Shown: piece by piece, positions 1-64,000 of the stretch
How positions within the stretch are numbered: position 1 is the stretch's first letter
Layout: every line of letters begins with the position of its first letter
From: an uncultured Bacillota bacterium
GTDB lineage: Bacteria; Bacillota_I; Bacilli_A; RFN20; CAG-826
Assembly (NCBI GenBank): GCA_949299565.1
Contig: OX437086.1
Location: forward strand, 414,919 to 478,918
Length of the DNA: 64,000 nt
Direction of reading: 5' to 3'
Program-made: the position numbers and the translations under genes
The notes under the pieces: model-generated
The model's input: only the letters and a program-made list of their open reading frames with translations
Told to the model about the DNA's origin: nothing
Database searches by the model: none

Positions 1-726
1 GTCAATGTCAATCCCGAAAACGACTACATCATCTTCTCCGCATTAGATGAGAATAGTTTCAGTTTCACGTATCATAGCGCCACTTACGGAGACGCTTCAG
101 CGACCGTTCAAGGCATCGGAACTTATAGCAACGATATCTTGGATGCTTTCATTGAAGAAAATAAGGATTTTGATTCCAGTGATATTTCTGAACTCAAAGA
201 ATTCTTGAATGAACTGAAGAATAGCAATAATTACACAATCAGCATTGACAACAACTTCAGTTCTTTTGCTCCCACTTTAGCGACCGGCGATGCGACGATT
301 TATTTCACTGAGGACAATTATCTTTATAGCTCTACGAATGACGAGGCGAAATCTTTCGGTTATCTTTTAGACGTAGACGGCATTTATTCTTACAAAGTCA
401 GCAGCGGTTCTTTAACTGAAAAGACGAAGATAGAGGGCACTTCGCTTTATCAATCAGATTTATTTAAGGCCTTCAGCGATTATTCTTACGATGAATTAGA
501 GGGCAATAAGTCATTCACCGGCACTTATACGCTCAGTGACGATGCGTTCCTTTCTGCAATCGCAAGCGTTTTGTCCTTGGATGCTGATTCATTTGTCACC
601 AATGTTTCTTCTATTTCCTTCAGCATCATAGACAATGGTGCAACTATAAGTGCTTCGACAGCCTTTTATGGTTCCTTGACCGCGACTATTTCAAACATTG
701 GAACGACATCTATCGTTTTAGCTTAA
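1..726 (+). CDS. Probable secreted or surface protein, C-terminal part (5' end outside window)
   Basis: The reading frame is open from the first base of the window, so the gene is cut and only its last 241 codons are visible; the TTG at 139 is not a convincing start. The visible part is rich in Ser, Thr, Asp and Tyr, poor in Lys/Arg clusters, has no membrane segment, and alternates short polar beta-like stretches, as in bacterial lipoproteins and surface proteins. No family is recognised. It ends 15 bases before a strong terminator. The secreted nature is inferred from composition alone, since the N-terminus that would carry a signal peptide is missing. Confidence 0.6.
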   Translation, partial: VNVNPENDYIIFSALDENSFSFTYHSATYGDASATVQGIGTYSNDILDAFIEENKDFDSSDISELKEFLNELKNSNNYTISIDNNFSSFAPTLATGDATIYFTEDNYLYSSTNDEAKSFGYLLDVDGIYSYKVSSGSLTEKTKIEGTSLYQSDLFKAFSDYSYDELEGNKSFTGTYTLSDDAFLSAIASVLSLDADSFVTNVSSISFSIIDNGATISASTAFYGSLTATISNIGTTSIVLA

Positions 727-740
727 TTCTCAATATCTCC

Positions 741-780
741 AAAAAGATTGCAGTTTCAACGCTTGCAATCTTTTTATTTG
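741..780 (+). terminator. Intrinsic terminator of the first gene
   Basis: A 12-bp stem (741-752 with 764-775) encloses an 11-base loop, and the 3' arm ends in a run of five T. It follows the stop codon at 724-726. Confidence 0.85.
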
Positions 781-836
781 GCGGTTTTATAAAAATATCC
801 TCACCTGAAACTTCTTTGCGTTATATAGTTATACAC

Positions 837-1223
837 ATGAAACACGTGGCGACTGACATTTATGAATCCGGTGAGGACTATTTAGAACGGATCTTGATGC
901 TTCAAATCCGTAATGGAAGCGTCCGTTCGATTGATATTGCAAACGACATGGGTTTCTCAAAGCCCAGCGTTTCAATTGCGATGAAAAAATTAAGAGAGCA
1001 AGGCTATATTCATATTAAAGAAAATGGCGAAATTTCTCTTACAAAAGAAGGCAATACAATCGCTCAGAAAACCTATGAACGGCATCTTTTTTTAACGAGC
1101 CTTTTAGAGAAAATAGGCGTTAATCCTCAACAGGCCGTCATCGATGCATGCAAAATCGAGCATGACTTAAGCGACGAAACCTTCAATGCTTTAAAAAAAT
1201 ATGCAGGGGATAAAAAACTTTAA
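837..1223 (+). CDS. DtxR/MntR-family metal-dependent repressor
   Basis: A 128-residue protein with the DtxR-family N-terminal winged helix-turn-helix (ESGEDYLERIL, then SIDIANDMGFSKPSVSIAMKKL) and a following metal-binding/dimerisation segment with HDLSDE near the C-terminus. MntR-type proteins of about this length lack the SH3-like third domain, which fits here. Family members bind Mn2+ or Fe2+ and repress metal uptake genes. ATG 837 is preferred over TTG 816 because conserved sequence begins there. No Shine-Dalgarno is visible, and a TATAGT sequence lies just upstream. The metal specificity and targets cannot be read from the window. The nearest transporter is mgtE, but there is no evidence linking the two. 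Confidence 0.85.
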   Translation: MKHVATDIYESGEDYLERILMLQIRNGSVRSIDIANDMGFSKPSVSIAMKKLREQGYIHIKENGEISLTKEGNTIAQKTYERHLFLTSLLEKIGVNPQQAVIDACKIEHDLSDETFNALKKYAGDKKL

Positions 1224-1240
1224 ACCCCTGCATTTTCTTT
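1201..1240 (+). terminator. Terminator overlapping the 3' end of the DtxR-type gene
   Basis: A 9-bp stem, 1201-1209 with 1225-1233, is followed by TTTCTTT. The 5' arm and loop lie inside the last codons of the repressor gene, so the stop codon sits in the loop region. Confidence 0.8.
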
Positions 1241-1255
1241 GCAAAACTCAATTAT

Positions 1256-1666
1256 TTATTCTTTATCTTTATTGAGAGCCAATAAAATTGCGCTTGAATA
1301 TTTTTCTTTTCTTCTTTTAAGCCAATGCGAATAAATCGGGTAATTGGATGCAACCATGATGATTCCGATAATTCCAACAATGACGCCGATGGCAATCATA
1401 GCGGGAGCGCCGCCTCCAATCACGTTCATTGCAAGACACATTCCAACTCCGAGCAATAACGCTCCAATGATCCCGAATGTATAAGTGAAGATTATGGTTG
1501 GCAATTTGCATTTCCTGTCTAGTCTTTTTGCTTCGTCTAAATTAGTTTTCTTGGCTTTAATCGTATATTCTTCACACAAGGCTTTTTCGCGATTATCAAA
1601 ATGTGGATCAATAATGATTTTCAAGAGACTCCAGAAGAAATAGCGGATATTGTTTCGCGAATTCAT
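1256..1666 (-). CDS. Small two-helix membrane protein, unknown
   Basis: A 136-residue protein with a charged N-terminal half (about residues 1-60) and two hydrophobic segments near residues 68-90 and 95-118, the second rich in Gly, Ile and Val, followed by a basic C-terminal tail. I do not recognise a family. The start at 1666 is chosen over 1702 because the upstream start lies inside the terminator hairpin of tRNA-Leu, whereas the internal ATG has an AGGAAA Shine-Dalgarno. It is convergent with the DtxR-type gene. Confidence 0.65.
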   Translation of the reverse strand: MNSRNNIRYFFWSLLKIIIDPHFDNREKALCEEYTIKAKKTNLDEAKRLDRKCKLPTIIFTYTFGIIGALLLGVGMCLAMNVIGGGAPAMIAIGVIVGIIGIIMVASNYPIYSHWLKRRKEKYSSAILLALNKDKE

Positions 1667-1680
1667 GTGATTTCCTAAAT

Positions 1681-1707
1681 AAAATAAAACCCCTGTTTTC
1701 ACAGGGG
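1681..1707 (-). terminator. Terminator of tRNA-Leu
   Basis: A 7-bp GC-rich stem (1690-1696 with 1701-1707) with a 4-base loop is followed, on the minus strand, by TTTTATTTT. It lies directly downstream of the tRNA gene. Confidence 0.85.
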
Positions 1708-1721
1708 AAATTTAATCGCTT

Positions 1722-1806
1722 TGGTGCGGGAAACCAGAATCGAACTGGCATGGATTGCTCCATACGCCCCTCAAACGTACGCGTCTACCAATTCCGCCAT
1801 TCCCGC
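1722..1806 (-). tRNA. tRNA-Leu(GAG)
   Basis: Acceptor arms GCGGGAA (1806-1800) and TTCCCGC (1732-1726) pair, followed by A and an encoded CCA. The anticodon loop TTGAGGG gives GAG. The long variable arm and TTCGATT in the T-loop fit a class II tRNA-Leu of 85 nt. Confidence 0.95.
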
Positions 1807-1898
1807 AAGCGCCCTATGATTATAACGAAGTAAAAAGAATATTCAAGTTAAGCTACAAGAAAAATGCGGTTTTCAAGAATGAGGACTTTAATGTGAAA

Positions 1899-3389
1899 TC
1901 AGACGAACTGTAAGATCAAGACCTCAGCAATGCCAAAATAAATAAGTAGCGATGCCATATCGACAAGCGTTGTTAACAATGGTTGAGAAATAATGGCTGG
2001 ATCTTTTTTGAGAGCGGCGACTCCTAAGGGAAGAACAATAGCGATAACTTTTGAGACGAGAACGCTGAAGAAGAGAGTGACGCTTACGATCGCGGAAACC
2101 TTAAAAACTTCTCCGGCAAAGGCTAGTGACCAACATTCTCCATTCCAAATCGTTGCCCACTCAGTTCCGTTGACAAAATCAGCTTGCGTGTTGTGGACGA
2201 TACCGGTGTATTGCTCGATGGTGAACCATACGAAAGAAAAAAGCGTAACACAAAGGCCGATCAGAAGAGCGCTTCGCATTTCTCTCCATAAAATGGCGCC
2301 GATATCGCGCGGTTTGAATTCACGCAAAGCCAGACCTCGAATCATTAAAGCAATCGTTTGCCCGCCAGCGTTGCCACCCGTATCCATTAAAACTGGAATA
2401 AAAGCGGCCAAAACCGGCAAGACACCGATTTGCTCTTGAAATGTCGATAAGACTAAAGACGAAAATGTACCAAGAATCAAAAGGACGATAAGCCAAGGAA
2501 CGCATTTTTTAGCCATGAGGCGCGGATGCGTTTCAAGATAGGAATCCTCGAGTTTTGAGACAGCGTTCATCTGTTCGATGTCTTCGCTTGTTTCTTGCGT
2601 CATGACGTCGACAGCGTCGTCGACGGTTACAATGCCGACCAAACAACTATCGTCATTGACGACACCCATCGCGTTGAGATCGTAACGTCTAAAAAGGTTT
2701 GCAACTTCCTCTTGGTCGGTGTTGACGTGAACTGAAGGAACGTCAATATCTAATAAGTCTTTCAAGGCGTTTTCCGGTTGTGCCAAAACAAGTTTGTCGA
2801 GGCCGACAGTACCGACGAATTTGCGTTTTTTGTCAGTAACAAAAATTGTGTAGATTGTTTCAGCGTCTTTTCCTTTTTCGCGGATCTCTTTGATCGCTTC
2901 TTCAACGGTTTTGCCTTCACGAAATTCGATAAATTCCGTCGTCATGATTGCCCCAGCGCTTTCGGGTTTAAATTTGAGGAGCGTGTTGATGTCTTGGCGC
3001 ATATCTTTATCGGCCGCTTGCAGGACACGTTTTGCCAAATTAGCGGGCATATCCCCGACAGTATCAGCCATATCGTCTGCTGACTGTTGATTGACAATCG
3101 AAACGAGTTCTTTGTCAGTCATCGCTTTGATTAATTCTTCTTTTTGTTCCTGACTTAATTCATCAAAAAGCGTTGCGGCATGCGCGGTGTCGATGTCGCG
3201 GAAAAGGCGGATTGTATCCTTGATGTCGAGTTCGGATAACGCTTCAGCGATATCGATATCAGGAACTTTTAAAACTATTTCCTTTAGGCACGGGAGATCG
3301 TGGTGATCGATCGCATCTTTTAAAGCTTCTGGCGTTATTGTTTTTAAATGAACGCCTTCTTGAATTTCTTCTTTAAGTTCTTCTGCCAT
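1899..3389 (-). CDS. mgtE: MgtE magnesium transporter
   Basis: A 496-residue protein with the full MgtE layout. An N-terminal superhelical domain (about 1-135, repeated acidic LSELDIKD/LSQEQKEEL units) is followed by two CBS domains (about 140-265, including the FVTDKKRKFVGTVGLDKL and GVVNDDSCLVGIVTVDDA stretches). The C-terminal pore has five membrane helices (about 295-496) and contains the family's MDTGGNAGGQ signature. It imports Mg2+ through the cytoplasmic membrane, with the cytosolic domains sensing Mg2+. A strong AAGGAGGGA Shine-Dalgarno precedes the ATG. The roughly 45-nt leader is too short for an M-box riboswitch, so regulation is probably by the protein's own cytosolic domains. 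Confidence 0.96.
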   Translation of the reverse strand: MAEELKEEIQEGVHLKTITPEALKDAIDHHDLPCLKEIVLKVPDIDIAEALSELDIKDTIRLFRDIDTAHAATLFDELSQEQKEELIKAMTDKELVSIVNQQSADDMADTVGDMPANLAKRVLQAADKDMRQDINTLLKFKPESAGAIMTTEFIEFREGKTVEEAIKEIREKGKDAETIYTIFVTDKKRKFVGTVGLDKLVLAQPENALKDLLDIDVPSVHVNTDQEEVANLFRRYDLNAMGVVNDDSCLVGIVTVDDAVDVMTQETSEDIEQMNAVSKLEDSYLETHPRLMAKKCVPWLIVLLILGTFSSLVLSTFQEQIGVLPVLAAFIPVLMDTGGNAGGQTIALMIRGLALREFKPRDIGAILWREMRSALLIGLCVTLFSFVWFTIEQYTGIVHNTQADFVNGTEWATIWNGECWSLAFAGEVFKVSAIVSVTLFFSVLVSKVIAIVLPLGVAALKKDPAIISQPLLTTLVDMASLLIYFGIAEVLILQFV

Positions 3390-3432
3390 AACGTCTCCCT
3401 CCTTAAGCCATTAGAGTTTAACCTTTTAAAAC

Positions 3433-3438
3433 ATTTTA
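3433..3438 (-). promoter_or_regulatory. -10 box of mgtE
   Basis: TAAAAT on the minus strand, about 44 bases from the mgtE start, leaves a short leader with a strong Shine-Dalgarno. No convincing -35 box. Confidence 0.5.
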
Positions 3439-3494
3439 TCTAGTGAAAATGACACAAAAAATGTCTTTTTTTAGACCTAGAGTGAAACAGAGTT

Positions 3495-3500
3495 TATAAT
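3495..3500 (+). promoter_or_regulatory. -10 box of the pduL operon
   Basis: Perfect TATAAT lies 29 bases before the pduL ATG; the leader carries AAGAGGAG as Shine-Dalgarno. This is an ordinary leadered promoter, unlike many others in the window. Confidence 0.65.
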
Positions 3501-3529
3501 CCCTTTTGGAAAGAAGAGAAAGAGGAGTT

Positions 3530-4135
3530 ATGGAACATAAAATTTTAGTTGAAACAAGCGCTCGCCACATTCATTTAACGCAAGAGGCTTATGATTATTT
3601 AATGGATGGCACCAATGTTGAATTGCCAGAGCGTAAAGCTCTTTCACAACCCGGACAATACGTATCGACAATTCGTTTGAATTTAGTGGGTCCTGTCAAT
3701 CCAAAAACCGGGAAAGAAAGAAGCATCGCCAACGTTTCAATTCTAGGACCGCTTAGAAAATACAATCAGGTTGAAGTCAGCGCAACTGATGCTCGGAGTT
3801 TAGGGGTTCAAGCACCGGTACGGGAATCGGGAGACGTTGCTGGAAGCGCAGCGATTTCGATCGTTAACCCTCTCAATAATCGCCGCTTAGATTTAAATGA
3901 AGGCTGCATCGTTGCTAAGCGCCATATTCACATGACGCCTCTTGATGCCGAGGAATTTCAAGTAAAAAACGGGGATATTGTCAAAGTTGCAATCAAGGGA
4001 ACCGGTCGTTCGTTGATTTTTGATGACGTTGTAATTCGCGTTTCTCCGAAATTTGCCTTAGCGATGCATATCGACACCGATGAGAGTAATGCCGCGAATG
4101 CCAGTGGCGAAATTTATGGAGAACTCATCAAATAA
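3530..4135 (+). CDS. pduL: Phosphate propanoyl/acetyltransferase, PduL type
   Basis: A 201-residue PTAC-family protein with the two diagnostic zinc-binding repeats, SARHIHLT near residue 10 and AKRHIHMTP near residue 130. PduL interconverts acyl-CoA plus phosphate with acyl-phosphate plus CoA, and in many Bacillota replaces the unrelated Pta for acetyl-phosphate formation and ATP production. It has no N-terminal microcompartment-targeting extension and no microcompartment genes nearby, so a cytosolic housekeeping role is likelier. ATG 3530 has AAGAGGAG in front; an upstream in-frame start at 3506 lacks one. It is followed after 2 bases by the TSCPD gene. Confidence 0.9.
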   Translation: MEHKILVETSARHIHLTQEAYDYLMDGTNVELPERKALSQPGQYVSTIRLNLVGPVNPKTGKERSIANVSILGPLRKYNQVEVSATDARSLGVQAPVRESGDVAGSAAISIVNPLNNRRLDLNEGCIVAKRHIHMTPLDAEEFQVKNGDIVKVAIKGTGRSLIFDDVVIRVSPKFALAMHIDTDESNAANASGEIYGELIK

Positions 4136-4137
4136 AC

Positions 4138-4401
4138 ATGGCTTTACATACTTTTGAGTTGACGCCTGAGAATGTCTGCTGCCGTAAAATCATCGTCACT
4201 TTAGATGATGATAATGTTATTCGCGATTTAAAATTCATTGGTGGTTGCAGCGGGAATACCCAAGGCGTTGCGAGACTATCTGTCGGCCATTCGAAGGAAG
4301 AATTGATTGCTCTTCTTTCAGGAATCAAATGCCCCGGCTCACGTACGCATATGACATCATGTCCTGATCAATTGTCGCGTTGTTTGAAAGAAATTGATTG
4401 A
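4138..4401 (+). CDS. TSCPD-domain protein (TIGR03905 type)
   Basis: An 87-residue protein matching the small stand-alone TSCPD family: VCCRKI near residue 14, the glycine- and cysteine-containing FIGGCSGNTQGV near 34, and a literal TSCPDQLS near the C-terminus. The four conserved cysteines could bind a metal. Related TSCPD domains occur at the C-terminus of some class II ribonucleotide reductases, but the function of the free-standing form is not established. It starts 2 bases after the pduL stop, so the two are probably co-transcribed. Confidence 0.8.
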   Translation: MALHTFELTPENVCCRKIIVTLDDDNVIRDLKFIGGCSGNTQGVARLSVGHSKEELIALLSGIKCPGSRTHMTSCPDQLSRCLKEID

Positions 4402-4452
4402 GACAAAACTGAACATCAAAGAATATTTCTTTAAATGATCATTGAGGCGTAA

Positions 4453-4458
4453 TACAAT
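4453..4458 (+). promoter_or_regulatory. -10 box of metK, predicted leaderless
   Basis: TACAAT ends 7 bases before ATG 4466, placing the transcription start at or next to the start codon. No Shine-Dalgarno is present. Confidence 0.6.
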
Positions 4459-4465
4459 CGCGCAT

Positions 4466-5635
4466 ATGTCCAAGCAACGAATTTTATTTACTAGTGAATC
4501 TGTTTCTGAAGGTCATCCTGATAAAGTCGCGGACGCGATTGCGGACGCTCTTTTAGATGCATTATTGGCGAAAGATTCCTTAACGCATGCCGCAATTGAA
4601 GTCTTTTTGACGGAAGAATTTGTTCTTTTAGGCGGTGAAGTCACCACCAATGCAAAAATTGATTATGAAGGCATAACGCGCAAAACGATACGCGATATCG
4701 GATACACGCGTCCAGAATTAGGAATTGGCTCGGATACATGCCGCATTGAAAATCGAATTAAGAAACAGTCTTTAGACATTGCTTTAGGGGTTGAAAAAGA
4801 ATCCATTCTTGAAATGGGCGCCGGCGATCAAGGTTTCATTTTTGGTTATGCCACCAACGAATCAGAAGGATATATGCCACTTCCGATTTCAATCGCCCAT
4901 AAATTAGTGCGTTATGCAACTCATCTTCGAAAAGAAGGTCAATTTCCTTACGCTCGTCCTGACATGAAATCGCAAGTCACGATCGATTATACGATTGCTG
5001 ATCATCCACGGATTGAAACGATTCTCATGTCATGTCAGCATGATCCAGAAGCTGATTATGATGAGTTTAAGAAATTCATCCATCAGAACATCATGCTGAA
5101 AGTCGCTGAATCTTTTTCTTTGAATCTCGATTTCAATTATATGGTTAATCCAACCGGTCGTTTCGTTATCGGAGGGCCGCTCGGCGATACAGGACTTACA
5201 GGGCGAAAGCTTGTCGTTGACACTTATGGCGGTTCTTCTAGACATGGCGGCGGAGCAATTTCTGGAAAAGATCCTTCAAAAGTTGATCGGAGCGCGGCTT
5301 ATTATGCCCGTTATATCGCAAAGAATTTAGTAGCTGCTGGCGCGGCCGATCGTTTGGAGATTCAATTATCTTACGCAATCGGAGTAGCCGAACCGATGAG
5401 CATTGGCATTTCCACATACGGAACCGCGCATGAAAGCGATGAAAAAATCTTAGAAGCCATCCATCGTTTCTTTGATCCGCGTCCCGGTGCGATTATTCAA
5501 TCCTTACATTTGAGAGACGGAAGCTTTAAATACCTAGATACGACAAATTATGGTGCGTTTGGACGCCCTGATTTGAATTTGCCTTGGGAAAAACTTGACA
5601 AGGTTGCGGAATTGAAAAAGTTTTTTCAAAACTGA
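4466..5635 (+). CDS. metK: S-adenosylmethionine synthetase
   Basis: A 389-residue MetK with all three family stretches: FTSESVSEGHPDK at the N-terminus, the ATP-binding GAGDQG hexapeptide near residue 115, and the P-loop-like GGGAISGKDPSKVDRS near residue 260. It makes S-adenosylmethionine from ATP and methionine in the cytosol, feeding the methyltransferases encoded here (rsmD and others). ATG 4466 is the start because the longer frame from 4442 would include the -10 box. The gene ends in TGA, showing TGA is used as stop. No SAM riboswitch was seen upstream. Confidence 0.97.
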   Translation: MSKQRILFTSESVSEGHPDKVADAIADALLDALLAKDSLTHAAIEVFLTEEFVLLGGEVTTNAKIDYEGITRKTIRDIGYTRPELGIGSDTCRIENRIKKQSLDIALGVEKESILEMGAGDQGFIFGYATNESEGYMPLPISIAHKLVRYATHLRKEGQFPYARPDMKSQVTIDYTIADHPRIETILMSCQHDPEADYDEFKKFIHQNIMLKVAESFSLNLDFNYMVNPTGRFVIGGPLGDTGLTGRKLVVDTYGGSSRHGGGAISGKDPSKVDRSAAYYARYIAKNLVAAGAADRLEIQLSYAIGVAEPMSIGISTYGTAHESDEKILEAIHRFFDPRPGAIIQSLHLRDGSFKYLDTTNYGAFGRPDLNLPWEKLDKVAELKKFFQN

Positions 5636-5749
5636 ACGTGATTTTTTAAATGGTTTGTTTTGATATTTGAAGATTTAATGTTCTTTTGATTGTTTTTTCT
5701 TTTGAGAAAACCGCTATTTGTGATAAAAGATGTCTGAAGGGGATTAAAG

Positions 5750-6310
5750 ATGTATCGATTTTTAAAAAAGATGTATCTGTTTTTTCAAAAAATAAAAAGT
5801 GTTTTTTGTTCATTTTGTACTTTATTGCGTTGTTTGCGCCTTGGTATTAAATACAAAAAAGGAATTTATATTGGTAGAGGCGTTAAAAAAAGAGGAATTA
5901 CGACAAAAGTGATTTTATCACCTGGCTCTAAAGTTCACGCTAGGACTATTTTTTGGGGTGGCGGAACTGTAAAAATCGGTATTAATTCGAGCTTAGCCTC
6001 TCAAACCATGATTTATTGCTCCAAAAATCATTTATTAACGATTGGCGACAATGTTCTTTGTGCTACAAGACTTTATATGATTGACTGCGATCATGGCACT
6101 AGTTCTAATGATTTAATCTCTAATCAGCCTCTTAAGGTAGAACCGATATCTATCGGAAACGATGTTTGGATTGGTGCGAATGTCACTATACTCAAAGGCG
6201 TACACTTGGATGATGGATGTGTTGTTGGGGCGTGTTCATGTGTTACACATTCATTTGAAAAAAATTCAATAATAGCTGGTGTTCCGGCTAGATTGATAAG
6301 AAAAAGATGA
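5750..6310 (+). CDS. Hexapeptide-repeat O-acyltransferase
   Basis: A 186-residue left-handed beta-helix acyltransferase (maltose/CatB type). After a basic, Phe-rich N-terminus, hexapeptide repeats run from about residue 60. The stretch DCDHGT supplies the usual catalytic His, and ISIGNDVWIGANVTILKGV plus GVPARLIRKR form the typical C-terminal end. Such enzymes acetylate sugars in capsule or cell-wall polysaccharide. AAGGGGA precedes the ATG. It stands alone and is AT-richer than metK and hpf around it, with a gene-free AT-rich stretch behind it, suggesting a transferred or leftover polysaccharide gene. The acceptor is unknown. Confidence 0.85.
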   Translation: MYRFLKKMYLFFQKIKSVFCSFCTLLRCLRLGIKYKKGIYIGRGVKKRGITTKVILSPGSKVHARTIFWGGGTVKIGINSSLASQTMIYCSKNHLLTIGDNVLCATRLYMIDCDHGTSSNDLISNQPLKVEPISIGNDVWIGANVTILKGVHLDDGCVVGACSCVTHSFEKNSIIAGVPARLIRKR

Positions 6311-6808
6311 ATTCTAAGTAAACGGAATTATCAATTAAATAGATTTCTAATACAAAATTATCTATTTTTCATGAACTGATGCACTAGCCTACTCTTTGTA
6401 GACATCACGGTAGTTAGCCCACCGCATCTGCTTTTACTTTATAAATGTAATTTCTTATATTGATTAGAATTCAAACTATAAGCAGCTTTTACTTGTTAAA
6501 TAAGGCGATGTAATGGCTTTAATTCCTTACCATCTTTCGCGGCGTGAAAGTCGATAAGGAGTTATTTCTTTTTGTCCAGCCGTCAGATGCATTATCAAAA
6601 AGATTTCTTGTTCTAGATTCTCGTTATTTTAGAGAATTGACTATTATATTCGTCCAATAACTCTAAAAATTTAATATTCTTATTTTAACTAAGAAGCGAA
6701 AGTTGCTATTACTTTTTAATTTAGGCTCTGACACTTCCATAGATTCAAGAATTCCATTAAAATAAAAGTACAAAATAAACGGGAAAATTCCCGGAAAGGA
6801 CATAGGAT
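6311..6808. other. AT-rich gene-free stretch before hpf
   Basis: No frame with coding character crosses these 498 bases. Short coding-like fragments broken by stops suggest decay, but none matches a family I know. An inverted repeat TTTTAGAG/CTCTAAAA (6627-6634 with 6661-6668) may be an old terminator or element end. A CGGGA/TCCCG hairpin (6780-6793) lies just before the hpf Shine-Dalgarno. Confidence 0.5.
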
Positions 6809-7369
6809 ATGAAATATCAGATTGTTGGTAAAAACATCGAAGTGACCGACGCTATTCGCGATGCCATTCAAAAGAAACTTCGCCGGATGGATAAATATTT
6901 CGTCATCAAAGATGATGTGCTCTGCCGCGCTGTTGTCCGCGCCTATCAAGTCGGAGCCAAAGTAGAGATTACAATTTTCACAAAGGAAATGGACTTCCGT
7001 GCCGAAGTTCGCGATAACGATTTATATGCTGCCGTTGATTTTGCGATTGACAAATTAGAAGGGCAAATGCGGAGACTTAAAACACGGATGGAAAAAGGTT
7101 ACAATGCCGCCCGCGGTTTAGGAAGATCAATTGCTTTTGAAAATTTTAAAGAAGAAATCGAAAAAGAAGAAGCCGAAGAAGTCGTTCGCACCAAGTCATA
7201 TTACCTTGAACCAATGACTCTTGATGATGCGATTACGCGGATGGAAGGCTTAGGACACAAATTTTTCCTTTATTTAGATAGTGACGATAACCGCATCTCC
7301 GTTGCTTATGAGCGCGATGATGGTGGATACGGCGTCATCCAAGCTGAGAACGCTTTAACTTCCAAGTAA
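6809..7369 (+). CDS. hpf: Ribosome hibernation promoting factor, long form
   Basis: A 186-residue protein. The N-terminal RaiA/YfiA domain (about 1-105, IVGKNIEVTDAIRDAIQKKL onward) binds the 30S decoding region, and the C-terminal domain (about 128-186, YYLEPMTLDDAITRMEGLGHKFFLYLD) mediates 100S ribosome dimerisation. This two-domain long form is the usual one in Bacillota and silences ribosomes in stationary phase or stress. GGAAAGGA is the Shine-Dalgarno. A small hairpin immediately upstream may affect access to it. It is monocistronic, with a strong terminator after it. Confidence 0.96.
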   Translation: MKYQIVGKNIEVTDAIRDAIQKKLRRMDKYFVIKDDVLCRAVVRAYQVGAKVEITIFTKEMDFRAEVRDNDLYAAVDFAIDKLEGQMRRLKTRMEKGYNAARGLGRSIAFENFKEEIEKEEAEEVVRTKSYYLEPMTLDDAITRMEGLGHKFFLYLDSDDNRISVAYERDDGGYGVIQAENALTSK

Positions 7370-7386
7370 AATTTGAATTAAAAATA

Positions 7387-7413
7387 AAAGAGAGCCGTTA
7401 TCGGCTCTTTTTT
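7387..7413 (+). terminator. Terminator of hpf
   Basis: Stem AGAGCCG (7391-7397) pairs with CGGCTCT (7402-7408) around a 4-base loop, with A-rich 5' flank and a T-run after it. Confidence 0.9.
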
Positions 7414-7464
7414 AATATTTGTAAATGAAATAACAACATTTTATAAAAGTTAGTAATAAAAATT

Positions 7465-7483
7465 AGAATAGTTGTTCTATACT
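7465..7483 (+). promoter_or_regulatory. Leaderless promoter and possible operator of the zeta-like pair
   Basis: TATACT (7478-7483) ends 7 bases before ATG 7491. It is overlapped by the inverted repeat TAGAA-N6-TTCTA (about 7465-7480), which could be an operator for autoregulation. The operator role is inference. Confidence 0.45.
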
Positions 7484-7490
7484 AATTGAG

Positions 7491-7802
7491 ATGAAAAAGA
7501 CGATCTCACGCAAAATCATTAATAATCGCGTTTACTTCTATTTGACTTATCGCGTGAGAGGAAAGTTGAAGACGACATATCTCGGTGATAGCGATTCAAT
7601 CAAATTTCGTTCTTTCCTCATGGAAATGACGAAGGAAGGTAAAGAATATTTATATGAGGAGGCAAGGATTTCTCTTTTTAAGGAAGGACTTCCTTTGATT
7701 TACGAGGAAGATGGTTATATTGTCCGCGAATATCATAATGACGTTCTTGAATTCTTAAACCGGGAAGGCAAGCGAGTTTCCTTGAAGCTTAAAAATGAAT
7801 GA
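7491..7802 (+). CDS. Unknown small protein, upstream partner of zeta-like kinase
   Basis: A 103-residue basic protein. Its N-terminal third has a beta-hairpin-like VYFYLTYRVRGKLKTTYLGD segment, and the rest is mixed charged. I do not recognise the family with confidence. Its stop overlaps the start of the P-loop gene by 8 bases, so the two are translationally coupled. The arrangement (small gene first, larger P-loop kinase-like gene second, autoregulatory-looking promoter) resembles a toxin-antitoxin pair, with this gene in the antitoxin position. That function is inferred from position only. Confidence 0.55.
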   Translation: MKKTISRKIINNRVYFYLTYRVRGKLKTTYLGDSDSIKFRSFLMEMTKEGKEYLYEEARISLFKEGLPLIYEEDGYIVREYHNDVLEFLNREGKRVSLKLKNE

Positions 7803-8304
7803 TTCTAGTTTGCATTTAATTGCGGTTGCCGGTCCTCGTGGAGCCGGCAAAAACACGTTTATCGCATGTTTCCAAAATCTTTATTTACGTGGTTTACCTC
7901 TTTTTTCTATAGCCGAAGGATTAAAACGACAAGTTTCCTTCTCCTCTTTGTTAGACTTTGAAGACGCAAATCTCGTTACATATTTAGAGAAGGCAAGAAA
8001 GCTTGGATATCAAATCACGCTTTATTATCTTTTAGTCGGCGAGACGCTCGGTCGTTTGCGACATGAAAATAAGATGCTTCTTCGTCACTTTGTTTCCGAT
8101 AATAAAGATCAAAAAAGCGGCAAATATCAAAAAAATATAGATTCTTTGCTCGTTCTTTATAACTATTTTGATTTGATTTTTCTTTTAGAAAATGAGAAGG
8201 AATTGCGTTTTCTTTCTGCCTATGAACCAAATAAGACGCAATTAGATACTTTTAAGCGACATTTAAAAGAAAATGTTGCTCGTTTGAATGCTCTAAAAAT
8301 TTAA
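7795..8304 (+). CDS. Zeta-toxin-like P-loop kinase
   Basis: A 169-residue protein with an N-terminal P-loop GPRGAGKNT near residue 13 (Asn replaces the usual Ser/Thr after Lys, with Thr next). Then come VSFSSLLDF and ARKLGYQITLYYLLV, matching the order in zeta-toxin-like ATPases, where G-F-x-E-T and a parallel strand precede an Arg-rich lid. The lid area here is RLRHENKMLLRHFV. Zeta toxins phosphorylate UDP-N-acetylsugars and block wall synthesis. The usual E-T pair is not clear here, so activity is uncertain. It could instead be a housekeeping AAA-33 type kinase. Confidence 0.55.
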   Translation: MNDSSLHLIAVAGPRGAGKNTFIACFQNLYLRGLPLFSIAEGLKRQVSFSSLLDFEDANLVTYLEKARKLGYQITLYYLLVGETLGRLRHENKMLLRHFVSDNKDQKSGKYQKNIDSLLVLYNYFDLIFLLENEKELRFLSAYEPNKTQLDTFKRHLKENVARLNALKI

Positions 8305-8313
8305 ATCTTTACG

Positions 8314-8341
8314 TTGTCAAAGCAAAAAAGTAAATTAAACT
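8314..8341 (+). promoter_or_regulatory. Promoter of the HAD hydrolase operon
   Basis: TTGTCA (8314-8319), a 16-base spacer and TAAACT (8336-8341) end 7 bases before ATG 8349. This is the clearest -35/-10 pair among the leaderless-type promoters. Confidence 0.6.
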
Positions 8342-8348
8342 ACTGAAG

Positions 8349-9269
8349 ATGGGCACGAACAAAATCATTGCAACTGATTTAGATGGCACTCTCTTCTATC
8401 CAAAGAAAAGAGTAAAGATGATTTCAAACGAAAGCGATGAGTTTATTCAGCGCTTTATGGATGATGGCGGACGCTTACTTCTCGTGAGTGGTCGAAATCG
8501 CTTTTTTGCTGAGAAGGTTGCTGAACGTTTAAATCGTCCTGTCGACATTGTCGGGTGCAATGGCGCCTTTGTCATTTCTGACGGAAAATTGATTAAAGAA
8601 AATTTCTTTGATGTAGAGGAACTTTCTCGTCTTTTGAAGGAAGCGCCGCGCGATTTTGATATTCCTCTCATTATTTTGTTTACTAAAGACCGGAATATGG
8701 TAATTCCTCGGACTCAAGTTTCGCGGAGCACAGGCCTTATGTACAACGTCTATGAATTTTTTCAAGGCACGTACAAGGAGGCTGTCATTAGAAGCGACAA
8801 AGCGTATTTTGATGAGATAGCCAAAGGACAAACTTATAAAGTTCTTTTCCTTTTCGGCATTGCAGGCAAGGCAAAGAAATCATCTTTCGCGGCAGCTAAG
8901 CTTTTGGAGCTAAGTTATCCGCATATGGAATTCGCGTGGGTCAATCAAGGCTTGGAGGTCACCCCAAAGGGGTGTTCTAAGGATTTAGGGATTTCCTTTT
9001 ATCTTGAATATAACCGCTTCTCTCGCGATAATGTTATGGTTGTCGGCGATAGTGGTAATGATATTCCGATGTTTGAGGCCTTCTATGAGCATAGCTTCTG
9101 CATGGAACATTCACCTATAGAAGTAAGAGAGCACGCCCGGCATGTAATTCGTCGATTTGCTGATTTGGAGCGTTATGTCTACCCATCGGTGGAGACTGAG
9201 AGAACTCCGCGTAAGAAAAAAGCAAAAGCGAAAAAGGAGAAAAAGAAGCAAGATGAATCAAGTGAGTGA
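8349..9269 (+). CDS. Cof-type HAD phosphatase with Lys-rich tail
   Basis: A 306-residue HAD hydrolase of the Cof/IIB class. Motif I is ATDLDGTLF (residues 8-16), motif II LLVSGR (near 46), the cap follows, and GDSGNDIPMFEA (near 233) is the metal-binding motif IV. Such enzymes dephosphorylate sugar phosphates, nucleotides or cofactors in the cytosol, and the substrate cannot be read from sequence. The C-terminal 25 residues are an unusual Lys/Glu-rich tail beyond the normal fold end. The DNA for this tail also carries the ribosome-binding site and first codons of the next gene, which overlaps by 17 bases. Confidence 0.9.
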   Translation: MGTNKIIATDLDGTLFYPKKRVKMISNESDEFIQRFMDDGGRLLLVSGRNRFFAEKVAERLNRPVDIVGCNGAFVISDGKLIKENFFDVEELSRLLKEAPRDFDIPLIILFTKDRNMVIPRTQVSRSTGLMYNVYEFFQGTYKEAVIRSDKAYFDEIAKGQTYKVLFLFGIAGKAKKSSFAAAKLLELSYPHMEFAWVNQGLEVTPKGCSKDLGISFYLEYNRFSRDNVMVVGDSGNDIPMFEAFYEHSFCMEHSPIEVREHARHVIRRFADLERYVYPSVETERTPRKKKAKAKKEKKKQDESSE

Positions 9270-10179
9270 AGTTGTAACAACCTTAATTCACTATAAGGTC
9301 GCGGTTCGGGATACGCTTGAGTACACCCTGAAGAAGGACACGTATGATGCGCGTGCATACAAAGAGAAGAAGCGCAGCATTCTCATTGAACTAGAACAAA
9401 AAACACCGCTTAAAAGCATCATTGATAATTCCGGAGAGAACGGCAAACGATTAGAGGAAACGATTCGCAATTTTTATAACGACGTTTATGGTGACGAGAG
9501 CAGCATTTTGAAATTGGCTGACGATGGTTTGCGGGTCGATCACGCGCAGCATGAAGTCATTTTCAAAAACGTGATTCCGATTCATGAAAATGTTGAAGCG
9601 ATGATTAGAGGCATCATCGCTGACGCGAAAAAGAAAAATATCGATGTTTCGATCGTCGAGCGTGTAGATAAAGACGAAGAACGTTTATATCGCGCTGTCG
9701 CCTTCTTAACTTTAACTAATGATTTGATTAAATTGTTTGGTGACTATAACCAAGCCCGCCGCGAGGCTAAAGGCGAAGAATCCGCTGCTTCGCGTTTTAT
9801 TGGCAACGACATTGCAAATCTCATTAAACACGTGATGACAATTAGGGCCAATTCACATTTAACCGATGAACGTTACATGGGTGTTCAAGACAAAGTGGTC
9901 CGCCTTTGCGAATATATGACCGGTCGTCGCGATTTGCCGAGTGGTGAAGGTTTCCAACAAGTCATCAAAGAAACGCAGGACGCCGTCAGTGGATATCTTC
10001 GTGAAGTGGAACCAGCCTTCCGCGCTTCATATGTTCCTCTTTTGAATGAATTGATCGCTCAGGCTAAGGCTAATAACAATAAGATTGCTCCGACTGAGGG
10101 AAGCGCCCCGGCCGCACCAAAAGAAGTAGATGGCGAACCAGTTGAATTAGATCCGAAAACTGGGCTTCCGAGAGCCTAA
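9253..10179 (+). CDS. Unknown helical cytosolic protein
   Basis: A 308-residue, highly charged and predominantly helical protein without signal peptide or membrane helix; the last 35 residues are an Ala/Pro/Glu-rich disordered tail. I do not recognise a family. ATG 9253, with AGGAGA upstream, is chosen over the longer frame from TTG 9157, whose extra residues are only the out-of-frame image of the HAD tail. It overlaps the HAD gene and is followed 20 bases later by a small membrane protein, so the three form one operon ending at the terminator near 10630. Confidence 0.7.
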   Translation: MNQVSEVVTTLIHYKVAVRDTLEYTLKKDTYDARAYKEKKRSILIELEQKTPLKSIIDNSGENGKRLEETIRNFYNDVYGDESSILKLADDGLRVDHAQHEVIFKNVIPIHENVEAMIRGIIADAKKKNIDVSIVERVDKDEERLYRAVAFLTLTNDLIKLFGDYNQARREAKGEESAASRFIGNDIANLIKHVMTIRANSHLTDERYMGVQDKVVRLCEYMTGRRDLPSGEGFQQVIKETQDAVSGYLREVEPAFRASYVPLLNELIAQAKANNNKIAPTEGSAPAAPKEVDGEPVELDPKTGLPRA

Positions 10180-10199
10180 AATAATTGAAGGTTAAAAAG

Positions 10200-10598
10200 A
10201 TGAAAAACACTTCTAAGAAAACAAGAAAATTGAGTCGTGGTGAAATCTTTTGGACTGTCGTCACCTCACTTATCGGTTTCGCTGGTGTCTTTTTGGCAGT
10301 CTTAGGCATTGTCGGTGATTATCTACCAGTTCTTTTAAGTGAAAACTGGATCCAGCTCAGCGAAAATGCGATGAGTTCGGTAATTGGACTTGACTACCGT
10401 TACCTTGGTGTCATCTTGGTGATTGTTGCCGCCCTCATTGCTGTTATCTTCCTTAATCATTATGCGAAGAAGAGCGATGCTGAGGCCGAGCGTGCGCTTC
10501 GGAGAGCCCAGCGGATGCAGATTGTTTCCGAAAGCGATAGTGCGACTCCTGAAGTGATTGATGCTGAGGCAAAGCCCGTCGATTCTAAGCAAAATTAG
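10200..10598 (+). CDS. Small two-helix membrane protein, unknown
   Basis: A 132-residue protein with a basic N-terminus (residues 1-16), a first membrane segment near 18-45, a second near 70-92 (VILVIVAALIAVIFL), and a charged C-terminal tail rich in Ala, Glu and Arg. No family recognised. ATG 10200 is the likely start; the TTG at 10185 merely extends the frame. It closes the HAD/unknown operon and is followed by a strong terminator. It may partner the preceding soluble protein at the membrane, which is inference from order only. Confidence 0.65.
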   Translation: MKNTSKKTRKLSRGEIFWTVVTSLIGFAGVFLAVLGIVGDYLPVLLSENWIQLSENAMSSVIGLDYRYLGVILVIVAALIAVIFLNHYAKKSDAEAERALRRAQRMQIVSESDSATPEVIDAEAKPVDSKQN

Positions 10599-10613
10599 AA
10601 CTTAATAAAAATG

Positions 10614-10641
10614 AGAAAGCCGCGATTGCGGCTTTTTTCTT
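10614..10641 (+). terminator. Terminator of the HAD operon
   Basis: Stem AAAGCCGC (10616-10623) pairs with GCGGCTTT (10628-10635) around a GATT loop, followed by T-rich sequence. Confidence 0.9.
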
Positions 10642-10710
10642 TATCAATGTTTTACATTTATCAAATAAAAAATTAGTATTTAATAGAGTTTATTGGCAAA
10701 GTGGTGATGT

Positions 10711-11910
10711 ATGAGAATTACTATTGTTGGCGCAGGTCATGTTGGCTTTTCCTTAGGGGTGCTTTTAGCAAGGAATAATCAAGTCATAATTAAGGAAATA
10801 GATAAATCTAAGGTAGATATTATCAATCAAGGCAAGGCGCCTTTTTTTGATCGAGAGATAGAAGAATATCTTTCTTCTAATAATGTAAAAATAACTGCGA
10901 CGACCTCTAGCGAATTGGCCTTTAAAAATTCAGATTTATGCCTAATTGCTGTTCCGACAGATTATTCTGACGCGTTAGGGCATTTTGATACTAGCAAAAT
11001 CGAGAGCGTATTAGATGAAATATATTCTTTAAACCAAGATTTAAAAATAGTAATAAAATCGACGATTCCTGTCGGATATACGGATGAAATTTGCAAAAAA
11101 TATCCCAAACTTGCGGTGATTTTTTCTCCTGAATTTTTGCGTGAAGGTCATTCTATTGAAGATAATTTAAAGCCGGATCGTATTGTGATTGGCTTTAATG
11201 CTGAGAGTAAACTACTTTTAGAGACAGCTGATACTTATGAAAAGTTAATGCTATCCTTAGCAGCAAAACAAAATGTCCCGGTAGTGAAGACAAGCCCATC
11301 AAACGCTGAAGCAATCAAATTATTTTCTAACGCTTTTTTAGCAATGCGTGTTTCCTTTTTCAATGAATTAGACACATATTCAATGTTTAAGAAACTTGAT
11401 ACTAGAGCAATTATTAAAGGTGTCTGTTTAGATAAAAGGATTGGGGATTATTACAACAATCCTTCTTTTGGATATGGCGGTTATTGTTTGCCTAAAGATA
11501 CTAAGCAGTTAGCCAATCAATTTTCCGATGTTCCCCAAAAATTAATATCAGCGATTGTTGATTCAAATGAAAATCGAAAAAATATTATCTTACGCGAAAT
11601 TTTAAAATGTTCTGATGAAAAAAACGCCAAAACAATAGGCATATATCGCCTCGTTGCAAAAAGAGATTCATGCAATTTTGCTGCATCTCCCATCTTTTTC
11701 ATTTTAAAAGGGCTAGTTTCAAATCATAAGAACATCATAATTTATGAGCCATTAGTTGATAGCGAACTTTTATTTGGCTGTCGCAATGTAAGATATTTTG
11801 AGGATTTTATTAAACTTTCGGATCTGATTATTGCTAATCGAGTAGATGAAAGAATTGAAATTTGCAGGGATAAAGTTTTAACAAGAGACGTTCTTATTAG
11901 TTCTCATTAG
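10711..11910 (+). CDS. ugd: UDP-glucose 6-dehydrogenase
   Basis: A 399-residue member of the UDP-glucose/GDP-mannose dehydrogenase family. The N-terminal Rossmann motif is VGAGHVGFSLG (residues 5-15), FSPEFLREG (near 144) belongs to the active site, and the catalytic cysteine sits in GYGGYCLPKDT (near 259). It oxidises UDP-glucose to UDP-glucuronate with NAD+, giving an acidic precursor for capsule. The C-terminal domain is short but has the expected fold elements. It is the first gene of the polysaccharide locus and is separated by 125 bases from the next one. Confidence 0.92.
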   Translation: MRITIVGAGHVGFSLGVLLARNNQVIIKEIDKSKVDIINQGKAPFFDREIEEYLSSNNVKITATTSSELAFKNSDLCLIAVPTDYSDALGHFDTSKIESVLDEIYSLNQDLKIVIKSTIPVGYTDEICKKYPKLAVIFSPEFLREGHSIEDNLKPDRIVIGFNAESKLLLETADTYEKLMLSLAAKQNVPVVKTSPSNAEAIKLFSNAFLAMRVSFFNELDTYSMFKKLDTRAIIKGVCLDKRIGDYYNNPSFGYGGYCLPKDTKQLANQFSDVPQKLISAIVDSNENRKNIILREILKCSDEKNAKTIGIYRLVAKRDSCNFAASPIFFILKGLVSNHKNIIIYEPLVDSELLFGCRNVRYFEDFIKLSDLIIANRVDERIEICRDKVLTRDVLISSH

Positions 11911-12035
11911 AGTGCTTTAATAAGCAGCCAATTCAATCCATTGGCAAAGTTTTAATTTATTTTCCGTCATTTTGTGACTTTTATTGCTATTTTCGAGTTG
12001 TTCATCCTATTATTATTTAACTTGGGAAAAGCCTT

Positions 12036-13361
12036 ATGCACATTAAAAGCCTCTATTTAAAAATAGTAGAATCGCTTAAGAGAAATACTAGGTTTAAGAA
12101 AGTTTCCCTTATTTTTGCTTTTTTTGTTATGACTTTTTCATTGATTGGATCATATTGCTTTTTTTCTTTTTCAACTACTTCAATATATGAAAACATGTCG
12201 TCAGCCTTATTAGCGGAAAAAAATGAAAATGGCGGTAATTATGTCTATGGTGAAGTGACGTCGAATAATTCGAATGATACGTTTAGGACTTTTATTGAGG
12301 TCGCGGATGATAATGCGGGTAATCAAATTCACGCGGATTCTTTGCGCTTTATGTATATAGAAAAAACTGATTCCTATGCACCAATTACTTTCAACTATGA
12401 TGATGGCGAGGGTAGTGAAATTTCTTTTAATCTCTTCGAATTTACGACATGGAGATTTCAAAGATACCACGGACCATTTGAGACAATCGATGGTACCCCG
12501 ATTACAAATATTGAGAGCAATAATGAATTATATCTGACTTATGATGCTGCTCTCAAATTGGCTGATGGCGATGAGAGTAACTTAAGTAGTTTAGTAGGAA
12601 CAACCATTCCTGTTCGTCTTAATTATGGTCATTTTGATTTTGATTATGACTTTATAAACATGAATATTGCTGGAGTGATAAGCAAAGAATCACTGAGCGA
12701 TTTCTATTCTAACAATTTGTTATCAACTGAATTTGCGATTACTTCCTACAATTACAGTAGAACCTTTGCAAATATGCGGTATTGTTTCATGATTTACGGC
12801 GGTCTTGATTCAATTCAGCGCAACATAAAGTGGACGGAAGATGGCGTGAAATTTATGAATCAGTTAAATAACGGTTACACTTATACTCTTTTTTATTTCA
12901 ATCATTCGCACGACGGATTTTACGTCGGATCTTTAGAGGATATACATTCAAGAATTTTAGATTATAACTCCTCCAATTATAAATACTTATTCATGGCGAT
13001 TGCGATTGTTATGATGATTGTGCTCTTTGTTTCAGAGGTTTTTGTTCTCTTTCTCTGCAAAAATCTTTCAAGCATATATTTTATTGTTTTTGCATGGTCC
13101 ATGAGCGTGTTTGTTATAAGCTATTTATCTCTTTCTTCACTTTCGCCAATACCTTTTATTGCAGGCTCAACGATGATGCTGTCCGGGCAATTAGCTACTG
13201 TTATTATGTTTGTAGCTTTGCCTATTTTGCTATTGGCGATTAGACTTGTTTTCGGCAAAGGCGACGATATGAATCTTTGGCCGCATCGATTGAAAAACTA
13301 TTTGAACAGGAAATGCAAAAGCAAGCAGTTTTCCGTTGTTGAAAGAGAGGTCAAGATTTAA
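12036..13361 (+). CDS. FtsX-shaped membrane protein in the polysaccharide locus, unknown
   Basis: A 441-residue protein with one N-terminal membrane helix (about 24-44), a large extracytoplasmic domain (about 45-315), three C-terminal helices (about 318-340, 345-367 and 385-410) and a basic cytosolic tail. One-plus-three topology and a MacB-like core, with LVGTTIPV and an INMNIAGVIS strand, recall FtsX/MacB permeases. No ATPase partner is encoded nearby and overall similarity is weak, so a transporter role is not assured. It could equally be a locus-specific membrane or ligase factor. It is AT-rich, like the rest of the locus, and is followed after 2 bases by the polymerase. Confidence 0.5.
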   Translation: MHIKSLYLKIVESLKRNTRFKKVSLIFAFFVMTFSLIGSYCFFSFSTTSIYENMSSALLAEKNENGGNYVYGEVTSNNSNDTFRTFIEVADDNAGNQIHADSLRFMYIEKTDSYAPITFNYDDGEGSEISFNLFEFTTWRFQRYHGPFETIDGTPITNIESNNELYLTYDAALKLADGDESNLSSLVGTTIPVRLNYGHFDFDYDFINMNIAGVISKESLSDFYSNNLLSTEFAITSYNYSRTFANMRYCFMIYGGLDSIQRNIKWTEDGVKFMNQLNNGYTYTLFYFNHSHDGFYVGSLEDIHSRILDYNSSNYKYLFMAIAIVMMIVLFVSEVFVLFLCKNLSSIYFIVFAWSMSVFVISYLSLSSLSPIPFIAGSTMMLSGQLATVIMFVALPILLLAIRLVFGKGDDMNLWPHRLKNYLNRKCKSKQFSVVEREVKI

Positions 13362-13363
13362 CA

Positions 13364-14518
13364 ATGGTCATGTATGTTGTTTATTTTGTTCTTCTCTTAG
13401 CTAGCGGAATTGTTCCGAGTTTTACGTTTCGTAAGCATCCCAAACTGCAAAAACTTGTTGCAACAATTCTTCCAACTTTGGTTATTTTTATATTCTCGGC
13501 TTTTAAAAGTATAAACGTTGGGATTGATACAGCCGCATATTACCAATACTACAACGATACATTGGTGAACGGAGCTGATGCGAGCCAAATTTTTACACAG
13601 TTTGAGTTCGGCTTCGCGTTTATCATGAATGTTTTTGCCTCATTAGGTCTCAATTATTACTTTTTTTCTGCTTTTGTATATTTGGTTATATACGTACCGT
13701 TAGCAATTGTAATTTATAAAACATCTGAAATGCCATCTATAGCATTGATTTTTTATTCTTGCATAGGGCTGTTCACATTTAACTTGTCAGGATTACGGCA
13801 AGGAATGGCTATTTCACTATGTTTGCTTGCTATATATTTGATGACACGTAAAAATGTATTATCCATGCTTTGTTCGCTTGCTCTAATTTTTGTCGCTTTT
13901 ACCTTTCATAATAGCGCGCTTGTTTCTTTGGTGGGCTATCCGTTGCTTTTGTTTAAAAACTACAAGGGGTGGTTTAAATATACAATAGTATTACTGCTAT
14001 CATTTTTCATTTTAGTTCCAGCTATATTTCAAGGCATTTATTTTCTTTTTAATTTCAATGTTTATGGAGCGATTTTTAGAGAAGATGTCGGAGAAATTTT
14101 CTTTCTATATTTGCTTCTTTATATAATTTGCTTTCTTTTGTTCAGCGGGTTACTAAAAAGACCAAATAAGTTAAGAACAATAACTGATAAATACGAAAGC
14201 CCATTCAGTAAATTTTCAAATATTTTTTATAAAGCTGGTATCAATGATGACTCGCACAATGCATTTTATCTAATGATTTTCTCTTTCGCGGCTTTTTTTG
14301 AGTCTCTATCGAGAATTTCCTACTCAAACAATCGGCTTGCACTTTTTTTCTTGCCTTTCGCAGCAATTCTTATTCCGAATTCACTTCTAAAGATTAAAAG
14401 CAGTGTCATTCGAACACTTTCATTTATCTTGCTGATAGGTGCGATGGTATTTTTCTTTTGGTATACTATACTTAGGACGAACTATTTACAGACAGTTCCG
14501 TTTGAATTCTTCTTTTAA
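13364..14518 (+). CDS. EpsG/Wzy-like polysaccharide polymerase
   Basis: A 384-residue polytopic membrane protein with about ten to twelve hydrophobic segments. It has the EpsG-family N-terminal region containing VGIDTAAYYQYYND (near residue 50), the GLRQGMAISLCLLA segment near 145 and FHNSALVSL near 180, as in EpsG and related Wzy polymerases. These enzymes join repeat units on the outer face of the membrane. It sits between the FtsX-shaped gene and glycosyltransferases, the expected position in a Wzx/Wzy-type locus. Start ATG 13364 follows the previous stop by 2 bases; ATG 13370 is an alternative. Confidence 0.85.
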   Translation: MVMYVVYFVLLLASGIVPSFTFRKHPKLQKLVATILPTLVIFIFSAFKSINVGIDTAAYYQYYNDTLVNGADASQIFTQFEFGFAFIMNVFASLGLNYYFFSAFVYLVIYVPLAIVIYKTSEMPSIALIFYSCIGLFTFNLSGLRQGMAISLCLLAIYLMTRKNVLSMLCSLALIFVAFTFHNSALVSLVGYPLLLFKNYKGWFKYTIVLLLSFFILVPAIFQGIYFLFNFNVYGAIFREDVGEIFFLYLLLYIICFLLFSGLLKRPNKLRTITDKYESPFSKFSNIFYKAGINDDSHNAFYLMIFSFAAFFESLSRISYSNNRLALFFLPFAAILIPNSLLKIKSSVIRTLSFILLIGAMVFFFWYTILRTNYLQTVPFEFFF

Positions 14519-14526
14519 GTTTGAAT

Positions 14527-15789
14527 ATGAAAAAAATATTGATTATTTGCGCAATACCGCTTTCAAATTCTTCTTCCACACGTGCTTTATCTTCTTATTT
14601 CGGGAAGTTTAACCGCGATAATTTAGCTCAATTATATTCAAGCCAAAACAATCCAAATGAAATGTTATGTTCATCTTATTTTCAAATTACAGACGCAGGA
14701 TTATTAAAATCTGTTCTCGGAAAAAAATATTCAGGAAGAGTAATTGAAAAGGTTGAAGAAGATAAATTTGATCATAAAGAAAAAAAGAATTCAAAATTGC
14801 TGACTTGGCTCTACAAAATCGGAAAGAAAGAGTGGCCATCAGTTCAATTGTTACGAAAACTTTTATGGTCCAAAAAACGATGGGATACAAGCGAGTTAGA
14901 AAATTGGATTAAAAATTTTAATCCCGACGAGGTTTTCGTTCACAATTCTAATGCTTTATTTATAGGCAAAACAGCTATCGATATTTCGAATAAATATAAT
15001 CTTCCCTATTCTTTGGAAATTGCTGACGATTATTATTTCAACTCCCATTTTTCTATATCGCCATTTTATTTTCTATATCGCCATTTATATAAAAAGCAAT
15101 TCAAAAAATTAATCAAGAATGCAAAAAATGTCTTCTATATTTCTGATGCCATGAAAAACAAGTATGACAAATTTTTTGATGTTAATGGCATTGTTGTTAG
15201 GGCTGCAGCTCAAATTTCGCTGCCAATTAAAAATCTTGAAGAGCCATATAAAATTTCATATTTTGGAAATATAGGTTTAAAGAGGTATAAAACGCTTATT
15301 AGACTGGACAATTTCTTTTCTAAAAATATGCCTAATGTATTTATTGATGTTTATTGTCCAATAATAGGCGGCAATAGCAATCTCAAGAAAATTAAAAGGT
15401 GCAAAAACATCAACATTATGGGATGCGTTCCGTATAAAAAAATGATAGAAAAAATTGAGAACACCGATTTTTTGCTTTTTATTGAATCATTTAACCGAAA
15501 AATTCAGAAGGATATTAGGTTCTCGCTCTCTACGAAGATTGGCGATTATCTAAATAGCGGGAGGCCGGTAATCGCTATCGGCCCAAAAGGGAGCGGCAGT
15601 ATTGATTATTTGCTATCTCAAAGCAGTGCTTTTGTTATTTCTAATTTACAAAATATCGGTGACATTTGTCATTTTTTAAGCAAGAAAGACCATATAGTTG
15701 AACTTGAAAACAACAAAAAAGTGGCTGAGCGAGATTTCAACATTTGGAAAAATCAAGAACTCCTATATACTATTTTAAATGATGAGTGA
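14527..15789 (+). CDS. GT4-like glycosyltransferase
   Basis: A 420-residue protein with the two-domain look of GT-B glycosyltransferases: an N-terminal donor-independent domain beginning MKKILIICAIPLS and a C-terminal half with KISYFGNIGLKRY (near 245). A sugar-nucleotide-binding end region holds FSLSTKIGDYLNSGRPVIAIGPKGSG (cited here as positions 340-366 with key Lys, Gly and Pro). It lacks a signal peptide and should act at the inner membrane face. The donor and acceptor cannot be told. ATG 14527 is favoured over TTG 14521. It overlaps the next glycosyltransferase by 11 bases, indicating coupling. Confidence 0.8.
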   Translation: MKKILIICAIPLSNSSSTRALSSYFGKFNRDNLAQLYSSQNNPNEMLCSSYFQITDAGLLKSVLGKKYSGRVIEKVEEDKFDHKEKKNSKLLTWLYKIGKKEWPSVQLLRKLLWSKKRWDTSELENWIKNFNPDEVFVHNSNALFIGKTAIDISNKYNLPYSLEIADDYYFNSHFSISPFYFLYRHLYKKQFKKLIKNAKNVFYISDAMKNKYDKFFDVNGIVVRAAAQISLPIKNLEEPYKISYFGNIGLKRYKTLIRLDNFFSKNMPNVFIDVYCPIIGGNSNLKKIKRCKNINIMGCVPYKKMIEKIENTDFLLFIESFNRKIQKDIRFSLSTKIGDYLNSGRPVIAIGPKGSGSIDYLLSQSSAFVISNLQNIGDICHFLSKKDHIVELENNKKVAERDFNIWKNQELLYTILNDE

Positions 15790-16771
15790 CGCTAATAATT
15801 TTTCAAGGCCATTGCTGAGCATAATAGTTGCGCTTTACAACACTATAGATTATTTGGATCGCTTTTTTCTTTCCTTGAGTTCTTCTGATTTTGATGACTA
15901 TGAGATGGTCATCGTTGATGATCAATCAACAGACGGCTCTTATGAACGCGCCATGCTTGAAGCATCTCAAAATAATCGTATTAAGGTTATCAGAGCATCA
16001 GAAAAACTGTTGCCTGATCGGGCAAGAGATTTGGCATATAAAAACGCAAGCGGCAAATATGTTATTTATCTAGATTCTGACGATGAGTTTTCTAGTGATT
16101 ATTTATCTTCGATGGTTGCTTTTGCTGAGCAAAATAATCTAGATATGGTTGTTTCTACTTGTCAAAGAATCGATGAAAAAAACTGCAGAGTAGGAAAGCC
16201 AGAATTTTTGTCTAAAAAAAGTATGCCTTTAGTTGCTGGAAGCAAAAGAAAAGTTTTGTTGCGCGGGCGTTATGGCGGATGGAACAGGATGGCGAAAAAG
16301 GAATATTTAGATTCGCTGGGATATACATATCTTCAGGCTGAGTTGCCTCTTTTTATAATGCAATTTTATAAGAAAACCCGCGTTGGCTATGTGAATCGTG
16401 GTCTCTATTTTTATAGAATTCGAAAGGCGAGCGTCTCATCTAAAGGTGTGCCATCTCGAATGATAAATTATAATGCACTAGAGCCGCTCGATTGGTTTCT
16501 AAAAGAAACAATTGATAAGCCGTGTTTAAATCGTCTAGAAGTATATTTATATAGGATGATCCTTCCGTATATTTTGTATAAAAAAGCTGCTTTGCCAGAC
16601 TATAATTTTAAAAAAGATATTAAATACGTAGCCAAAACACTTAAATATAACTTTTTTAAAGGAATTTTAAACTGGCCTTTTTATTCGAAAAGAGATCGCT
16701 TTATCTTGTTGACGTTTATTTTTCATTGGTATTGGCCGGCATTTTATTTCATTAAAAGATATAAGAGTTGA
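15779..16771 (+). CDS. GT2 family glycosyltransferase
   Basis: A 330-residue GT-A family 2 enzyme. SIIVALYNTIDYLDRFF (14-30), the nucleotide-binding VIVDDQSTDGS (near 43) and the metal-binding YLDSDDEF (near 95, DxD type) are all present. The C-terminal part is basic and hydrophobic, consistent with membrane attachment. It transfers a sugar from a nucleotide donor to the growing lipid-linked repeat unit; specificity is unknown. It overlaps the upstream glycosyltransferase and is followed by 120 bases containing a hairpin before the flippase. Confidence 0.9.
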   Translation: MMSDANNFSRPLLSIIVALYNTIDYLDRFFLSLSSSDFDDYEMVIVDDQSTDGSYERAMLEASQNNRIKVIRASEKLLPDRARDLAYKNASGKYVIYLDSDDEFSSDYLSSMVAFAEQNNLDMVVSTCQRIDEKNCRVGKPEFLSKKSMPLVAGSKRKVLLRGRYGGWNRMAKKEYLDSLGYTYLQAELPLFIMQFYKKTRVGYVNRGLYFYRIRKASVSSKGVPSRMINYNALEPLDWFLKETIDKPCLNRLEVYLYRMILPYILYKKAALPDYNFKKDIKYVAKTLKYNFFKGILNWPFYSKRDRFILLTFIFHWYWPAFYFIKRYKS

Positions 16772-16867
16772 ACTATTTTTGCTTCGGGAACGGCATTTAA
16801 AAAGCATTAGCGCAGAGAGCTAGTTTTATGCGCTTGTTGTGTTTTAGCTGTGGTGATATAACATTCT

Positions 16868-16890
16868 AAGTGCTTGGAGCACTTTTTATC
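16868..16890 (+). promoter_or_regulatory. Terminator-like hairpin holding the flippase ribosome-binding site
   Basis: AAGTGCT (16868-16874) and AGCACTT (16878-16884) pair around TGG, followed by a T-run to 16887. The only Shine-Dalgarno-like GGAG of the next gene lies across the loop and 3' arm, 5 bases from ATG 16892. It may act as an attenuator or as translational control. Confidence 0.5.
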
Positions 16891-16891
16891 A

Positions 16892-18475
16892 ATGATGGCT
16901 ACACAACAAAGTATTGAAAAAAGAGCCAATAAACAAATATTTGTTGGCGCAATAATGGGATATGTTGCCATTGCGATAAACGTTCTGTCTGGTTTGCTTT
17001 TTACTCCTTGGATTATTGAAAGCTTAGGAGAAAGCCAATACGGATTATATACACTTTCCAATTCGCTCATTTCACTGTTTTTAATTGATTTTGGTTTGAG
17101 TGCTACTGCGAATGCTTTTTTAGCAAAATATCGAGCGCATAACGATACGAAGAGCATTCAATCTTTTTTGGGCATTATATACAAACTATATTTGATTATC
17201 GACTTTGTCTTATTAGTTGTTTTCGTTTCGCTTTATTTTCTATCGCCTTATATTTACCAAGGGCTTACATCTAACGAAATAGAACAATTTCAAGTATGCT
17301 TTTTAATTTTTGCTGGTTTTAGCCTTATTTCTTTGCCGACTTCTACTTTCAACGGAGTTATTAATGCTTATGAACAAATTGTTTGGGTTAAGTTCTTAGA
17401 TATCGTTCAAAAGATAGCCTATATCTCATTAACTGCCGTCAGCATTGTTTTTAACTGGGGACTATATGCTTTAGTCGCGATTAATGCATTTTCGAATTTA
17501 CTTATCATCGGGATTAAATATTTAATCATTCGTTTTAAGATGAAAGTGAAATCGAATTTTAGAGATAAGTTCACTTTTGCAATCGCCAAACCAATTTTAA
17601 TGTATTCGTTATGGGCTGCTGTTGAAGGAATATTCAACCATATCAGCATATCTATATCGCCTAGTATTTTGGGGATTGTATCAGATTCGAGCAACATTGC
17701 TCGTTTTGGTCTTGTCACCACGATTACTTATTATGTGACGCAATTAAGCAATATTTTAGGCTCAACTCTTCTTCCGAAGCTGGCTAGATATCACGAGGAA
17801 GGAGAAGAGGTTTTCAAGAAGAAACTGATGGTTCTATCATCAGCAATAGGGAAGGTGCAGTTAATAATTATCGCAACAATTATTGTCGTTTTTGGGTGTT
17901 TCGGTCAGGAGTTTGTTCTAATATGGATGAGAGGCAACACCTTTTATTTACCATCATATTACGGCATTTTGATGGCAATTGTTATGAACGTTTTCTACCT
18001 TCCGCAAATAGTGCTTCGGTCAGCAATGTATACTACAAATAATGTAAAGCAATTAGCGATTGTATCCATTACGAAGGCGGTTTGCTGCGTAGCTATTTCA
18101 TTCGGCTTGTCTTATATATGGGGATTCATGGGCGCATCAATGGCAATCATGATATCGATGTTTATTCAAGTAATTTTGTTAGATTATTTTTTCTCAAAGA
18201 AAATAAAAATATCGATGGTTGAATTTTTCAAAAAAACATATTTCCGCATGGCTATAGTGATCTGCATCTGCGTTCCTATCGGAGTGTTGATGCATTTTTA
18301 TCTCAATTTTTCTAACGATATTCAACACGCGACATTATATAAGTTCTTGTTAGAAGCCTCGATATTAACCGTTCTATATTTGCTTCTGACCTATTTTGTA
18401 GGACTTACCAAAAACGAGAGAAAAGTTATAAACACGAAGATATCAAAAATCTTTAAGAAACCCAGTAGAGCGTAA
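16892..18475 (+). CDS. Wzx-type polysaccharide flippase
   Basis: A 527-residue MOP-superfamily transporter with about 14 hydrophobic segments. The N-terminus has the family pattern (GAIMGYVAIAINVLSGLLFTPWI, about residues 21-43, followed by LGESQYGLYTLSNSL). Such proteins flip undecaprenyl-linked repeat units to the outer face for polymerisation by the Wzy-like protein encoded upstream. The start at 16892 replaces the TTG at 16874, which lies inside a hairpin. It is the last forward gene before the reversed glycosyltransferase. Confidence 0.88.
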   Translation: MMATQQSIEKRANKQIFVGAIMGYVAIAINVLSGLLFTPWIIESLGESQYGLYTLSNSLISLFLIDFGLSATANAFLAKYRAHNDTKSIQSFLGIIYKLYLIIDFVLLVVFVSLYFLSPYIYQGLTSNEIEQFQVCFLIFAGFSLISLPTSTFNGVINAYEQIVWVKFLDIVQKIAYISLTAVSIVFNWGLYALVAINAFSNLLIIGIKYLIIRFKMKVKSNFRDKFTFAIAKPILMYSLWAAVEGIFNHISISISPSILGIVSDSSNIARFGLVTTITYYVTQLSNILGSTLLPKLARYHEEGEEVFKKKLMVLSSAIGKVQLIIIATIIVVFGCFGQEFVLIWMRGNTFYLPSYYGILMAIVMNVFYLPQIVLRSAMYTTNNVKQLAIVSITKAVCCVAISFGLSYIWGFMGASMAIMISMFIQVILLDYFFSKKIKISMVEFFKKTYFRMAIVICICVPIGVLMHFYLNFSNDIQHATLYKFLLEASILTVLYLLLTYFVGLTKNERKVINTKISKIFKKPSRA

Positions 18476-18509
18476 TCTCGAAACGGCGATTCGCGGTTTT
18501 GTTCTTGTT

Positions 18510-19715
18510 TTATTTACTGCTTATTAGTTTATCGTAAAGTTCAATATATTCGTTTGCAAAATGTTCTCGCGAATATGGTTTTGCTGTTTCTAATATTTGT
18601 TTAATATTCATTTTATTCGAAACCAACTCATATATTTTTTTCTTTGTATTTTCAACGTCATCAGTCGGCACAACATATCCGTTAATTCCGTCTTTTATCA
18701 TTTCTGCCGCTCCGCCGGAATTGAAGCAAATTATTGGAGTGCCGCAAGATATACACTCTAAGTTTACGGTTGGAAAATTATCGCGTTTCGTTGGGTTCAA
18801 AAAAACATCAATTGTAGAATAAAAAGAGGCCATTTTTTGGCGTGAAGAGATGCGTGGTCTTAAAACGAGATTTGGGCAATTGTTTTTTTCGATTTCATTT
18901 TCTGGCGCTCCAAATCCAATAATAATGAACTTGTTAGGATCCAATGCATTTGCAAGTCTTTTGATAAAGTTTAACCCTTTTCCTTCATTCAACAGATATG
19001 CAGCGACGCCTATAATGAATCTACCATCGGCCAGCTTTAACAACGTTTCATAAGGAGCTGTTCTCTTGAATATTTTTTGATCTACTCCGTTTCTAATGAT
19101 TTCGACATTCGTGAAGTTGTATCTTGTTTCGAAAATGTTTTTTAGCCATTGAGAGGGGCTGACAAAAACTATATTGGATGAGTAGTTTTTAATTAAATTT
19201 TCTTTTTTCAACGAGTATTTTTTTACTTTTTTTCGAATAGATGTGGGGTAATAATCGCGATGCGGACAAACAACACAACCATTTTTCCATAACTCGCAGC
19301 CGAAAGAATAACAGCATCTCCCGGTAACGAGCCATTCATCATGTAACGTCCAAACGATTTTGATATTACTTTTTGATGCAAATTCAATAACTTTTTCTAT
19401 GTTTATAAAGGAACTATGAACATTATTTATGTGGATGAGATCTGGTCTCTCTCTTTTTAAAAAGTTGATTGCTTTTTTTGTACCGACGGTATTGCAAAAT
19501 CCATCGTTTCCAACGAGATATGTGTAAAGCCTGCTTGATTTGTATGACAATGAACTAGTTCTTAATTGAAGCACGTTGTAATCGCTAATATCGCTTTTTT
19601 CTCTATAGATGTAGCACATTGAAGCATTTCTTTTTTCTTTTAGAAAAAATGAAATATCCTTAATTATGTTTCCAGTAGATCCGTTCACCCAACCATTTAT
19701 AAAGCAAATTTTCAT
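18510..19715 (-). CDS. GT4 glycosyltransferase with Cys-rich insert, reversed in the locus
   Basis: A 401-residue GT-B glycosyltransferase. The N-terminal domain contains the Cys-rich stretch WTLHDEWLVTGRCCYSFGCE (near 122-141) followed by WKNGCVVCPH, a pattern of one GT4 subgroup. The C-terminal domain has FLNPTKRDNFPTVNLECISCG (about 310-330), carrying the usual E-x7-E-like nucleotide-sugar site, and GINGYVV. It is transcribed opposite to the rest of the locus from its own TGC-TATCTT promoter, ending 34 bases from the flippase stop. This suggests separate acquisition or independent control. It is clearly AT-rich. Confidence 0.85.
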   Translation of the reverse strand: MKICFINGWVNGSTGNIIKDISFFLKEKRNASMCYIYREKSDISDYNVLQLRTSSLSYKSSRLYTYLVGNDGFCNTVGTKKAINFLKRERPDLIHINNVHSSFINIEKVIEFASKSNIKIVWTLHDEWLVTGRCCYSFGCELWKNGCVVCPHRDYYPTSIRKKVKKYSLKKENLIKNYSSNIVFVSPSQWLKNIFETRYNFTNVEIIRNGVDQKIFKRTAPYETLLKLADGRFIIGVAAYLLNEGKGLNFIKRLANALDPNKFIIIGFGAPENEIEKNNCPNLVLRPRISSRQKMASFYSTIDVFLNPTKRDNFPTVNLECISCGTPIICFNSGGAAEMIKDGINGYVVPTDDVENTKKKIYELVSNKMNIKQILETAKPYSREHFANEYIELYDKLISSK

Positions 19716-19722
19716 AATTATT

Positions 19723-19731
19723 AAGATAGCA
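19723..19731 (-). promoter_or_regulatory. Extended -10 of the reversed glycosyltransferase, predicted leaderless
   Basis: On the minus strand TGC precedes TATCTT, whose end lies 7 bases from the start codon. Its neighbour on the plus strand is the licD promoter, about 38 bases away. Confidence 0.5.
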
Positions 19732-19768
19732 CTTTGTTACATTAACAGTAACTAATACATAAATGGGA

Positions 19769-19774
19769 TATAAT
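19769..19774 (+). promoter_or_regulatory. -10 box of licD, predicted leaderless
   Basis: Perfect TATAAT ends 6 bases before ATG 19781, so the transcript should begin at the A of the start codon. An upstream ATG at 19763 would place the promoter inside the gene and is rejected. Confidence 0.7.
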
Positions 19775-19780
19775 AAAAAT

Positions 19781-20620
19781 ATGAAAAAGCACATTCTTAA
19801 TGAAGTCAAATTGAGCAAAGAAGAAGTTATCCAACTAAGAAAGACACAATTGGAGATTCTAGATTTTTTTTGCGATTTTTGTGAAAAGAATAATTTAAAA
19901 TACTATTTATTTGGCGGCACGCTCTTAGGTGCTGTTCGTCATAAGGGCTATATCCCTTGGGATGATGACTTAGATTTATGTATGCCATATGAAGATTATG
20001 CAAAAATGCTGAAGCTTTTCCCAAAAGATGGAAATTTTTTTCTAGAGGACGTTTCGACAGATAAGCATTATTTCCATTCTTTTGCGAAAATAATGAAAGC
20101 GAATACTGTTTATCGTGAATATAGAGTGCAAAACGTTAGATATCGACAATCTATTTTCATAGATATTTTCCCAATAATTTATGTTCCGAATTCAAATAAT
20201 CTCGCGTATTTTAATTTTTGTTTAGCGTATGAATTGCTTAGCATTAGGCTGCAGCCTAAATTAATAAAAATGCCAAGTGATAAAAAAACATCGCTGAAAA
20301 GAAAAGCTGCCATTTGCCTATCTTGGTTGCTTCTTTGGTGGTGTCCGAAAACAATCGCCGCAAAACTAAGATATAAATTAATTGACCATTACGGGAAAAA
20401 AGAAACTAATACCATTTCAGTTGGAATGCTTTTAACTGGGCATCGATATCCATCAAGTGCTTTTTCTGGTCTTAGCAAGGTCGAATTTGAAGGGAGAATG
20501 CTTAGTGCGCCTGAAAATTACGATGAGTATCTTAATATAAAGTTCGGAGAGTATATGGAACTACCTCCTTTAGAGAATCGCGAGGCGCATCACTATTTAG
20601 TAGAGTTTAAAGCTGATTAA
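19781..20620 (+). CDS. LicD-family phosphotransferase
   Basis: A 279-residue LicD/fukutin-type nucleotidyltransferase-fold protein with YLFGGTLLGAVRHKG (near 41) and IPWDDDLDL (near 57), the motifs that bind metal and nucleotide diphosphate. LicD proteins move phosphocholine, or other phospho-alcohols, from CDP-linked donors onto teichoic acid or polysaccharide sugars. The very next gene carries a cytidylyltransferase domain, so a CDP-linked donor made there could be used here. The identity of the phospho-group is not determined. The start at 19781 is set by the promoter. Confidence 0.9.
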   Translation: MKKHILNEVKLSKEEVIQLRKTQLEILDFFCDFCEKNNLKYYLFGGTLLGAVRHKGYIPWDDDLDLCMPYEDYAKMLKLFPKDGNFFLEDVSTDKHYFHSFAKIMKANTVYREYRVQNVRYRQSIFIDIFPIIYVPNSNNLAYFNFCLAYELLSIRLQPKLIKMPSDKKTSLKRKAAICLSWLLLWWCPKTIAAKLRYKLIDHYGKKETNTISVGMLLTGHRYPSSAFSGLSKVEFEGRMLSAPENYDEYLNIKFGEYMELPPLENREAHHYLVEFKAD

Positions 20621-20630
20621 CAATTAGAGT

Positions 20631-22139
20631 TTGGAACATAAGTTTGAGTCGTTAGAGTTCTTTATTGATTTTGTATTTCACGATTGTAAACTAGTTTGCA
20701 TGAACGAAACTTGCTTAAGTAACTTTTTGGTTTATAGGGATTTTCCTGATGGAGTTACGCTTGATTATTTAATTGACAAAGTAATTTCTAAAGGAAAGAG
20801 ATACCTAATTAAGGACATAAATGATTTGGATAGTGCAATAAAAGAAAGTCTTAAAGATGTAGATTTTTCTAAGACTGGAATTCTTTTATCTGGCGGTGTT
20901 GATTCAGCGCTTTTAGCTTCATATTGTCCTCCAGGAACATTAGCATTTACGATAAGCTATCCAGAAATAAGCGATTTTGACGAAGCCAAACAAGCAGAAA
21001 TATACGCTAATAAATTCGGTTTGCGATTAGTTAAAGTTCCCGTGGTATTCCAAGACGTCTTAGATTTTCAAGACGACATTATGCTCTTTAAAAAAGAGCC
21101 GTTGTCCAGCATTGAAATTGCGCTCCATAAGTGTGCGTTACGTGCTCTAGATTTTGGGTTAGAGAATCTTCTTACTGGAATGGGCGCTGATGCTATTTTT
21201 GGCGGTCTTACGAACATAATGTCTAGAACGTGGACAAAAGATGATTTTATTAAGCGATATACATTCTTAGATCCAGCTAAGGCATTGAAAGAGCCGCAAG
21301 CGGATTATTCTTTTTTTGATGAATTTTTAATTGATGGGAGTTTCGATGCCAATCTTTTCATGCAAAAAGTTTTTGGAAAATCCACGCAAAAATATTTTTT
21401 GTCTGCTGTTGAATCAGTTGGCGTGAATTTGATAGCTCCGTTTGAACATTTTGATCGAGGTTTTCCTCTTTCTATCGACGATATGCTTAATGGTCACGAA
21501 AAAAGAATGTTACGTGAACTATTGAGCGAAAGAAGTGGCGGTCTAGCTGCCCCTAAAAAGCGACCGTTGCCAAGGCCATTGAGTGTTTGGAAAAATTACT
21601 TCGGAGATTTGATTAATCCTGAATTTTTGCCTGACGCATACAACAATTGCCAAACCGATGAGCAAAGGTGGCTTCTATACACTTTAGATCATTGGTTGTA
21701 TCTCCAAAAAAACAATTGCTTTAAGCATTACGATGTTTGTTATACAACGGGCGTTTATGATATGTTCCACATGGGGCATTTGAATCTTTTAAGAAGAGCT
21801 TCAAAGATGTGCAATAAGTTAATTGTCGGAGTGACAAATGACTCTTTGGTTTCGTATAAACACAAACACTCAACGATTTGTTTTGAAGACCGAATCAGAA
21901 TTGTTCGCTCGTTACCGTTTGTTTATAAAGCTGTTGAGCAAAGCGACATGAATAAAAAGGAAGCATGCATTAGGTTTGGCGCTAATGCTATCGTTGTCGG
22001 TGACGATTGGAAGAACACAGAGAAATGGAACAATTACGAAAAGGAGTTATCCGAAGTCGGAATTGATGTCATTTATTTGCCATACACTAAAAGAATTTCG
22101 ACTACAAAATTAGTGGAAACGATAAAATCTGAAAAGTAA
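20631..22139 (+). CDS. Fusion: asparagine-synthase-like domain plus TagD-like cytidylyltransferase
   Basis: A 502-residue two-domain protein. Residues about 80-330 resemble the ATP-pyrophosphatase half of asparagine synthetase (PP-loop GILLSGGVDSALLAS near 84, LLTGMGADAIFGG near 182), but the N-terminal glutaminase domain with its Cys is absent. Residues about 368-502 form a glycerol-3-phosphate-type cytidylyltransferase (TTGVYDMFHMGHLNLL with the HxGH site, GVTNDSLV, and a closing KRISTTKLV). It probably makes a CDP-activated and perhaps amidated or aminoacylated group for LicD. TTG 20631 is the start of the open frame; ATG 20700 is an alternative that keeps both domains. I know no characterised protein with this architecture. 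Confidence 0.8.
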   Translation: MEHKFESLEFFIDFVFHDCKLVCMNETCLSNFLVYRDFPDGVTLDYLIDKVISKGKRYLIKDINDLDSAIKESLKDVDFSKTGILLSGGVDSALLASYCPPGTLAFTISYPEISDFDEAKQAEIYANKFGLRLVKVPVVFQDVLDFQDDIMLFKKEPLSSIEIALHKCALRALDFGLENLLTGMGADAIFGGLTNIMSRTWTKDDFIKRYTFLDPAKALKEPQADYSFFDEFLIDGSFDANLFMQKVFGKSTQKYFLSAVESVGVNLIAPFEHFDRGFPLSIDDMLNGHEKRMLRELLSERSGGLAAPKKRPLPRPLSVWKNYFGDLINPEFLPDAYNNCQTDEQRWLLYTLDHWLYLQKNNCFKHYDVCYTTGVYDMFHMGHLNLLRRASKMCNKLIVGVTNDSLVSYKHKHSTICFEDRIRIVRSLPFVYKAVEQSDMNKKEACIRFGANAIVVGDDWKNTEKWNNYEKELSEVGIDVIYLPYTKRISTTKLVETIKSEK

Positions 22140-22248
22140 TTTCCATTGTGCAGGCTAATTATATTTTCTATTTTTAAGCGTAGTAAATTCGAATGTTCGA
22201 ATAAATTACTGGTTCTTAAATAGCCTTAAGGCATTATTTAAGCATATA

Positions 22249-22292
22249 AAAATCCCCCAGTATTTACCTAGTCAGTAAAATTTGGGGGACAT
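22249..22292 (-). terminator. Terminator of tRNA-Ser(GGA)
   Basis: A long stem built on CCCCCA/TGGGGG with an AT-rich inner part is followed on the minus strand by TTTTTAT. It lies downstream of the tRNA. Confidence 0.75.
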
Positions 22293-22303
22293 TTTAACGT
22301 GAG

Positions 22304-22394
22304 TGGCGGAGGAAAAGGGATTCGAACCCTTGCACCCGGTTAAGAGTCTATGAGCTTTCCAAGCCCACCCCTTCGGCCACTTGGGTATTCCTCC
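22304..22394 (-). tRNA. tRNA-Ser(GGA)
   Basis: Acceptor GGAGGAA pairs with TTCCTCC, then G and encoded CCA. The anticodon loop TTGGAAA gives GGA. A long variable arm marks a class II tRNA of 91 nt. It closes the polysaccharide locus. Confidence 0.95.
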
Positions 22395-22454
22395 AGCCAG
22401 CCTAGCAATTATAGTGGTAGATGCCTCTTAATTCAAATAGTTAGATGATAAATG

Positions 22455-22460
22455 TATAAT
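22455..22460 (+). promoter_or_regulatory. -10 box of the pseudouridine synthase gene, predicted leaderless
   Basis: Perfect TATAAT, directly preceded by TG, ends 7 bases before ATG 22468. Confidence 0.65.
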
Positions 22461-22467
22461 AACTATA

Positions 22468-23439
22468 ATGATTGAGGAAAGAATAACAGCCATCAACGAT
22501 GGCCAAAAAGCTCTAAAATTTGCAAGACTCTATCTTAAAGAAGCGCCTCTCTCTTTTATTTATCATCTCTTTCGCAAGAAGGATTTTAAAGTAAACGGTC
22601 ACTGGGTCAAAAAAGAACATATTTTAAAAGAAGGAGACATCATCCGAATCTATGTCACGGATGCACAACTTGCTAGTTTTCATCAAGCGCGTGAAGTTCT
22701 CCAAAACGATTTGCCATACCCGATAATTTATGAAGATCAAAACCTTTTGATAGTTGATAAGCCTCGAGGTTTATTGACAACCGCTGATGCCTACGAGAAG
22801 CGCAAAACTCTCGCTCACCAAGTTTTGGACTATCTGAGCTATAAAAAGGAATTTGATCCTCTTCATCATAGTTTTGTTCCCTCGCCCGCCCATCGTTTGG
22901 ACCGCAATACTGCTGGAATTGTCGTTTTTGGCAAAACGGATGCTGCCTTAAAAGCGCTTGAAGAAATGTTTAAAGAAAGAACGGGAATCAAAAAAACCTA
23001 CTTAGCCCTTGTAAAAGGACATCCGACAAAAACTGAAGGCTATATCGATCGAGCCTTAAAAAAAGATGCGAATAAAGGCTTTGTTCGTTTAGCTTCAGAA
23101 AAAGAAGGCGGCAAAAGCGCTCAAACCAAATATAAATTAGTCGAGAAATATGGGCCTTGCAGTTTATTGGAATGCAAACTTTTAACCGGACGCACTCATC
23201 AGATTCGCGTCCATTTATCTTCGATTGGCCTACCGATTCTAGGCGATGCAAAATATGGTGATTTTGCTTTCAATCACGAGATAGGCTCTCTTTTTCATTG
23301 GGAGGGGCAATTCCTGCACGCGAATAGTTTATGTTTCTTAGAGCCGCTAGAGCCCTTAACCTATTTGAAAGGCAAAAAATTCCTTTCTTCTTTGACGAAA
23401 GATGAAGAAGAATTACTCGCCTTTTTAAAGACACGTTAA
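22468..23439 (+). CDS. RluC/RluD-family pseudouridine synthase
   Basis: A 323-residue protein with an N-terminal S4-type RNA-binding domain (about 20-70, FKVNGHWVKKEHILKEGDIIRI) and a catalytic domain with the active-site Asp in HRLDRNTAGIVVF (near 142). GRTHQIRVHLSSIGLPILGD (near 252) is the second hallmark. It isomerises uridines in 23S rRNA or, less likely, tRNA. The exact target sites cannot be assigned from sequence. It begins a short forward operon with the phosphoglucomutase 23 bases on. Confidence 0.93.
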   Translation: MIEERITAINDGQKALKFARLYLKEAPLSFIYHLFRKKDFKVNGHWVKKEHILKEGDIIRIYVTDAQLASFHQAREVLQNDLPYPIIYEDQNLLIVDKPRGLLTTADAYEKRKTLAHQVLDYLSYKKEFDPLHHSFVPSPAHRLDRNTAGIVVFGKTDAALKALEEMFKERTGIKKTYLALVKGHPTKTEGYIDRALKKDANKGFVRLASEKEGGKSAQTKYKLVEKYGPCSLLECKLLTGRTHQIRVHLSSIGLPILGDAKYGDFAFNHEIGSLFHWEGQFLHANSLCFLEPLEPLTYLKGKKFLSSLTKDEEELLAFLKTR

Positions 23440-23462
23440 AATTAAAATAGAGGAGAACTATT

Positions 23463-25175
23463 ATGAACCGCAGTCAAGAGAATTATGAACGTTGGCTTTC
23501 TTCTAGCAAGGTGAGTGCAGAGGATAAAGGAATCTTGCGCAAAATGGATGAGAAGGAAATTGATGATGCCTTTTATCAAGATATAGAATTCGGAACAGCG
23601 GGAATGCGCGGGATTTTAGGTCCGGGCACTAATCGGATGAATCTTTTTACCGTTAAAAAGGCAACAATTGCTTTTGCCTTGTTTCTCTTAGAGAAGTATC
23701 CGAATGCCCGTGAGGCTGGCGTTGTTATTTCCCATGATAATCGACACATGTCGCGCGAATTTACGCTCAATAGCGCATCGATTCTCAATAAGATGGGCAT
23801 TAAAGCCTATATCTTCGATGATTTAAGACCAACGCCTGAATTATCTTTTGCGGTGCGACATCTTAAAACTGTCGGCGGCATCATGATTACCGCCTCACAT
23901 AATCCAAAGGAATATAATGGCTATAAGGTCTATGATGAATGCGGATGTCAGTTAGTGCCTTTTAAAATCGCTCGCCTCCTTAAAATCATTAAGGAATTGC
24001 CGAACGAACTCGACATTGAAGCGAAAGCGGATAATCACCCCGGGAAAACGATTGTTCTTTCGCATGACGTTGATGATGAATATGTCGCCTTGGTTGAAGG
24101 AATTAGCCTTGAAAGAAAACTTGATAAGAAAGGTTTTAAAATCGTTTATACGCCTCAACATGGCACATCATATGAAAACGCTATGCGTGTTTTTCATGAT
24201 TTAGGATATGAGATATATCCAGTCGCTGCTCAGTGTGTGCATGATCCGGATTTCGGGGCCACATTATCGCCGAATCCCGAAGTCGAAGATGCTTATATCG
24301 AACCTTTGAAATTAGCGCATGAACTTGATGCTAATTTGATTGTCATGACTGATCCTGATGGCGATCGTTGCGGATTAGCCTATAAAAAGAAAGATGGAAG
24401 TTGGGAACGTCTCAACGGCAACCAATCAGCGGCCCTTCTTTTAGAATATATGTGTGAGGCCCATCTCCGTCATGGAGATTTGCCAGCCGACGGCGTAATC
24501 TACGACACGATTGTCTCCTCTTCCTTAGCGAGAAAAATTGCCGAGCATTACGGACTCAAAGTTGAAACGTTCCTCACCGGCTTCAAATATATCGGCGAAC
24601 GGATTCATCATTATGAGGTTTTAGGAGGAGGACCGACTTTCTTCTTCGGCTATGAGGAAAGTTATGGTTGTTTGATCGCGCCTTTCGTGCGCGATAAAGA
24701 CGGTCTTCAAGCGATTCTTCTTTATTCGGAAATGGCTAATTATTATTACCGGCAAGGCAAAACTCTCGATGAGGTCTACATGACTTTATTGGAAAAATAC
24801 GGCGGTCACTATACTCTTGATGATTCGTTGGCCTTCAAGGGCAGCGAAGGACAAAAAGAGATGAAGGATCTTTTGAACAATTTACGAGTCCAAACGCCAA
24901 AAGAGATTGGAGGACTTTCCGTCATCGGGGTCGATGATTATTTGAAAGGCCGAACGTTTGACTTATTGCAAAATAAAGAAGAGGAGATCTCTTTAGATCG
25001 CTCAGATGTTTTGCGTTTCCGTTTAGAAGACGGCAGTTGGATTGCGATCCGTCCATCGGGTACCGAACCGAAATGCAAATTCTATATCGAAGCTTGTGGC
25101 AGCGCACACGAGGATCTTAAAAATAAGGCTCAAAAACTTTTAGAATCGTTTAAAGCAATTGCTCTAAATCACTAA
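23463..25175 (+). CDS. pgcA: Phosphoglucomutase/phosphomannomutase
   Basis: A 570-residue alpha-D-phosphohexomutase. The N-terminal FGTAGMRG is near residue 41, the phosphoserine loop ITASHNPKEYNGYK near 140, the metal-binding TDPDGDRCG near 298, and RPSGTEPKCKFY near 533. It interconverts glucose-1- and glucose-6-phosphate and so supplies UDP-glucose for the Ugd step of the polysaccharide locus. AGAGGAG is a strong Shine-Dalgarno. The last 26 bases overlap the 3' end of the convergent HAD gene, inside which this gene's terminator lies. Confidence 0.94.
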   Translation: MNRSQENYERWLSSSKVSAEDKGILRKMDEKEIDDAFYQDIEFGTAGMRGILGPGTNRMNLFTVKKATIAFALFLLEKYPNAREAGVVISHDNRHMSREFTLNSASILNKMGIKAYIFDDLRPTPELSFAVRHLKTVGGIMITASHNPKEYNGYKVYDECGCQLVPFKIARLLKIIKELPNELDIEAKADNHPGKTIVLSHDVDDEYVALVEGISLERKLDKKGFKIVYTPQHGTSYENAMRVFHDLGYEIYPVAAQCVHDPDFGATLSPNPEVEDAYIEPLKLAHELDANLIVMTDPDGDRCGLAYKKKDGSWERLNGNQSAALLLEYMCEAHLRHGDLPADGVIYDTIVSSSLARKIAEHYGLKVETFLTGFKYIGERIHHYEVLGGGPTFFFGYEESYGCLIAPFVRDKDGLQAILLYSEMANYYYRQGKTLDEVYMTLLEKYGGHYTLDDSLAFKGSEGQKEMKDLLNNLRVQTPKEIGGLSVIGVDDYLKGRTFDLLQNKEEEISLDRSDVLRFRLEDGSWIAIRPSGTEPKCKFYIEACGSAHEDLKNKAQKLLESFKAIALNH

Positions 25176-25959
25176 AATATTTTATTAGAGTGAAGGCCAC
25201 CCCATCCTCCTGGTGGCCTTTTTCAGTTGAAGGGAAAGTCTCTTTAAGAAGAGAAGACTTCGAATTCTTCATCACGAAAGGATGACCGGAATTTAACAAA
25301 AAGTTATAGTCGTTATCCGCATCGCCGAAAGCCCAAACATCTTCTTTTTTGTAATGCAGTTCCTTCAATAAATAAGAAAGAGCGAACCCTTTATCATATC
25401 CGGGAATATAACATTCGGCATAAGGGCTGTTCGTCCAATGACGAAGGCCGTAGCCTTCAGAGTTACTTGTTTCAAGAAGAAAAGGATAATGTGATTCTTG
25501 AATATGAAAAAGGGCCGTCCAGACGTCCTCTTTGATCGTCTTTTCTAAAGGACCGTAAGTGGTTTTCTCTTTTTCATAGGGGAAATAAGAAAATAAATAT
25601 GAATCGTCGTGCAAAAGATAAAAGCGATCAAGCGATTCAGCCATTGCAGAAACCAGATAAGGACTTGCGGATTGATAAATTCTTATGACTTTCTCTTTTT
25701 CGAACGGCTTGCTATAGCCTCTAAAATTTTGATCGCTGGGATTTAAAAGCAACGTCCCGTTATAAGCAATGAGAGGGGCAGACAAATTAAGGTAACGATA
25801 ATAACGAAGGATGCTTCGCAACGGACGTCCGGAAGTGAGAACAATCAAATGACCAAGCGTTTGAAGAGCAACTAATGTTTTAAATGTTAAAGGAGAGATT
25901 TCTGATTTCTCATTTAGAAGCGTGCCATCCATATCGATGGCAATCAGTTGTTTTTTCAT
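25150..25959 (-). CDS. Cof-type HAD phosphatase
   Basis: A 269-residue HAD-IIB hydrolase with motif I IDMDGTLLNE at residues 8-17, LTSGRPLRS (near 41) and FGDADNDYNFLLNSG (near 215). Its substrate is unknown. The start ATG overlaps the trpS stop by one base, so it is translated from the trpS transcript. Its 3' end overlaps pgcA by 26 bases, and its coding sequence contains the convergent pgcA terminator, so convergent transcripts may interfere. Confidence 0.9.
   Translation of the reverse strand: MKKQLIAIDMDGTLLNEKSEISPLTFKTLVALQTLGHLIVLTSGRPLRSILRYYRYLNLSAPLIAYNGTLLLNPSDQNFRGYSKPFEKEKVIRIYQSASPYLVSAMAESLDRFYLLHDDSYLFSYFPYEKEKTTYGPLEKTIKEDVWTALFHIQESHYPFLLETSNSEGYGLRHWTNSPYAECYIPGYDKGFALSYLLKELHYKKEDVWAFGDADNDYNFLLNSGHPFVMKNSKSSLLKETFPSTEKGHQEDGVAFTLIKYFSDLEQLL
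25190..25223 (+). terminator. pgcA terminator inside the opposing HAD gene
   Basis: AAGGCCACC and GGTGGCCTT (about 25192-25218) pair around a 10-base loop and are followed by TTTTTC on the plus strand. There is no T-run on the minus strand, so it serves pgcA. It encodes part of the HAD protein in antisense. Confidence 0.8.
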
Positions 25960-26942
25960 TAAGCGTTTAAAAGCCCGACAGCTTCTTTTACCTTTGCTAG
26001 GAGCGGTTCAGCCATTTTCTTCGCTCGTTCAGCCCCTTCTTGAAGAACAGCGAGATATTCTCCGCTTTCAAGGATTTCTTTATAACGTTTTTGAAGTGGT
26101 TCTAATTCATCGATGACGGCGTCAGCGACTTCCTTTTTAAATTCGCCATAACGATATCCTTTAAAATGCGTGACAGCGTCATCAATGCTTATGTTCTTTA
26201 AAGAAGCATAAATCGTCAATAAGTTTGCAATTCCTGGCTTTTCTTCACGATTATAGATAATTTCGGTGCCAGAATCTGTCTTAGCGGACATGATTTTTTT
26301 CCGGATTACATCCATATCATCCTTTAAAAAGATATCGCCTTTCGGGTCAGATTTAGACATCTTTTTACTAGGATCGGAAAGCGACATAATTCGAGCGCCG
26401 GTTTTGTTAACGACTGTTTTTGGCAAATGCAGAATCTCCCCATAACGCGCGTTGAATTGGTGGACCAAATCGCGAGTCAGTTCAACGTGTTGAGCTTGAT
26501 CTTCGCCCACCGGCACGAGATCTGTGTCATAAAGAAGAATATCGGCCGCCATGAGAGCTGGATAAGCAAAAATGCCGAGACCAATCGCTTTGCCCTTTAA
26601 ACGGCTGCTATAGTCTTTAAATTGCGTCATGCGACTCAATTCCCCCATGTAGAGGTAATTTTGAAGAATCGCATTAAGTTCAGCGTGAGCTGGCACCATC
26701 GATTGAAGAAAGAGGGTTGATTTTTTCGGATCAAGTCCAGAGGCCAAGTAAAAGGAAGCAATATCGCGCGTATTTAAGCGGAGAGTCTCCGGCTCAATCG
26801 GAAGGGTCAAAGCGTGCAAGTCAGCGATGAAATAAAGAACATCGCCTCCCTCTTGATAATTTTTAAAATTTCTAAGAGCCCCGATGTAATTTCCAAGCGT
26901 TAACTGCCCGGTCGGTTTTATAGCGGATAAAATACGTGTCAT
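25959..26942 (-). CDS. trpS: Tryptophanyl-tRNA synthetase
   Basis: A 327-residue class Ic synthetase with the HIGH-equivalent PTGQLTLGNYIGAL (residues 10-23) and KKMSKSDP (near 197), plus GEDQAQHVELTRDLVHQFN (near 146). It charges tRNA-Trp. Its length is normal for the bacterial enzyme. No T-box leader is visible in the 90 bases upstream. It is followed by the HAD gene with a one-base overlap. Confidence 0.96.
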   Translation of the reverse strand: MTRILSAIKPTGQLTLGNYIGALRNFKNYQEGGDVLYFIADLHALTLPIEPETLRLNTRDIASFYLASGLDPKKSTLFLQSMVPAHAELNAILQNYLYMGELSRMTQFKDYSSRLKGKAIGLGIFAYPALMAADILLYDTDLVPVGEDQAQHVELTRDLVHQFNARYGEILHLPKTVVNKTGARIMSLSDPSKKMSKSDPKGDIFLKDDMDVIRKKIMSAKTDSGTEIIYNREEKPGIANLLTIYASLKNISIDDAVTHFKGYRYGEFKKEVADAVIDELEPLQKRYKEILESGEYLAVLQEGAERAKKMAEPLLAKVKEAVGLLNA

Positions 26943-27022
26943 ACCTTATATATTTTTGTCTTTTTTTCCTTTCTTGCAAGATATTCTCCATCGCTCCTTC
27001 TTTAAAAAAGAACAAGAGTTTG

Positions 27023-27028
27023 TAAAAT
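27023..27028 (+). promoter_or_regulatory. -10 box of the spx-type gene
   Basis: TAAAAT ends 7 bases before ATG 27036, the spacing seen at other leaderless starts, which favours the second of two tandem ATGs. Confidence 0.55.
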
Positions 27029-27035
27029 ATCTATG

Positions 27036-27476
27036 ATGATAAAAATTTATTATTCTCCTTCCTGTTCAAGTTGCCGAAAAGTTAAAAAATGGTTTGATGA
27101 ACAAAAGATCCCTTATCAAGCAAAAGATATTTTTAATTCTTTAACAAATGAAGAAATCAAAGAAATCATCGCTAAAAGCGAGGACGGAACTGAAGCAATC
27201 ATTTCTCCGCGCAGTAAAATCATCATGAACAAGAAAATCAACTTTGATGAGATGAAGGTTTCAGAGTTGATTGATTTTATCAAGGAAAACCCTTCGGTTC
27301 TTCGCCGCCCGATCATCGTTGACGATCATCGAATTCAAGTCGGCTACAACGAAGAAGAGATCGAAACATTTATTCCGCGCGCCCGGCGCTTAGCTGAATT
27401 ATATTGTAGCCCCGAACATTGTCCTAAATATAACGAATGCGACTGCGCTTTAACAAAAGAAGAAAAAAGAAATTAA
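27036..27476 (+). CDS. spx: Spx/ArsC-family regulator with Cys-rich tail
   Basis: A 146-residue thioredoxin-fold Spx-type protein: MIKIYYSPSCSSCRKVKKWF with a CxxC redox switch at residues 9-12, and LRRPIIVDD (near 91) with the conserved RPI. Spx binds the RNA polymerase alpha C-terminal domain and redirects transcription under thiol stress. Unusual here is the C-terminal end, with four cysteines (YCSPEHCPKYNECDC), absent from typical Spx and able to form a metal site or a second switch. ATG 27036 is chosen from promoter spacing; 27033 would add one Met. It is convergent with the CYTH gene, sharing the stop region. Confidence 0.85.
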   Translation: MIKIYYSPSCSSCRKVKKWFDEQKIPYQAKDIFNSLTNEEIKEIIAKSEDGTEAIISPRSKIIMNKKINFDEMKVSELIDFIKENPSVLRRPIIVDDHRIQVGYNEEEIETFIPRARRLAELYCSPEHCPKYNECDCALTKEEKRN

Positions 27477-28060
27477 TTTTTGTCCTTAAGAGCTTGATAG
27501 GCATCAAGAGCCCGCGTCACTTTCGTTTTATGGCTTAAAACATAGTCGCATTTATTTTCTTCCAACAAAGCAACTAAATGACGTTCAGCGTCTTTGAGGT
27601 TGTTATATTCTAATTCGATTTCGTAGTCGACTAAATTTGAGTAGTGGTTCTCGTCAATTGAGAGCTTTCCTCCGGCATAAGGAATGTCGACGCGAGTCGT
27701 TTGTAGGGACGTCCGGATTCTCAAATTATCGACATCAAAATCTAGCATCGTTAAAAAGCGCTTGATATCGCCTTCGGGGAAAATTGCCCGTTCTTTAAAA
27801 TCCTCAAACATCTTAGGATTCCATGAACAGTTTTTCTCCAATAGCCCCTGCGAAAGAGGCGTTTTAAGCGTCATTTCGTAGACGCCGTCTTTTTCGCGAA
27901 TTCGAAGAGCAATCCCCTCTTTTCTCAAATTCAAATCAGGCGTATCAACGTAATAATTTGTCTGGGTGTAAGAATGATAATCCTTAAAAAGGGAAAGAAG
28001 GTGTTGATAATCTTTTTTTGTCACTAAAGCCTTAGCTTCGATTTCAATTGCGTTGCTCAT
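27473..28060 (-). CDS. CYTH-domain protein (YjbK-like)
   Basis: A 195-residue protein with the CYTH ExExK signature EIEAKAL at residues 5-11. The alternating Arg, Lys and Glu residues lining the beta-tunnel (RKEGIALRIRE, EMTLKTP, YEIELEYNN) bind triphosphate and metal. Family members hydrolyse inorganic tripolyphosphate or act on other triphosphates. Its leader has AAGGAG as Shine-Dalgarno, and its -10 box overlaps that of the divergent membrane-EIIB-like gene. The stop codon overlaps the convergent spx stop by 4 bases. Confidence 0.9.
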   Translation of the reverse strand: MSNAIEIEAKALVTKKDYQHLLSLFKDYHSYTQTNYYVDTPDLNLRKEGIALRIREKDGVYEMTLKTPLSQGLLEKNCSWNPKMFEDFKERAIFPEGDIKRFLTMLDFDVDNLRIRTSLQTTRVDIPYAGGKLSIDENHYSNLVDYEIELEYNNLKDAERHLVALLEENKCDYVLSHKTKVTRALDAYQALKDKN

Positions 28061-28076
28061 GTTTTGCTCCTTAGAG

Positions 28077-28083
28077 TATTATA
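28077..28083. promoter_or_regulatory. Overlapping divergent -10 boxes
   Basis: TATTAT at 28077-28082 (plus, 9 bases before ATG 28092) and TATAAT at 28078-28083 (minus, for the CYTH gene, which has a leadered AAGGAG site) share five positions. RNA polymerase can serve only one direction at a time. Confidence 0.55.
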
Positions 28084-28091
28084 CATTAGTG

Positions 28092-28487
28092 ATGAATTAT
28101 ATTTTATTGTATTTTGATGATTTCTTGTTGACCAATCTTTGGTGGATTATTTTGCTCGCGATTCTCCTTTTAGCGGCTTTAGGAATGGGACTTGACTACT
28201 ATTTCAGCCATCATAAAAAAGAACGAAAGGAAGTAAAAAAGCCAAATATTGAGGAGACAAACGCGCTTCTTATTGCTCTTGGAGGCGCTCAAAACGTTTT
28301 GACTCACGCCCTTAAAGGCTCGCGGATTGTTTTGACGCTCAAAGATTATGAAATAGTCGATAAAAGCTCCTTGGAAAAAGCAGGAGTCGTTTCCTTTTTA
28401 TCAAAAAGCGATTCCTTGACTCTTGTGACGCAAGGAAAGGCGGATGCTCTCTATAAAATGATGTTTGGTTCTTCGAAAGAAGAATGA
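28092..28487 (+). CDS. Membrane-anchored degenerate PTS EIIB-like protein
   Basis: A 131-residue protein with one N-terminal membrane helix (about 14-36), a charged linker, and a C-terminal domain of about 75 residues resembling glucose-type EIIB: ALLIALGGAQNVLTHA, then SRIVLTLKDYEIVDKSSLEKAGVVSFL. In active EIIB the motif C-x-T-R-L-R follows; here the Cys and Thr are replaced (LKGSRIV), so it cannot accept phosphate from HPr in the usual way. A regulatory or structural role is possible. ATG 28092 is chosen from the -10 position; upstream TTG 28053 lies within the CYTH gene's start. It overlaps maf convergently by 37 bases. Confidence 0.65.
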   Translation: MNYILLYFDDFLLTNLWWIILLAILLLAALGMGLDYYFSHHKKERKEVKKPNIEETNALLIALGGAQNVLTHALKGSRIVLTLKDYEIVDKSSLEKAGVVSFLSKSDSLTLVTQGKADALYKMMFGSSKEE

Positions 28488-29026
28488 AAAACATGAAGCG
28501 CTAAATCTTCAAGTGGCAGTCCCATCACATTGAAATAGCTTCCCGCAATCTCCTCGACAGGCGACGGATTATCCTGAATTCCATAAGAGCCGGCTTTATC
28601 GAAAGGCTGGCACTTTTTTAAATAAAAGAGAATTTCTTCTTCGCTCCAATTTTTTATTTTTACTTTGCTGACGACGGTTCTTGTGATTTCTTCTTTTTGA
28701 CTGAGATAAGTATAGGAAGTGAGGACGTGATGAACGCGTCCATTTATCCTTTTAAACATCGTTAAAGCTCTTTCAAAATCATGGGGTTTTCCAAGCGCCT
28801 CGTGATCGATGACGACAATCGTATCCGCGGCTAAAACTTCATCATTTGGGTGCTTAGCGAAAATAGAAAAAGCTTTGAGGCGCGCTTCTTCCATTGAAAG
28901 GCGCTCAGGCTTAAAAATATCTTGATATGGTTCTTCATCAAAAGAGGGTATTTCAATGCGAAAGTCAGGGACAAGAAGCTTTAATAGTTCCTGGCGACGA
29001 GGCGAAGAAGAAGCGAGATAAAGCAT
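28451..29026 (-). CDS. maf: Maf-family nucleotide pyrophosphatase
   Basis: A 191-residue Maf/YhdE-type protein. LASSSPRRQELL (residues 4-15) is the family hallmark, followed by FDEEPYQ, DTIVVIDHEALGKPHD (near 70) and DKAGSYGIQ (near 140). It hydrolyses non-canonical or modified nucleoside triphosphates and in B. subtilis is linked to septum arrest. It begins 1 base after the rnjA stop, so the two share a transcript. Confidence 0.94.
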   Translation of the reverse strand: MLYLASSSPRRQELLKLLVPDFRIEIPSFDEEPYQDIFKPERLSMEEARLKAFSIFAKHPNDEVLAADTIVVIDHEALGKPHDFERALTMFKRINGRVHHVLTSYTYLSQKEEITRTVVSKVKIKNWSEEEILFYLKKCQPFDKAGSYGIQDNPSPVEEIAGSYFNVMGLPLEDLALHVFHSSFEEPNIIL

Positions 29027-29027
29027 T

Positions 29028-30704
29028 TTATTTATCCGCGTTCATGATGATTGGAATAATCATCGGAGAACGGGCAGTTTTTCGGTAAATATAATGAGAG
29101 ACCGCGCTGCGGACGGTCGATTTTATTTCTGCAAAATTCGCTCCGCGCGCTAAAGCGGCTCTAACGGCCTCTTCCGCATGGATTTGACTATGACGCAAAA
29201 CGTGACTATCGCTTCCGACCGCAAAGCCGCGTGCATAGACAAGCGGTGGAACAACCATTGCATTGCGTTTAGGATCCAACGTTAGAAGGACTGCCATCAT
29301 TCCTTCATTTTTTAATTCTTCGCGATCACGGAGAATTTGTGAGGAGAGACCGTCTAAATCGTTTCCGTCAATATAAACATCGTCCGCTGGAACGTGTCCT
29401 CCGCGTCTAATCTTATGATCGTAAAGTTCAAGCACGTCGCCGTTTCCGAGAACGAAAATCTTCTCGGGGCTCATTCCTACTTCTTTTGCAATATCGCCGT
29501 GCAGTTTCAGCATTCGATATTCGCCGTGCACAGGCATAAAATGACGAGGCTCAACTAGACGCATCATAAGGCGCAACTCTTGACGAGACGGGTGACCTGA
29601 TGAATGAAGAGAGAAAGCCAAAGAGTTGAGTTTTACCTCAGCTCCTTGCTTGACTAAATCGTTTACAAGGCGGTCGACTAAAGCGCCGTTCCCGGGAATT
29701 GGATTTGAAGAGAAAACGATTGTATCGCCCGGAATAATGTGGACGTTTCGATGATCGCCGCGAGCGATGCGAGAAAGCGCAGCCATCTCTTCTCCTTGAC
29801 TGCCGGTGCAGAGAATGCAAATTTCTTGAGCACGATGGTTTTTCACCATCTCATCGCTTATAAGAGCATTGTCGGGTATTTTGATGATCCCGTATTGACG
29901 GGCAATTCCAACAACGGTTTCCATCGAACGTCCAAGGATGCAGATTTTGCGGTCATGTTCGCAAGCGACCTCGACGACCTGTTGAATACGATTGATGTTA
30001 GATGAGAATGTTGAAACGATAATGCGCCCGGGCGCTTTTTCAAAAACTTCTTCAACGCCTTTGCGAACATTGGTTTCGGAAGGAGTGTACCCCTCGATTT
30101 CGGCATTTGTAGAATCAGACATCAATAAATCGACGCCTTCAGCCCCTAATTGCGCAAGCTTTTCAATTTCAAAGATGGGTCCAACGGGGGTTAAATCGAT
30201 TTTAAAGTCACCGGTTTCAATAATTCTTCCTTGCGGGGTGTCAATGCAAATGCCGTAACTATCGGGAATCGAATGGGTAACGCGGAAAAAGGTGATGTGA
30301 AATTCTCCAGCAATGTCGAAGGAGGATTTTGAATCATACTCAACGATTTTGATATTTTCGCGAATTCTTGCTTCTTCTAGTTTATGACGAATTAAAGCTG
30401 AGGCGAGGCGCGGAGCGTAGATGACGGGAATATTGACTGAACGCACCAAAAAAGGAATTCCTCCGATATGGTCTTCATGACCATGCGTAATGATTAAAGC
30501 TTTAATCTTTGCACGATTGCTTTTTAAATAACTATAATCCGGAATCACATAATCAACCCCTGGAAGATTGGCTTCCGGGAAACGAACTCCGGCGTCGACT
30601 AAAATTAGAGAGTTCTCAGTTTCAAAACAATAGGTGTTCTTTCCTACTTCGCCGAGTCCTCCAAGAGCAAAGATATTAACGGGGGAAGATGTTCGTCCTG
30701 GCAT
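29028..30704 (-). CDS. rnjA: Ribonuclease J
   Basis: A 558-residue metallo-beta-lactamase/beta-CASP nuclease. The zinc motif THGHEDHIGG is at residues 73-82, DSTNAEIEGYTPSE near 196, SFSSNINRIQQ-type beta-CASP sequence near 236, and PVHGEYRML near 393. It has 5'-3' exonuclease and endonuclease activity and is the main mRNA decay enzyme in Bacillota. 5'-end-dependent decay is of special interest here because many mRNAs are predicted to begin at the start codon. It lies 1 base upstream of maf. Confidence 0.96.
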   Translation of the reverse strand: MPGRTSSPVNIFALGGLGEVGKNTYCFETENSLILVDAGVRFPEANLPGVDYVIPDYSYLKSNRAKIKALIITHGHEDHIGGIPFLVRSVNIPVIYAPRLASALIRHKLEEARIRENIKIVEYDSKSSFDIAGEFHITFFRVTHSIPDSYGICIDTPQGRIIETGDFKIDLTPVGPIFEIEKLAQLGAEGVDLLMSDSTNAEIEGYTPSETNVRKGVEEVFEKAPGRIIVSTFSSNINRIQQVVEVACEHDRKICILGRSMETVVGIARQYGIIKIPDNALISDEMVKNHRAQEICILCTGSQGEEMAALSRIARGDHRNVHIIPGDTIVFSSNPIPGNGALVDRLVNDLVKQGAEVKLNSLAFSLHSSGHPSRQELRLMMRLVEPRHFMPVHGEYRMLKLHGDIAKEVGMSPEKIFVLGNGDVLELYDHKIRRGGHVPADDVYIDGNDLDGLSSQILRDREELKNEGMMAVLLTLDPKRNAMVVPPLVYARGFAVGSDSHVLRHSQIHAEEAVRAALARGANFAEIKSTVRSAVSHYIYRKTARSPMIIPIIMNADK

Positions 30705-30828
30705 GCTTTAAATTCCTTTTGTCATTACTAAATAGAGAAGTGGCCACAAGATGGACCTATTTTCTTCTAGGCACAAAAAAGATAACACCTTTTTGATAAT
30801 AAAACCTTATTTTTTTCAAGAAACCGCT

Positions 30829-31758
30829 TTAATGGCTTTTGGCACGTTCAAAAAGTTGTTCGCAGGAGGCGATTAAAAAGCCGATGAGAGGCGAAAGCGT
30901 CAATAAAAGAGGCGCGACATTTAATGAACCCATAAAGTCTAGCGGAAATAAAGGCTTCGCGATTTCAATATAAACCTCAGGAATCAATGAATTAGTGATT
31001 ATCAAGGCGATTACCAAAGTCAAAGTTAAAGTACCAATCACGAAAAGAGAAGGCATAATTTTCCCTTTTCTTTTAAGATATCCGCTTCTGACAAAATAGA
31101 CGGCAAACGCTAATAGAAGCGTCATGTAAATCATCAAAAGATATGTCGGAACAAAGGCTCCTAGATAGGGGTTAGAGAAATCGAAACTGATGAATGAGAA
31201 GAAGAAAGCCCCCATGAAATAAAGAGCCAGCATCAAATAAAGAGTGGAGAGAAATGAATATATGATTATCTTTGCTAGAGATCTTTTTCGATAAATAACT
31301 TCGTAATTAACGTCTTGGCTTTTTGTTTTGTCACGAAGTAGATAACGAAGCAATAGGATATAGCCAAGCAATAAACCAATAATCCCGTAAAGGAGAATAT
31401 CTAAGGGATATAGAGGCGCGATTGTCGAGATTAAAAAGCCGTCATAAAGACCAGAAGCGACATAACTTGGGACCATCACGATCAAAAGAAGACCAAGCGC
31501 GATGAGAGCGATGGCGTTTCCGCAAAGTGTCTTTAAAAAGCGTTCATAACTGCGCGGGAAAGAGAGCATGTAAAAAACAATCAATAGATAAATCGGAAGA
31601 ACGATATAACTGAGATAGAGAGGAAGCATCACGAAAAATTTGTGGAAATCGAGAATGTCCGAGCAGGCTACTTGAAGCCCTTGGAAGACTAAAAGCGAAA
31701 AGGGAATATAGAGAATCACCAATAGAAGGCGATAAATGAAAGTTTCGCGTTGTTTCAT
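30829..31758 (-). CDS. Polytopic membrane protein, unknown
   Basis: A 309-residue protein with about eight hydrophobic segments spread over nearly its whole length, connected by short basic loops. There is no recognisable transporter signature. Its ATG overlaps the stop of the metallophosphoesterase by 4 bases, so the two are coupled. The lipoprotein phosphoesterase plus polytopic membrane partner may act together at the cell surface, but I cannot name a substrate. Confidence 0.7.
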   Translation of the reverse strand: MKQRETFIYRLLLVILYIPFSLLVFQGLQVACSDILDFHKFFVMLPLYLSYIVLPIYLLIVFYMLSFPRSYERFLKTLCGNAIALIALGLLLIVMVPSYVASGLYDGFLISTIAPLYPLDILLYGIIGLLLGYILLLRYLLRDKTKSQDVNYEVIYRKRSLAKIIIYSFLSTLYLMLALYFMGAFFFSFISFDFSNPYLGAFVPTYLLMIYMTLLLAFAVYFVRSGYLKRKGKIMPSLFVIGTLTLTLVIALIITNSLIPEVYIEIAKPLFPLDFMGSLNVAPLLLTLSPLIGFLIASCEQLFERAKSH

Positions 31759-32834
31759 AAACTTCTCCTCGCAAAAGATATCGTGGAACTTTGATTAAGT
31801 TCTAAACTTCCCTCTTCAAGATAATAATGGGTTAAATCCCAGTTTCCGTTTTCATGAAGTTCCATCAAGGAGCCGCCGGTTAGACTATAGCCGTTTTCGC
31901 TTACGCCATAATAAAGTTCTTGCCCGGTCTTGACACCATATCCGATGACGACATCTTCATAAGTCGTGACCCAATCGTTCCCGTGATCATGACCGACAAA
32001 CATTCCCTGAACTCCGTGTTCTGCTGCAGAAGCAAAGAAAGACGAATGGACGCCTGACGGAGAAAACGGCAGGGGCTCTTTTCCATCGGTCAGACCGACA
32101 ATTTCTTTGCTTGCGCTTTCAGTTATCTCGCCGAAAAGCCCTTCTTTATTTTGATAATAAGCATTTCCCCATTCCCAAAGAGGGATATGGAAAAAGGCTA
32201 ATGATGGTACGTAACTTCCATCCTCTTGATAGGCTTTTTCGCTTTGAGTTTCAAACCATTCAACTTGATCATCGTGAATGTAGTTGTAATCGTAAGTGAG
32301 GCCAGTCGGTATATAAGAATTGGAGTCTAAAACGTAGATACGCCAAAGGCGTTCGTCGTTTCTTTTTAAATCGATGATGTGATTGGCGTCCCCGGTGATT
32401 TCATCATCTAAATTGAGAAAACAAGAATATTGTCCTTTTTTTACCTCTTCAAAGAGCCAACTATCGGAATATAGACCTTGTAAATCATGATTTCCCCAGG
32501 TGAAAGTGTAAGGGCAAGCAAAAGAATCGATGAAGGTCAATAATTCTTTGACAATCACCTGATTCGCGCCCAAAAAGGAGTCGCCGGTAATGACGATGAA
32601 ATCAGGATTTGTTTCGCTTATAAGCGTCGAAAGATATTCCTTTTCCTTAGGAATATCGGTCGTGTAATTCCAGTGGAGATCGCTCAACTGCAAGAGACGA
32701 AAATTCTCGTTTTCCCAAGCAAGCGATTCAACGTAGTCATCTGAGTCAAGAGCGACAGGCTCTTTTTTGCCTCCGCAAGAAGTTAGAAGAAGAGGCACTA
32801 AGATTAACATCCCCAAAGCGTTTTTTCTTTTCAT
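31755..32834 (-). CDS. Lipoprotein metallophosphoesterase
   Basis: A 359-residue calcineurin-like phosphoesterase. Residues 1-20 form a lipoprotein signal with lipobox LLTSC. The metal motifs follow in order: QLSDLHWN (near 49), ITGDSFLG (near 82), WGNHDLQG (near 114), FHIPLW (near 215) and GHDHGND (near 281). It should act on the outer face of the membrane, on phosphodiesters or phosphomonoesters not defined here. A GAGGT Shine-Dalgarno lies ahead of the ATG. It is translationally coupled to the membrane protein after it and lies 2 bases behind def. Confidence 0.87.
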   Translation of the reverse strand: MKRKNALGMLILVPLLLTSCGGKKEPVALDSDDYVESLAWENENFRLLQLSDLHWNYTTDIPKEKEYLSTLISETNPDFIVITGDSFLGANQVIVKELLTFIDSFACPYTFTWGNHDLQGLYSDSWLFEEVKKGQYSCFLNLDDEITGDANHIIDLKRNDERLWRIYVLDSNSYIPTGLTYDYNYIHDDQVEWFETQSEKAYQEDGSYVPSLAFFHIPLWEWGNAYYQNKEGLFGEITESASKEIVGLTDGKEPLPFSPSGVHSSFFASAAEHGVQGMFVGHDHGNDWVTTYEDVVIGYGVKTGQELYYGVSENGYSLTGGSLMELHENGNWDLTHYYLEEGSLELNQSSTISFARRSL

Positions 32835-32836
32835 AT

Positions 32837-33388
32837 TTATACCTCAATCGCGCCATTTTCCTGACGGAAAGGATTGTTTTTATCAATGTGATCATAAAAC
32901 AAAATGCCGTTTAAATGATCGATTTCGTGTTGAAGGACAATCGCGTCAAAACCTTTAGCCTTAATTTCAACGTCCTCTTTCTTAAGGGCATCATAGGCCT
33001 TCACGGTGATGCGATATGCGCGATAAGCATAGCCGGGATGTTCTTGGTCGACAGAGAGACAGCCTTCGCCAGCCTTTAAGTAACATTTTTTAAGGGAGGA
33101 AACTGTGATCTGAGGATTCACCAATTGATAACTGACGTATTCTCCTTCCTTTTCATAATTCGGATAATGAATGACCAACATTCTTTTGTTGACGCCCACC
33201 TGCGGGGCCGCTAAACCAACCCCTTCTCGAACAGTCGGATGTTTCTCGCGGAAAGATGGATCTTGAGAATTTTTCAAATGCTCAAGCATCTTGTCTAATA
33301 GTTGTTGATCGCGGTCAGAAAGCGGCAAAGTTACTTCTTTAGAAACGCTCCTTAGAGACGGAACCTTGTCTTTAATGATTTTTAACAT
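32837..33388 (-). CDS. def: Peptide deformylase
   Basis: A 183-residue deformylase with all three motifs: GVGLAAPQVG (near 52), EGCLSVD (near 107) and QHEIDHLNG (near 153). It removes the N-formyl group from nascent proteins, using Fe2+ bound by the Cys and two His. The start is set to 33388 rather than 33448, because the extended -10 box TGC-TACAAT sits upstream of it and the extra residues resemble nothing. The divergent ylbF start lies only 49 bases away. Confidence 0.94.
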   Translation of the reverse strand: MLKIIKDKVPSLRSVSKEVTLPLSDRDQQLLDKMLEHLKNSQDPSFREKHPTVREGVGLAAPQVGVNKRMLVIHYPNYEKEGEYVSYQLVNPQITVSSLKKCYLKAGEGCLSVDQEHPGYAYRAYRITVKAYDALKKEDVEIKAKGFDAIVLQHEIDHLNGILFYDHIDKNNPFRQENGAIEV

Positions 33389-33397
33389 AGCAAAGGG

Positions 33398-33406
33398 ATT
33401 GTAGCA
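33398..33406 (-). promoter_or_regulatory. Extended -10 of def, nearly leaderless
   Basis: On the minus strand TGC precedes TACAAT (33403-33398), which ends 9 bases before the start codon. Confidence 0.6.
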
Positions 33407-33424
33407 CAGCTTTTGTTGATACCT

Positions 33425-33430
33425 TAAAAT
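33425..33430 (+). promoter_or_regulatory. -10 box of ylbF operon, predicted leaderless
   Basis: TAAAAT ends 7 bases before ATG 33438. The -35 area would overlap the def promoter on the other strand. Confidence 0.55.
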
Positions 33431-33437
33431 AAAATGC

Positions 33438-33764
33438 ATGAACGACACTCTTTATCGTGAACTATTGGAATTAAGAAAAGCTGTTAAAAGCGATCAGCGC
33501 TTCTTGAAAGAAGAAGAACTTTTAAGAAAGATTCAAGAAGATGTTGAAACAAAAGAGCTTCTCTCAAAGTTAAACGCGCTTCTTAGCGACGGCTCTTTAG
33601 CGGAAAATCTAGAAATTCATTCGCTTAAACAAGAATTAGACGCTAAACCTCTAGTCAGCGAATACAACAAGATTAAAAGCGCGAATGATTTCTTGCGTTT
33701 AAAAATAAATGATTTGCTTTTAGCCCCTTATATTTCTTTTACAATACCCGAGGTAATTAAATGA
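33438..33764 (+). CDS. ylbF: YlbF/YmcA-family protein
   Basis: A 108-residue all-helical protein with the family's amphipathic pattern (LYRELLELRKAVKSDQRFLKEEE, about 5-27, then a second long helix near 65-95). In B. subtilis YlbF, YmcA and YaaT form the Y-complex that tunes RNase Y mRNA processing. It leads a tight forward operon with rsmD and coaD, each joined by 4-base overlaps. Assignment to YlbF rather than YmcA is by likeness only. Confidence 0.8.
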   Translation: MNDTLYRELLELRKAVKSDQRFLKEEELLRKIQEDVETKELLSKLNALLSDGSLAENLEIHSLKQELDAKPLVSEYNKIKSANDFLRLKINDLLLAPYISFTIPEVIK

Positions 33765-34309
33765 TTAGAATCGGCGGCGGCAAATATCGTTCACGTTTAT
33801 TGGAAGTGCCTTCTTATTTAGAAGTTCCGACAAAGGAAATCGTGCGTTTAGGCATCGCGAACGCTTTAACCCCCTTTTTGAAGGGCGCTTGTGCGCTTGA
33901 TCTTTTTGCTGGAAGCGGTGCTTTAGGATTTGAAGCTTTATCGCGAGGCGCTATGCATGTCGATTTTGTCGACAACAATTTTGAAGCTATTGAAACGATA
34001 AAAAGAAATGCTTTGAAACTTGATTGTCAAAAAGAAATCAGAGTTTTTCATGCTGATTTCCTCTCCTTTTTGAAAAATAGCGATTTCCAGGAGAAATATT
34101 CTCTAGTATTCCTCGATCCTCCTTACCTTGAAAAAGGATTTTATCTAGAAGCAGTTAAGTTTCTTTTTGAAAAGCAACTTCTTTCATCCTCCGCTCATTT
34201 AGTTCTTGAATACGAGAAAGAAGAACCAATTTCCCCTCTTCTTTCGTCCTATTCGAAAAGAACTTATAATTATGGACGGAGCAAAGTTAGCATTTATCAC
34301 TTATTATGA
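33761..34309 (+). CDS. rsmD: 16S rRNA (guanine966-N2)-methyltransferase
   Basis: A 182-residue RsmD: GGKYRSRLLEVP near the N-terminus, the SAM-binding ALDLFAGSGALGFEALSRGA (near 44), and the catalytic LDPPY (near 124). It methylates G966 of 16S rRNA during 30S assembly. ATG overlaps the ylbF stop and the gene overlaps coaD, the usual rsmD-coaD pairing of Bacillota. Confidence 0.95.
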   Translation: MIRIGGGKYRSRLLEVPSYLEVPTKEIVRLGIANALTPFLKGACALDLFAGSGALGFEALSRGAMHVDFVDNNFEAIETIKRNALKLDCQKEIRVFHADFLSFLKNSDFQEKYSLVFLDPPYLEKGFYLEAVKFLFEKQLLSSSAHLVLEYEKEEPISPLLSSYSKRTYNYGRSKVSIYHLL

Positions 34310-34791
34310 AACGTCTTGCAGTTTATCCGGGCTCTTTCAATCCTTTGACGAATGGTCATTTGGATATTTTAAGGAGAAGTCTCAAAATTTTTGATGAGGT
34401 CATCATTCTTTTGGCTATCAACCCCGAAAAGGGACATCATGTTTTCACAAAGGAAGATTGTCTTTATATTTTGAAAGAAGCAACAAAAGATTTTAAAAAC
34501 GTCCGCGTCGACAGTTGGGATAATTTAACAGTCGATTACTGCCGGAAAGTTGGCGCCAAACACCTCATTAGAGGTCTTAGAGCCGTGAGCGATTTCGAAT
34601 ACGAGTTTCAACTCGCAGCCGCCAATTCATTTTTGGATGAAGAATTAGACATGGTCTTTTTCATGGCTAAAAAAGAGGAGACATTCATCTCCTCTTCTAC
34701 TATCGATAGTTTGTATCGCGGCGGCGCGGATATCTCGTCTTTAGTGCCGCCGGTCGTTTTAGAAATGTATAAGAAACGCTATCCGCGTTAA
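34306..34791 (+). CDS. coaD: Phosphopantetheine adenylyltransferase
   Basis: A 161-residue CoaD. YPGSFNPLTNGHLDILRR (residues 7-24) holds the T/HxGH nucleotide motif, HLIRGLRAVSDFEYE (near 86) and FISSSTIDSLYRGGADIS (near 127) complete the family pattern. It catalyses the fourth step of coenzyme A synthesis. It is coupled to rsmD by a 4-base overlap and is convergent with the PgeF-like gene. Confidence 0.97.
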   Translation: MKRLAVYPGSFNPLTNGHLDILRRSLKIFDEVIILLAINPEKGHHVFTKEDCLYILKEATKDFKNVRVDSWDNLTVDYCRKVGAKHLIRGLRAVSDFEYEFQLAAANSFLDEELDMVFFMAKKEETFISSSTIDSLYRGGADISSLVPPVVLEMYKKRYPR

Positions 34792-34802
34792 AAAGATAAT
34801 CA

Positions 34803-35375
34803 TCAATTTAAGGAAATGTAGGCGACGTTCTTTTCCTTTTCACCTCGGAGAGCGGAATAGAATAAATCCTCACATTCAAAAGTGTCATAGGGCGTGAGAT
34901 GAATGTTCGCGAAAGGTATCTTCAATTTCCGCAATTGAAGAGCGTTTAAGAAAGGAACGTCTAAGAAATCGACGCCGCTGGTTCTTTTAGCGGCCATTCG
35001 ATAATCGTTTTTCATGCACCATTCTAAAATTTCACGTTCAACGGGAGTGTGAGAGAAAGTCAAAGAAGGACCGAGAAAACATTGAAGCTTTTCGGGTTTT
35101 AAAGCATAGGTGGCGATCAAGCCTTTCATTTTGAGAAGAAGTTCTTCCTTTAAACTTTTTTCCTTTGTAAGGAGGGCTGCTCCGATAAGAGGAATTTCTT
35201 CACTATAGAAAAGGAATGGCAATTCATCTTGGTAATTGATGACTAAAGTTACTCCTCGCTGATTAATAACTTGGAAATCGGAAATAACGAGGGGATTTTC
35301 AAAGTTCATTCTTTCGTTTTTCGATAGAAAACCAGAACGAATGTTTGAAGGCAAATTAAAATCAAAAAAATCCAT
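34803..35375 (-). CDS. Degenerate PgeF/YfiH (laccase-domain) protein
   Basis: A 190-residue protein, shorter than the usual 240-280 of the family, with PgeF-like order: GVTLVINYQDELPFLFYS (equivalent to the ADCLPIL region), ALKPEKLQCFLGPSL (equivalent to the family's GPsIg), and a terminal FYSALRGEKEKNVAYISL (in place of ySyRR...). The metal/catalytic HAGWRG segment is replaced by AALLTKEKS, and the usual Cys and second His are not apparent. PgeF edits or phosphorylyses small molecules at its zinc site, so this copy is probably inactive or altered. Leaderless promoter. Confidence 0.6.
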   Translation of the reverse strand: MDFFDFNLPSNIRSGFLSKNERMNFENPLVISDFQVINQRGVTLVINYQDELPFLFYSEEIPLIGAALLTKEKSLKEELLLKMKGLIATYALKPEKLQCFLGPSLTFSHTPVEREILEWCMKNDYRMAAKRTSGVDFLDVPFLNALQLRKLKIPFANIHLTPYDTFECEDLFYSALRGEKEKNVAYISLN

Positions 35376-35381
35376 GCCTTA

Positions 35382-35387
35382 ATCTTA
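35382..35387 (-). promoter_or_regulatory. -10 box of PgeF-like gene, predicted leaderless
   Basis: TAAGAT on the minus strand ends 6 bases before the start codon at 35375. Confidence 0.5.
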
Positions 35388-35395
35388 GGCAAAAA

Positions 35396-35424
35396 GAAAA
35401 GGGCCCGCAATTAGGACCCTCTAA
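35396..35424 (-). terminator. Terminator of the thioredoxin-like gene
   Basis: GGGTCC and GGGCCC (35401-35419) pair around a 7-base loop, followed on the minus strand by TTTTCTTTTT, which also forms the region upstream of the PgeF-like -10 box. Confidence 0.8.
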
Positions 35425-35435
35425 TTTTTGAAATC

Positions 35436-36290
35436 TTAATTTTCGCGAGTGAAGAGATTATCAACGCTGTAGGAATCAAGATGATTCCACATATCCATTA
35501 AGAAATCGGCTTGTTCGGCTTCAGTGGAACCCGTCGCGCTGAAGGCAACCTCGGAAAGCCCGGCTCGACCATCGTTGAAAGCTTCTTCAGAATAATCGAC
35601 TAAGCAGATGCTGGGGGTCGGGAAATTAGCAACGCTTTCTTCAACCGAGAAATTGATGTAATTGGTGTCATCTAAAGAAGCACGACGTTTATAGGGGTTT
35701 TCAGCTAAACGAGGACCCACGGTATTAAACAAATCGCTATGAATTGAAAGATAACGATTGAAAGCAGTGGAACCATCAGTTGAAATCTCATAATCCTCAT
35801 CGGTTGAGGAAATTTCAGAGGCATTGATTGTGTAGAGTCTGAAAGAACGACCATCGCTCGGCACGAGGTTATAAGTGTTCCAGTTTTCCTCTAGATAACG
35901 GAAGGCGCTTTCAGCTGTCACGCAGTTTGCGCAATCATCTTGCGTAAAAACCAAGAAGAACTTTTCACCATATTCATCGATGTCAACGAATTGGTCATTG
36001 CCTTCGTAAGCGCGGATCACCGTATTTTCATAAATGGAATTTGTAAGGCGATCAGCTTCAGAATCGCTTTCGGGGCCATTTAATTCGCCCTCCAATGACA
36101 CGAGATAACGATTGAAATAAGCGCCGGCGGCTGTTCCGGACCAGCTGCTGGCCCAGCTAGTGATATATGGGATTGAAAAGATTACGGCAAAAATGGCACC
36201 GACAATCAAAAGCGGTTGAACCCACGCCGTTTCTTTAATCCAGCGCCAAATGCGCACAAAGAAGTTACCGATTGATTTTAGAACTAACAT
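35436..36290 (-). CDS. Membrane-anchored thioredoxin-like protein
   Basis: A 284-residue protein with a short basic cytosolic N-terminus, one membrane helix (about 25-45) and an extracytoplasmic domain. The stretch FFLVFTQDDCANCVTAESAF (about 111-130) has a CxxC in thioredoxin-fold context, and FPTPSICLVDYSEEAF (near 224) provides a cis-Pro-like site. It may be an exported thiol-disulfide protein. A GGAGG Shine-Dalgarno lies 12 bases upstream. Divergent from yitT and monocistronic with a terminator. Confidence 0.75.
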   Translation of the reverse strand: MLVLKSIGNFFVRIWRWIKETAWVQPLLIVGAIFAVIFSIPYITSWASSWSGTAAGAYFNRYLVSLEGELNGPESDSEADRLTNSIYENTVIRAYEGNDQFVDIDEYGEKFFLVFTQDDCANCVTAESAFRYLEENWNTYNLVPSDGRSFRLYTINASEISSTDEDYEISTDGSTAFNRYLSIHSDLFNTVGPRLAENPYKRRASLDDTNYINFSVEESVANFPTPSICLVDYSEEAFNDGRAGLSEVAFSATGSTEAEQADFLMDMWNHLDSYSVDNLFTREN

Positions 36291-36417
36291 TCGCTACCTG
36301 TCCTCCGATAGAAAAGGGCCTGTTATAAAAACAGCGCGTCTATCATAGCATCAGCCACCATAGGTGGCAATAAAGCAATTTTCAAATAAGAGCGGTATGC
36401 AGTTGCGTTTCTTGCGC

Positions 36418-36423
36418 TATAAT
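36418..36423 (+). promoter_or_regulatory. -10 box of yitT-type gene, nearly leaderless
   Basis: Perfect TATAAT ends 9 bases before ATG 36433. The ORF is open upstream to ATG 36364, but that would enclose the promoter. Confidence 0.6.
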
Positions 36424-36432
36424 AACCGCGAT

Positions 36433-37455
36433 ATGGGACGGCGGCATCCTCTAGAGAATTTCCGAGATAAGTCCAACAACTGGCTGTACGATCATTTATG
36501 GGCTCGTAGGACATTGTCATTTCTTTGGCTTTTTTTCCTTTCGACTCTTTCAGCCCTTGTCTTTTCGATTGGTTTTGAATGTTTCATGGACCCCGGCGAT
36601 GATTTAGGGAGAATCGTTTCGGGCGGCGTGTCCGGTCTTTCGCAGGTTTTAACTCTCTTTTTTGAGATTTGCGGATGGACAAATATTGATGTCAATTTAG
36701 CTTACTCAATCCTTTATTTCGTTCTTAACATTCCGGTCATTCTTTTAGGATGGTTCGGGATTGGCAAGAAATTTACGATTTACACTTTGATCAATGTCGT
36801 CGAAGTTTCGCTTTTCATGAACTGGTTGAGCCCAACCAATATCAGTTTAATGCGGGAGATGGCAATTTTTGTCAATAACAACGGCGGTTTCTTGTCGCGT
36901 GCTCTTTTTGGCGGTGTTTGCACTGGTCTCAGCGCTGCTATTTGTTATAAGGGCGATTTTTCAACAGGCGGCATCGATGTCATCGCTTTTTATATTTCCT
37001 TGCGCAAAAAGACGATGGTCGGGAAATATTCCGCTTTTCTTAATGGTTTAATCGTTGTTCTTTTTACTCTCTTAGAATGCATTCAAGTGCGTTTTGCTTT
37101 CGCGGCCAGCGCCGAAACGCTAGCGAAGGTATTTTATTCAGCGATGTATTTATTAGCCTCAATGTTAGTTGTGGACACGATTAATGTTCGCAATAAAAAG
37201 ATGAAAATTGAGATTGTCAGTTCTAATCGCGAACTTGGTGATGATCTGATTTCGGCAATTCCTCACGGAGTCACGCTTATTCATGGCGAGGGGGTTTATT
37301 CTGGCAACCCCCGTTATATTTTTACTATGGTCGTTTCTTCTTACGAATTAAATGAGGCCATTCGTCTCATCAAGAAAAAAGATCCATCGTCTTTTATCAA
37401 CGTTACAACCTTGCAACAAGTGTATGGCCGTTTTCACACAAAGCCTGTCAAATAG
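36433..37455 (+). CDS. YitT-family membrane protein (DUF161/DUF2179)
   Basis: A 340-residue protein with an N-terminal five- to six-helix YitT membrane domain, including GGVSGLSQVLTL (near 65) and the repeated GGVCTGLSAAICYKGDFSTGGID (near 158-180, Gly-rich family signature). The C-terminal cytosolic DUF2179 domain ends in VVSSYELNEAIRLIKKKDPSSFINV. Function is not established; some members are linked to transport of small organic molecules. Start chosen from the -10 box. Convergent with the small membrane protein behind it. Confidence 0.9.
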   Translation: MGRRHPLENFRDKSNNWLYDHLWARRTLSFLWLFFLSTLSALVFSIGFECFMDPGDDLGRIVSGGVSGLSQVLTLFFEICGWTNIDVNLAYSILYFVLNIPVILLGWFGIGKKFTIYTLINVVEVSLFMNWLSPTNISLMREMAIFVNNNGGFLSRALFGGVCTGLSAAICYKGDFSTGGIDVIAFYISLRKKTMVGKYSAFLNGLIVVLFTLLECIQVRFAFAASAETLAKVFYSAMYLLASMLVVDTINVRNKKMKIEIVSSNRELGDDLISAIPHGVTLIHGEGVYSGNPRYIFTMVVSSYELNEAIRLIKKKDPSSFINVTTLQQVYGRFHTKPVK

Positions 37456-37461
37456 ATTTTC

Positions 37462-37917
37462 TTAATTGCTGATGGCGGCCAGCAAAGCACACGAACCGCC
37501 AATTAGCGAACAAATGGCGGGAAGCAAAAGACCTAAGCTGATATTGAGCGTGATGACTGTGTTAGCGAAGATGATGTACGGTGAAAAATAGAAAATAAGG
37601 CCCGATAAAAGAAGGGCAAGCCCAGAAACAATGAGAAAGAAACGTTTGAAGAAATTTTGCGGTCGGAAAGAGAAAATCAAAGAAATAAAGAGCAAGACAG
37701 AGGATATGATGATCGCGATATAGGCGCCGAGTAAGGCGGAATTACGATCTTCTCCGAAGATGCAATCAAAGCCTGTTCCGATTGTAAAATCTTGAAACCC
37801 CGGATATTCGAAAGCTCCTAAATAAGGGACAACCAAACTGACTATTGCAGCGATAAGACCTAACAAAATCAGAATGGTAGGGAAGATGGTTTTCTTAATT
37901 GTCATATTTTTGCTCAT
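37462..37917 (-). CDS. Four-helix membrane protein, unknown
   Basis: A 151-residue protein with four predicted membrane helices (about residues 8-30, 55-78, 88-105 and 115-145) and no charged domain of size. No family recognised. The start is 37917 because TATAAT ends exactly 6 bases before it; the open frame to 37998 would include that promoter. It is convergent with the yitT-type gene, 6 bases apart. Confidence 0.65.
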   Translation of the reverse strand: MSKNMTIKKTIFPTILILLGLIAAIVSLVVPYLGAFEYPGFQDFTIGTGFDCIFGEDRNSALLGAYIAIIISSVLLFISLIFSFRPQNFFKRFFLIVSGLALLLSGLIFYFSPYIIFANTVITLNISLGLLLPAICSLIGGSCALLAAISN

Positions 37918-37923
37918 ATCGAT

Positions 37924-37929
37924 ATTATA
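37924..37929 (-). promoter_or_regulatory. -10 box, predicted leaderless start
   Basis: Perfect TATAAT on the minus strand, 6 bases before the start codon at 37917. Confidence 0.65.
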
Positions 37930-38059
37930 GACGATTTTTGATTTTGGCAGAAAATAATTCCGCAAAACGGCGATATTTTTGCAATTATTGGTGTGCAATC
38001 AGCAAAAATCGCTAATTGTAAACATAAATGTGGACATGGAAAATTATCTATTTCTCTTT

Positions 38060-38065
38060 TAGAAT
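38060..38065 (+). promoter_or_regulatory. -10 box of glnN, predicted leaderless
   Basis: TAGAAT ends 7 bases before ATG 38073. Confidence 0.5.
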
Positions 38066-38072
38066 AACCTGC

Positions 38073-40193
38073 ATGGAAAAGAAAAAGCATTTCAATTGTC
38101 TCAAGGAAAGCTTTGGCATTGATGTCTTTAACGAGAAGGCGATGCGCGAATACTTACCTAGGGAAGTTGTCGAAGAATTGCTCGACGTCGTTAAAAACGG
38201 GCGCGAATTAAAAATAGAATTAGCAAATCAAGTAGCGGCCGGGCTCAAGGAATGGGCTCTTAATAAAGGAGCGACCCATTACTCACATTGGTTTCAGCCT
38301 TTAAATGGCCTCACGGCCGAGAAACATGATTCTTTTTTGATGATCGATGATTTGACTGGGGAAGCGATTTTTGAATTCTCTGGACGTGAACTTATAAAAG
38401 GAGAACCAGACGCTTCAAGTTTCCCGAATGGTGGTTTGCGGGCTACTTTTGAAGCGCGCGGTTATACGATGTGGGACGCCTCTTCTCCGGCTTTTATCGC
38501 CTCTAACGATGGCGGCAAGTGCCTGTATATCCCAACGGCTTTCTGTTCTTATCACGGTGATGCGTTAGATGAAAAGACACCGCTTCTTCGCAGTGAAGCC
38601 TATCTTTCCGAACAAGCACTCCGTGTTCTTCAAATTTTTGGCGATCAAGATAGCAAACGCGTCAATCTTCTAATCGGCCCCGAGCAAGAATATTTTTTGA
38701 TTGAAGCCGAACAACTAAAAAAGAGGAAAGATATTATTTATTCAGGTCGAACCTTGTTCGGAGCCCCTTCTCCGAAAGGACAAGAACTTGATGACCATTA
38801 CTTTGCCGCGATTCGTGGGAAAGTAGCTGCTTATATGGATGAAGTTAACCAAATTCTTTGGCGTTTAGGGATACCGGCTAAAACAGAACATAACGAAGTT
38901 GCACCTTCACAGCATGAACTTGCGGTGATTTATGCAAAGGCAAATATTGCCGCCGATCAAAATCAAATGGTGATGCGCGTGCTTCAAAGAACAGCCAAAA
39001 AGCATGGTTTAATTTGTCTTTTGAAAGAAAAACCTTTTGCTGGTGTCAATGGCTCTGGAAAACATATCAATTTTTCTCTCGCTACTGATCGAGGAGTCAA
39101 TCTTTTTACTCCTGGACAGCATGTGCAGGAGAACAAGCAATTTCTTGTCTTTTTAGCAGCCTTACTGAAAGCTTGCGATGAGTTTGCTCCTCTTTTGCGA
39201 GAGAGCGTTTCTAGTTACAACAATGACCTACGATTAGGAGGACATGAAGCGCCTCCTTCCGTTCTTTCTGTCTTCATTGGTGAGGCTTTAAATTCCGTTG
39301 TTGAAGAAATTATTAACGAAAAGAAAGCTTTAGATGCCTTGCCGTCTTTCCTTTTAACGGGGACTAGTGTCTTACCATCTCTTCGAAAAGACAACACAGA
39401 CCGCAACCGAACTTCTCCCTTTGCTTTTACCGGCAATCGTTTTGAATTTAGAATGGTGGGAAGCGCTCTAAACATCTCGACGCCCGCGATGTGCATCGCA
39501 ACGGCTCTTGGGTATGAACTGAAATGTTTTGCTGATTATGTTGATACTCAAGATGATAAGAAAAAAGCGATTGATTCCTGGATTAAGGAAACGTTGACGG
39601 CGCATTCACGGATTATTTTTAACGGGAATGGCTATGCTGATGAATGGCTTTTAGAAGCACAGAAGCGCGGACTTCCTTGCATAAAGGACACCTATGAAGC
39701 AATCGATAATGTAGAAAAAGATCAAAAGATTCATTCTCTTTTTTCCGTGAGCGGTGTTCTTTCAAACAATGAACTTTCTTCGCGTCTCAATATCCGTTAT
39801 CTTTCTTACGCAAATGATGGACTTATTGAAGCGAAAGCGGCTTCGCATATGGTTCATAAACTTTTTCTTCCAGCGCTTCATAGAGCTTTCGCTGCTTTTG
39901 CAAAAGAGAAACATCATGCAAAAGATACACAATTTGTTCCTCGTCATTTAGATCTTTCTCTTTCTAAAATCAGCGAACTTATTGATGAAACTTACGAGAA
40001 ATTAGAAATCCTAGACGCTGATATTGCAAGAGCCAAAGATTTGTGCGGCAAGGAACTAGCTTTCTTCGTTCATGATTCTATTAAGTTTCATCTTGAAGAA
40101 GTTCGAAAACCGATCGATGAGGCGGAATTATTGCTTATGAAGGATGAATGGCCAATTCCGAGTTATGGTGATCTATTGTTTCATGTGATTTAA
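38073..40193 (+). CDS. glnN: Glutamine synthetase type III
   Basis: A 706-residue GSIII, much longer than GSI. After an N-terminal domain with ATHYSHWFQPLNGLTAEKHDS (about 70-90), the catalytic core carries GPEQEYFLIE (near 206), EHNEVAPSQHELA (near 272), NGSGKHINFSLATD (near 330) and RLGGHEAPPSVLS (near 389), followed by a helical C-terminal part. It forms glutamine from glutamate, ammonia and ATP. No GlnR site or neighbour is seen. It is monocistronic with a long hairpin after it. Confidence 0.96.
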   Translation: MEKKKHFNCLKESFGIDVFNEKAMREYLPREVVEELLDVVKNGRELKIELANQVAAGLKEWALNKGATHYSHWFQPLNGLTAEKHDSFLMIDDLTGEAIFEFSGRELIKGEPDASSFPNGGLRATFEARGYTMWDASSPAFIASNDGGKCLYIPTAFCSYHGDALDEKTPLLRSEAYLSEQALRVLQIFGDQDSKRVNLLIGPEQEYFLIEAEQLKKRKDIIYSGRTLFGAPSPKGQELDDHYFAAIRGKVAAYMDEVNQILWRLGIPAKTEHNEVAPSQHELAVIYAKANIAADQNQMVMRVLQRTAKKHGLICLLKEKPFAGVNGSGKHINFSLATDRGVNLFTPGQHVQENKQFLVFLAALLKACDEFAPLLRESVSSYNNDLRLGGHEAPPSVLSVFIGEALNSVVEEIINEKKALDALPSFLLTGTSVLPSLRKDNTDRNRTSPFAFTGNRFEFRMVGSALNISTPAMCIATALGYELKCFADYVDTQDDKKKAIDSWIKETLTAHSRIIFNGNGYADEWLLEAQKRGLPCIKDTYEAIDNVEKDQKIHSLFSVSGVLSNNELSSRLNIRYLSYANDGLIEAKAASHMVHKLFLPALHRAFAAFAKEKHHAKDTQFVPRHLDLSLSKISELIDETYEKLEILDADIARAKDLCGKELAFFVHDSIKFHLEEVRKPIDEAELLLMKDEWPIPSYGDLLFHVI

Positions 40194-40214
40194 CAAAACT
40201 TTTAAGTAAGGAAT

Positions 40215-40259
40215 ATAAGGGTATATTTTTGGTGGAAATCCGAAAATTTATACCCTTAT
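40215..40259 (+). terminator. Long hairpin behind glnN, possible terminator
   Basis: Arms ATAAGGGTATA (40215-40225) and TATACCCTTAT (40249-40259), extended inward by TTTTTGG/CCGAAAA with a two-base bulge. Only a weak TTATTTAT follows, so termination on the plus strand is likely but not certain. Confidence 0.5.
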
Positions 40260-40304
40260 TTATGCTTTAGATTTGATCTTTGAAATAAGAAATATGCTCA
40301 TATG

Positions 40305-40345
40305 AAAAAACTCCATAATTTTACCTACACGATAAAACTTTGGAG
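40305..40345 (-). terminator. Terminator of tRNA-Ser(CGA)
   Basis: CTCCA and TGGAG (40311-40345) with an inner TTTTA/TAAAA stem are followed on the minus strand by TTTTTTC. Confidence 0.75.
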
Positions 40346-40361
40346 AAATCTTGAAAATTAG

Positions 40362-40453
40362 TGGCGGAGAAGCGGGGATTTGAACCCCGGCTGGACATAG
40401 AGCCCACTATCAGTTTTCGAGACTGACCCCTTCAACCGCTTGGGTACTTCTCC
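40362..40453 (-). tRNA. tRNA-Ser(CGA)
   Basis: Acceptor GGAGAAG pairs with CTTCTCC, then G and encoded CCA. Anticodon loop CTCGAAA gives CGA, with a long variable arm. 92 nt. Confidence 0.95.
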
Positions 40454-40527
40454 GGCGGGAAGTAGTTTACGCCTTTTTGCAAAAGGCGGCAATTGTAGAA
40501 TGCATTCCCCATTTTTTCGCGCGTCCG

Positions 40528-40536
40528 TGTTAAAAT
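40528..40536 (+). promoter_or_regulatory. Extended -10 of degenerate GGDEF-EAL gene
   Basis: TG-T-TAAAAT, ending 8 bases before ATG 40545, gives a nearly leaderless transcript. Confidence 0.55.
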
Positions 40537-40544
40537 CTATAACC

Positions 40545-42341
40545 ATGAGATTTATGCCTTTGAATGTGAATGAAATAGAGCGCGACATCGGTGACTTCTT
40601 TTTCTCTAATCAATGGCTTTTTTCTTTGGGGATTGTGATCCTTTCACTCTTAGGAATTTGTCTTCTTGTGCTTATAATTTTCTTTACATATCGCACGATT
40701 GTGGCGAAGCGCTTCCGTCATCGCTTAATTGTTGAGGGCTGCACTGTAAGGATCATTCGGATTGATCTATTGAAGGATAAGGCTACATATTTCAATTTAG
40801 GCAATCTCCGCGATGTTCATGAGAAAAAACTCGACGCTTTTTATGCAAGTTTTCCGCCTAAAGATGAGCCGCGTTTTCGTACCTGGGTTAATGATTTATT
40901 GGAGGGACGAGAAACTGATCCGTTTTTGGAACTTGATGTTAGCTTTGGCAAGGACAAAACCCTTTATCATAGTTTTTTGAGAGCCGCAAACGTCAACCGC
41001 GGTCAAGGAATTCTCCATCTCGAAAATCGTTTGCTCCATGCCGAGACAACGCATTCGCACAAGCAACGCATCTTTTCGACGTATGGTGAGTTTGCAAAAG
41101 CTTATCGTGACGATAAGGACGGCTTAGGGTTTACGATTTGTTTTTCACTTCTACCAAGGCGCGCGAAGGCGAAAGGCATTTCTTTTGATCATTTTAGAAC
41201 TAGGATGTCACGTGAACTTTCAGCGCGCTTCCGTGACTACATTCTTCATGAAGTCAAAGGCAACGAAATTGCAATTTTGGCGAGTGATAACGAGATTGTG
41301 GTGGCGTCTTTTGACATGAAGGACAGCGCACAAGTCATTGATTTGGCTTTGAGCACTATTCATCGCGTCAGCGCGCGTCTCAGCAAATTTCGAAAGGAAG
41401 GCTTGATGGAGGTGCGAGCAGGCATTGTCGATAATTCAACAGTTCCCCTTAATCCCGAATCGGCTTTGAGCGGTGCGCGAGCAGCGGCTTCTCAGGCTTT
41501 TGAATCTTCTTCACCCGTTGTTTTCATGAATCGCGCATTGCAAGAAGAAAATAACGATGACGTTGAATCTTGTCGGAGCGAGGTCGAGCGGATCATGGCT
41601 ACCAAAAAACTCCAATTCTATTATCGTCCGGTCTATTCAATGGAAAAGAAACGAACAATCGGCTTCCTTTCAAAAGTCGTTCCGGTCGGCACCTCTTTTG
41701 CCGATATTGACGAACTCAAGGGTTACGCCATCAGGGCCCAGGATGACAAGAACCTTTTCGCACACATTGCCAAGAATTTAATACCGCGGTTTCTTAATGA
41801 ACGGGAATTAAAGACTCAGAAACTCTTTTACCCGGTTTCGGCTTCAGAGATCAAATTGCTTTTGCCGTTTTTCTCTCGTTATAAGAGCGGAAAAGAGGCA
41901 AATCTTGTCTTCCTTTTCAAAGAAGATGACATTCTTTTCAACATGAGCGGAAATGAAAATGAAACTTTGATTGCGAACTTACGAAAAATTAAAGCTTCGG
42001 GTTATCATCTGGCAATTGAAGTAGCGGGTTCTTCCCTCCAATTAGACAACAACATCTATAGCGAAATGGATTTCTTCTTCGTTGATTTTTCTACTTCTAC
42101 CGATAAACGCGGAATGGATACCCAAATTCGCAGTCAATTGCACGCGCTCGTTGAACGGCTTCTGAAATACAAGAAACCGATTGTCGGAAACTATCTTTTC
42201 AATTGGAATGCCATTGAATTAGTGGTAGGGAGTGGTATTCAATATCTCTCGAGCGAGGCAATCGCGCCTTTTGACCAGATGTTAAAGCCTCTCGGCAATA
42301 AAGTTCACGAAAAATTAAAAGTTCTACAGGAAAGGAAATAG
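40545..42341 (+). CDS. Membrane protein with degenerate GGDEF and EAL-like domains
   Basis: A 598-residue protein. One membrane helix (about 22-45) is followed by a PAS/GGDEF-like region (about 60-330; the GGDEF loop is absent) and an EAL-fold region (about 350-598). The latter shows LQFYYRPVYSMEKKRTIGFLSKV, with FLSK where EAL should be, VDFSTSTD in place of the K-I-D strand, and YLSSEAIAPF in place of the Q-G-Y-x-x-x-x-P end. Catalytic residues are lost, so it should not make or cleave c-di-GMP, though it could bind it or another dinucleotide. It lies 6 bases before proS. The EAL assignment rests on order and pattern. Confidence 0.6.
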   Translation: MRFMPLNVNEIERDIGDFFFSNQWLFSLGIVILSLLGICLLVLIIFFTYRTIVAKRFRHRLIVEGCTVRIIRIDLLKDKATYFNLGNLRDVHEKKLDAFYASFPPKDEPRFRTWVNDLLEGRETDPFLELDVSFGKDKTLYHSFLRAANVNRGQGILHLENRLLHAETTHSHKQRIFSTYGEFAKAYRDDKDGLGFTICFSLLPRRAKAKGISFDHFRTRMSRELSARFRDYILHEVKGNEIAILASDNEIVVASFDMKDSAQVIDLALSTIHRVSARLSKFRKEGLMEVRAGIVDNSTVPLNPESALSGARAAASQAFESSSPVVFMNRALQEENNDDVESCRSEVERIMATKKLQFYYRPVYSMEKKRTIGFLSKVVPVGTSFADIDELKGYAIRAQDDKNLFAHIAKNLIPRFLNERELKTQKLFYPVSASEIKLLLPFFSRYKSGKEANLVFLFKEDDILFNMSGNENETLIANLRKIKASGYHLAIEVAGSSLQLDNNIYSEMDFFFVDFSTSTDKRGMDTQIRSQLHALVERLLKYKKPIVGNYLFNWNAIELVVGSGIQYLSSEAIAPFDQMLKPLGNKVHEKLKVLQERK

Positions 42342-42347
42342 TTATAC

Positions 42348-43787
42348 ATGGCTCAAATAAAAAACGATGCGATCACACGGCAAGAAGATGATTTCGCGCA
42401 GTGGTACACCGACGTTTGCCGGAAAGCAAAATTGATGGACTATGCTTCAACTAAAGGCTTTATCGTTTATTTGCCGGATGGCTATGCGCTTTGGGAAGGC
42501 ATCAAAAATTACCTTGATAAGCGTTTTAAAGAAGAAGTTAAAGCTCGCAATGTTTATTTGCCTTTGATTATTCCTTCCTCTCTTTTTAATAAAGAAAAAG
42601 AACATGTTGAAGGCTTTGCGCCCGAAACGTTAGTTGCGACGATTGGAGGGGGCAAAAAATTAGAGGACCCCTTAGTTATTCGTCCAACTTCCGAAGTTCT
42701 TTTCAGCGATCTATATCGGAAAATCCTTTCCTCTTATCGCGATTTGCCGTTGATTTACAATCAGTGGTGCAGCGTTGTCCGCTGGGAAAAAACAACGCGT
42801 CCCTTTTTAAGGGGTGCCGAATTTTTATGGCAAGAAGGACATTGCTTATTTGCTTCAAAAGAAGAGGCCGTCAATAACGTCCTGCAAGTATTAGACATTT
42901 ATGATCGTTTAGGCAAAGAACTTTTGGCGACCCCCTTCCTTAAAGGGCGCAAAACAGAACGTGAAAAGTTCGCCGGCGCCGTTGATACTTTCTCAATTGA
43001 AGCATTGATGCCTGATGGCAAGGCGCTTCAGGCTGGAACCACTCACTATTTAGGACAAGGCTTTGCAGAGGCCTTCGGCATCTCTTATCAAGGAAAGAAC
43101 AACGCTTTAGAAATCCCTCATCAAACATCATGGGGCGTTTCAACGCGCTTAATCGGGGCTCTCATTATGTGCCACGGCGATGACAATGGTTTGGTTTTGC
43201 CGCCGGCCATTGCTCCGATTCAAGTTGCAATTGTTCCGATCCGCGCCTCCGTTAGTGGCGTTATGGAAACCGCGCGTTCATTAGAAAAAACTTTATCGAA
43301 TTTAGGCGTTCGCACCTTCCTTTATGATGATGAAAGCAAAACGCCGGGTTATAAATTTGCTGAATTGGAAATGAAAGGCATTCCTTTGCGTCTTGAGATC
43401 GGCCCGAAGGATTTAGAAAAAGGAGAAGTGAGTCTCACAATCCGTTTCTCTTCAGAAAAAAGAACGTTGCCTTTATCTGCGATTGCGACATCTATTCCTT
43501 CTCTCCTTCAAGAAATTCAAACAAAGATGTATGAGCGGGCTGAAAAATATCGCGACCAGCATATTACCGAGGTCAATTCGCTTGAAGAACTCAAAGAAGT
43601 CCTCGATCGCGGGGGATATGCATTGATGGCCCATGACGGAGAAGAGGAAACAGAGTTAAAAATCAAGGAACTGACAAACGGCGGAACGGCCCGTTGCATT
43701 AAGGAAGATATAAGAGAGAAAGGCACTCTATGTCCGATTTCTGGCAAAGAGGCTAAATATCTTTGCTATTTTGCAAAAGCTTACTAG
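42348..43787 (+). CDS. proS: Prolyl-tRNA synthetase, archaeal/eukaryal type
   Basis: A 479-residue class IIa ProRS of the short type without editing domain, as in some Bacillota and in archaea. It has class II motif 2 with VRWEKTTRPFLRGAEFLWQEGH (about 145-166), RPTSEVLFS (near 109), MCHGDDNGLVLPP (near 275) and a C-terminal zinc-less extension ending in CYFAKAY. AGGAAAGG is the Shine-Dalgarno. It is probably co-transcribed with the degenerate EAL gene. The helicase gene behind it has its own promoter. Confidence 0.96.
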   Translation: MAQIKNDAITRQEDDFAQWYTDVCRKAKLMDYASTKGFIVYLPDGYALWEGIKNYLDKRFKEEVKARNVYLPLIIPSSLFNKEKEHVEGFAPETLVATIGGGKKLEDPLVIRPTSEVLFSDLYRKILSSYRDLPLIYNQWCSVVRWEKTTRPFLRGAEFLWQEGHCLFASKEEAVNNVLQVLDIYDRLGKELLATPFLKGRKTEREKFAGAVDTFSIEALMPDGKALQAGTTHYLGQGFAEAFGISYQGKNNALEIPHQTSWGVSTRLIGALIMCHGDDNGLVLPPAIAPIQVAIVPIRASVSGVMETARSLEKTLSNLGVRTFLYDDESKTPGYKFAELEMKGIPLRLEIGPKDLEKGEVSLTIRFSSEKRTLPLSAIATSIPSLLQEIQTKMYERAEKYRDQHITEVNSLEELKEVLDRGGYALMAHDGEEETELKIKELTNGGTARCIKEDIREKGTLCPISGKEAKYLCYFAKAY

Positions 43788-43857
43788 TCATCGCTTATTT
43801 GTTTCTACTTTTTTGTTGTTTTACGAATAAACATAAGTCTTTTTGGCGTCTCTCATG

Positions 43858-43863
43858 TATAAT
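43858..43863 (+). promoter_or_regulatory. -10 box of helicase gene
   Basis: Perfect TATAAT, preceded by TG, 23 bases before ATG 43887; the short leader carries GCGGAG as a Shine-Dalgarno. This separates the helicase from proS. Confidence 0.65.
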
Positions 43864-43886
43864 CTTTTTGCAAGCGGAGTCGTCAT

Positions 43887-46800
43887 ATGGCTAATAAAAA
43901 CATCAAGATTAAGATTGAGGGCAATTCCTCATTGAATTATGTTTATCAGCAATCGGAAGCTCTCATCAAAAAGAGAACTTTTTCCAGCAAAACGAACGCT
44001 TTTTCTTTTTTGCGGGCTGTTGAGATTGTCAATTCATCAGAGGAGGATATCGTAGACGCGGTCGTTCATTTTACAAGCGAACCGTCGTGGATCAGCTTCG
44101 ATGACGTCAACATCTCGTGTTTAGAGAAAAACAAAACGACGATCATCGACAATTTCATAAGCCATATTGATTTATTAGCTCTTTATCAAGTCAAGGAAGC
44201 AGTTGACGCTAATTTAACAATCCGCATTCTCAACCATGATGGCGATGTGCTCTACACGAAAAGCAAAGCCTTTAAAATCCTTCCGCTCGAGCAATCCGCC
44301 AACGGCGATATCGATGAGACGCTAGCTTGTTTTGTCCGTCCTTACGATTCAGAAGTTCTTAATGTCGTTGAAAATGCAAAATCCTATTTAAAGAAGAAAT
44401 ACGACGTTGAGTCTTTTGCCGGTTACCAATATCACGATCCGAATAAAGTGGTGGAGCAATTAGACGCTTTAACTTCGACTATCAAAGCCTTGAATTTTAA
44501 TTACAGCGAGCCGCCCGCTAATTTCTCAAGAATTTTTGAACGAATTCATCTTTTCCAGGCGATGTTTGAAGAAAGAACCGCAACATCATTAGATTTAGCC
44601 CTTTTATTGGCCTCGGTTCTAGAAAATGTTGGTCTTCGCCCGCTTTTAACGAGAATGGATAATCATATTCTTGTCGGCGTTTTTCTTGACGATGAAATAT
44701 CTTTGTTGCCGAAAGAAGAGAATGCTTCGATTCTCTTGAACCAAGCATCGCGAGGTTTCAACCACCTTTTGCTTTTAGATGCCCGCGATTTAGCTAGTGG
44801 TGGTCTTTCATCTTTGACAAGCATGAGCGAAAAAGCATATCAAACTTTACGGGATGAAAAAGGATTTCAATATGCTTTAGACATTCTTTCTTGCCGGAAG
44901 GAGGGTCTTTATCCGATACCATCGCTTTCTCATGATGGTGCGATTGATTTTTCCTTTCTCGAAGAAGAAAGCAACACCGAAAATTTGACAATCGATCTCG
45001 AAGATCGCCGCTATATCGATGAGCATAAAACTTCACATGCCAATCGCTTTGATTATTGGGAAGAGAAACTTCTTGATTTAAATTTGCGAAATCGTTTAAT
45101 TTCTTTGCCTTTCACTTCTTCCGGACTTCAACTTCTTGTAAGCGATGCTGAACTCTTTTTAAAAACTCTTTCAGCACGTGAAAAAGTGACATTGGTTCGC
45201 ACTTCGCTCGGCGTCAGCGGTTCAGAACCAGAAAAGCGGGGACCATGGGACTTTCCGCGTTCTATTTACAGCAAAGAATGCCAAGAGGCTTATCGTAAGG
45301 GCATAATTCCTTTGATTGCTCGCGGGCAAACCGACACGGACGAATGGCTCAAATCATTAGCGAGACGCGCGAATACAGCAATCGAAGAAAGTGGTTGTAA
45401 TCCTCTTTTCCTCACTTTAGGTCTCATCAAATGGTATGACAACGAAAAGGCAGCCACGCATGGTACGGGTGCGATGTATGCACCTATTTTCCTTTTGCCT
45501 GTTAAAATGCCGAGGCGACGACTGGGCAATAATTTCGTGATCGATTACTCTTTTGATGATCTTCAACTTAATACGACATGTTTTGAATATTTCCGTCAAG
45601 TTCATGGTTTAGATTTTACGCCGCTCATTGGCGGACTCCCGATGTTAAATGACGGGACAATCGATCTCCGACTTATTTACAATACGATCCGTCAAATAAT
45701 TGCTCGCAAGAAAAACTGGGTTTTAATTGAGGAGACCAGCGTCCTTTCGCTTTTCTCTTTCGCACATTTCGTCATGTGGAACGATATTAAAACGAGACGT
45801 GAGGAATTGTTGCGCAATAAAGTTGTTCTTTCGCTTGTCGATGGACAGTTGGAATGGACTCCGAACACGTCGTTAGCCAAGCCTGAAGAATTTGATGAGA
45901 AATTATTTCCGACGTCATTAGCGATTCCGCTTCCGGCTGATTCATCGCAAATTAAAGCCATTCAAGATGCGACAGAAGGAGAATCGTTCATTCTTGATGG
46001 TCCGCCGGGAACTGGCAAATCGCAAACGATTGCCAATATGATTGTCAATTTCTTATATCATGGGAAAACAATACTTTTTGTCGCTGAAAAAGAAGTAGCC
46101 CTCGACGTTGTTAAAAAGCGCTTGAGTGACTTAGGTTTAGGGGATTTTTGTTTGGAAATTGCCAACCCGAACGCCATTAAAAGCCAGATATTGTTGCAGA
46201 TTGGACGCCTTTTGGAATTAGGACCGACAAAGGAAGCTTCAAAATATGAGGAGACTGCTGACCAGATATTGGAAAAACGCCGCAAATTGAACTCTATTTT
46301 GGCGGATTTGCATGAAAAAGGCTCGTTCTACTGTTCACCGTACGAAGCGATTCTTAAATACCTTGCTACCAATATCGAGAAAGGAAAGCTAGTCGTCACG
46401 CCAGAATATGCACGAAACCTCAATGAAGAAATGCACCGAGAAGCCATCGAAGATCTTAAAGAGATTGTCCGTTGCGATTCTTTAGTGGGTGGTTATCGTA
46501 CTTCGCCTTTCGCTCCCTTTACAAGCCGCAATTATTCAATGGATCTCCGTGATCGTTTATTGACGCGCCTTCAAGAGGATATTCCTCTTTATGAGGAAGC
46601 ATATCGCGCTCGTTACAATCTCTTCCTCAAGAAAAACGTCGTCTCTTTTTCAAGGCAGGATTCTTTCCTTCTTGCTGATTTGTTAATTCTTTTCCGTGAC
46701 CATCCGGATATTATTCCTGAATTTTTAGGTGATCAGATGGTTGAAGAACGACACGAAGAGATTAAGCGTTACGCGGAAGATTTAAAAATTTATTGGGAAA

Positions 46801-49751
46801 AACGTGAACTTCTCCTCCGTGAGTTCTCAGAAACCATCTTAGATGAAGATGGTGAAGCTCTCCGTTCTCGTTATTTAGATGCGCAGGCGCTTCCGTTTTT
46901 CGCGAAGCGAAAATTATTGAAAACAGTAACTTTGCCATTCAAAAATGCCCTTCATTCGGGCATTAAATGGCATAAAGACCTTATGCCGTCTCGATTAGAA
47001 TGGTTGGCTGATTATAGCGCCGCTAATCATCGCTTAAAAAATTATATTTCCAGCATCAGCGAACTTTTTAAAGAACGCATGCCTCACGGACACGAAGACG
47101 CTCTCCATTTAGAAAGTGCTTTAGAGGCTACATTAAAAGCCAACAACCTTCTTTTGAAACTTACTTTGCTCCCCAAAACTTCAAAAAGAACGCTTATCGC
47201 TCAATTTAAATCATTCTTAAAGAATAAGGACGAACTCTACGATCAAAGCATCAACGGATATTTGGAAATCATTGAGAAAGTAAAGGGAGAGGAACAAATC
47301 CTCAAAAATGAATATAGTTTCGATGTTGAACTCTATCCTCCTCTTGCCGATGCTTTCAAAGGCATTGCTCAGAAGTTCCAAGCAGCTTTGGCGATGGGAG
47401 GTTCTCTGGCTGATTGGGTGAAATTGCTCAATGCTTTGGATAAAGCGGGGAAAGAAGTCCCGAGCGCGCTTTTGAATTCTTATAAAGAGGGGAACATCCT
47501 TCCAAATAAACTTATTGCCTCTTATGAATGTGGTCTTTCGTATGAAGTTTTGGCTTTGTCTTTGGAAGAAAAACAACTCAACGGATTAAATGGCGACGAT
47601 ACGGATAAAATCATTAAGAAATATGGAGATTTAGTCGAAGAATTTTCACGTTTGACAGTCATTGAGACAGTTTCGCGCGTCACGACGAAATTTCCGGCAT
47701 CGGACGCTAATTACGCGCAGTCGACAGCAATGTATCAATTACGAAAATTAGCTAAAAATGGCGGGCGAGGCGTTTCTCTACGCTCAATTTTTGAACAGTA
47801 CGGTGACTTGATTCATACTCTTTGCCCGTGCTTTTTGATGTCACCGATTGCGGTAGCGCAATTTTTGAAACCAGAAGCGCATCTTTTCGACATGGTGATT
47901 TTTGATGAGGCTTCACAAATTCCGACTTCAGAAGCTGTTGGAGCAATCGCTAGAGGCAAGGCCTGCATCATCGCCGGCGACCAACAGCAGATGCCGCCGA
48001 GCAATTATTTTGCCTCAACCATTTCTCTTCAAGGCGACGACTATGTGCCGTTTTTATCGCTGGAAGAGGATCTAGAATCATTATTGGATGATGCGATCGT
48101 TATTGGATTTCCTCGTAAACGTCTCACATGGCATTATCGTTCTAAACACGAGTCCTTGATCGCTTTCTCTAACCGCAAATTCTATGACAATTCTCTTTTG
48201 ACTTTCCCTTCGCCAGGCGAAGAACGTTCGGCTGTTTCTTTCCGTAATGTCGGAGGTCTATATGAGAAAGGACGCGCCATCAATCGCGTTGAAGCTAAGG
48301 CGATTGTCGATGAAATCCTCAAGAGATTGAAAGATCCGCTCCTTTCCAAGAAATCAATCGGCGTTGTGACTTTTAACGAAGCCCAGCAAAACTTGGTTGA
48401 AGACTTGCTTGATCGGGCATTTGCTCGCAATAGCAATTTGAACAGCAATCCAGGCGGTGAGAGCATTTTCGTCAAGAATCTTGAAAATGTTCAGGGTGAT
48501 GAACGCGATGTCATTCTTTTCTCAATTTGTTATGCGCCAGAGGTTAAGGGCGGGAAATTAGCGCTCAATTTCGGCCCTCTCTCTAGAGAAAAAGGAGAAC
48601 GAAGACTGAATGTTGCCGTGTCTCGCGCTCGCGAAGAGATGATTGTTTTCTCTTCAATCGAACCGCAAGATGTCCGGGCTGAACGTGCCAAAAATGCCGG
48701 CGCTTCCTATCTTCGCGATTTCTTGACGTTTGCTAAAGAGGGCGTAGATTCTTTGCCTAATTATGTCGGCGCTTCTTTAAAAAAGCCGCAGCTTTCCGTC
48801 GCTTCCTTCCTTGCTAACGACTTGCGGAAACTTGGCTATCAAGTGGATGTTGGAATCGGAGCTTCTACTTTGAAAATCGATTTGGCAATTCGAAGTCCCG
48901 AAGATCCTAATCGTTATATTCTTGGCTTATTGATGGATGGCGATTCCTATACTTCTTGCGCGACATGCCGAGATCGCAATTTAGGGCAACCGGAAACTTT
49001 GAGGCGTTTAGGCTGGAACCTTTTAAGGATTTGGTCGGTAGAATATCTAGACCATCCGGTGGCGACCTGCAAAAAAATCGTCAACGTCATCAATGAATGT
49101 TTAGCGGGACGTTACCAACTAGAAGAAGAGATGACGAATGATGACTTTGCCGGTGAAGTTTCTTTCGAAAAGAAGAAAGTAGAGATGCGTCCGCATGCGA
49201 TTTACTATAGTCGCGAACCTCTTCTTTCAGCACGAAAGTTTGAAAATAGCGAATTCGAACGTAACTTCTTGGCCAATCATTTCACTTCAATCATTAAGGC
49301 TGAAGCTCCGATTTCTCGTCATCTATTAGAAACGCGTTTTAAGGAAATTTACAATCTCACGCGAATGACGGCTTCGGTTAAAAGTCTTTTCAACCAAGCT
49401 TTAGAAATGATCAGTTACTATGTTGAAATGTGCGGCGGGGAGGAATTCTATTGGCCCAGTGCGTTAGAAGCATTTTCCTATCGCTTCTATCGTCTTCCGA
49501 ATCCGAATGTTCCACGCGCGCTTGAAGACATTTCCTACATCGAAATCGGAAACGCCTTCGCGGACGTCTTAGAGACTCAGGGAATGATGTCGATGGAAGA
49601 TCTTTTCAAACAAACTTCCTTAATCTTCGGTTATGGCGTTCTCTCAGAGAAAGCGCGCTTAACCTTAGGAAAAGCCCTGACCGCTAATGCTGGAAAACGT
49701 TTAGGCATCGAAGCATTGCCGGACGGGCTTATCAGAATTGTTCACGAATGA
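43887..49751 (+). CDS. DUF4011/DUF3320 SF1 helicase with transglutaminase-like and Vsr-like domains
   Basis: A 1954-residue multidomain protein. A transglutaminase-like segment (about 220-260, TSLDLALLLASVLENVGL with NHILVG) has Ser where Cys is expected. DUF4011 starts near 390 (DYWEEKLLDLNLRNRLISL). The UPF1-like SF1 motor has Walker A GPPGTGKSQTIANM (near 704), motif II FDEASQIP (near 1337), NVQGDERDVI (near 1534) and NVAVSRARE (near 1574). A Vsr/MTES_1575 nuclease-like domain (about 1640-1720, KIDLAI, MDGDSYT, RDRN, LGWNLLRIWS) follows, then DUF3320 (about 1800-1860). The motor looks active. The family occurs in defence-associated regions. It is followed by a terminator and then the jet genes. 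Confidence 0.9.
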   Translation: MANKNIKIKIEGNSSLNYVYQQSEALIKKRTFSSKTNAFSFLRAVEIVNSSEEDIVDAVVHFTSEPSWISFDDVNISCLEKNKTTIIDNFISHIDLLALYQVKEAVDANLTIRILNHDGDVLYTKSKAFKILPLEQSANGDIDETLACFVRPYDSEVLNVVENAKSYLKKKYDVESFAGYQYHDPNKVVEQLDALTSTIKALNFNYSEPPANFSRIFERIHLFQAMFEERTATSLDLALLLASVLENVGLRPLLTRMDNHILVGVFLDDEISLLPKEENASILLNQASRGFNHLLLLDARDLASGGLSSLTSMSEKAYQTLRDEKGFQYALDILSCRKEGLYPIPSLSHDGAIDFSFLEEESNTENLTIDLEDRRYIDEHKTSHANRFDYWEEKLLDLNLRNRLISLPFTSSGLQLLVSDAELFLKTLSAREKVTLVRTSLGVSGSEPEKRGPWDFPRSIYSKECQEAYRKGIIPLIARGQTDTDEWLKSLARRANTAIEESGCNPLFLTLGLIKWYDNEKAATHGTGAMYAPIFLLPVKMPRRRLGNNFVIDYSFDDLQLNTTCFEYFRQVHGLDFTPLIGGLPMLNDGTIDLRLIYNTIRQIIARKKNWVLIEETSVLSLFSFAHFVMWNDIKTRREELLRNKVVLSLVDGQLEWTPNTSLAKPEEFDEKLFPTSLAIPLPADSSQIKAIQDATEGESFILDGPPGTGKSQTIANMIVNFLYHGKTILFVAEKEVALDVVKKRLSDLGLGDFCLEIANPNAIKSQILLQIGRLLELGPTKEASKYEETADQILEKRRKLNSILADLHEKGSFYCSPYEAILKYLATNIEKGKLVVTPEYARNLNEEMHREAIEDLKEIVRCDSLVGGYRTSPFAPFTSRNYSMDLRDRLLTRLQEDIPLYEEAYRARYNLFLKKNVVSFSRQDSFLLADLLILFRDHPDIIPEFLGDQMVEERHEEIKRYAEDLKIYWEKRELLLREFSETILDEDGEALRSRYLDAQALPFFAKRKLLKTVTLPFKNALHSGIKWHKDLMPSRLEWLADYSAANHRLKNYISSISELFKERMPHGHEDALHLESALEATLKANNLLLKLTLLPKTSKRTLIAQFKSFLKNKDELYDQSINGYLEIIEKVKGEEQILKNEYSFDVELYPPLADAFKGIAQKFQAALAMGGSLADWVKLLNALDKAGKEVPSALLNSYKEGNILPNKLIASYECGLSYEVLALSLEEKQLNGLNGDDTDKIIKKYGDLVEEFSRLTVIETVSRVTTKFPASDANYAQSTAMYQLRKLAKNGGRGVSLRSIFEQYGDLIHTLCPCFLMSPIAVAQFLKPEAHLFDMVIFDEASQIPTSEAVGAIARGKACIIAGDQQQMPPSNYFASTISLQGDDYVPFLSLEEDLESLLDDAIVIGFPRKRLTWHYRSKHESLIAFSNRKFYDNSLLTFPSPGEERSAVSFRNVGGLYEKGRAINRVEAKAIVDEILKRLKDPLLSKKSIGVVTFNEAQQNLVEDLLDRAFARNSNLNSNPGGESIFVKNLENVQGDERDVILFSICYAPEVKGGKLALNFGPLSREKGERRLNVAVSRAREEMIVFSSIEPQDVRAERAKNAGASYLRDFLTFAKEGVDSLPNYVGASLKKPQLSVASFLANDLRKLGYQVDVGIGASTLKIDLAIRSPEDPNRYILGLLMDGDSYTSCATCRDRNLGQPETLRRLGWNLLRIWSVEYLDHPVATCKKIVNVINECLAGRYQLEEEMTNDDFAGEVSFEKKKVEMRPHAIYYSREPLLSARKFENSEFERNFLANHFTSIIKAEAPISRHLLETRFKEIYNLTRMTASVKSLFNQALEMISYYVEMCGGEEFYWPSALEAFSYRFYRLPNPNVPRALEDISYIEIGNAFADVLETQGMMSMEDLFKQTSLIFGYGVLSEKARLTLGKALTANAGKRLGIEALPDGLIRIVHE

Positions 49752-49756
49752 GAAAT

Positions 49757-49782
49757 GCCCCCTTTAAGGGGGCTTTTCTTTC
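49757..49782 (+). terminator. Terminator between helicase and jetA
   Basis: GCCCCC (49757-49762) and GGGGGC (49768-49773) with loop TTTAA, followed by TTTTCTTT. It lies immediately before the jetA -10 box. Confidence 0.9.
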
Positions 49783-49785
49783 CTT

Positions 49786-49791
49786 TATAAT
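49786..49791 (+). promoter_or_regulatory. -10 box of jetABC, nearly leaderless
   Basis: Perfect TATAAT begins 4 bases after the helicase terminator T-run and ends 9 bases before ATG 49801. Confidence 0.6.
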
Positions 49792-49800
49792 TCATGAGTA

Positions 49801-51228
49801 ATGGATAAACGTAAACGCTTGAAACTCTTTGATAATATTCCACCAGAATTCTTCCGAGTTCTTGCTTATGGCTCAATTGAAGATTCTTTTGAATTAATTA
49901 TCGCGATCGATGACTTTTTTGGCAGCGGGGCCTTCGATGTTGATCGCGAAAAAATTGTCACTTATTTGGCTGATTACATTTCAACGAGAAGCAAGGAAGA
50001 AAAGAAAGAATTCGATCCCGAAGAGGAAGAAGGAATTACCGCTAGCGAAAAGGCTCGGAGTTTTTTAAGACGTCTTGTTCGTAGCGGTTGGCTCGACAAA
50101 GAATCGGGAGCCGATTTCAGCGAACGTCTTTCAAGAAGCGATGCTTTTATGAAGATTGTCCCGGTTTTACGGGAGATTGCTCTTGAAGAAACGAAGACTA
50201 ACGAATTCTTTGGTTTGTCTGATGATATTCATCGCTCCTTGCTTGCTTTTGATTTTGCTTCCTCCACGGCCGCTCTTGAACAATTAGAAGCTCGAAGCGA
50301 AGCTTTGACGCGCTATTTGCTATCGGTCAATTCGCAGATGCGGCGTTTTATTCATCGGGCTTTAGCAAATACCGATGTTTCTGAACGTCAGATTATCGAG
50401 ACGTTGCTCGATCGTTTCCAGCGCCATCCGGCACTTATCGCTCTCAATAACTTGCAGGGCAAAAACAATCCCGAACTTCATCATCCGGACATTGATCGGG
50501 CGCTTGAAAACTTGAGGGAAGTCGAGAATCACCGCGCATTGGTTCTCAATTATTTGGAGACGAAACATTTAGATCCGAACGACGAAAGCAATGTTCAAAA
50601 AGCTAGCGATTTCGTCGATCATGTTTTAGATGAAGTGGAGCGGCAATTCGACCAGATGCCGTCTTTCATTCAAGGCATTTCTGCACGCAACGCGATGTAT
50701 GTTCAAACGACAAAAAACATTTTGGAGTTCCGTCTCAATAATTTTAAAGACATTCAATCCGCGATCAATGCATGTTTGAAACTCATCAACAATTGCCCGG
50801 ATGATTTGGAAATCGATTCGCCGTTCTATCTAGTGAGCAGTTCGACAATCGATGCCCAGTCAATTTATAAACCGCGTCTTTTGCAGAAGAAAGCGCCAAA
50901 GAGTTTAGAGTTCGTGGAACCGGAAATTGATGAGAAGGCTCTGGCGAAAGCCGAAGCGTTTGTTCAAGAGGAGAACCGTTATTCTAAAAAAGGTTTATCG
51001 GCTTTCTTGCTTCTTAAAATGCGAAAGGAAGAAATGTTAGCCAGCGAATTTAAGGGAGAACCGCTTGAGACGTTTATCCGCTTGCTTTTAATCCCGGCTT
51101 ACAAATTAGATGGCTATAAAATCGGAGAACCAAGTGGGGAAAATTTCAAAATCGGACCCTATCGTTTAAATGATTATTTAATCGAGCGGAAGGAGGAAGA
51201 GACAAATGCCGAAAACACGGATAATTGA
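49801..51228 (+). CDS. jetA: JetA/MksF-like kleisin (DUF5716)
   Basis: A 475-residue protein matching the Wadjet JetA/MksF kleisin family. A winged-helix N-terminus carries LFDNIPPEFFRVLAYGSIED (about 9-28), a helical middle part runs about 130-330, and a C-terminal winged-helix region should contact the JetC head. It bridges the two heads of the JetC SMC and recruits JetB. It is followed by jetB with a 23-base overlap. The family assignment comes from order (A-B-C) and pattern; sequence identity to named members was not computed. Confidence 0.82.
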   Translation: MDKRKRLKLFDNIPPEFFRVLAYGSIEDSFELIIAIDDFFGSGAFDVDREKIVTYLADYISTRSKEEKKEFDPEEEEGITASEKARSFLRRLVRSGWLDKESGADFSERLSRSDAFMKIVPVLREIALEETKTNEFFGLSDDIHRSLLAFDFASSTAALEQLEARSEALTRYLLSVNSQMRRFIHRALANTDVSERQIIETLLDRFQRHPALIALNNLQGKNNPELHHPDIDRALENLREVENHRALVLNYLETKHLDPNDESNVQKASDFVDHVLDEVERQFDQMPSFIQGISARNAMYVQTTKNILEFRLNNFKDIQSAINACLKLINNCPDDLEIDSPFYLVSSSTIDAQSIYKPRLLQKKAPKSLEFVEPEIDEKALAKAEAFVQEENRYSKKGLSAFLLLKMRKEEMLASEFKGEPLETFIRLLLIPAYKLDGYKIGEPSGENFKIGPYRLNDYLIERKEEETNAENTDN

Positions 51229-51853
51229 CGATTTTCATGAGCGTTATGGAGCGATTGCTTCTAGCGACAGCAAGTGCGATCGCTTTGCAAAGATTGCCTT
51301 GCGTCTTTTGAATGAAACCTTTTTAGTTCAAGACCGTAAACAAGATGAGGATGATTACTATGTGGCGACCGGCCCTTATAAAGAACTTTTGAACGATTAT
51401 TTTTCGTTCCTCGATGTTTCTTTCCGCGTCGATCAAGACAAACGGATTTGTTATATCGTTGGCGAGAATGATCGCAACCGCTTGCGTCTCCATAAATTAG
51501 ATACCGTCTTGCTCTTAGTGATTCGTTCGTTGTCTTTCTCGGGCGAGCAAGATTTTCGGAGCCTTACGACTTTAAAAGTTTCAGTTAAGGATATTTTAAG
51601 CAAAATCGCGGAGACGGAGATTTATCCTAACGGCATTTCAATGTCGCAATTCCGCGATTCAATGCTTTTGTTAAGACGTTACAAAGTCATTGATTTTAAT
51701 GATGATCCTGGCAAGGATTCGACATTGGTGGCTATTTACAATTCTGTTCTTTTATTAGTGAGCGCCTCTTCTTTAGAGGATTTGGCGGAGCGCTTGGGCA
51801 AATACGTGGGAGTGACTGACGATGAAGAAACTACAACGAGTGAAGCTGATTAA
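51206..51853 (+). CDS. jetB: JetB/MksE-like protein (DUF4194)
   Basis: A 215-residue two-winged-helix protein of the DUF4194/MksE type, with FAKIALRLLNETFLVQD near residue 27 and YKVIDFNDDPGKDSTLVAIYNSVLLLVSA near the end. It binds the kleisin as the KITE subunit and stabilises the condensin complex. Its Shine-Dalgarno AAGGAGGAAGAG lies inside jetA. It overlaps jetA by 23 bases and jetC by 32 bases, so the three are translationally coupled in one operon. Confidence 0.82.
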   Translation: MPKTRIIDDFHERYGAIASSDSKCDRFAKIALRLLNETFLVQDRKQDEDDYYVATGPYKELLNDYFSFLDVSFRVDQDKRICYIVGENDRNRLRLHKLDTVLLLVIRSLSFSGEQDFRSLTTLKVSVKDILSKIAETEIYPNGISMSQFRDSMLLLRRYKVIDFNDDPGKDSTLVAIYNSVLLLVSASSLEDLAERLGKYVGVTDDEETTTSEAD

Positions 51854-54800
51854 TTGGCACTTATTCACAAATAGTACTTTGGATTTTTCGGGCAATGTCT
51901 TGATTTCCGGCGATAATGGAAGCGGAAAATCGACATTGGTCGATGCGATTCATTTCGTCCTTTCAGGCGGTTTGGCTCGTAACAAATTCAATATGGCTTC
52001 CAATAACGCCGTCAATCGCGGCCGCCGCAGTGTGGAAACTTATATGCGGGCGCGCATCGGGGCGGTTAATCAAGAATTTTTACGCCCGGAATCTGACATC
52101 ATCTCGCACATCGCTCTTGAATTTTATGACGAGTCTCGCGATCATCTTTTCACATTAGGCACCGTTCTTCAAATCAGTGGCGGAATCCTTTTGACGCCAT
52201 TCCGTTTTTATACTTTGTCTGAAGGATTTTCCGATGATTTGTTCTTTGAAACAAACGAAAACGGAAGTCGCTCAATCAGAAATTTTGATTCCTTAAGAAA
52301 AGCGGCCGAAGAACGTGAAATTGAATTTACAGCTTTAGATTCTCCGACAATCAACGGATCTTATCCTTTGGTCCGTCGTGTTTTAGATCTTCCGGATGAA
52401 TATGAAATGCTTCTCAGCAATGCGATTTGTTTTGATCCCGGCGCGGACCTTCTAGAATTTACCAATGATTTCCTATTGGAAAAGAAAGACGTCTCCTTGG
52501 ATGAAGTGAAGAAAGCCGCCAAAGCTTATTCAGAAATTGCTCAACTCCTCAACAAAGAAGAAGAAAAAGCAAATTTCCTCGCTCCGCTGGAAGAATTAAA
52601 TAAGCGAAGAAAAAGCGAGGAACGAAAGAAATTAGTCTTGGATTACAGCTCTTTGCGCCTTTCGTTATCTAAGTCAGAAGCAACGAAAAAAGAATGTTTA
52701 GATGCTTTGGTGAAATTAGAAGAATCCACAAAACGCAATCAAAAGCGGAAACTTGAAATTCAAAGCGAATTATTGTCGATTGAGAACCGTCGTCACGCGA
52801 TTGAAAGCGATTCTCAACTTGGAGAATTAGAAAAATTAAGAAGAGAAAGAGAAGCGCTTCTTCAGCAAAAAGAACAGCTCTCTTTGGATTACAACTCCTT
52901 CGACGAGGCTAAAGAAGAACTTTTGAATGGTGCCTCTAATCTCGGTTTTTCGACTTCTCTTGGCGAAGCCTATCGCGAAAGAGATGAGGAAAGTTTGCGT
53001 AAAGCATTGAACTCCTATCAATCAACTTTATCTTTAAGGCGGAATGAACTCCGCAGTCGTTTAGAGATGAAGGAGAAGACTCAAAATTCGATATTAGAAA
53101 AACTTAAAGAATTAGCCTCATTGATTACAACCCTCGAATCCCATCAAAAGGCTTATCCTGAAAAAGTTCGTTCTTTCTATGCTCTTTTGACGGAACGCTT
53201 TGCCACTGATGAAGATTTTGCAATGAATGCTTTCTGCGATTTAGTAGAGGTTACTGACGAAGCGTGGCGAGATGTTATCGAAGCGCTTTTGGATAAGCGA
53301 CGTTTCGATGTTTTTGTAGGCAATGTTCATTTTAAAGAAGCGGCTCGTCTTTTGGATGCGCATCAAGAATTGGCGGAAGGATTTGGAAACGGCGTCGTCG
53401 ATTCGTTGTCCCTGGAGGAAGGAATCTTTAAGGTCAACAATAGTTTGGCTGATAAAGTGAAGGCGATGGTCGCCTCTTCAAACGAAGAATTGCCGAGTGT
53501 TCGTCTCTATTTAGATTTCTTGCTCGGCGATATCGAATGCGTTGAAGAACCGGCTTGGGACAATATCAATAAATGGGTCACGAAAGACGGGCTCTATTTT
53601 GACGGCGTGACAATTAGACGCTTAGTGACCGGGGATCTTGTTCATTATTTAGGAAGCGACACGATCAGTCGTCGTTTGGAAGAAGCAAGAAAGCGTTATG
53701 ATCTTCTTTCCGAGGAACTCTCGAAATTAGAAGATGAAATTGCACCTCTCGCGAAGAAGATAGATGCTTCCAAGGATCTCGATGTTTTGTCTCTACGCCC
53801 TGTTTATCGTTTATGGGAAGAAGAGGAGAGCCTTAACCGCGACATTGAGGCCAACGAAGAAGCTAGAGAAGCTCTAGAGCATTCCTTGGACGCGAGTTCT
53901 TTAACATCAGTATCGGAAGCTTTAGAAGAACTCGATGAGAGCAAAGCCAAACTTATAAACGAAGACGGCGTTCTCGCTCAGGAAAAAGATGAATTATCTT
54001 TGGAAAAAGGACGTTTATCTTTGCAAATCGAGACGATAAATGGCGAATTGGCCACTAATCAAAACGCGCTTATCGCCTTCTTGAAAGAGCACAATGACCC
54101 CCTTATCAAAGAGGAAGCCGAAGAAGAAGAGAAAAAGGCAACCACTCTTGATTACGCCTATGCCGTACAAGAGAAGAAGAACGCTTTAATCAAATCAATC
54201 AGTGACAATGAGCGCGCGATGGTGAAGTTGATGTCGCAGTTTAATGAACGCTTCAATTCAAGCGATGTCGAACCCGTTGTTGAAAATGTCGAAATTTATC
54301 TTGAGCGTTATCGCAAGATTGTCTCTGATTCCTTGGTAGCGGGTCGCGCGAAGGCAGAAGAAGCTTCACGCAAAGCGGTAGAGAATTTTAAGAGCTCTTT
54401 CTTGATTGGCCTCCGCAGCAATATTCAACAGGCTAACGATTTGATCAATAAATTAAATCGTGTTCTCAAGAAGCATCCTTTCGGCGCCGACAATTCAATT
54501 TATCGTTTCGTGATCAAACCTACTGCCGATGCCGAATTAAGAAAGATTTACGATATCGCCGTTGAAACGAATGAAGATTACTTTGAGAATGATCTCTTTG
54601 CTCAACTTCTCTCACCAGAGAATCGTTCAACAATGGATTATTTGTTCAGTATTTTGGCTAACGAAAATCCGGCCGAAAGCAGTGCGGAAACAATTGAGCG
54701 TTTCTGCGACTACCGTAATTATCTGTCTTACGACATTGTCGAAGTTGCGGAAGACGGAACTGAAAAGCGTTATAGCGACAATATGCGTTCTCGTTCGGGC

Positions 54801-55100
54801 GGAGAAACGCAGACGCCGTTCTATGTTTTGATTGCAGCCAGTTTCGATAGCGCCTTTGAACTACGGAAACGGAGCGGCGCTTCTCCGTGTGAAATCGTAA
54901 TGCTCGATGAAGCTTTCAACAACATGGACAGCGATCGCATCGAAGACATGATGGAATTCTATCGAGCGTTGAACATTCAGTTGATTGTTTCGGTTCCAAC
55001 AAGTCGTTTCAATTATTTAGCTGACCATGTCGACACTTCCTTGATTTTAGTCAATAACAACGCGCATTTGACAGCTTATCAAGGTCGCAAAGAATCATAA
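51822..55100 (+). CDS. jetC: JetC/MksB-like SMC ATPase
   Basis: A 1092-residue SMC-type ATPase. Walker A GDNGSGKSTLV is near residue 30, long charged coiled-coil arms span about 240-430 and 620-880 with a hinge-like part near 440-600, signature RSGGETQTPF is near 991, and Walker B EIVMLDEAFNNMD near 1024. It is the DNA loop-extruding motor of Wadjet/Mks condensins, which recognises circular plasmid DNA. Its partner nuclease JetD/MksG is not encoded downstream. The start at 51822 follows GGGAG and yields the typical MKKLQRVKLINWHLF. Confidence 0.92.
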   Translation: MKKLQRVKLINWHLFTNSTLDFSGNVLISGDNGSGKSTLVDAIHFVLSGGLARNKFNMASNNAVNRGRRSVETYMRARIGAVNQEFLRPESDIISHIALEFYDESRDHLFTLGTVLQISGGILLTPFRFYTLSEGFSDDLFFETNENGSRSIRNFDSLRKAAEEREIEFTALDSPTINGSYPLVRRVLDLPDEYEMLLSNAICFDPGADLLEFTNDFLLEKKDVSLDEVKKAAKAYSEIAQLLNKEEEKANFLAPLEELNKRRKSEERKKLVLDYSSLRLSLSKSEATKKECLDALVKLEESTKRNQKRKLEIQSELLSIENRRHAIESDSQLGELEKLRREREALLQQKEQLSLDYNSFDEAKEELLNGASNLGFSTSLGEAYRERDEESLRKALNSYQSTLSLRRNELRSRLEMKEKTQNSILEKLKELASLITTLESHQKAYPEKVRSFYALLTERFATDEDFAMNAFCDLVEVTDEAWRDVIEALLDKRRFDVFVGNVHFKEAARLLDAHQELAEGFGNGVVDSLSLEEGIFKVNNSLADKVKAMVASSNEELPSVRLYLDFLLGDIECVEEPAWDNINKWVTKDGLYFDGVTIRRLVTGDLVHYLGSDTISRRLEEARKRYDLLSEELSKLEDEIAPLAKKIDASKDLDVLSLRPVYRLWEEEESLNRDIEANEEAREALEHSLDASSLTSVSEALEELDESKAKLINEDGVLAQEKDELSLEKGRLSLQIETINGELATNQNALIAFLKEHNDPLIKEEAEEEEKKATTLDYAYAVQEKKNALIKSISDNERAMVKLMSQFNERFNSSDVEPVVENVEIYLERYRKIVSDSLVAGRAKAEEASRKAVENFKSSFLIGLRSNIQQANDLINKLNRVLKKHPFGADNSIYRFVIKPTADAELRKIYDIAVETNEDYFENDLFAQLLSPENRSTMDYLFSILANENPAESSAETIERFCDYRNYLSYDIVEVAEDGTEKRYSDNMRSRSGGETQTPFYVLIAASFDSAFELRKRSGASPCEIVMLDEAFNNMDSDRIEDMMEFYRALNIQLIVSVPTSRFNYLADHVDTSLILVNNNAHLTAYQGRKES

Positions 55101-55101
55101 T

Positions 55102-55326
55102 TCAACAATCATCATCCAAAAGAATATAGACTTCTTCATGACGTGAATAATGAATCTTGTAAGGGAGATTCGCGTCGTGCAAGAAGTCTTTTATTTCGCG
55201 AATATATCGTTTAAAAGAAATTTCGCTTATTTCATAATCCGCGAGAATTTCATTGCGGGAGAGTTTTCTTTTTTTGAGTAAGAGGTGGTAGATAAATAAG
55301 CACGCTTCGGTTTTCTTAAAATGCAT
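55102..55326 (-). CDS. Small HTH protein opposite jetC
   Basis: A 74-residue protein with an HTH_11/DeoR-like helix-turn-helix (SRNEILADYEISEISFKRYIREI, about 24-46) and a short wing; there is no WYL domain. AGGAAGGA precedes its ATG. It ends 1 base from the jetC stop, head to head, and its C-terminus overlaps no other gene. It could regulate a nearby promoter or be the remnant of a longer WYL regulator; WYL-type regulators often control defence systems. No function is shown. Confidence 0.7.
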   Translation of the reverse strand: MHFKKTEACLFIYHLLLKKRKLSRNEILADYEISEISFKRYIREIKDFLHDANLPYKIHYSRHEEVYILLDDDC

Positions 55327-55565
55327 AGGCAGTTCCTTCCTGTGTTTTTAAGATTTTGCGAAGTGTCAGTATCAACTTTTGTCCCTTTACTTTTTATTTC
55401 TCTTTTTTATTAGCGATTTTCTTTTTCTCGTGCCGTTTTTGAAAAGTAAATACGGGAAAACGTTTAATTTAACTTTGTAAAATTCTAATTTTTCTCTTAT
55501 AAAACAAAATCAAATTAATATTCGGTTTAAAGAATGATTATTTAATAGTCTTCCCTTATTAAATA

Positions 55566-55574
55566 TGCTAAAAT
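55566..55574 (+). promoter_or_regulatory. Promoter of tRNA-Ser(GCT)
   Basis: Extended -10 TGC-TAAAAT ends 9 bases before the tRNA 5' end. Confidence 0.6.
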
Positions 55575-55583
55575 CATGCGCAC

Positions 55584-55675
55584 GGAGGCATACCCAAGAG
55601 GCCGAAGGGGGCAGTTTGCTAAACTGTTAGATCGGGTTTACCGGTGCTCGAGTTCGAATCTCGATGCCTCCGCCA
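55584..55675 (+). tRNA. tRNA-Ser(GCT)
   Basis: Acceptor GGAGGCA pairs with TGCCTCC, then G and encoded CCA. The anticodon stem CAGT/ACTG holds a loop with GCT. Long variable arm. 92 nt. It is the third of three serine tRNAs in the window, each with a different anticodon. Confidence 0.95.
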
Positions 55676-55688
55676 AAACGCAGAAAGT

Positions 55689-55709
55689 GCCGATAATATC
55701 GGCTTTTTT
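55689..55709 (+). terminator. Terminator of tRNA-Ser(GCT)
   Basis: GCCGAT and ATCGGC (55689-55703) with a three-base loop, followed by TTTTTT. Confidence 0.9.
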
Positions 55710-55991
55710 ATTTTGTAGAAAAATATCAATAATAACTTGGTTTTGAAAATAGAGAGCTCTATCGATTAGGCATCATATACGTAACATATGGATGTTTTCG
55801 ATTTAATAAACAATATTTAACTGTAATTAGTTTCTTTGAAATAGTCACCATTTGGCAAAGTCAAAAACCGCCATTTAGCAAAACGTGCACAAAAATGAAC
55901 TTTTATTGGGTATATTGCTTGGACATCATATAGGAAAATAAACGCCTATTTGCATCAAAGATTTCATTTGTAAAGACATAATACTCAAACC
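55710..55991. other. AT-rich spacer before the DUF4190 gene
   Basis: No gene seen. It holds an imperfect direct repeat, CCATTTGGCAAAG at about 55849-55860 and CCATTTAGCAAAA at about 55871-55883, which could be a binding site. The promoter of the next gene begins after it. Confidence 0.4.
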
Positions 55992-56018
55992 TTGATTTTT
56001 CTGGGGGGGGTGTATGCT
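55992..56018 (+). promoter_or_regulatory. Promoter with a G8 tract in its spacer
   Basis: TTGATT (55992-55997), then a 15-base spacer containing eight consecutive G (56003-56010), then TATGCT (56013-56018). The spacer is two bases short of the optimum, so slippage in the tract would change promoter strength. Confidence 0.5.
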
Positions 56019-56039
56019 CTAAAAGAAAGGAGTTCATAA

Positions 56040-56297
56040 ATGATTGCAGCATTAGTTTTAGGAATTTTATCGGTTGTCTTTTCTTTAATCACGTTCTTTG
56101 TCTTTTGGTGGCTGGCAATTGTCGCGCTTATTTTAGGGATTTTGGCAATTGTCTTTGCAGTCCGCGCGAAGAAAAAGGAAGGAACCTGGAAAGGAGCGGG
56201 AGTTGCTGGTTTAGTGACGGGTATTATCGGCTTAGTTTTGAGTTCAATCTCGTTGCTGCTTTTCGTTATTTTATTAGCACTCGCGGCTGCGGCCTAA
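56040..56297 (+). CDS. DUF4190-like two-helix membrane protein
   Basis: An 85-residue protein almost wholly hydrophobic, with two long membrane segments (about 3-45 and 52-83) joined by the basic loop VRAKKKEGTWKGAG and typical GIIGLVLSSISLLLFV repeats. It resembles DUF4190 proteins, whose function is unknown. AAAGGAG is an exact Shine-Dalgarno. Its promoter contains a G8 tract, so expression may vary between cells. Confidence 0.75.
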   Translation: MIAALVLGILSVVFSLITFFVFWWLAIVALILGILAIVFAVRAKKKEGTWKGAGVAGLVTGIIGLVLSSISLLLFVILLALAAAA

Positions 56298-56624
56298 AAA
56301 TTAAAAACAAGCGCCTTGTAAGTGACTGCTACTCCATTTTTGAGGATTTTTCATCGAAAAGGCGTTTTTAATTATCACTTAAATAATAGGAATTAATGCT
56401 TATCTGCAATAGATAATATAGATGTTGAAGTTCCTTAATTATTGAAATGGAAGAGCAATAACCAAAAATAATTTTCCATACAATTTAAATAAAGACGCAC
56501 CACAAAAAAGTGGTGCCTTTTCTTTATTCTTTAAAAAGTGGTTATAGATAAAAATATTAAATAACAAAAAATGACCATTTATATTGAAAATAGATATAAA
56601 AAAGTTTACCTTTATAAGAAACAG
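56298..56624. other. Gene-free stretch with two hairpins
   Basis: CGCCTT/AAGGCG (about 56315-56361), with a long loop and TTTTT after it, likely ends the DUF4190 transcript. GCACCAC/GTGGTGC (56497-56516) with CTTTTCTTT after it is a second, stronger terminator with no gene visible in the 130 bases before it, so an unseen small RNA may end there. Confidence 0.5.
56493..56526 (+). terminator. Orphan terminator
   Basis: 7-bp stem GCACCAC/GTGGTGC around six A, then CTTTTCTTT. No CDS precedes it within 190 bases. Confidence 0.75.
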
Positions 56625-56736
56625 AAGGGGGACATCTTAATTCCGTGGAAAATTGTTAAATCTTTCCACATGCAATAGGAGAGCGTTTATCAGACTGACT
56701 GAGGCCTCAGCGAGCCCGACAAACGTTCTCCTTTTT
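56625..56736 (+). ncRNA. Candidate structured small RNA of unknown family
   Basis: About 112 nt containing a first hairpin GTGGAAA/TTTCCAC (56645-56669) and a long second one, GGAGAGCGTTT (56678-56688) with AAACGTTCTCC (56721-56731), ending in TTTTT. The loop of the second holds the 12-base palindrome CTGAGGCCTCAG (56699-56710). A possible -10 TATAAG lies at 56613-56618. The downstream gene has its own leaderless promoter, so this is not simply its leader. It matches no RNA family I recognise. The 5' end is a guess. Confidence 0.5.
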
Positions 56737-56756
56737 CTACCTCTAGACAAGGATTG

Positions 56757-56762
56757 TATAAT
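56757..56762 (+). promoter_or_regulatory. -10 box of DUF3737 gene, predicted leaderless
   Basis: Perfect TATAAT ends 6 bases before ATG 56769, shortly after the candidate RNA terminator. Confidence 0.7.
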
Positions 56763-56768
56763 CAAATC

Positions 56769-57623
56769 ATGGAAAAAATAATCTATATTGAGAATGAAAA
56801 ATACGATGAAGAACGTGCCCTCTTCAATCTGAAAAATGGTTATGTCAAAAACTGCGTCTTCAAGGGACCGCGCGACGGGGAATCAGTCTTAAAAGAATCA
56901 CGTGACGTTGTCGTTAGCAATTGTGATTTTTCTCTCCGTTATCCGCTTTGGCACGCGCAAAACCTAAAACTCGAAAATTCACGGTTCGATTTAAATGCTC
57001 GCGCGCCGCTTTGGTATGGCACAAACCTTATAATGAACAGCAATGTTTTTGACGGAATTAAGGTTTTGAGAGAATCAAAAAACATTGTTTTCAATAATAA
57101 TCGTTTAGCTTCACCAGAGTTTGCCTGGAAATGCAAAAATATTCACGTTCTTGGCGGTATGATCGATAGTGAATATGCTTTTTTAGATAGCGAAGATGTA
57201 GAAGTTAAAAATCTCCACTTTCATGGCAAATATTCCTTTCAATATGTCAAAAATTTAAAAATAAATAATTCGTATTTGGATACTAAAGATGCCTTTTGGC
57301 ATAGTAAAAACGTGACCGTTTATAATTCAGTCATTAAAGGAGAATATTTAGGCTGGTTTTCAAATAGTCTCACACTCGTTAATTGTCAAATCTTAGGAAC
57401 ACAACCTCTTTGCTATTGCAAGAACTTAACACTTATTGACTGCACGATGGAAGATTGCGATCTTGCGTTTGAATACTCTGATGTCATGGCAACAATAAAA
57501 GGACACATTATTTCAATAAAAAATCCACGGAGTGGAAAAATCCTTGTCGATTCAGTTGATCATTTTATTCGCGGCGATGAAGTGTATGAGTGTCACGGAG
57601 AAGTTCTAATTAGAAAACATTAG
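56769..57623 (+). CDS. DUF3737 parallel beta-helix protein
   Basis: A 284-residue protein made of about 20-residue repeats of the form x-N-x-x-x-x-N-S/N, as in KNLKINNSYLDTKDAFWHSKN and ENSRFD. It forms a right-handed beta-helix and contains the conserved PLWH/PLWY stretches of DUF3737. No signal peptide, so cytosolic. Function is unknown; members are widespread in gut Bacillota. The start at 56769 is set by the -10 box and replaces the TTG at 56754. Monocistronic and convergent with the next gene. Confidence 0.9.
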   Translation: MEKIIYIENEKYDEERALFNLKNGYVKNCVFKGPRDGESVLKESRDVVVSNCDFSLRYPLWHAQNLKLENSRFDLNARAPLWYGTNLIMNSNVFDGIKVLRESKNIVFNNNRLASPEFAWKCKNIHVLGGMIDSEYAFLDSEDVEVKNLHFHGKYSFQYVKNLKINNSYLDTKDAFWHSKNVTVYNSVIKGEYLGWFSNSLTLVNCQILGTQPLCYCKNLTLIDCTMEDCDLAFEYSDVMATIKGHIISIKNPRSGKILVDSVDHFIRGDEVYECHGEVLIRKH

Positions 57624-57714
57624 TTTAATAAAGTTAATCAGGTAATAAATCAAAAAAAGACAAGTATATATCTATTTTTTATTGTAATTGCTATTTTAAC
57701 AACAAAATATAATA

Positions 57715-58701
57715 TTAGTTAAGATATTCAAATCCATTTATTAAAACCGGCAAAATTTTTCGAATATTTTTATTGGACAGTAAACCCATCAACTCTTCTT
57801 TTGACCATTTTTTAGTTCTTAAAATTGCAATGATAGTTTTGCTTGCCTCTCTTTCGCCAGGGAATTCATTTAAGTCATCGCTTCTTATTGATTCATCGCT
57901 CAAGAGTGTCAAAATCAACCTGCGAATCAAAATTAGAAACTCTTCTTCAATCCAAATCCTAAATTTACAATTATTTTTTGTTTTGAAGATGTTAGCGAGC
58001 GCCAAATTGAGGCTGAAACCATCAAGTGCGGTGTGATGAAGATCACTAAAAACATAATCGTAAATTGCTAAATCTTCGCTTTTGGCAAAATTTAATGCTT
58101 CTTTATTTATAATTCTTATCTTCGCTTGATTAGGAAAACGTGGAAGAATCTTCTCTTTAAAAAGATTGATAAGCGTCTCGCTTTGCTCGACTATCGTTAA
58201 AGACTCTACTGATTCTTTCTTGCTGCTCATGCAGGCAAAATAGCCAAGCCCCAATCCGAAAGTTAGAACTTTCCCGTGCGCTTCTTTTATCGGCTTCTGC
58301 ATCGTTGTGATTTCATGAGGGCAGAGGCTCATCCATGGAATCCCGTATTGCGTTAGTTCTAAGTAGGAAAAGTCTTTGTCGCTATAGGCAAGCGATGGCT
58401 TTTCTCGATAAAGCGAGCCTTTCACTTTTGTAACATCATAAGGGAATGGAGTATAGGCTTTAATTTTATGTTGTTCCAACGACCAGAAATCTTTTTCGAA
58501 AGAAATATTTTTTAAGATTTTCGCGTAATCGCTTTCAGCAGGGGCAATCAACGGAATGCCGCTTTTCACAAGAAAATCGGGCCATAACGGCCTTTCTTCT
58601 AATAATTGGTTGGCTTCATCTGCTAACGCGAGATTCTCTTCTAAAACCTCAAACAAATTCTGAAAATAATTGAATGCTTCATCATCTAAAAAATAACTCA
58701 T
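57715..58701 (-). CDS. Methyltransferase-fold protein (spermidine-synthase-like region)
   Basis: A 328-residue protein with a charged N-terminal domain (about 1-140) and a SAM-binding-type Rossmann region (about 141-240): GKVLTFGLGLGYFACMSSK, then SLTIVEQSETLINLFKEKILPRFP, then YDYVFSDLHHTALDG. This order resembles class I methyltransferases and spermidine synthase. Substrate and activity are unknown. The -10 TAAAAT ends 6 bases before its start. Confidence 0.65.
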   Translation of the reverse strand: MSYFLDDEAFNYFQNLFEVLEENLALADEANQLLEERPLWPDFLVKSGIPLIAPAESDYAKILKNISFEKDFWSLEQHKIKAYTPFPYDVTKVKGSLYREKPSLAYSDKDFSYLELTQYGIPWMSLCPHEITTMQKPIKEAHGKVLTFGLGLGYFACMSSKKESVESLTIVEQSETLINLFKEKILPRFPNQAKIRIINKEALNFAKSEDLAIYDYVFSDLHHTALDGFSLNLALANIFKTKNNCKFRIWIEEEFLILIRRLILTLLSDESIRSDDLNEFPGEREASKTIIAILRTKKWSKEELMGLLSNKNIRKILPVLINGFEYLN

Positions 58702-58707
58702 GCCATG

Positions 58708-58713
58708 ATTTTA
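58708..58713 (-). promoter_or_regulatory. -10 box, predicted leaderless
   Basis: TAAAAT on the minus strand ends 6 bases before the start codon at 58701, after the TetR gene stop. Confidence 0.55.
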
Positions 58714-58737
58714 AAAGGCATAAGTAATGATAGCAAT

Positions 58738-59343
58738 CTATGACTCACTGAGAATTGAAGGAGCAAAGTAGGCTATAATTCGTTTAATTCCTTCATTTTC
58801 TAATTGATAGACTTCTTTTAATAGCATTGGTTTGAAGCGTTCGAGAGGCGAACGACAAACGAGGAGAACAATCGATAATGTAACAATTACAAAAAGATCC
58901 GTCATTTGCACGCTTTCGGTGAAATCGAGATGCGACTCCGGCAACTTCTTTTGAAAACGCTCAAAGTGCGGTCGATAAAGTTCTTCTAACATCTTTTCGT
59001 CACGATATGAACTTTCCAAATAATGAATCACAAATTGGAGCGGGGCGAGATTGTTGCTCATCGAACATTCGCGCGTATGTTTCCAAATCGTTTCAAGAGG
59101 CGAATTGTTTTCTTTGGTGACGTTAAAACAAAGCACATCGCCAGGCAAAATATTCCATGCTTCAAGAAAAGCCTCTTTTAAAAGGTTCTTTTTGTTGTGA
59201 AAGTAACCATAAATCGTCGCATCAGAAATATGGAGTCTTTCAGCAATTTTGCTAACCGACATCTCATGAAAGCTGCGCGAAGCTCCGACGGAAATTACTT
59301 CATTAAGTATCCTTCTACGTGTGTATTCACCAGTCTTATTCAT
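58738..59343 (-). CDS. TetR/AcrR-family regulator
   Basis: A 201-residue repressor-type protein. The N-terminal HTH (ISVGASRSFHEMSVSKIAERLHISDATIYGYFHNKKNLL, about 17-55, with TIYGYF as signature) is followed by a helical ligand-binding domain. Its neighbours upstream on the same strand are an acyl-CoA synthetase and a DUF1624 acyltransferase, so an acyl-CoA or fatty-acid ligand is possible. A 16-base inverted repeat overlaps its own -10 box, suggesting autoregulation. Confidence 0.88.
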   Translation of the reverse strand: MNKTGEYTRRRILNEVISVGASRSFHEMSVSKIAERLHISDATIYGYFHNKKNLLKEAFLEAWNILPGDVLCFNVTKENNSPLETIWKHTRECSMSNNLAPLQFVIHYLESSYRDEKMLEELYRPHFERFQKKLPESHLDFTESVQMTDLFVIVTLSIVLLVCRSPLERFKPMLLKEVYQLENEGIKRIIAYFAPSILSES

Positions 59344-59349
59344 AATGGG

Positions 59350-59365
59350 TGCTAAAATAATAGCA
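59350..59365. promoter_or_regulatory. Candidate TetR operator overlapping its -10 box
   Basis: TGCTA (59350-59354) and TAGCA (59361-59365) form an inverted repeat with a 6-base centre. The minus-strand -10 TATTAT (59362-59357) lies inside it, 13 bases before the start codon. Confidence 0.4.
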
Positions 59366-59468
59366 AATGTAAAGAGCAGTTAAAACATTTCCCACTTCAA
59401 TTGTTAAAAATCACACTTTTTATGCTTTTTCTCTTTTTATTGACGTCAAAAAGGCAATGTCTTGCCCA

Positions 59469-61088
59469 TCAGTCGTTATTTTCTACAAGTTTAGCAAAGG
59501 CAACAGGATCGATTTTACCAACCGGCGTGTGCGGAAGTTCTTTCAACACATCGATGCGATCAGGTTTATAAGAAGGGGCTAAAGAAGCGGCAATTCGTTC
59601 CAATGTTTCTTTTTTAACCTTTTCAGCATCAAGTTCTTTGTTGCGATTTAAAACGATGGCTAAACGGAAAACTTGCCCTTTCCGTTCATCTGGTACGGCA
59701 TAGCAGAAACATTCATAAATATCATCGTTTCGCAAAACAACATCCTCGACATCGCTTGGGCAAAGAGTTTCGCCGTTGATTTTCGCCGTTCTTCTCAGAC
59801 GTTGTTTAAAAGTCACGTATCCTTCTTCGTCCATCGTCACGTAGTCGCGCGTGCGGTAATAAGTTTTACCATCAATTTCAATGAAACTCTCGCTTGTCGT
59901 TTTTTCATCCTTGTAATAGCCGTTCATGACTTGATCGCCGCGGATTAATAATTCGCCCGGCTGATTTGGTCCCAGAACTTTCCCGCTATCGACGTCGATG
60001 ACAATCTCTTCAAGACCGGGGAGGGCTTTGCCAACGCTTCCGCGTTTATGAGCAAAAAGAGTGTTAACGTTAGAAACTGTGACGGTTTCAGTAAGACCGT
60101 ATCCTTCATAAATTCGCGCTGGAGAACCATATTTTTCCATCGTTTGATTCCAGCGATCCATTAAGGCTTGCGGTACAGAATCTCCGCCAACGAAAGCAAC
60201 GACTTGTTTTTCAAGCCAAGGTCCGTAAAAAGAAGGTCGACTTAGCAAAGCGTTATATAAGGCGGGGACGCCGATAATAATGGTGGCACGTCCTTTTCGA
60301 ATATGCTTAATCGCTTCTTTTGTGTTGAATTTAAGCATCAGAACTGTAGAAATTCCGTTGATTAAAACAGTGTGAACGCCCATTGCAAGACCAAAACCAT
60401 GGAAGAGAGGAATCGCTGTAAGCATATGAAGTGAGGAAATTCCTCCTCCGATAAGCGGGTATCCTTTAAGACCTAAGGAATTGATGGCGCGATTCGAAAG
60501 ACGCACGACCTTCGGTTCACCGTTCGTGCCTCCTGTGTTGAGATAAACAGCATCATCATCTGCCTTTTTAGAAATCGAAGGAACTTTCTCATGTCCTTTA
60601 AGCGAAGCATAACTGATAAGCCCTTTGGCTTTTTTGGCCATATGATGAACTGCAAGTACCTTGATAGGATTGACGTGGCGGTAGGGGTTTAGCGATATAA
60701 CTTCAACTTCCTGCGGCAGAGCTTCTCGATATTCAGCAGCTTGAAGAGCAATGGCAATCAAGCGTTTGCATCCGACGCGCATAATTAAATCACGCATTTG
60801 AGGACCTGGCGTCAATGGATGAATGTTGTAAGAAATGGCACCCAATTTATTGATCGCATATAAGAGGTGGACGGCTGCTGGGCAATTGGGAAGAGCCACT
60901 GCGACAATGTCGTTTTCTTTAACGCCGTGTTCTTTTAAGGCAGAAGCGGTTTTTTCAATATCCCGCCAAAGCTCTTTGTAAGTCCAATAAGAATTTTCGA
61001 AGCGAACGGCCTCGCGATCCGGAAAAAGATCGACCATTTGCTTGAGCTGTTCATGCAGATTTTCTTTCAAGGGATAAACACTTTCCAT
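59469..61088 (-). CDS. AMP-forming acyl-CoA synthetase (ANL family)
   Basis: A 539-residue ANL-superfamily enzyme. The P-loop-type YLNTGGTNGEPKVVRLSN (near 182-199) replaces the usual TSGTTGxPK; YEGYGLTETVTVSN (near 325), YRTRDYVTMDEEGYVTFKQR (near 406-425) and the C-terminal lysine in PVGKIDPVAF (near 526) are present. It activates a carboxylic acid, probably fatty or short-chain, by adenylation and CoA transfer. It has AAGGAG before its ATG and follows the DUF1624 gene by 25 bases, so the two form an operon. Confidence 0.9.
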   Translation of the reverse strand: MESVYPLKENLHEQLKQMVDLFPDREAVRFENSYWTYKELWRDIEKTASALKEHGVKENDIVAVALPNCPAAVHLLYAINKLGAISYNIHPLTPGPQMRDLIMRVGCKRLIAIALQAAEYREALPQEVEVISLNPYRHVNPIKVLAVHHMAKKAKGLISYASLKGHEKVPSISKKADDDAVYLNTGGTNGEPKVVRLSNRAINSLGLKGYPLIGGGISSLHMLTAIPLFHGFGLAMGVHTVLINGISTVLMLKFNTKEAIKHIRKGRATIIIGVPALYNALLSRPSFYGPWLEKQVVAFVGGDSVPQALMDRWNQTMEKYGSPARIYEGYGLTETVTVSNVNTLFAHKRGSVGKALPGLEEIVIDVDSGKVLGPNQPGELLIRGDQVMNGYYKDEKTTSESFIEIDGKTYYRTRDYVTMDEEGYVTFKQRLRRTAKINGETLCPSDVEDVVLRNDDIYECFCYAVPDERKGQVFRLAIVLNRNKELDAEKVKKETLERIAASLAPSYKPDRIDVLKELPHTPVGKIDPVAFAKLVENND

Positions 61089-61113
61089 TTTAATAACTCC
61101 TTATTCAGTGCAT

Positions 61114-61989
61114 CTAGAAGAGGTGATAGCCGAAAGGCAAGAAAAACAAAGCGAGGAAGGCGTAAAAGACTGGTTGATGTAAAACGTAGGCATAAAGAGT
61201 TTTGTTTCCGATCCATAAGAAAGGTTTGGCCCAGCCTTTTTTAAAATCTCTTTTAATCAATGATTTCCGTTCACGATAAATGGTTTTTCCAACTGTTGCC
61301 CCAAGAAAAATTAAACTAGTAGTGATAAGGGGCGAAAAATAATCATCGCCAGCTCTTGCAAGACCAAATAGAAGCTTCCACGCCTGATTCCAATCGTTTC
61401 CATTTGCAAGGTCCAAATTCGTAAGATGGGCTCCGCTGCCGTAATAATAGTAAGAGGTGATGCCAACAAGAATTGTGAAAAGAATTCCACATAAAAAATC
61501 AGCCTTATAACTCGGGGAAAAGTGATCAACTAATGAATAAATCAAGAGTCCGATGGCTAACGCGTGGAGAATTCCGACATAAATATGAGAATTTAATCCA
61601 AATAAGGCATCAGCGACGTCTAAGAGAATTGAAAGAAAAACAGCAACATATGCCAATTGAATACCGCGCTTAAAGTTTGAATGAGCGAAAGCGCAACTGA
61701 TTCCGCAAAGAAACATAAATAGTCCCGAGAAGAAAAATTCGAGGAAGAAGAGAGAGCCGCTCACGATCTCATTGAAGATTGAGGAGCATAATAACTGCAT
61801 TGTGACAATCCATTCTGGTTGTACTTCCGGAGGATTCAAAAAACCATCAAGCATTCCTAAATCGCAAACGAAGTGAACGATGAGCATTAAAACGATGTCG
61901 AGACCCCGCAAAAAATCAATTTCAAAAACTCGTTCCTTTGTTATTTTGAAGCGAGGCGCTAATTGATAACGACGAAGTGACTTTTCCAT
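61114..61989 (-). CDS. DUF1624 membrane acyltransferase-like protein
   Basis: A 291-residue protein with about eight to nine membrane segments. It opens with a basic tail and EIDFLRGLDIVLMLIVHFVCDL (about 23-44; the R-G-x-D is the DUF1624 hallmark, related to heparan-alpha-glucosaminide N-acetyltransferase). Such proteins carry acyl groups across the membrane to surface sugars. It is in an operon with the acyl-CoA synthetase, which may supply its donor. Substrate unknown. Confidence 0.85.
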   Translation of the reverse strand: MEKSLRRYQLAPRFKITKERVFEIDFLRGLDIVLMLIVHFVCDLGMLDGFLNPPEVQPEWIVTMQLLCSSIFNEIVSGSLFFLEFFFSGLFMFLCGISCAFAHSNFKRGIQLAYVAVFLSILLDVADALFGLNSHIYVGILHALAIGLLIYSLVDHFSPSYKADFLCGILFTILVGITSYYYYGSGAHLTNLDLANGNDWNQAWKLLFGLARAGDDYFSPLITTSLIFLGATVGKTIYRERKSLIKRDFKKGWAKPFLWIGNKTLYAYVLHQPVFYAFLALFFLPFGYHLF

Positions 61990-62107
61990 AAGTACCCCGG
62001 GATTTTATTTTATGAAACGAAGAGTATCAAGGCGAGAATGTTTTTTGTTCTCTAATCTTCCTCTCTTTTTTGCGAGAATCGAAGGCTTTATCGTCTTTTA
62101 ACTATGA

Positions 62108-62113
62108 TATGAT
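62108..62113 (+). promoter_or_regulatory. -10 box of zinc-ribbon gene, nearly leaderless
   Basis: TATGAT (with a second overlapping TATGAT at 62103-62108) ends 9 bases before ATG 62123. Confidence 0.5.
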
Positions 62114-62122
62114 TAAAAAACG

Positions 62123-63499
62123 ATGAAGCCTGAAATCAAAAAGTTCATTGAAAGAACACGCAATAACGAAAAAGCTATTCTTGAAAGCAAAAACGTATAT
62201 TGCCTCTTTTGCGGCTCAATAACTAACGCAAAAGAGGTGAGTAGTTGGCATCAAGAAAGGGAAGAAATGCAAGCTCTTTGCCCGCATTGTCATTTCCCGT
62301 TAATTATCGGGGACAATGAGACGTTTCCGTCTTCTAAAGAAAAAGAAAATCTTCATCGCTATTTTCTTAGCGACGGTTTTGTTGAGAAACATCAAAAATT
62401 TATTTATTCTCTCGCATGGCGTTTCATTAACGACAGAGATTTTATTGATAAGGAACTGCTGGAATTTCTCTTAGAGATTCTTTCCTCTTACAGTCAAAAG
62501 CACTCCGATAGTGATTTGATGACGATTTATTGCAGCATTTTATCCAATGGAATTCCTTTTTTGATGAAACCGAGTTATCAAAGAGCTTATGAAGTTTTAA
62601 AGAAGACGCCGCCATCTTTTTCTCGTTGGTATACTTCCTCCTACGTCTTAAGAGAAATCGCGAAGGACAAAAAGGAAAGAGAAGAGGCCTATTACGACGC
62701 AACGTTAGCCAACGCGATTTCACCTCATGAATCCCGCTTTCTTTTAATTGACTATTTAAGAACCGGATTCGGCGTCCGTAAGCAGTCGAAAGACGCCTTC
62801 GCTTTAGCGCGCTTTGGTTATGATGAACTCCGCTGGCAAAATAATTTGAACAGCAGCTATTTTTACTTTCTTGATTATTTTTATGCTGCTGAATTAGCGA
62901 TTCTTCTTTTTGATTTTCCAAAATTTAAGGAGCTTTTTGCGAATATAATTTCGGAGAAATATCAACCTTTGCTTCCTTTGATATTTTTGTTAGAGGCGCA
63001 TTATCTTCATGACAATTATTTTGATGACACAGCACTTTTGTTTCCTCTTGTTAGGAGGCTGGAAAATGAACTTGAAAAGCGGAGCAGTTTAATTTTAGAG
63101 GGGAAAGAAATGACTTCCTCAGCTTCAAAGAGACGTTTCTATGATTCGAAATCATCATTTGTTGCTTCTTTCCTTACGAGCAGTCTATCTCCTTCTGTCA
63201 CTCCGTTAAATTTTTCGCTGCGTGATGTTAATTATGATGAAAACAAAGAAACCCTTTCTTTTTATTTCAAAAACACAATGGTCCACGGCTGGCTCGTGGA
63301 TCCTCTTCATTTTTTCGTCAGCGATAAACGCAATAAGAATTGGGTTTTTAAGGGCGTTAAATGTGTTAAACAAGGGCTGAAAGATCAGTTCAATCTTGTC
63401 CATTTCTACACTGATAGATGGGAATTTTTCCAGCGCGGTGAAGAAAATCAACGTGAGGAGCTTGTTCTAGAAGTCGATTGGAAGAGGGAACATAAATGA
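62123..63499 (+). CDS. Zinc-ribbon protein with helical body, unknown
   Basis: A 458-residue protein. Near its N-terminus two CxxC pairs, CLFCG (about 28) and CPHCH (about 54), form a zinc ribbon. The middle and C-terminal parts alternate long charged helices with short hydrophobic patches, TPR-like in character, with no membrane helix. No family recognised. Its stop overlaps the start of the following ABC exporter (ATGA), so the two are translationally coupled. It may be a cytosolic partner or regulator of that exporter. Function not established. Confidence 0.7.
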   Translation: MKPEIKKFIERTRNNEKAILESKNVYCLFCGSITNAKEVSSWHQEREEMQALCPHCHFPLIIGDNETFPSSKEKENLHRYFLSDGFVEKHQKFIYSLAWRFINDRDFIDKELLEFLLEILSSYSQKHSDSDLMTIYCSILSNGIPFLMKPSYQRAYEVLKKTPPSFSRWYTSSYVLREIAKDKKEREEAYYDATLANAISPHESRFLLIDYLRTGFGVRKQSKDAFALARFGYDELRWQNNLNSSYFYFLDYFYAAELAILLFDFPKFKELFANIISEKYQPLLPLIFLLEAHYLHDNYFDDTALLFPLVRRLENELEKRSSLILEGKEMTSSASKRRFYDSKSSFVASFLTSSLSPSVTPLNFSLRDVNYDENKETLSFYFKNTMVHGWLVDPLHFFVSDKRNKNWVFKGVKCVKQGLKDQFNLVHFYTDRWEFFQRGEENQREELVLEVDWKREHK

Positions 63500-64000
63500 C
63501 TTCATTAACACCTCTAAAAAAATATCGTTTAAAAGTGATAGCCGCTCCGATTTTAAAACTTTTAGAAGTTGTTTTTGAATTGACGGTTCCCTTTTTAACA
63601 AAATATGTCGTTGATGTCGGCTTGAGAAATAGCGATTGGAACTTTGTCTTTATCATGATTGCTCTAATGCTAACTTTCTCGATTATGGGCTTTTTCTCAA
63701 CTCTTTTGGCGCAATATCTTTCTTCACGTGTCGCTTCCAGTTATTGCTATGATCTTCGCAAAATACTTTATCATCACCTTTTGTCTCTTTCCGATCGGCA
63801 GTTGGAGGGATATGGACGCAAAAAAGCTCTAACAATTCTTCAAAATGATGCTTTTTCTCTTCAAACAGGCGTCAATATGTTCATGCGATTGATTTTTAGA
63901 CCGCCGTTTTTGCTGCTTGGATCATCTATTTTGTCTTTTTTCCTCGATTGGCGAGCCGGTCTTATCGTTTTAGGCGTTGTGATTTTAACTTTTCTTGTCT
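63496..64000 (+). CDS. ABC exporter, N-terminal membrane part (3' end outside window)
   Basis: The first 168 codons of an ABC-exporter fusion. The transmembrane domain starts with a basic tail and four membrane helices (about 14-40, 49-72, 125-147 and 150-168), with PFLTKYVVDVGL (near 32) and YDLRKILYHHLLSLSDRQL (near 85-103), typical of ABC multidrug or lipid exporters of the MsbA/LmrA class. The nucleotide-binding domain lies beyond the window. The start overlaps the stop of the zinc-ribbon gene by 4 bases. Substrate unknown. Confidence 0.85.
   Translation, partial: MTSLTPLKKYRLKVIAAPILKLLEVVFELTVPFLTKYVVDVGLRNSDWNFVFIMIALMLTFSIMGFFSTLLAQYLSSRVASSYCYDLRKILYHHLLSLSDRQLEGYGRKKALTILQNDAFSLQTGVNMFMRLIFRPPFLLLGSSILSFFLDWRAGLIVLGVVILTFLV

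What the first reader, a model, noticed from the sequence alone, without database searches (positions are those of the whole stretch)
49801..55326. Wadjet/Mks condensin operon jetA-jetB-jetC without a jetD nuclease
The sequence shows DUF5716 (JetA), DUF4194 (JetB) and an SMC ATPase (JetC) with intact Walker A, signature and Walker B motifs, all overlapping. In Wadjet the fourth gene, JetD (MksG), is a TOPRIM-like nuclease that cuts plasmid DNA after loop extrusion. Here the next frame is a 74-residue HTH gene facing the other way, then tRNA-Ser. Either JetD is elsewhere, was lost, or this is an Mks-type complex for chromosome organisation.
Basis: partly seen in the sequence, partly recalled or inferred. 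Interest (0 to 1): 0.7.

Follow-up and report, generated by a model that had tools for sequence, protein, structure and literature searches.

The report
Nuclease-less Wadjet as only condensin
A DNA-looping machine that normally destroys plasmids has lost its DNA-cutting part here and is the only chromosome-organising (SMC) complex found in this small bacterial genome, whose whole order lacks the usual one.

Summary
jetA, jetB and jetC overlap, are intact, and belong to the type I Wadjet family. No jetD follows them, and sensitive profiles find none anywhere in the 1.06 Mb single-contig genome. This is not an assembly error: six congeners carry the same jetABC, none has JetD, and in five of them jetC is followed by the same tRNA-Ser. 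In the JetC tree this clade is sister to complete, JetD-bearing Wadjets, so JetD was lost.

This genome has no Smc and no ScpB. No genome of its order (279 searched) has an Smc or ScpB hit over cut-off. Many families of the order instead keep a second JetD-less JetABC beside glycogen genes. Acholeplasma and phytoplasmas also lack Smc and carry JetD-less jetBC or jetABC. The window's jetABC is thus the only SMC complex found in its cell. It evolves as slowly as proS.

A ProA-type helicase-nuclease gene lies just upstream, but a conserved terminator and promoter separate it from jetA, and one species carries jetABC without it nearby. A shared operon is therefore unlikely.

Best reading: a Wadjet turned into a nuclease-free, condensin-like loop extruder, comparable to MksBEF. 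Its function is inferred; no experiment was possible.

The parts
49801..51228 (+). jetA, kleisin subunit, 475 aa
   Evidence: Pfam PF18982 JetA 6.9e-43, PADLOC JetA1 1.8e-51
51206..51853 (+). jetB, KITE subunit, 215 aa; overlaps jetA by 23 nt
   Evidence: DUF4194 1.8e-15, PADLOC JetB1 6.5e-34
51822..55100 (+). jetC, SMC-type ATPase, 1092 aa; overlaps jetB by 32 nt
   Evidence: PADLOC JetC1 8.7e-195 over full length; invariant motifs
51909..51932 (+). Walker A (GDNGSGKS, JetC residues 30-37)
   Evidence: sequence; N32, G33, G35, K36, S37 and T38 invariant in alignment A1
54795..54806 (+). ABC signature (SGGE, JetC residues 992-995)
   Evidence: sequence; invariant in alignment A1
54894..54911 (+). 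Walker B (IVMLDE, JetC residues 1025-1030)
   Evidence: sequence; V1026, D1029 and E1030 invariant in alignment A1
49757..49773 (+). intrinsic terminator between proA and jetA (GCCCCCTTTAAGGGGGC then TTTTCTTT)
   Evidence: terminator scan; a hairpin of the same kind stands in G249, G252, G253 and G255
49786..49791 (+). TATAAT, likely -10 box of a jetABC promoter of its own, 9 nt before the jetA ATG
   Evidence: sequence; TATAAT at the same place in G249, G252, G253 and G255, TATACT in G247
43887..49751 (+). neighbour, probably not part of the complex: ProA-type anti-phage protein (DUF4011, SF1 helicase, MTES_1575 nuclease), 1954 aa
   Evidence: NCBIfam antiphage_ProA 1465 bits (cut-off 1500), PADLOC PDC-S37 5.9e-293
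42348..43787 (+). proS (prolyl-tRNA synthetase by its sequence), conserved left flank of the locus
   Evidence: proS-proA order kept in most genomes of the genus examined
55584..55675 (+). tRNA-Ser(GCT), conserved right flank; follows proA directly in a species without jetABC
   Evidence: ARAGORN; empty site in L200

Best explanation
The genes encode a type I Wadjet-derived SMC complex (JetA kleisin, JetB KITE, JetC ATPase) whose lineage has lost the JetD nuclease. Without JetD it cannot make the Wadjet cut. It most likely keeps the motor step, ATP-driven DNA loop extrusion, and acts on the chromosome as a condensin. It would do so as the only SMC complex of the cell, because Smc-ScpAB is absent from the whole order and the order's usual JetD-less JetABC has been lost from this genus. 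Shown here: gene content, intact ATPase motifs, absence of JetD, Smc and ScpB, JetD loss on the tree, a fixed chromosomal position in six species and purifying selection. Inferred: loop extrusion (from known JetABC) and the chromosomal role.
For: No JetD in the genome or in any of the six nearest relatives; an order-specific JetD profile finds only G229 in 37 genomes of the genus. No canonical SMC and no ScpB in this genome. Its 16 SMC_N hits are one strong hit in a 363-aa frame (RecF-sized), JetC itself, and weak hits; the two largest weak frames were read and are ABC exporters. In 279 genomes of the order, 0 have an SMC over cut-off and 0 an ScpB over cut-off, while the controls ring. A second JetD-less JetABC occupies a conserved locus beside glycogen-synthesis genes in other families and genera of the order. 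The window's JetC clade is sister to JetD-bearing Wadjets (SH-aLRT 99) and JetD changes state 8 times on the tree. jetABC sits between proA and tRNA-Ser(GCT) in six species, JetC 52-54% identical to the window's. dN/dS is 0.04-0.09 for jetA, jetB and jetC, about that of proS (0.06); proA is 0.07-0.13. Outside the order the same pattern recurs: of 20 genomes tested, 10 of 11 without Smc carry JetD-less loci (Acholeplasma, phytoplasmas and kin), against 3 of 9 with Smc.
Against: Only 15 of 37 genomes of the genus carry any JetC, so the complex is not indispensable in the genus. G247 carries the same clade at another site while its ProA groups with species that lack it, which looks like horizontal transfer, more typical of defence genes. 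A Haloplasma, an Inordinaticella and a third relative have both Smc and a JetD-less JetABC, so JetD loss does not require Smc loss. No functional data exist.
Confidence: 0.55

Rival explanations
1. It is still an anti-mobile-element system, but it works without cutting: JetABC captures and compacts small circular DNA and so silences or loses it, much as Smc5/6 restricts extrachromosomal DNA in eukaryotes.
For: The presence is patchy (15 of 37 genomes of the genus), transfer of jetABC to another site in G247 is likely, and its closest relatives are complete Wadjets.
Against: The position is stable in six species and selection is like that of a housekeeping gene. JetD-less accessory complexes fall almost wholly in genomes with no other condensin: 15 JetD-less against 8 JetD-bearing without the housekeeping copy, 1 against 12 with it (Fisher p 0.0013, not corrected for relatedness).
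Confidence: 0.22
2. JetABC works with another nuclease in place of JetD, most obviously the ProA-type helicase-nuclease encoded next door.
For: proA lies about 50 nt upstream on the same strand in six species. ProA carries a PD-(D/E)XK-type MTES_1575 nuclease domain and belongs to an anti-phage family.
Against: A terminator and a TATAAT box separate the two genes in all five species read. proA stands next to proS in most of the genus whether or not jetABC is present. G247 has jetABC far from proA. ProA diverges much faster than JetABC.
Confidence: 0.12
3. The operon is a decaying remnant of a Wadjet that lost jetD and is on its way out.
For: jetD is gone, and many congeners have no JetC.
Against: All three genes are intact in every clade member whose locus is complete, the ATPase motifs are invariant, dN/dS is 0.04-0.09, and the clade is old (52-54% identity).
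Confidence: 0.03

Closest known systems
Wadjet type I (JetABCD, MksBEFG, EptABCD)
   Same: Subunits, gene order, overlaps and JetC1 profile; nested among JetD-bearing Wadjets in the JetC tree
   Different: No JetD nuclease beside the genes or in the genome
MksBEF of Pseudomonas aeruginosa
   Same: A JetD-less MukBEF-like complex with a chromosomal role; [quoted passage not shown]
   Different: P. aeruginosa also has Smc-ScpAB; here no Smc or ScpB is found, and this JetD loss is placed within a JetC tree of Bacilli
MukBEF of enterobacteria
   Same: An SMC complex of the Muk/Mks/Jet branch standing in for Smc-ScpAB as the condensin (PMC10586767)
   Different: Subunits match Jet, not Muk, profiles; only weak MukB N-terminal similarity (E 5.4e-05)
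ProA anti-phage family (NCBIfam NF058533, PADLOC PDC-S37)
   Same: The upstream neighbour matches it almost over its whole length
   Different: Falls just under NCBIfam's cut-off (1465 of 1500 bits) and is not co-transcribed with jetABC as far as sequence shows

Membership tests
Wadjet type I | jetA, jetB and jetC homologues in this order | tested here: met
   PADLOC JetA1, JetB1, JetC1 and Pfam JetA, DUF4194
Wadjet type I | jetD (TOPRIM nuclease) as fourth gene or elsewhere in the genome | tested here: not met
   PF09983 and order-specific JetD profile negative in the genome
Wadjet type I | cleavage of small circular DNA | not testable with these tools
   needs purified proteins or a host strain
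Wadjet type I | JetD-binding IFDR motif at the JetB N-terminus | tested here: inconclusive
   no IFDR seen in JetB N-termini of this region of the tree, JetD-bearing ones included, so the motif does not discriminate (motif from PMC10586767)
MksBEF (JetD-less chromosomal condensin) | Muk/Jet-type SMC, kleisin and KITE genes without a JetD/MksG nuclease | tested here: met
MksBEF (JetD-less chromosomal condensin) | acts on the chromosome | not testable with these tools
   only indirect support: no Smc or ScpB, selection like proS
Smc-ScpAB | canonical Smc (TIGR02168) and ScpB (PF04079) | tested here: not met
   none in the genome; 0 of 279 genomes of the order over cut-off. ScpA was not searched
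ProA anti-phage protein (upstream neighbour) | NCBIfam NF058533 at or above 1500 bits | tested here: not met
   1465.3 bits over residues 32-1916
ProA anti-phage protein (upstream neighbour) | DUF4011, SF1 helicase and MTES_1575 nuclease domains | tested here: met

The most novel reading that the evidence does not exclude
In a whole order of small-genome Bacilli, and separately in Acholeplasma and phytoplasmas, the bacterial condensin Smc-ScpAB is gone and JetABC complexes of the Wadjet family, stripped of the nuclease, serve as the only condensin. Some genera then lost that too, and the window's lineage re-acquired the function from a second Wadjet. Many relatives may live with no SMC complex at all: 69 of 150 high-quality genomes of the order have no JetC match, and none of the 279 has an Smc over cut-off.
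Probability: 0.45. Interest if true: 0.82.

Novelty: new variant of a known kind. Interest (0 to 1): 0.62.

Why it matters
Whether Wadjet defence complexes gave rise to chromosomal condensins has been proposed from structures (PMC10586767) but, as far as the open-access library shows, not traced in living lineages. Here the loss of JetD can be placed on a tree several times, with complete Wadjets as sisters, in genomes with no other SMC complex found. That makes the switch from cutting plasmids to organising a chromosome directly testable. It also identifies culturable organisms without Smc (Acholeplasma laidlawii among them) in which JetABC can be studied alone, and points to bacteria that may lack condensins entirely.

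Tried and rejected
JetD hidden elsewhere: rejected with two profiles. Assembly break at 55.1 kb: rejected, same junction in five other species. proA-jetABC as one operon with ProA as the replacement nuclease: the most attractive lead after the first family scans, weakened by a conserved terminator and TATAAT box between the genes, by proA standing beside proS without jetABC elsewhere in the genus, and by G247. The 74-aa HTH gene as part of the system or a jetD remnant: rejected, no counterpart at the compared loci. A hidden canonical Smc among the weak SMC_N hits: the 949-aa and 957-aa frames are ABC exporters. IFDR motif of JetB as a marker of JetD binding: uninformative in this part of the tree. 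Literature on the 'ProA' or Prometheus system: only passing mentions in the open-access library. Solved-structure search: the window's JetC profile reaches only the JetC head of one entry (8dk1) and MukB/Rad50/SMC heads; the housekeeping JetC profile reaches four JetC sequences in the PDB.

Full report
THE OBSERVATION. The window carries jetA (49801-51228), jetB (51206-51853) and jetC (51822-55100) on the + strand, overlapping by 23 and 32 nt. Profiles place them firmly: Pfam JetA 6.9e-43, DUF4194 1.8e-15, and PADLOC JetA1, JetB1 and JetC1 with the JetC1 match covering the whole protein at 8.7e-195. The ATPase motifs are intact, and their core residues are invariant in an alignment with nine relatives. 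After jetC comes a 74-aa HTH gene on the other strand and then tRNA-Ser(GCT).

NO JetD. The window lies in a single-contig genome of 1,061,998 bases estimated 99.98% complete. Pfam JetD_C finds nothing in it, though the control genome rings. A profile built from ten JetD proteins of the same order, searched against 37 genomes of the genus, finds one real JetD (G229, 501 bits) and none in this genome or its closest relatives. Six congeners (G245, G247, G249, G252, G253, G255) carry jetABC with JetC 52-54% identical to the window's; none has JetD. In five of them the same tRNA-Ser(GCT) follows jetC, so the junction at 55.1 kb is not an assembly error.

JetD WAS LOST. A tree of 80 JetC sequences puts the window's clade (seven species, no JetD) beside four Wadjets that have jetD (G160, G221, G074, G066) with SH-aLRT 99; JetD changes state eight times on the tree, at least five of them forced by well-supported branches. 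The method was a quick search with one long branch (G237), so single placements are less sure than the overall pattern.

NO OTHER SMC COMPLEX. The genome has no canonical Smc (TIGR02168) and no ScpB (PF04079), while the controls ring. Its SMC_N hits are one strong hit in a 363-aa frame (RecF-sized), JetC itself, and weak hits; the two largest weak frames were read and are ABC exporters, not Smc. Across 279 genomes of the order, none has an Smc or an ScpB over cut-off. One genome, G011, has a C-terminal Smc fragment (391 bits); it may be real or a contaminant. In the order-wide scans only the best two candidates per genome were scored. When 20 genomes outside that scan were searched more fully, nine had full Smc scores of about 950-1070 bits and eleven had none.

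WHAT THE ORDER USES INSTEAD. A second JetABC (JetC about 1120 aa, about 26% identical to the window's; Pfam JetA 298 bits in the copy tested) lies in a conserved position, in many genera followed by glycogen genes, without JetD. A profile of this JetC separates cleanly: copies of this housekeeping type score far above the accessory, Wadjet-like ones (up to 411 bits). The housekeeping type is missing from the window's genus and from several sister genera. The same pattern recurs in Acholeplasma and its kin: JetD-less JetABC and no Smc. In Candidatus Phytoplasma pruni jetB and jetC are present with no JetD, but the gene before jetB is not jetA.

FUNCTIONAL INFERENCE. Among accessory complexes of the order, those without JetD fall almost only in genomes that lack the housekeeping copy (15 without JetD and 8 with; 1 and 12 where the housekeeping copy is present; Fisher p 0.0013, not corrected for relatedness). 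jetA, jetB and jetC are under strong purifying selection (dN/dS 0.04-0.09), about as strong as proS (0.06), while proA evolves faster (0.07-0.13). The genes keep one position, between proA and tRNA-Ser(GCT), in six species. In G234, which lacks jetABC, proA is followed directly by that tRNA. These facts fit a maintained cellular function. Against it stand the patchy presence in the genus (15 of 37) and G247, where jetABC sits elsewhere and the host's ProA groups with species that lack jetABC.

THE NEIGHBOUR proA. Adjacency suggested a replacement nuclease. But a hairpin terminator (49757-49773) and a TATAAT box (49786-49791) separate the genes, and the same arrangement is seen in four other species (the pattern scan of the region finds no more sites than chance would, so the weight rests on conservation). 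proA stands next to proS in most of the genus, with or without jetABC. A joint complex is possible but not the first choice.

COMPARISON WITH THE KNOWN. By subunits this is a type I Wadjet; by the absence of JetD it fails that membership and resembles MksBEF of Pseudomonas, which a review (PMC10586767) says likely arose from JetABCD by losing JetD. Searches of the open-access library showed no report of a JetD-less JetABC as the only SMC complex in Bacilli, Acholeplasma or phytoplasmas; subscription papers were not searchable. I call it a new variant of a known kind.

LIMITS. Function is inferred from sequence. Genomes of the order are mostly metagenome assemblies; presence is safer than absence in them. 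Fisher tests ignore shared ancestry.

Noticed in passing
order-wide searches: 69 of 150 high-quality genomes of the order show no JetC match and no genome has an Smc over cut-off; G236, G244 and G256 (95-96% complete) are examples. They may have no SMC condensin at all.
   Followed up: partly
L172:8419-13273 (Candidatus Phytoplasma pruni): jetB and jetC are intact, but the gene before jetB looks like a HAD-type hydrolase, not jetA; the kleisin is elsewhere, diverged or lost. L179 (another phytoplasma) also has a 262-aa gene before jetB.
   Followed up: partly
L097-L116, e.g. L109:5979-11415: A JetD-less jetABC stands beside glycogen-synthesis genes in many genera of the order and looks like its housekeeping condensin.
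   Followed up: yes
window 43887-49751: ProA-type anti-phage genes occur in 97 of 279 genomes of the order and in the window's genus sit mostly beside proS, an unusually stable place for a defence gene.
   Followed up: partly
L126, L127, L140: Inordinaticella, a Haloplasmataceae genome and Haloplasma carry a JetD-less JetABC although they have a full Smc.
   Followed up: partly
window 12036-22139: AT-rich stretch (GC about 0.31-0.38) with EpsG, glycosyltransferases, LicD and a cytidylyltransferase: probably a surface-polysaccharide locus.
   Followed up: partly
G011:C55:381-1463: The only strong canonical Smc match in the order, a C-terminal fragment of 391 bits; real remnant or contamination not settled.
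   Followed up: no
L029:1468-5547 (G152): An accessory JetC with no JetD behind it in a genome that also has the housekeeping JetC, the one exception to the pattern.
   Followed up: partly
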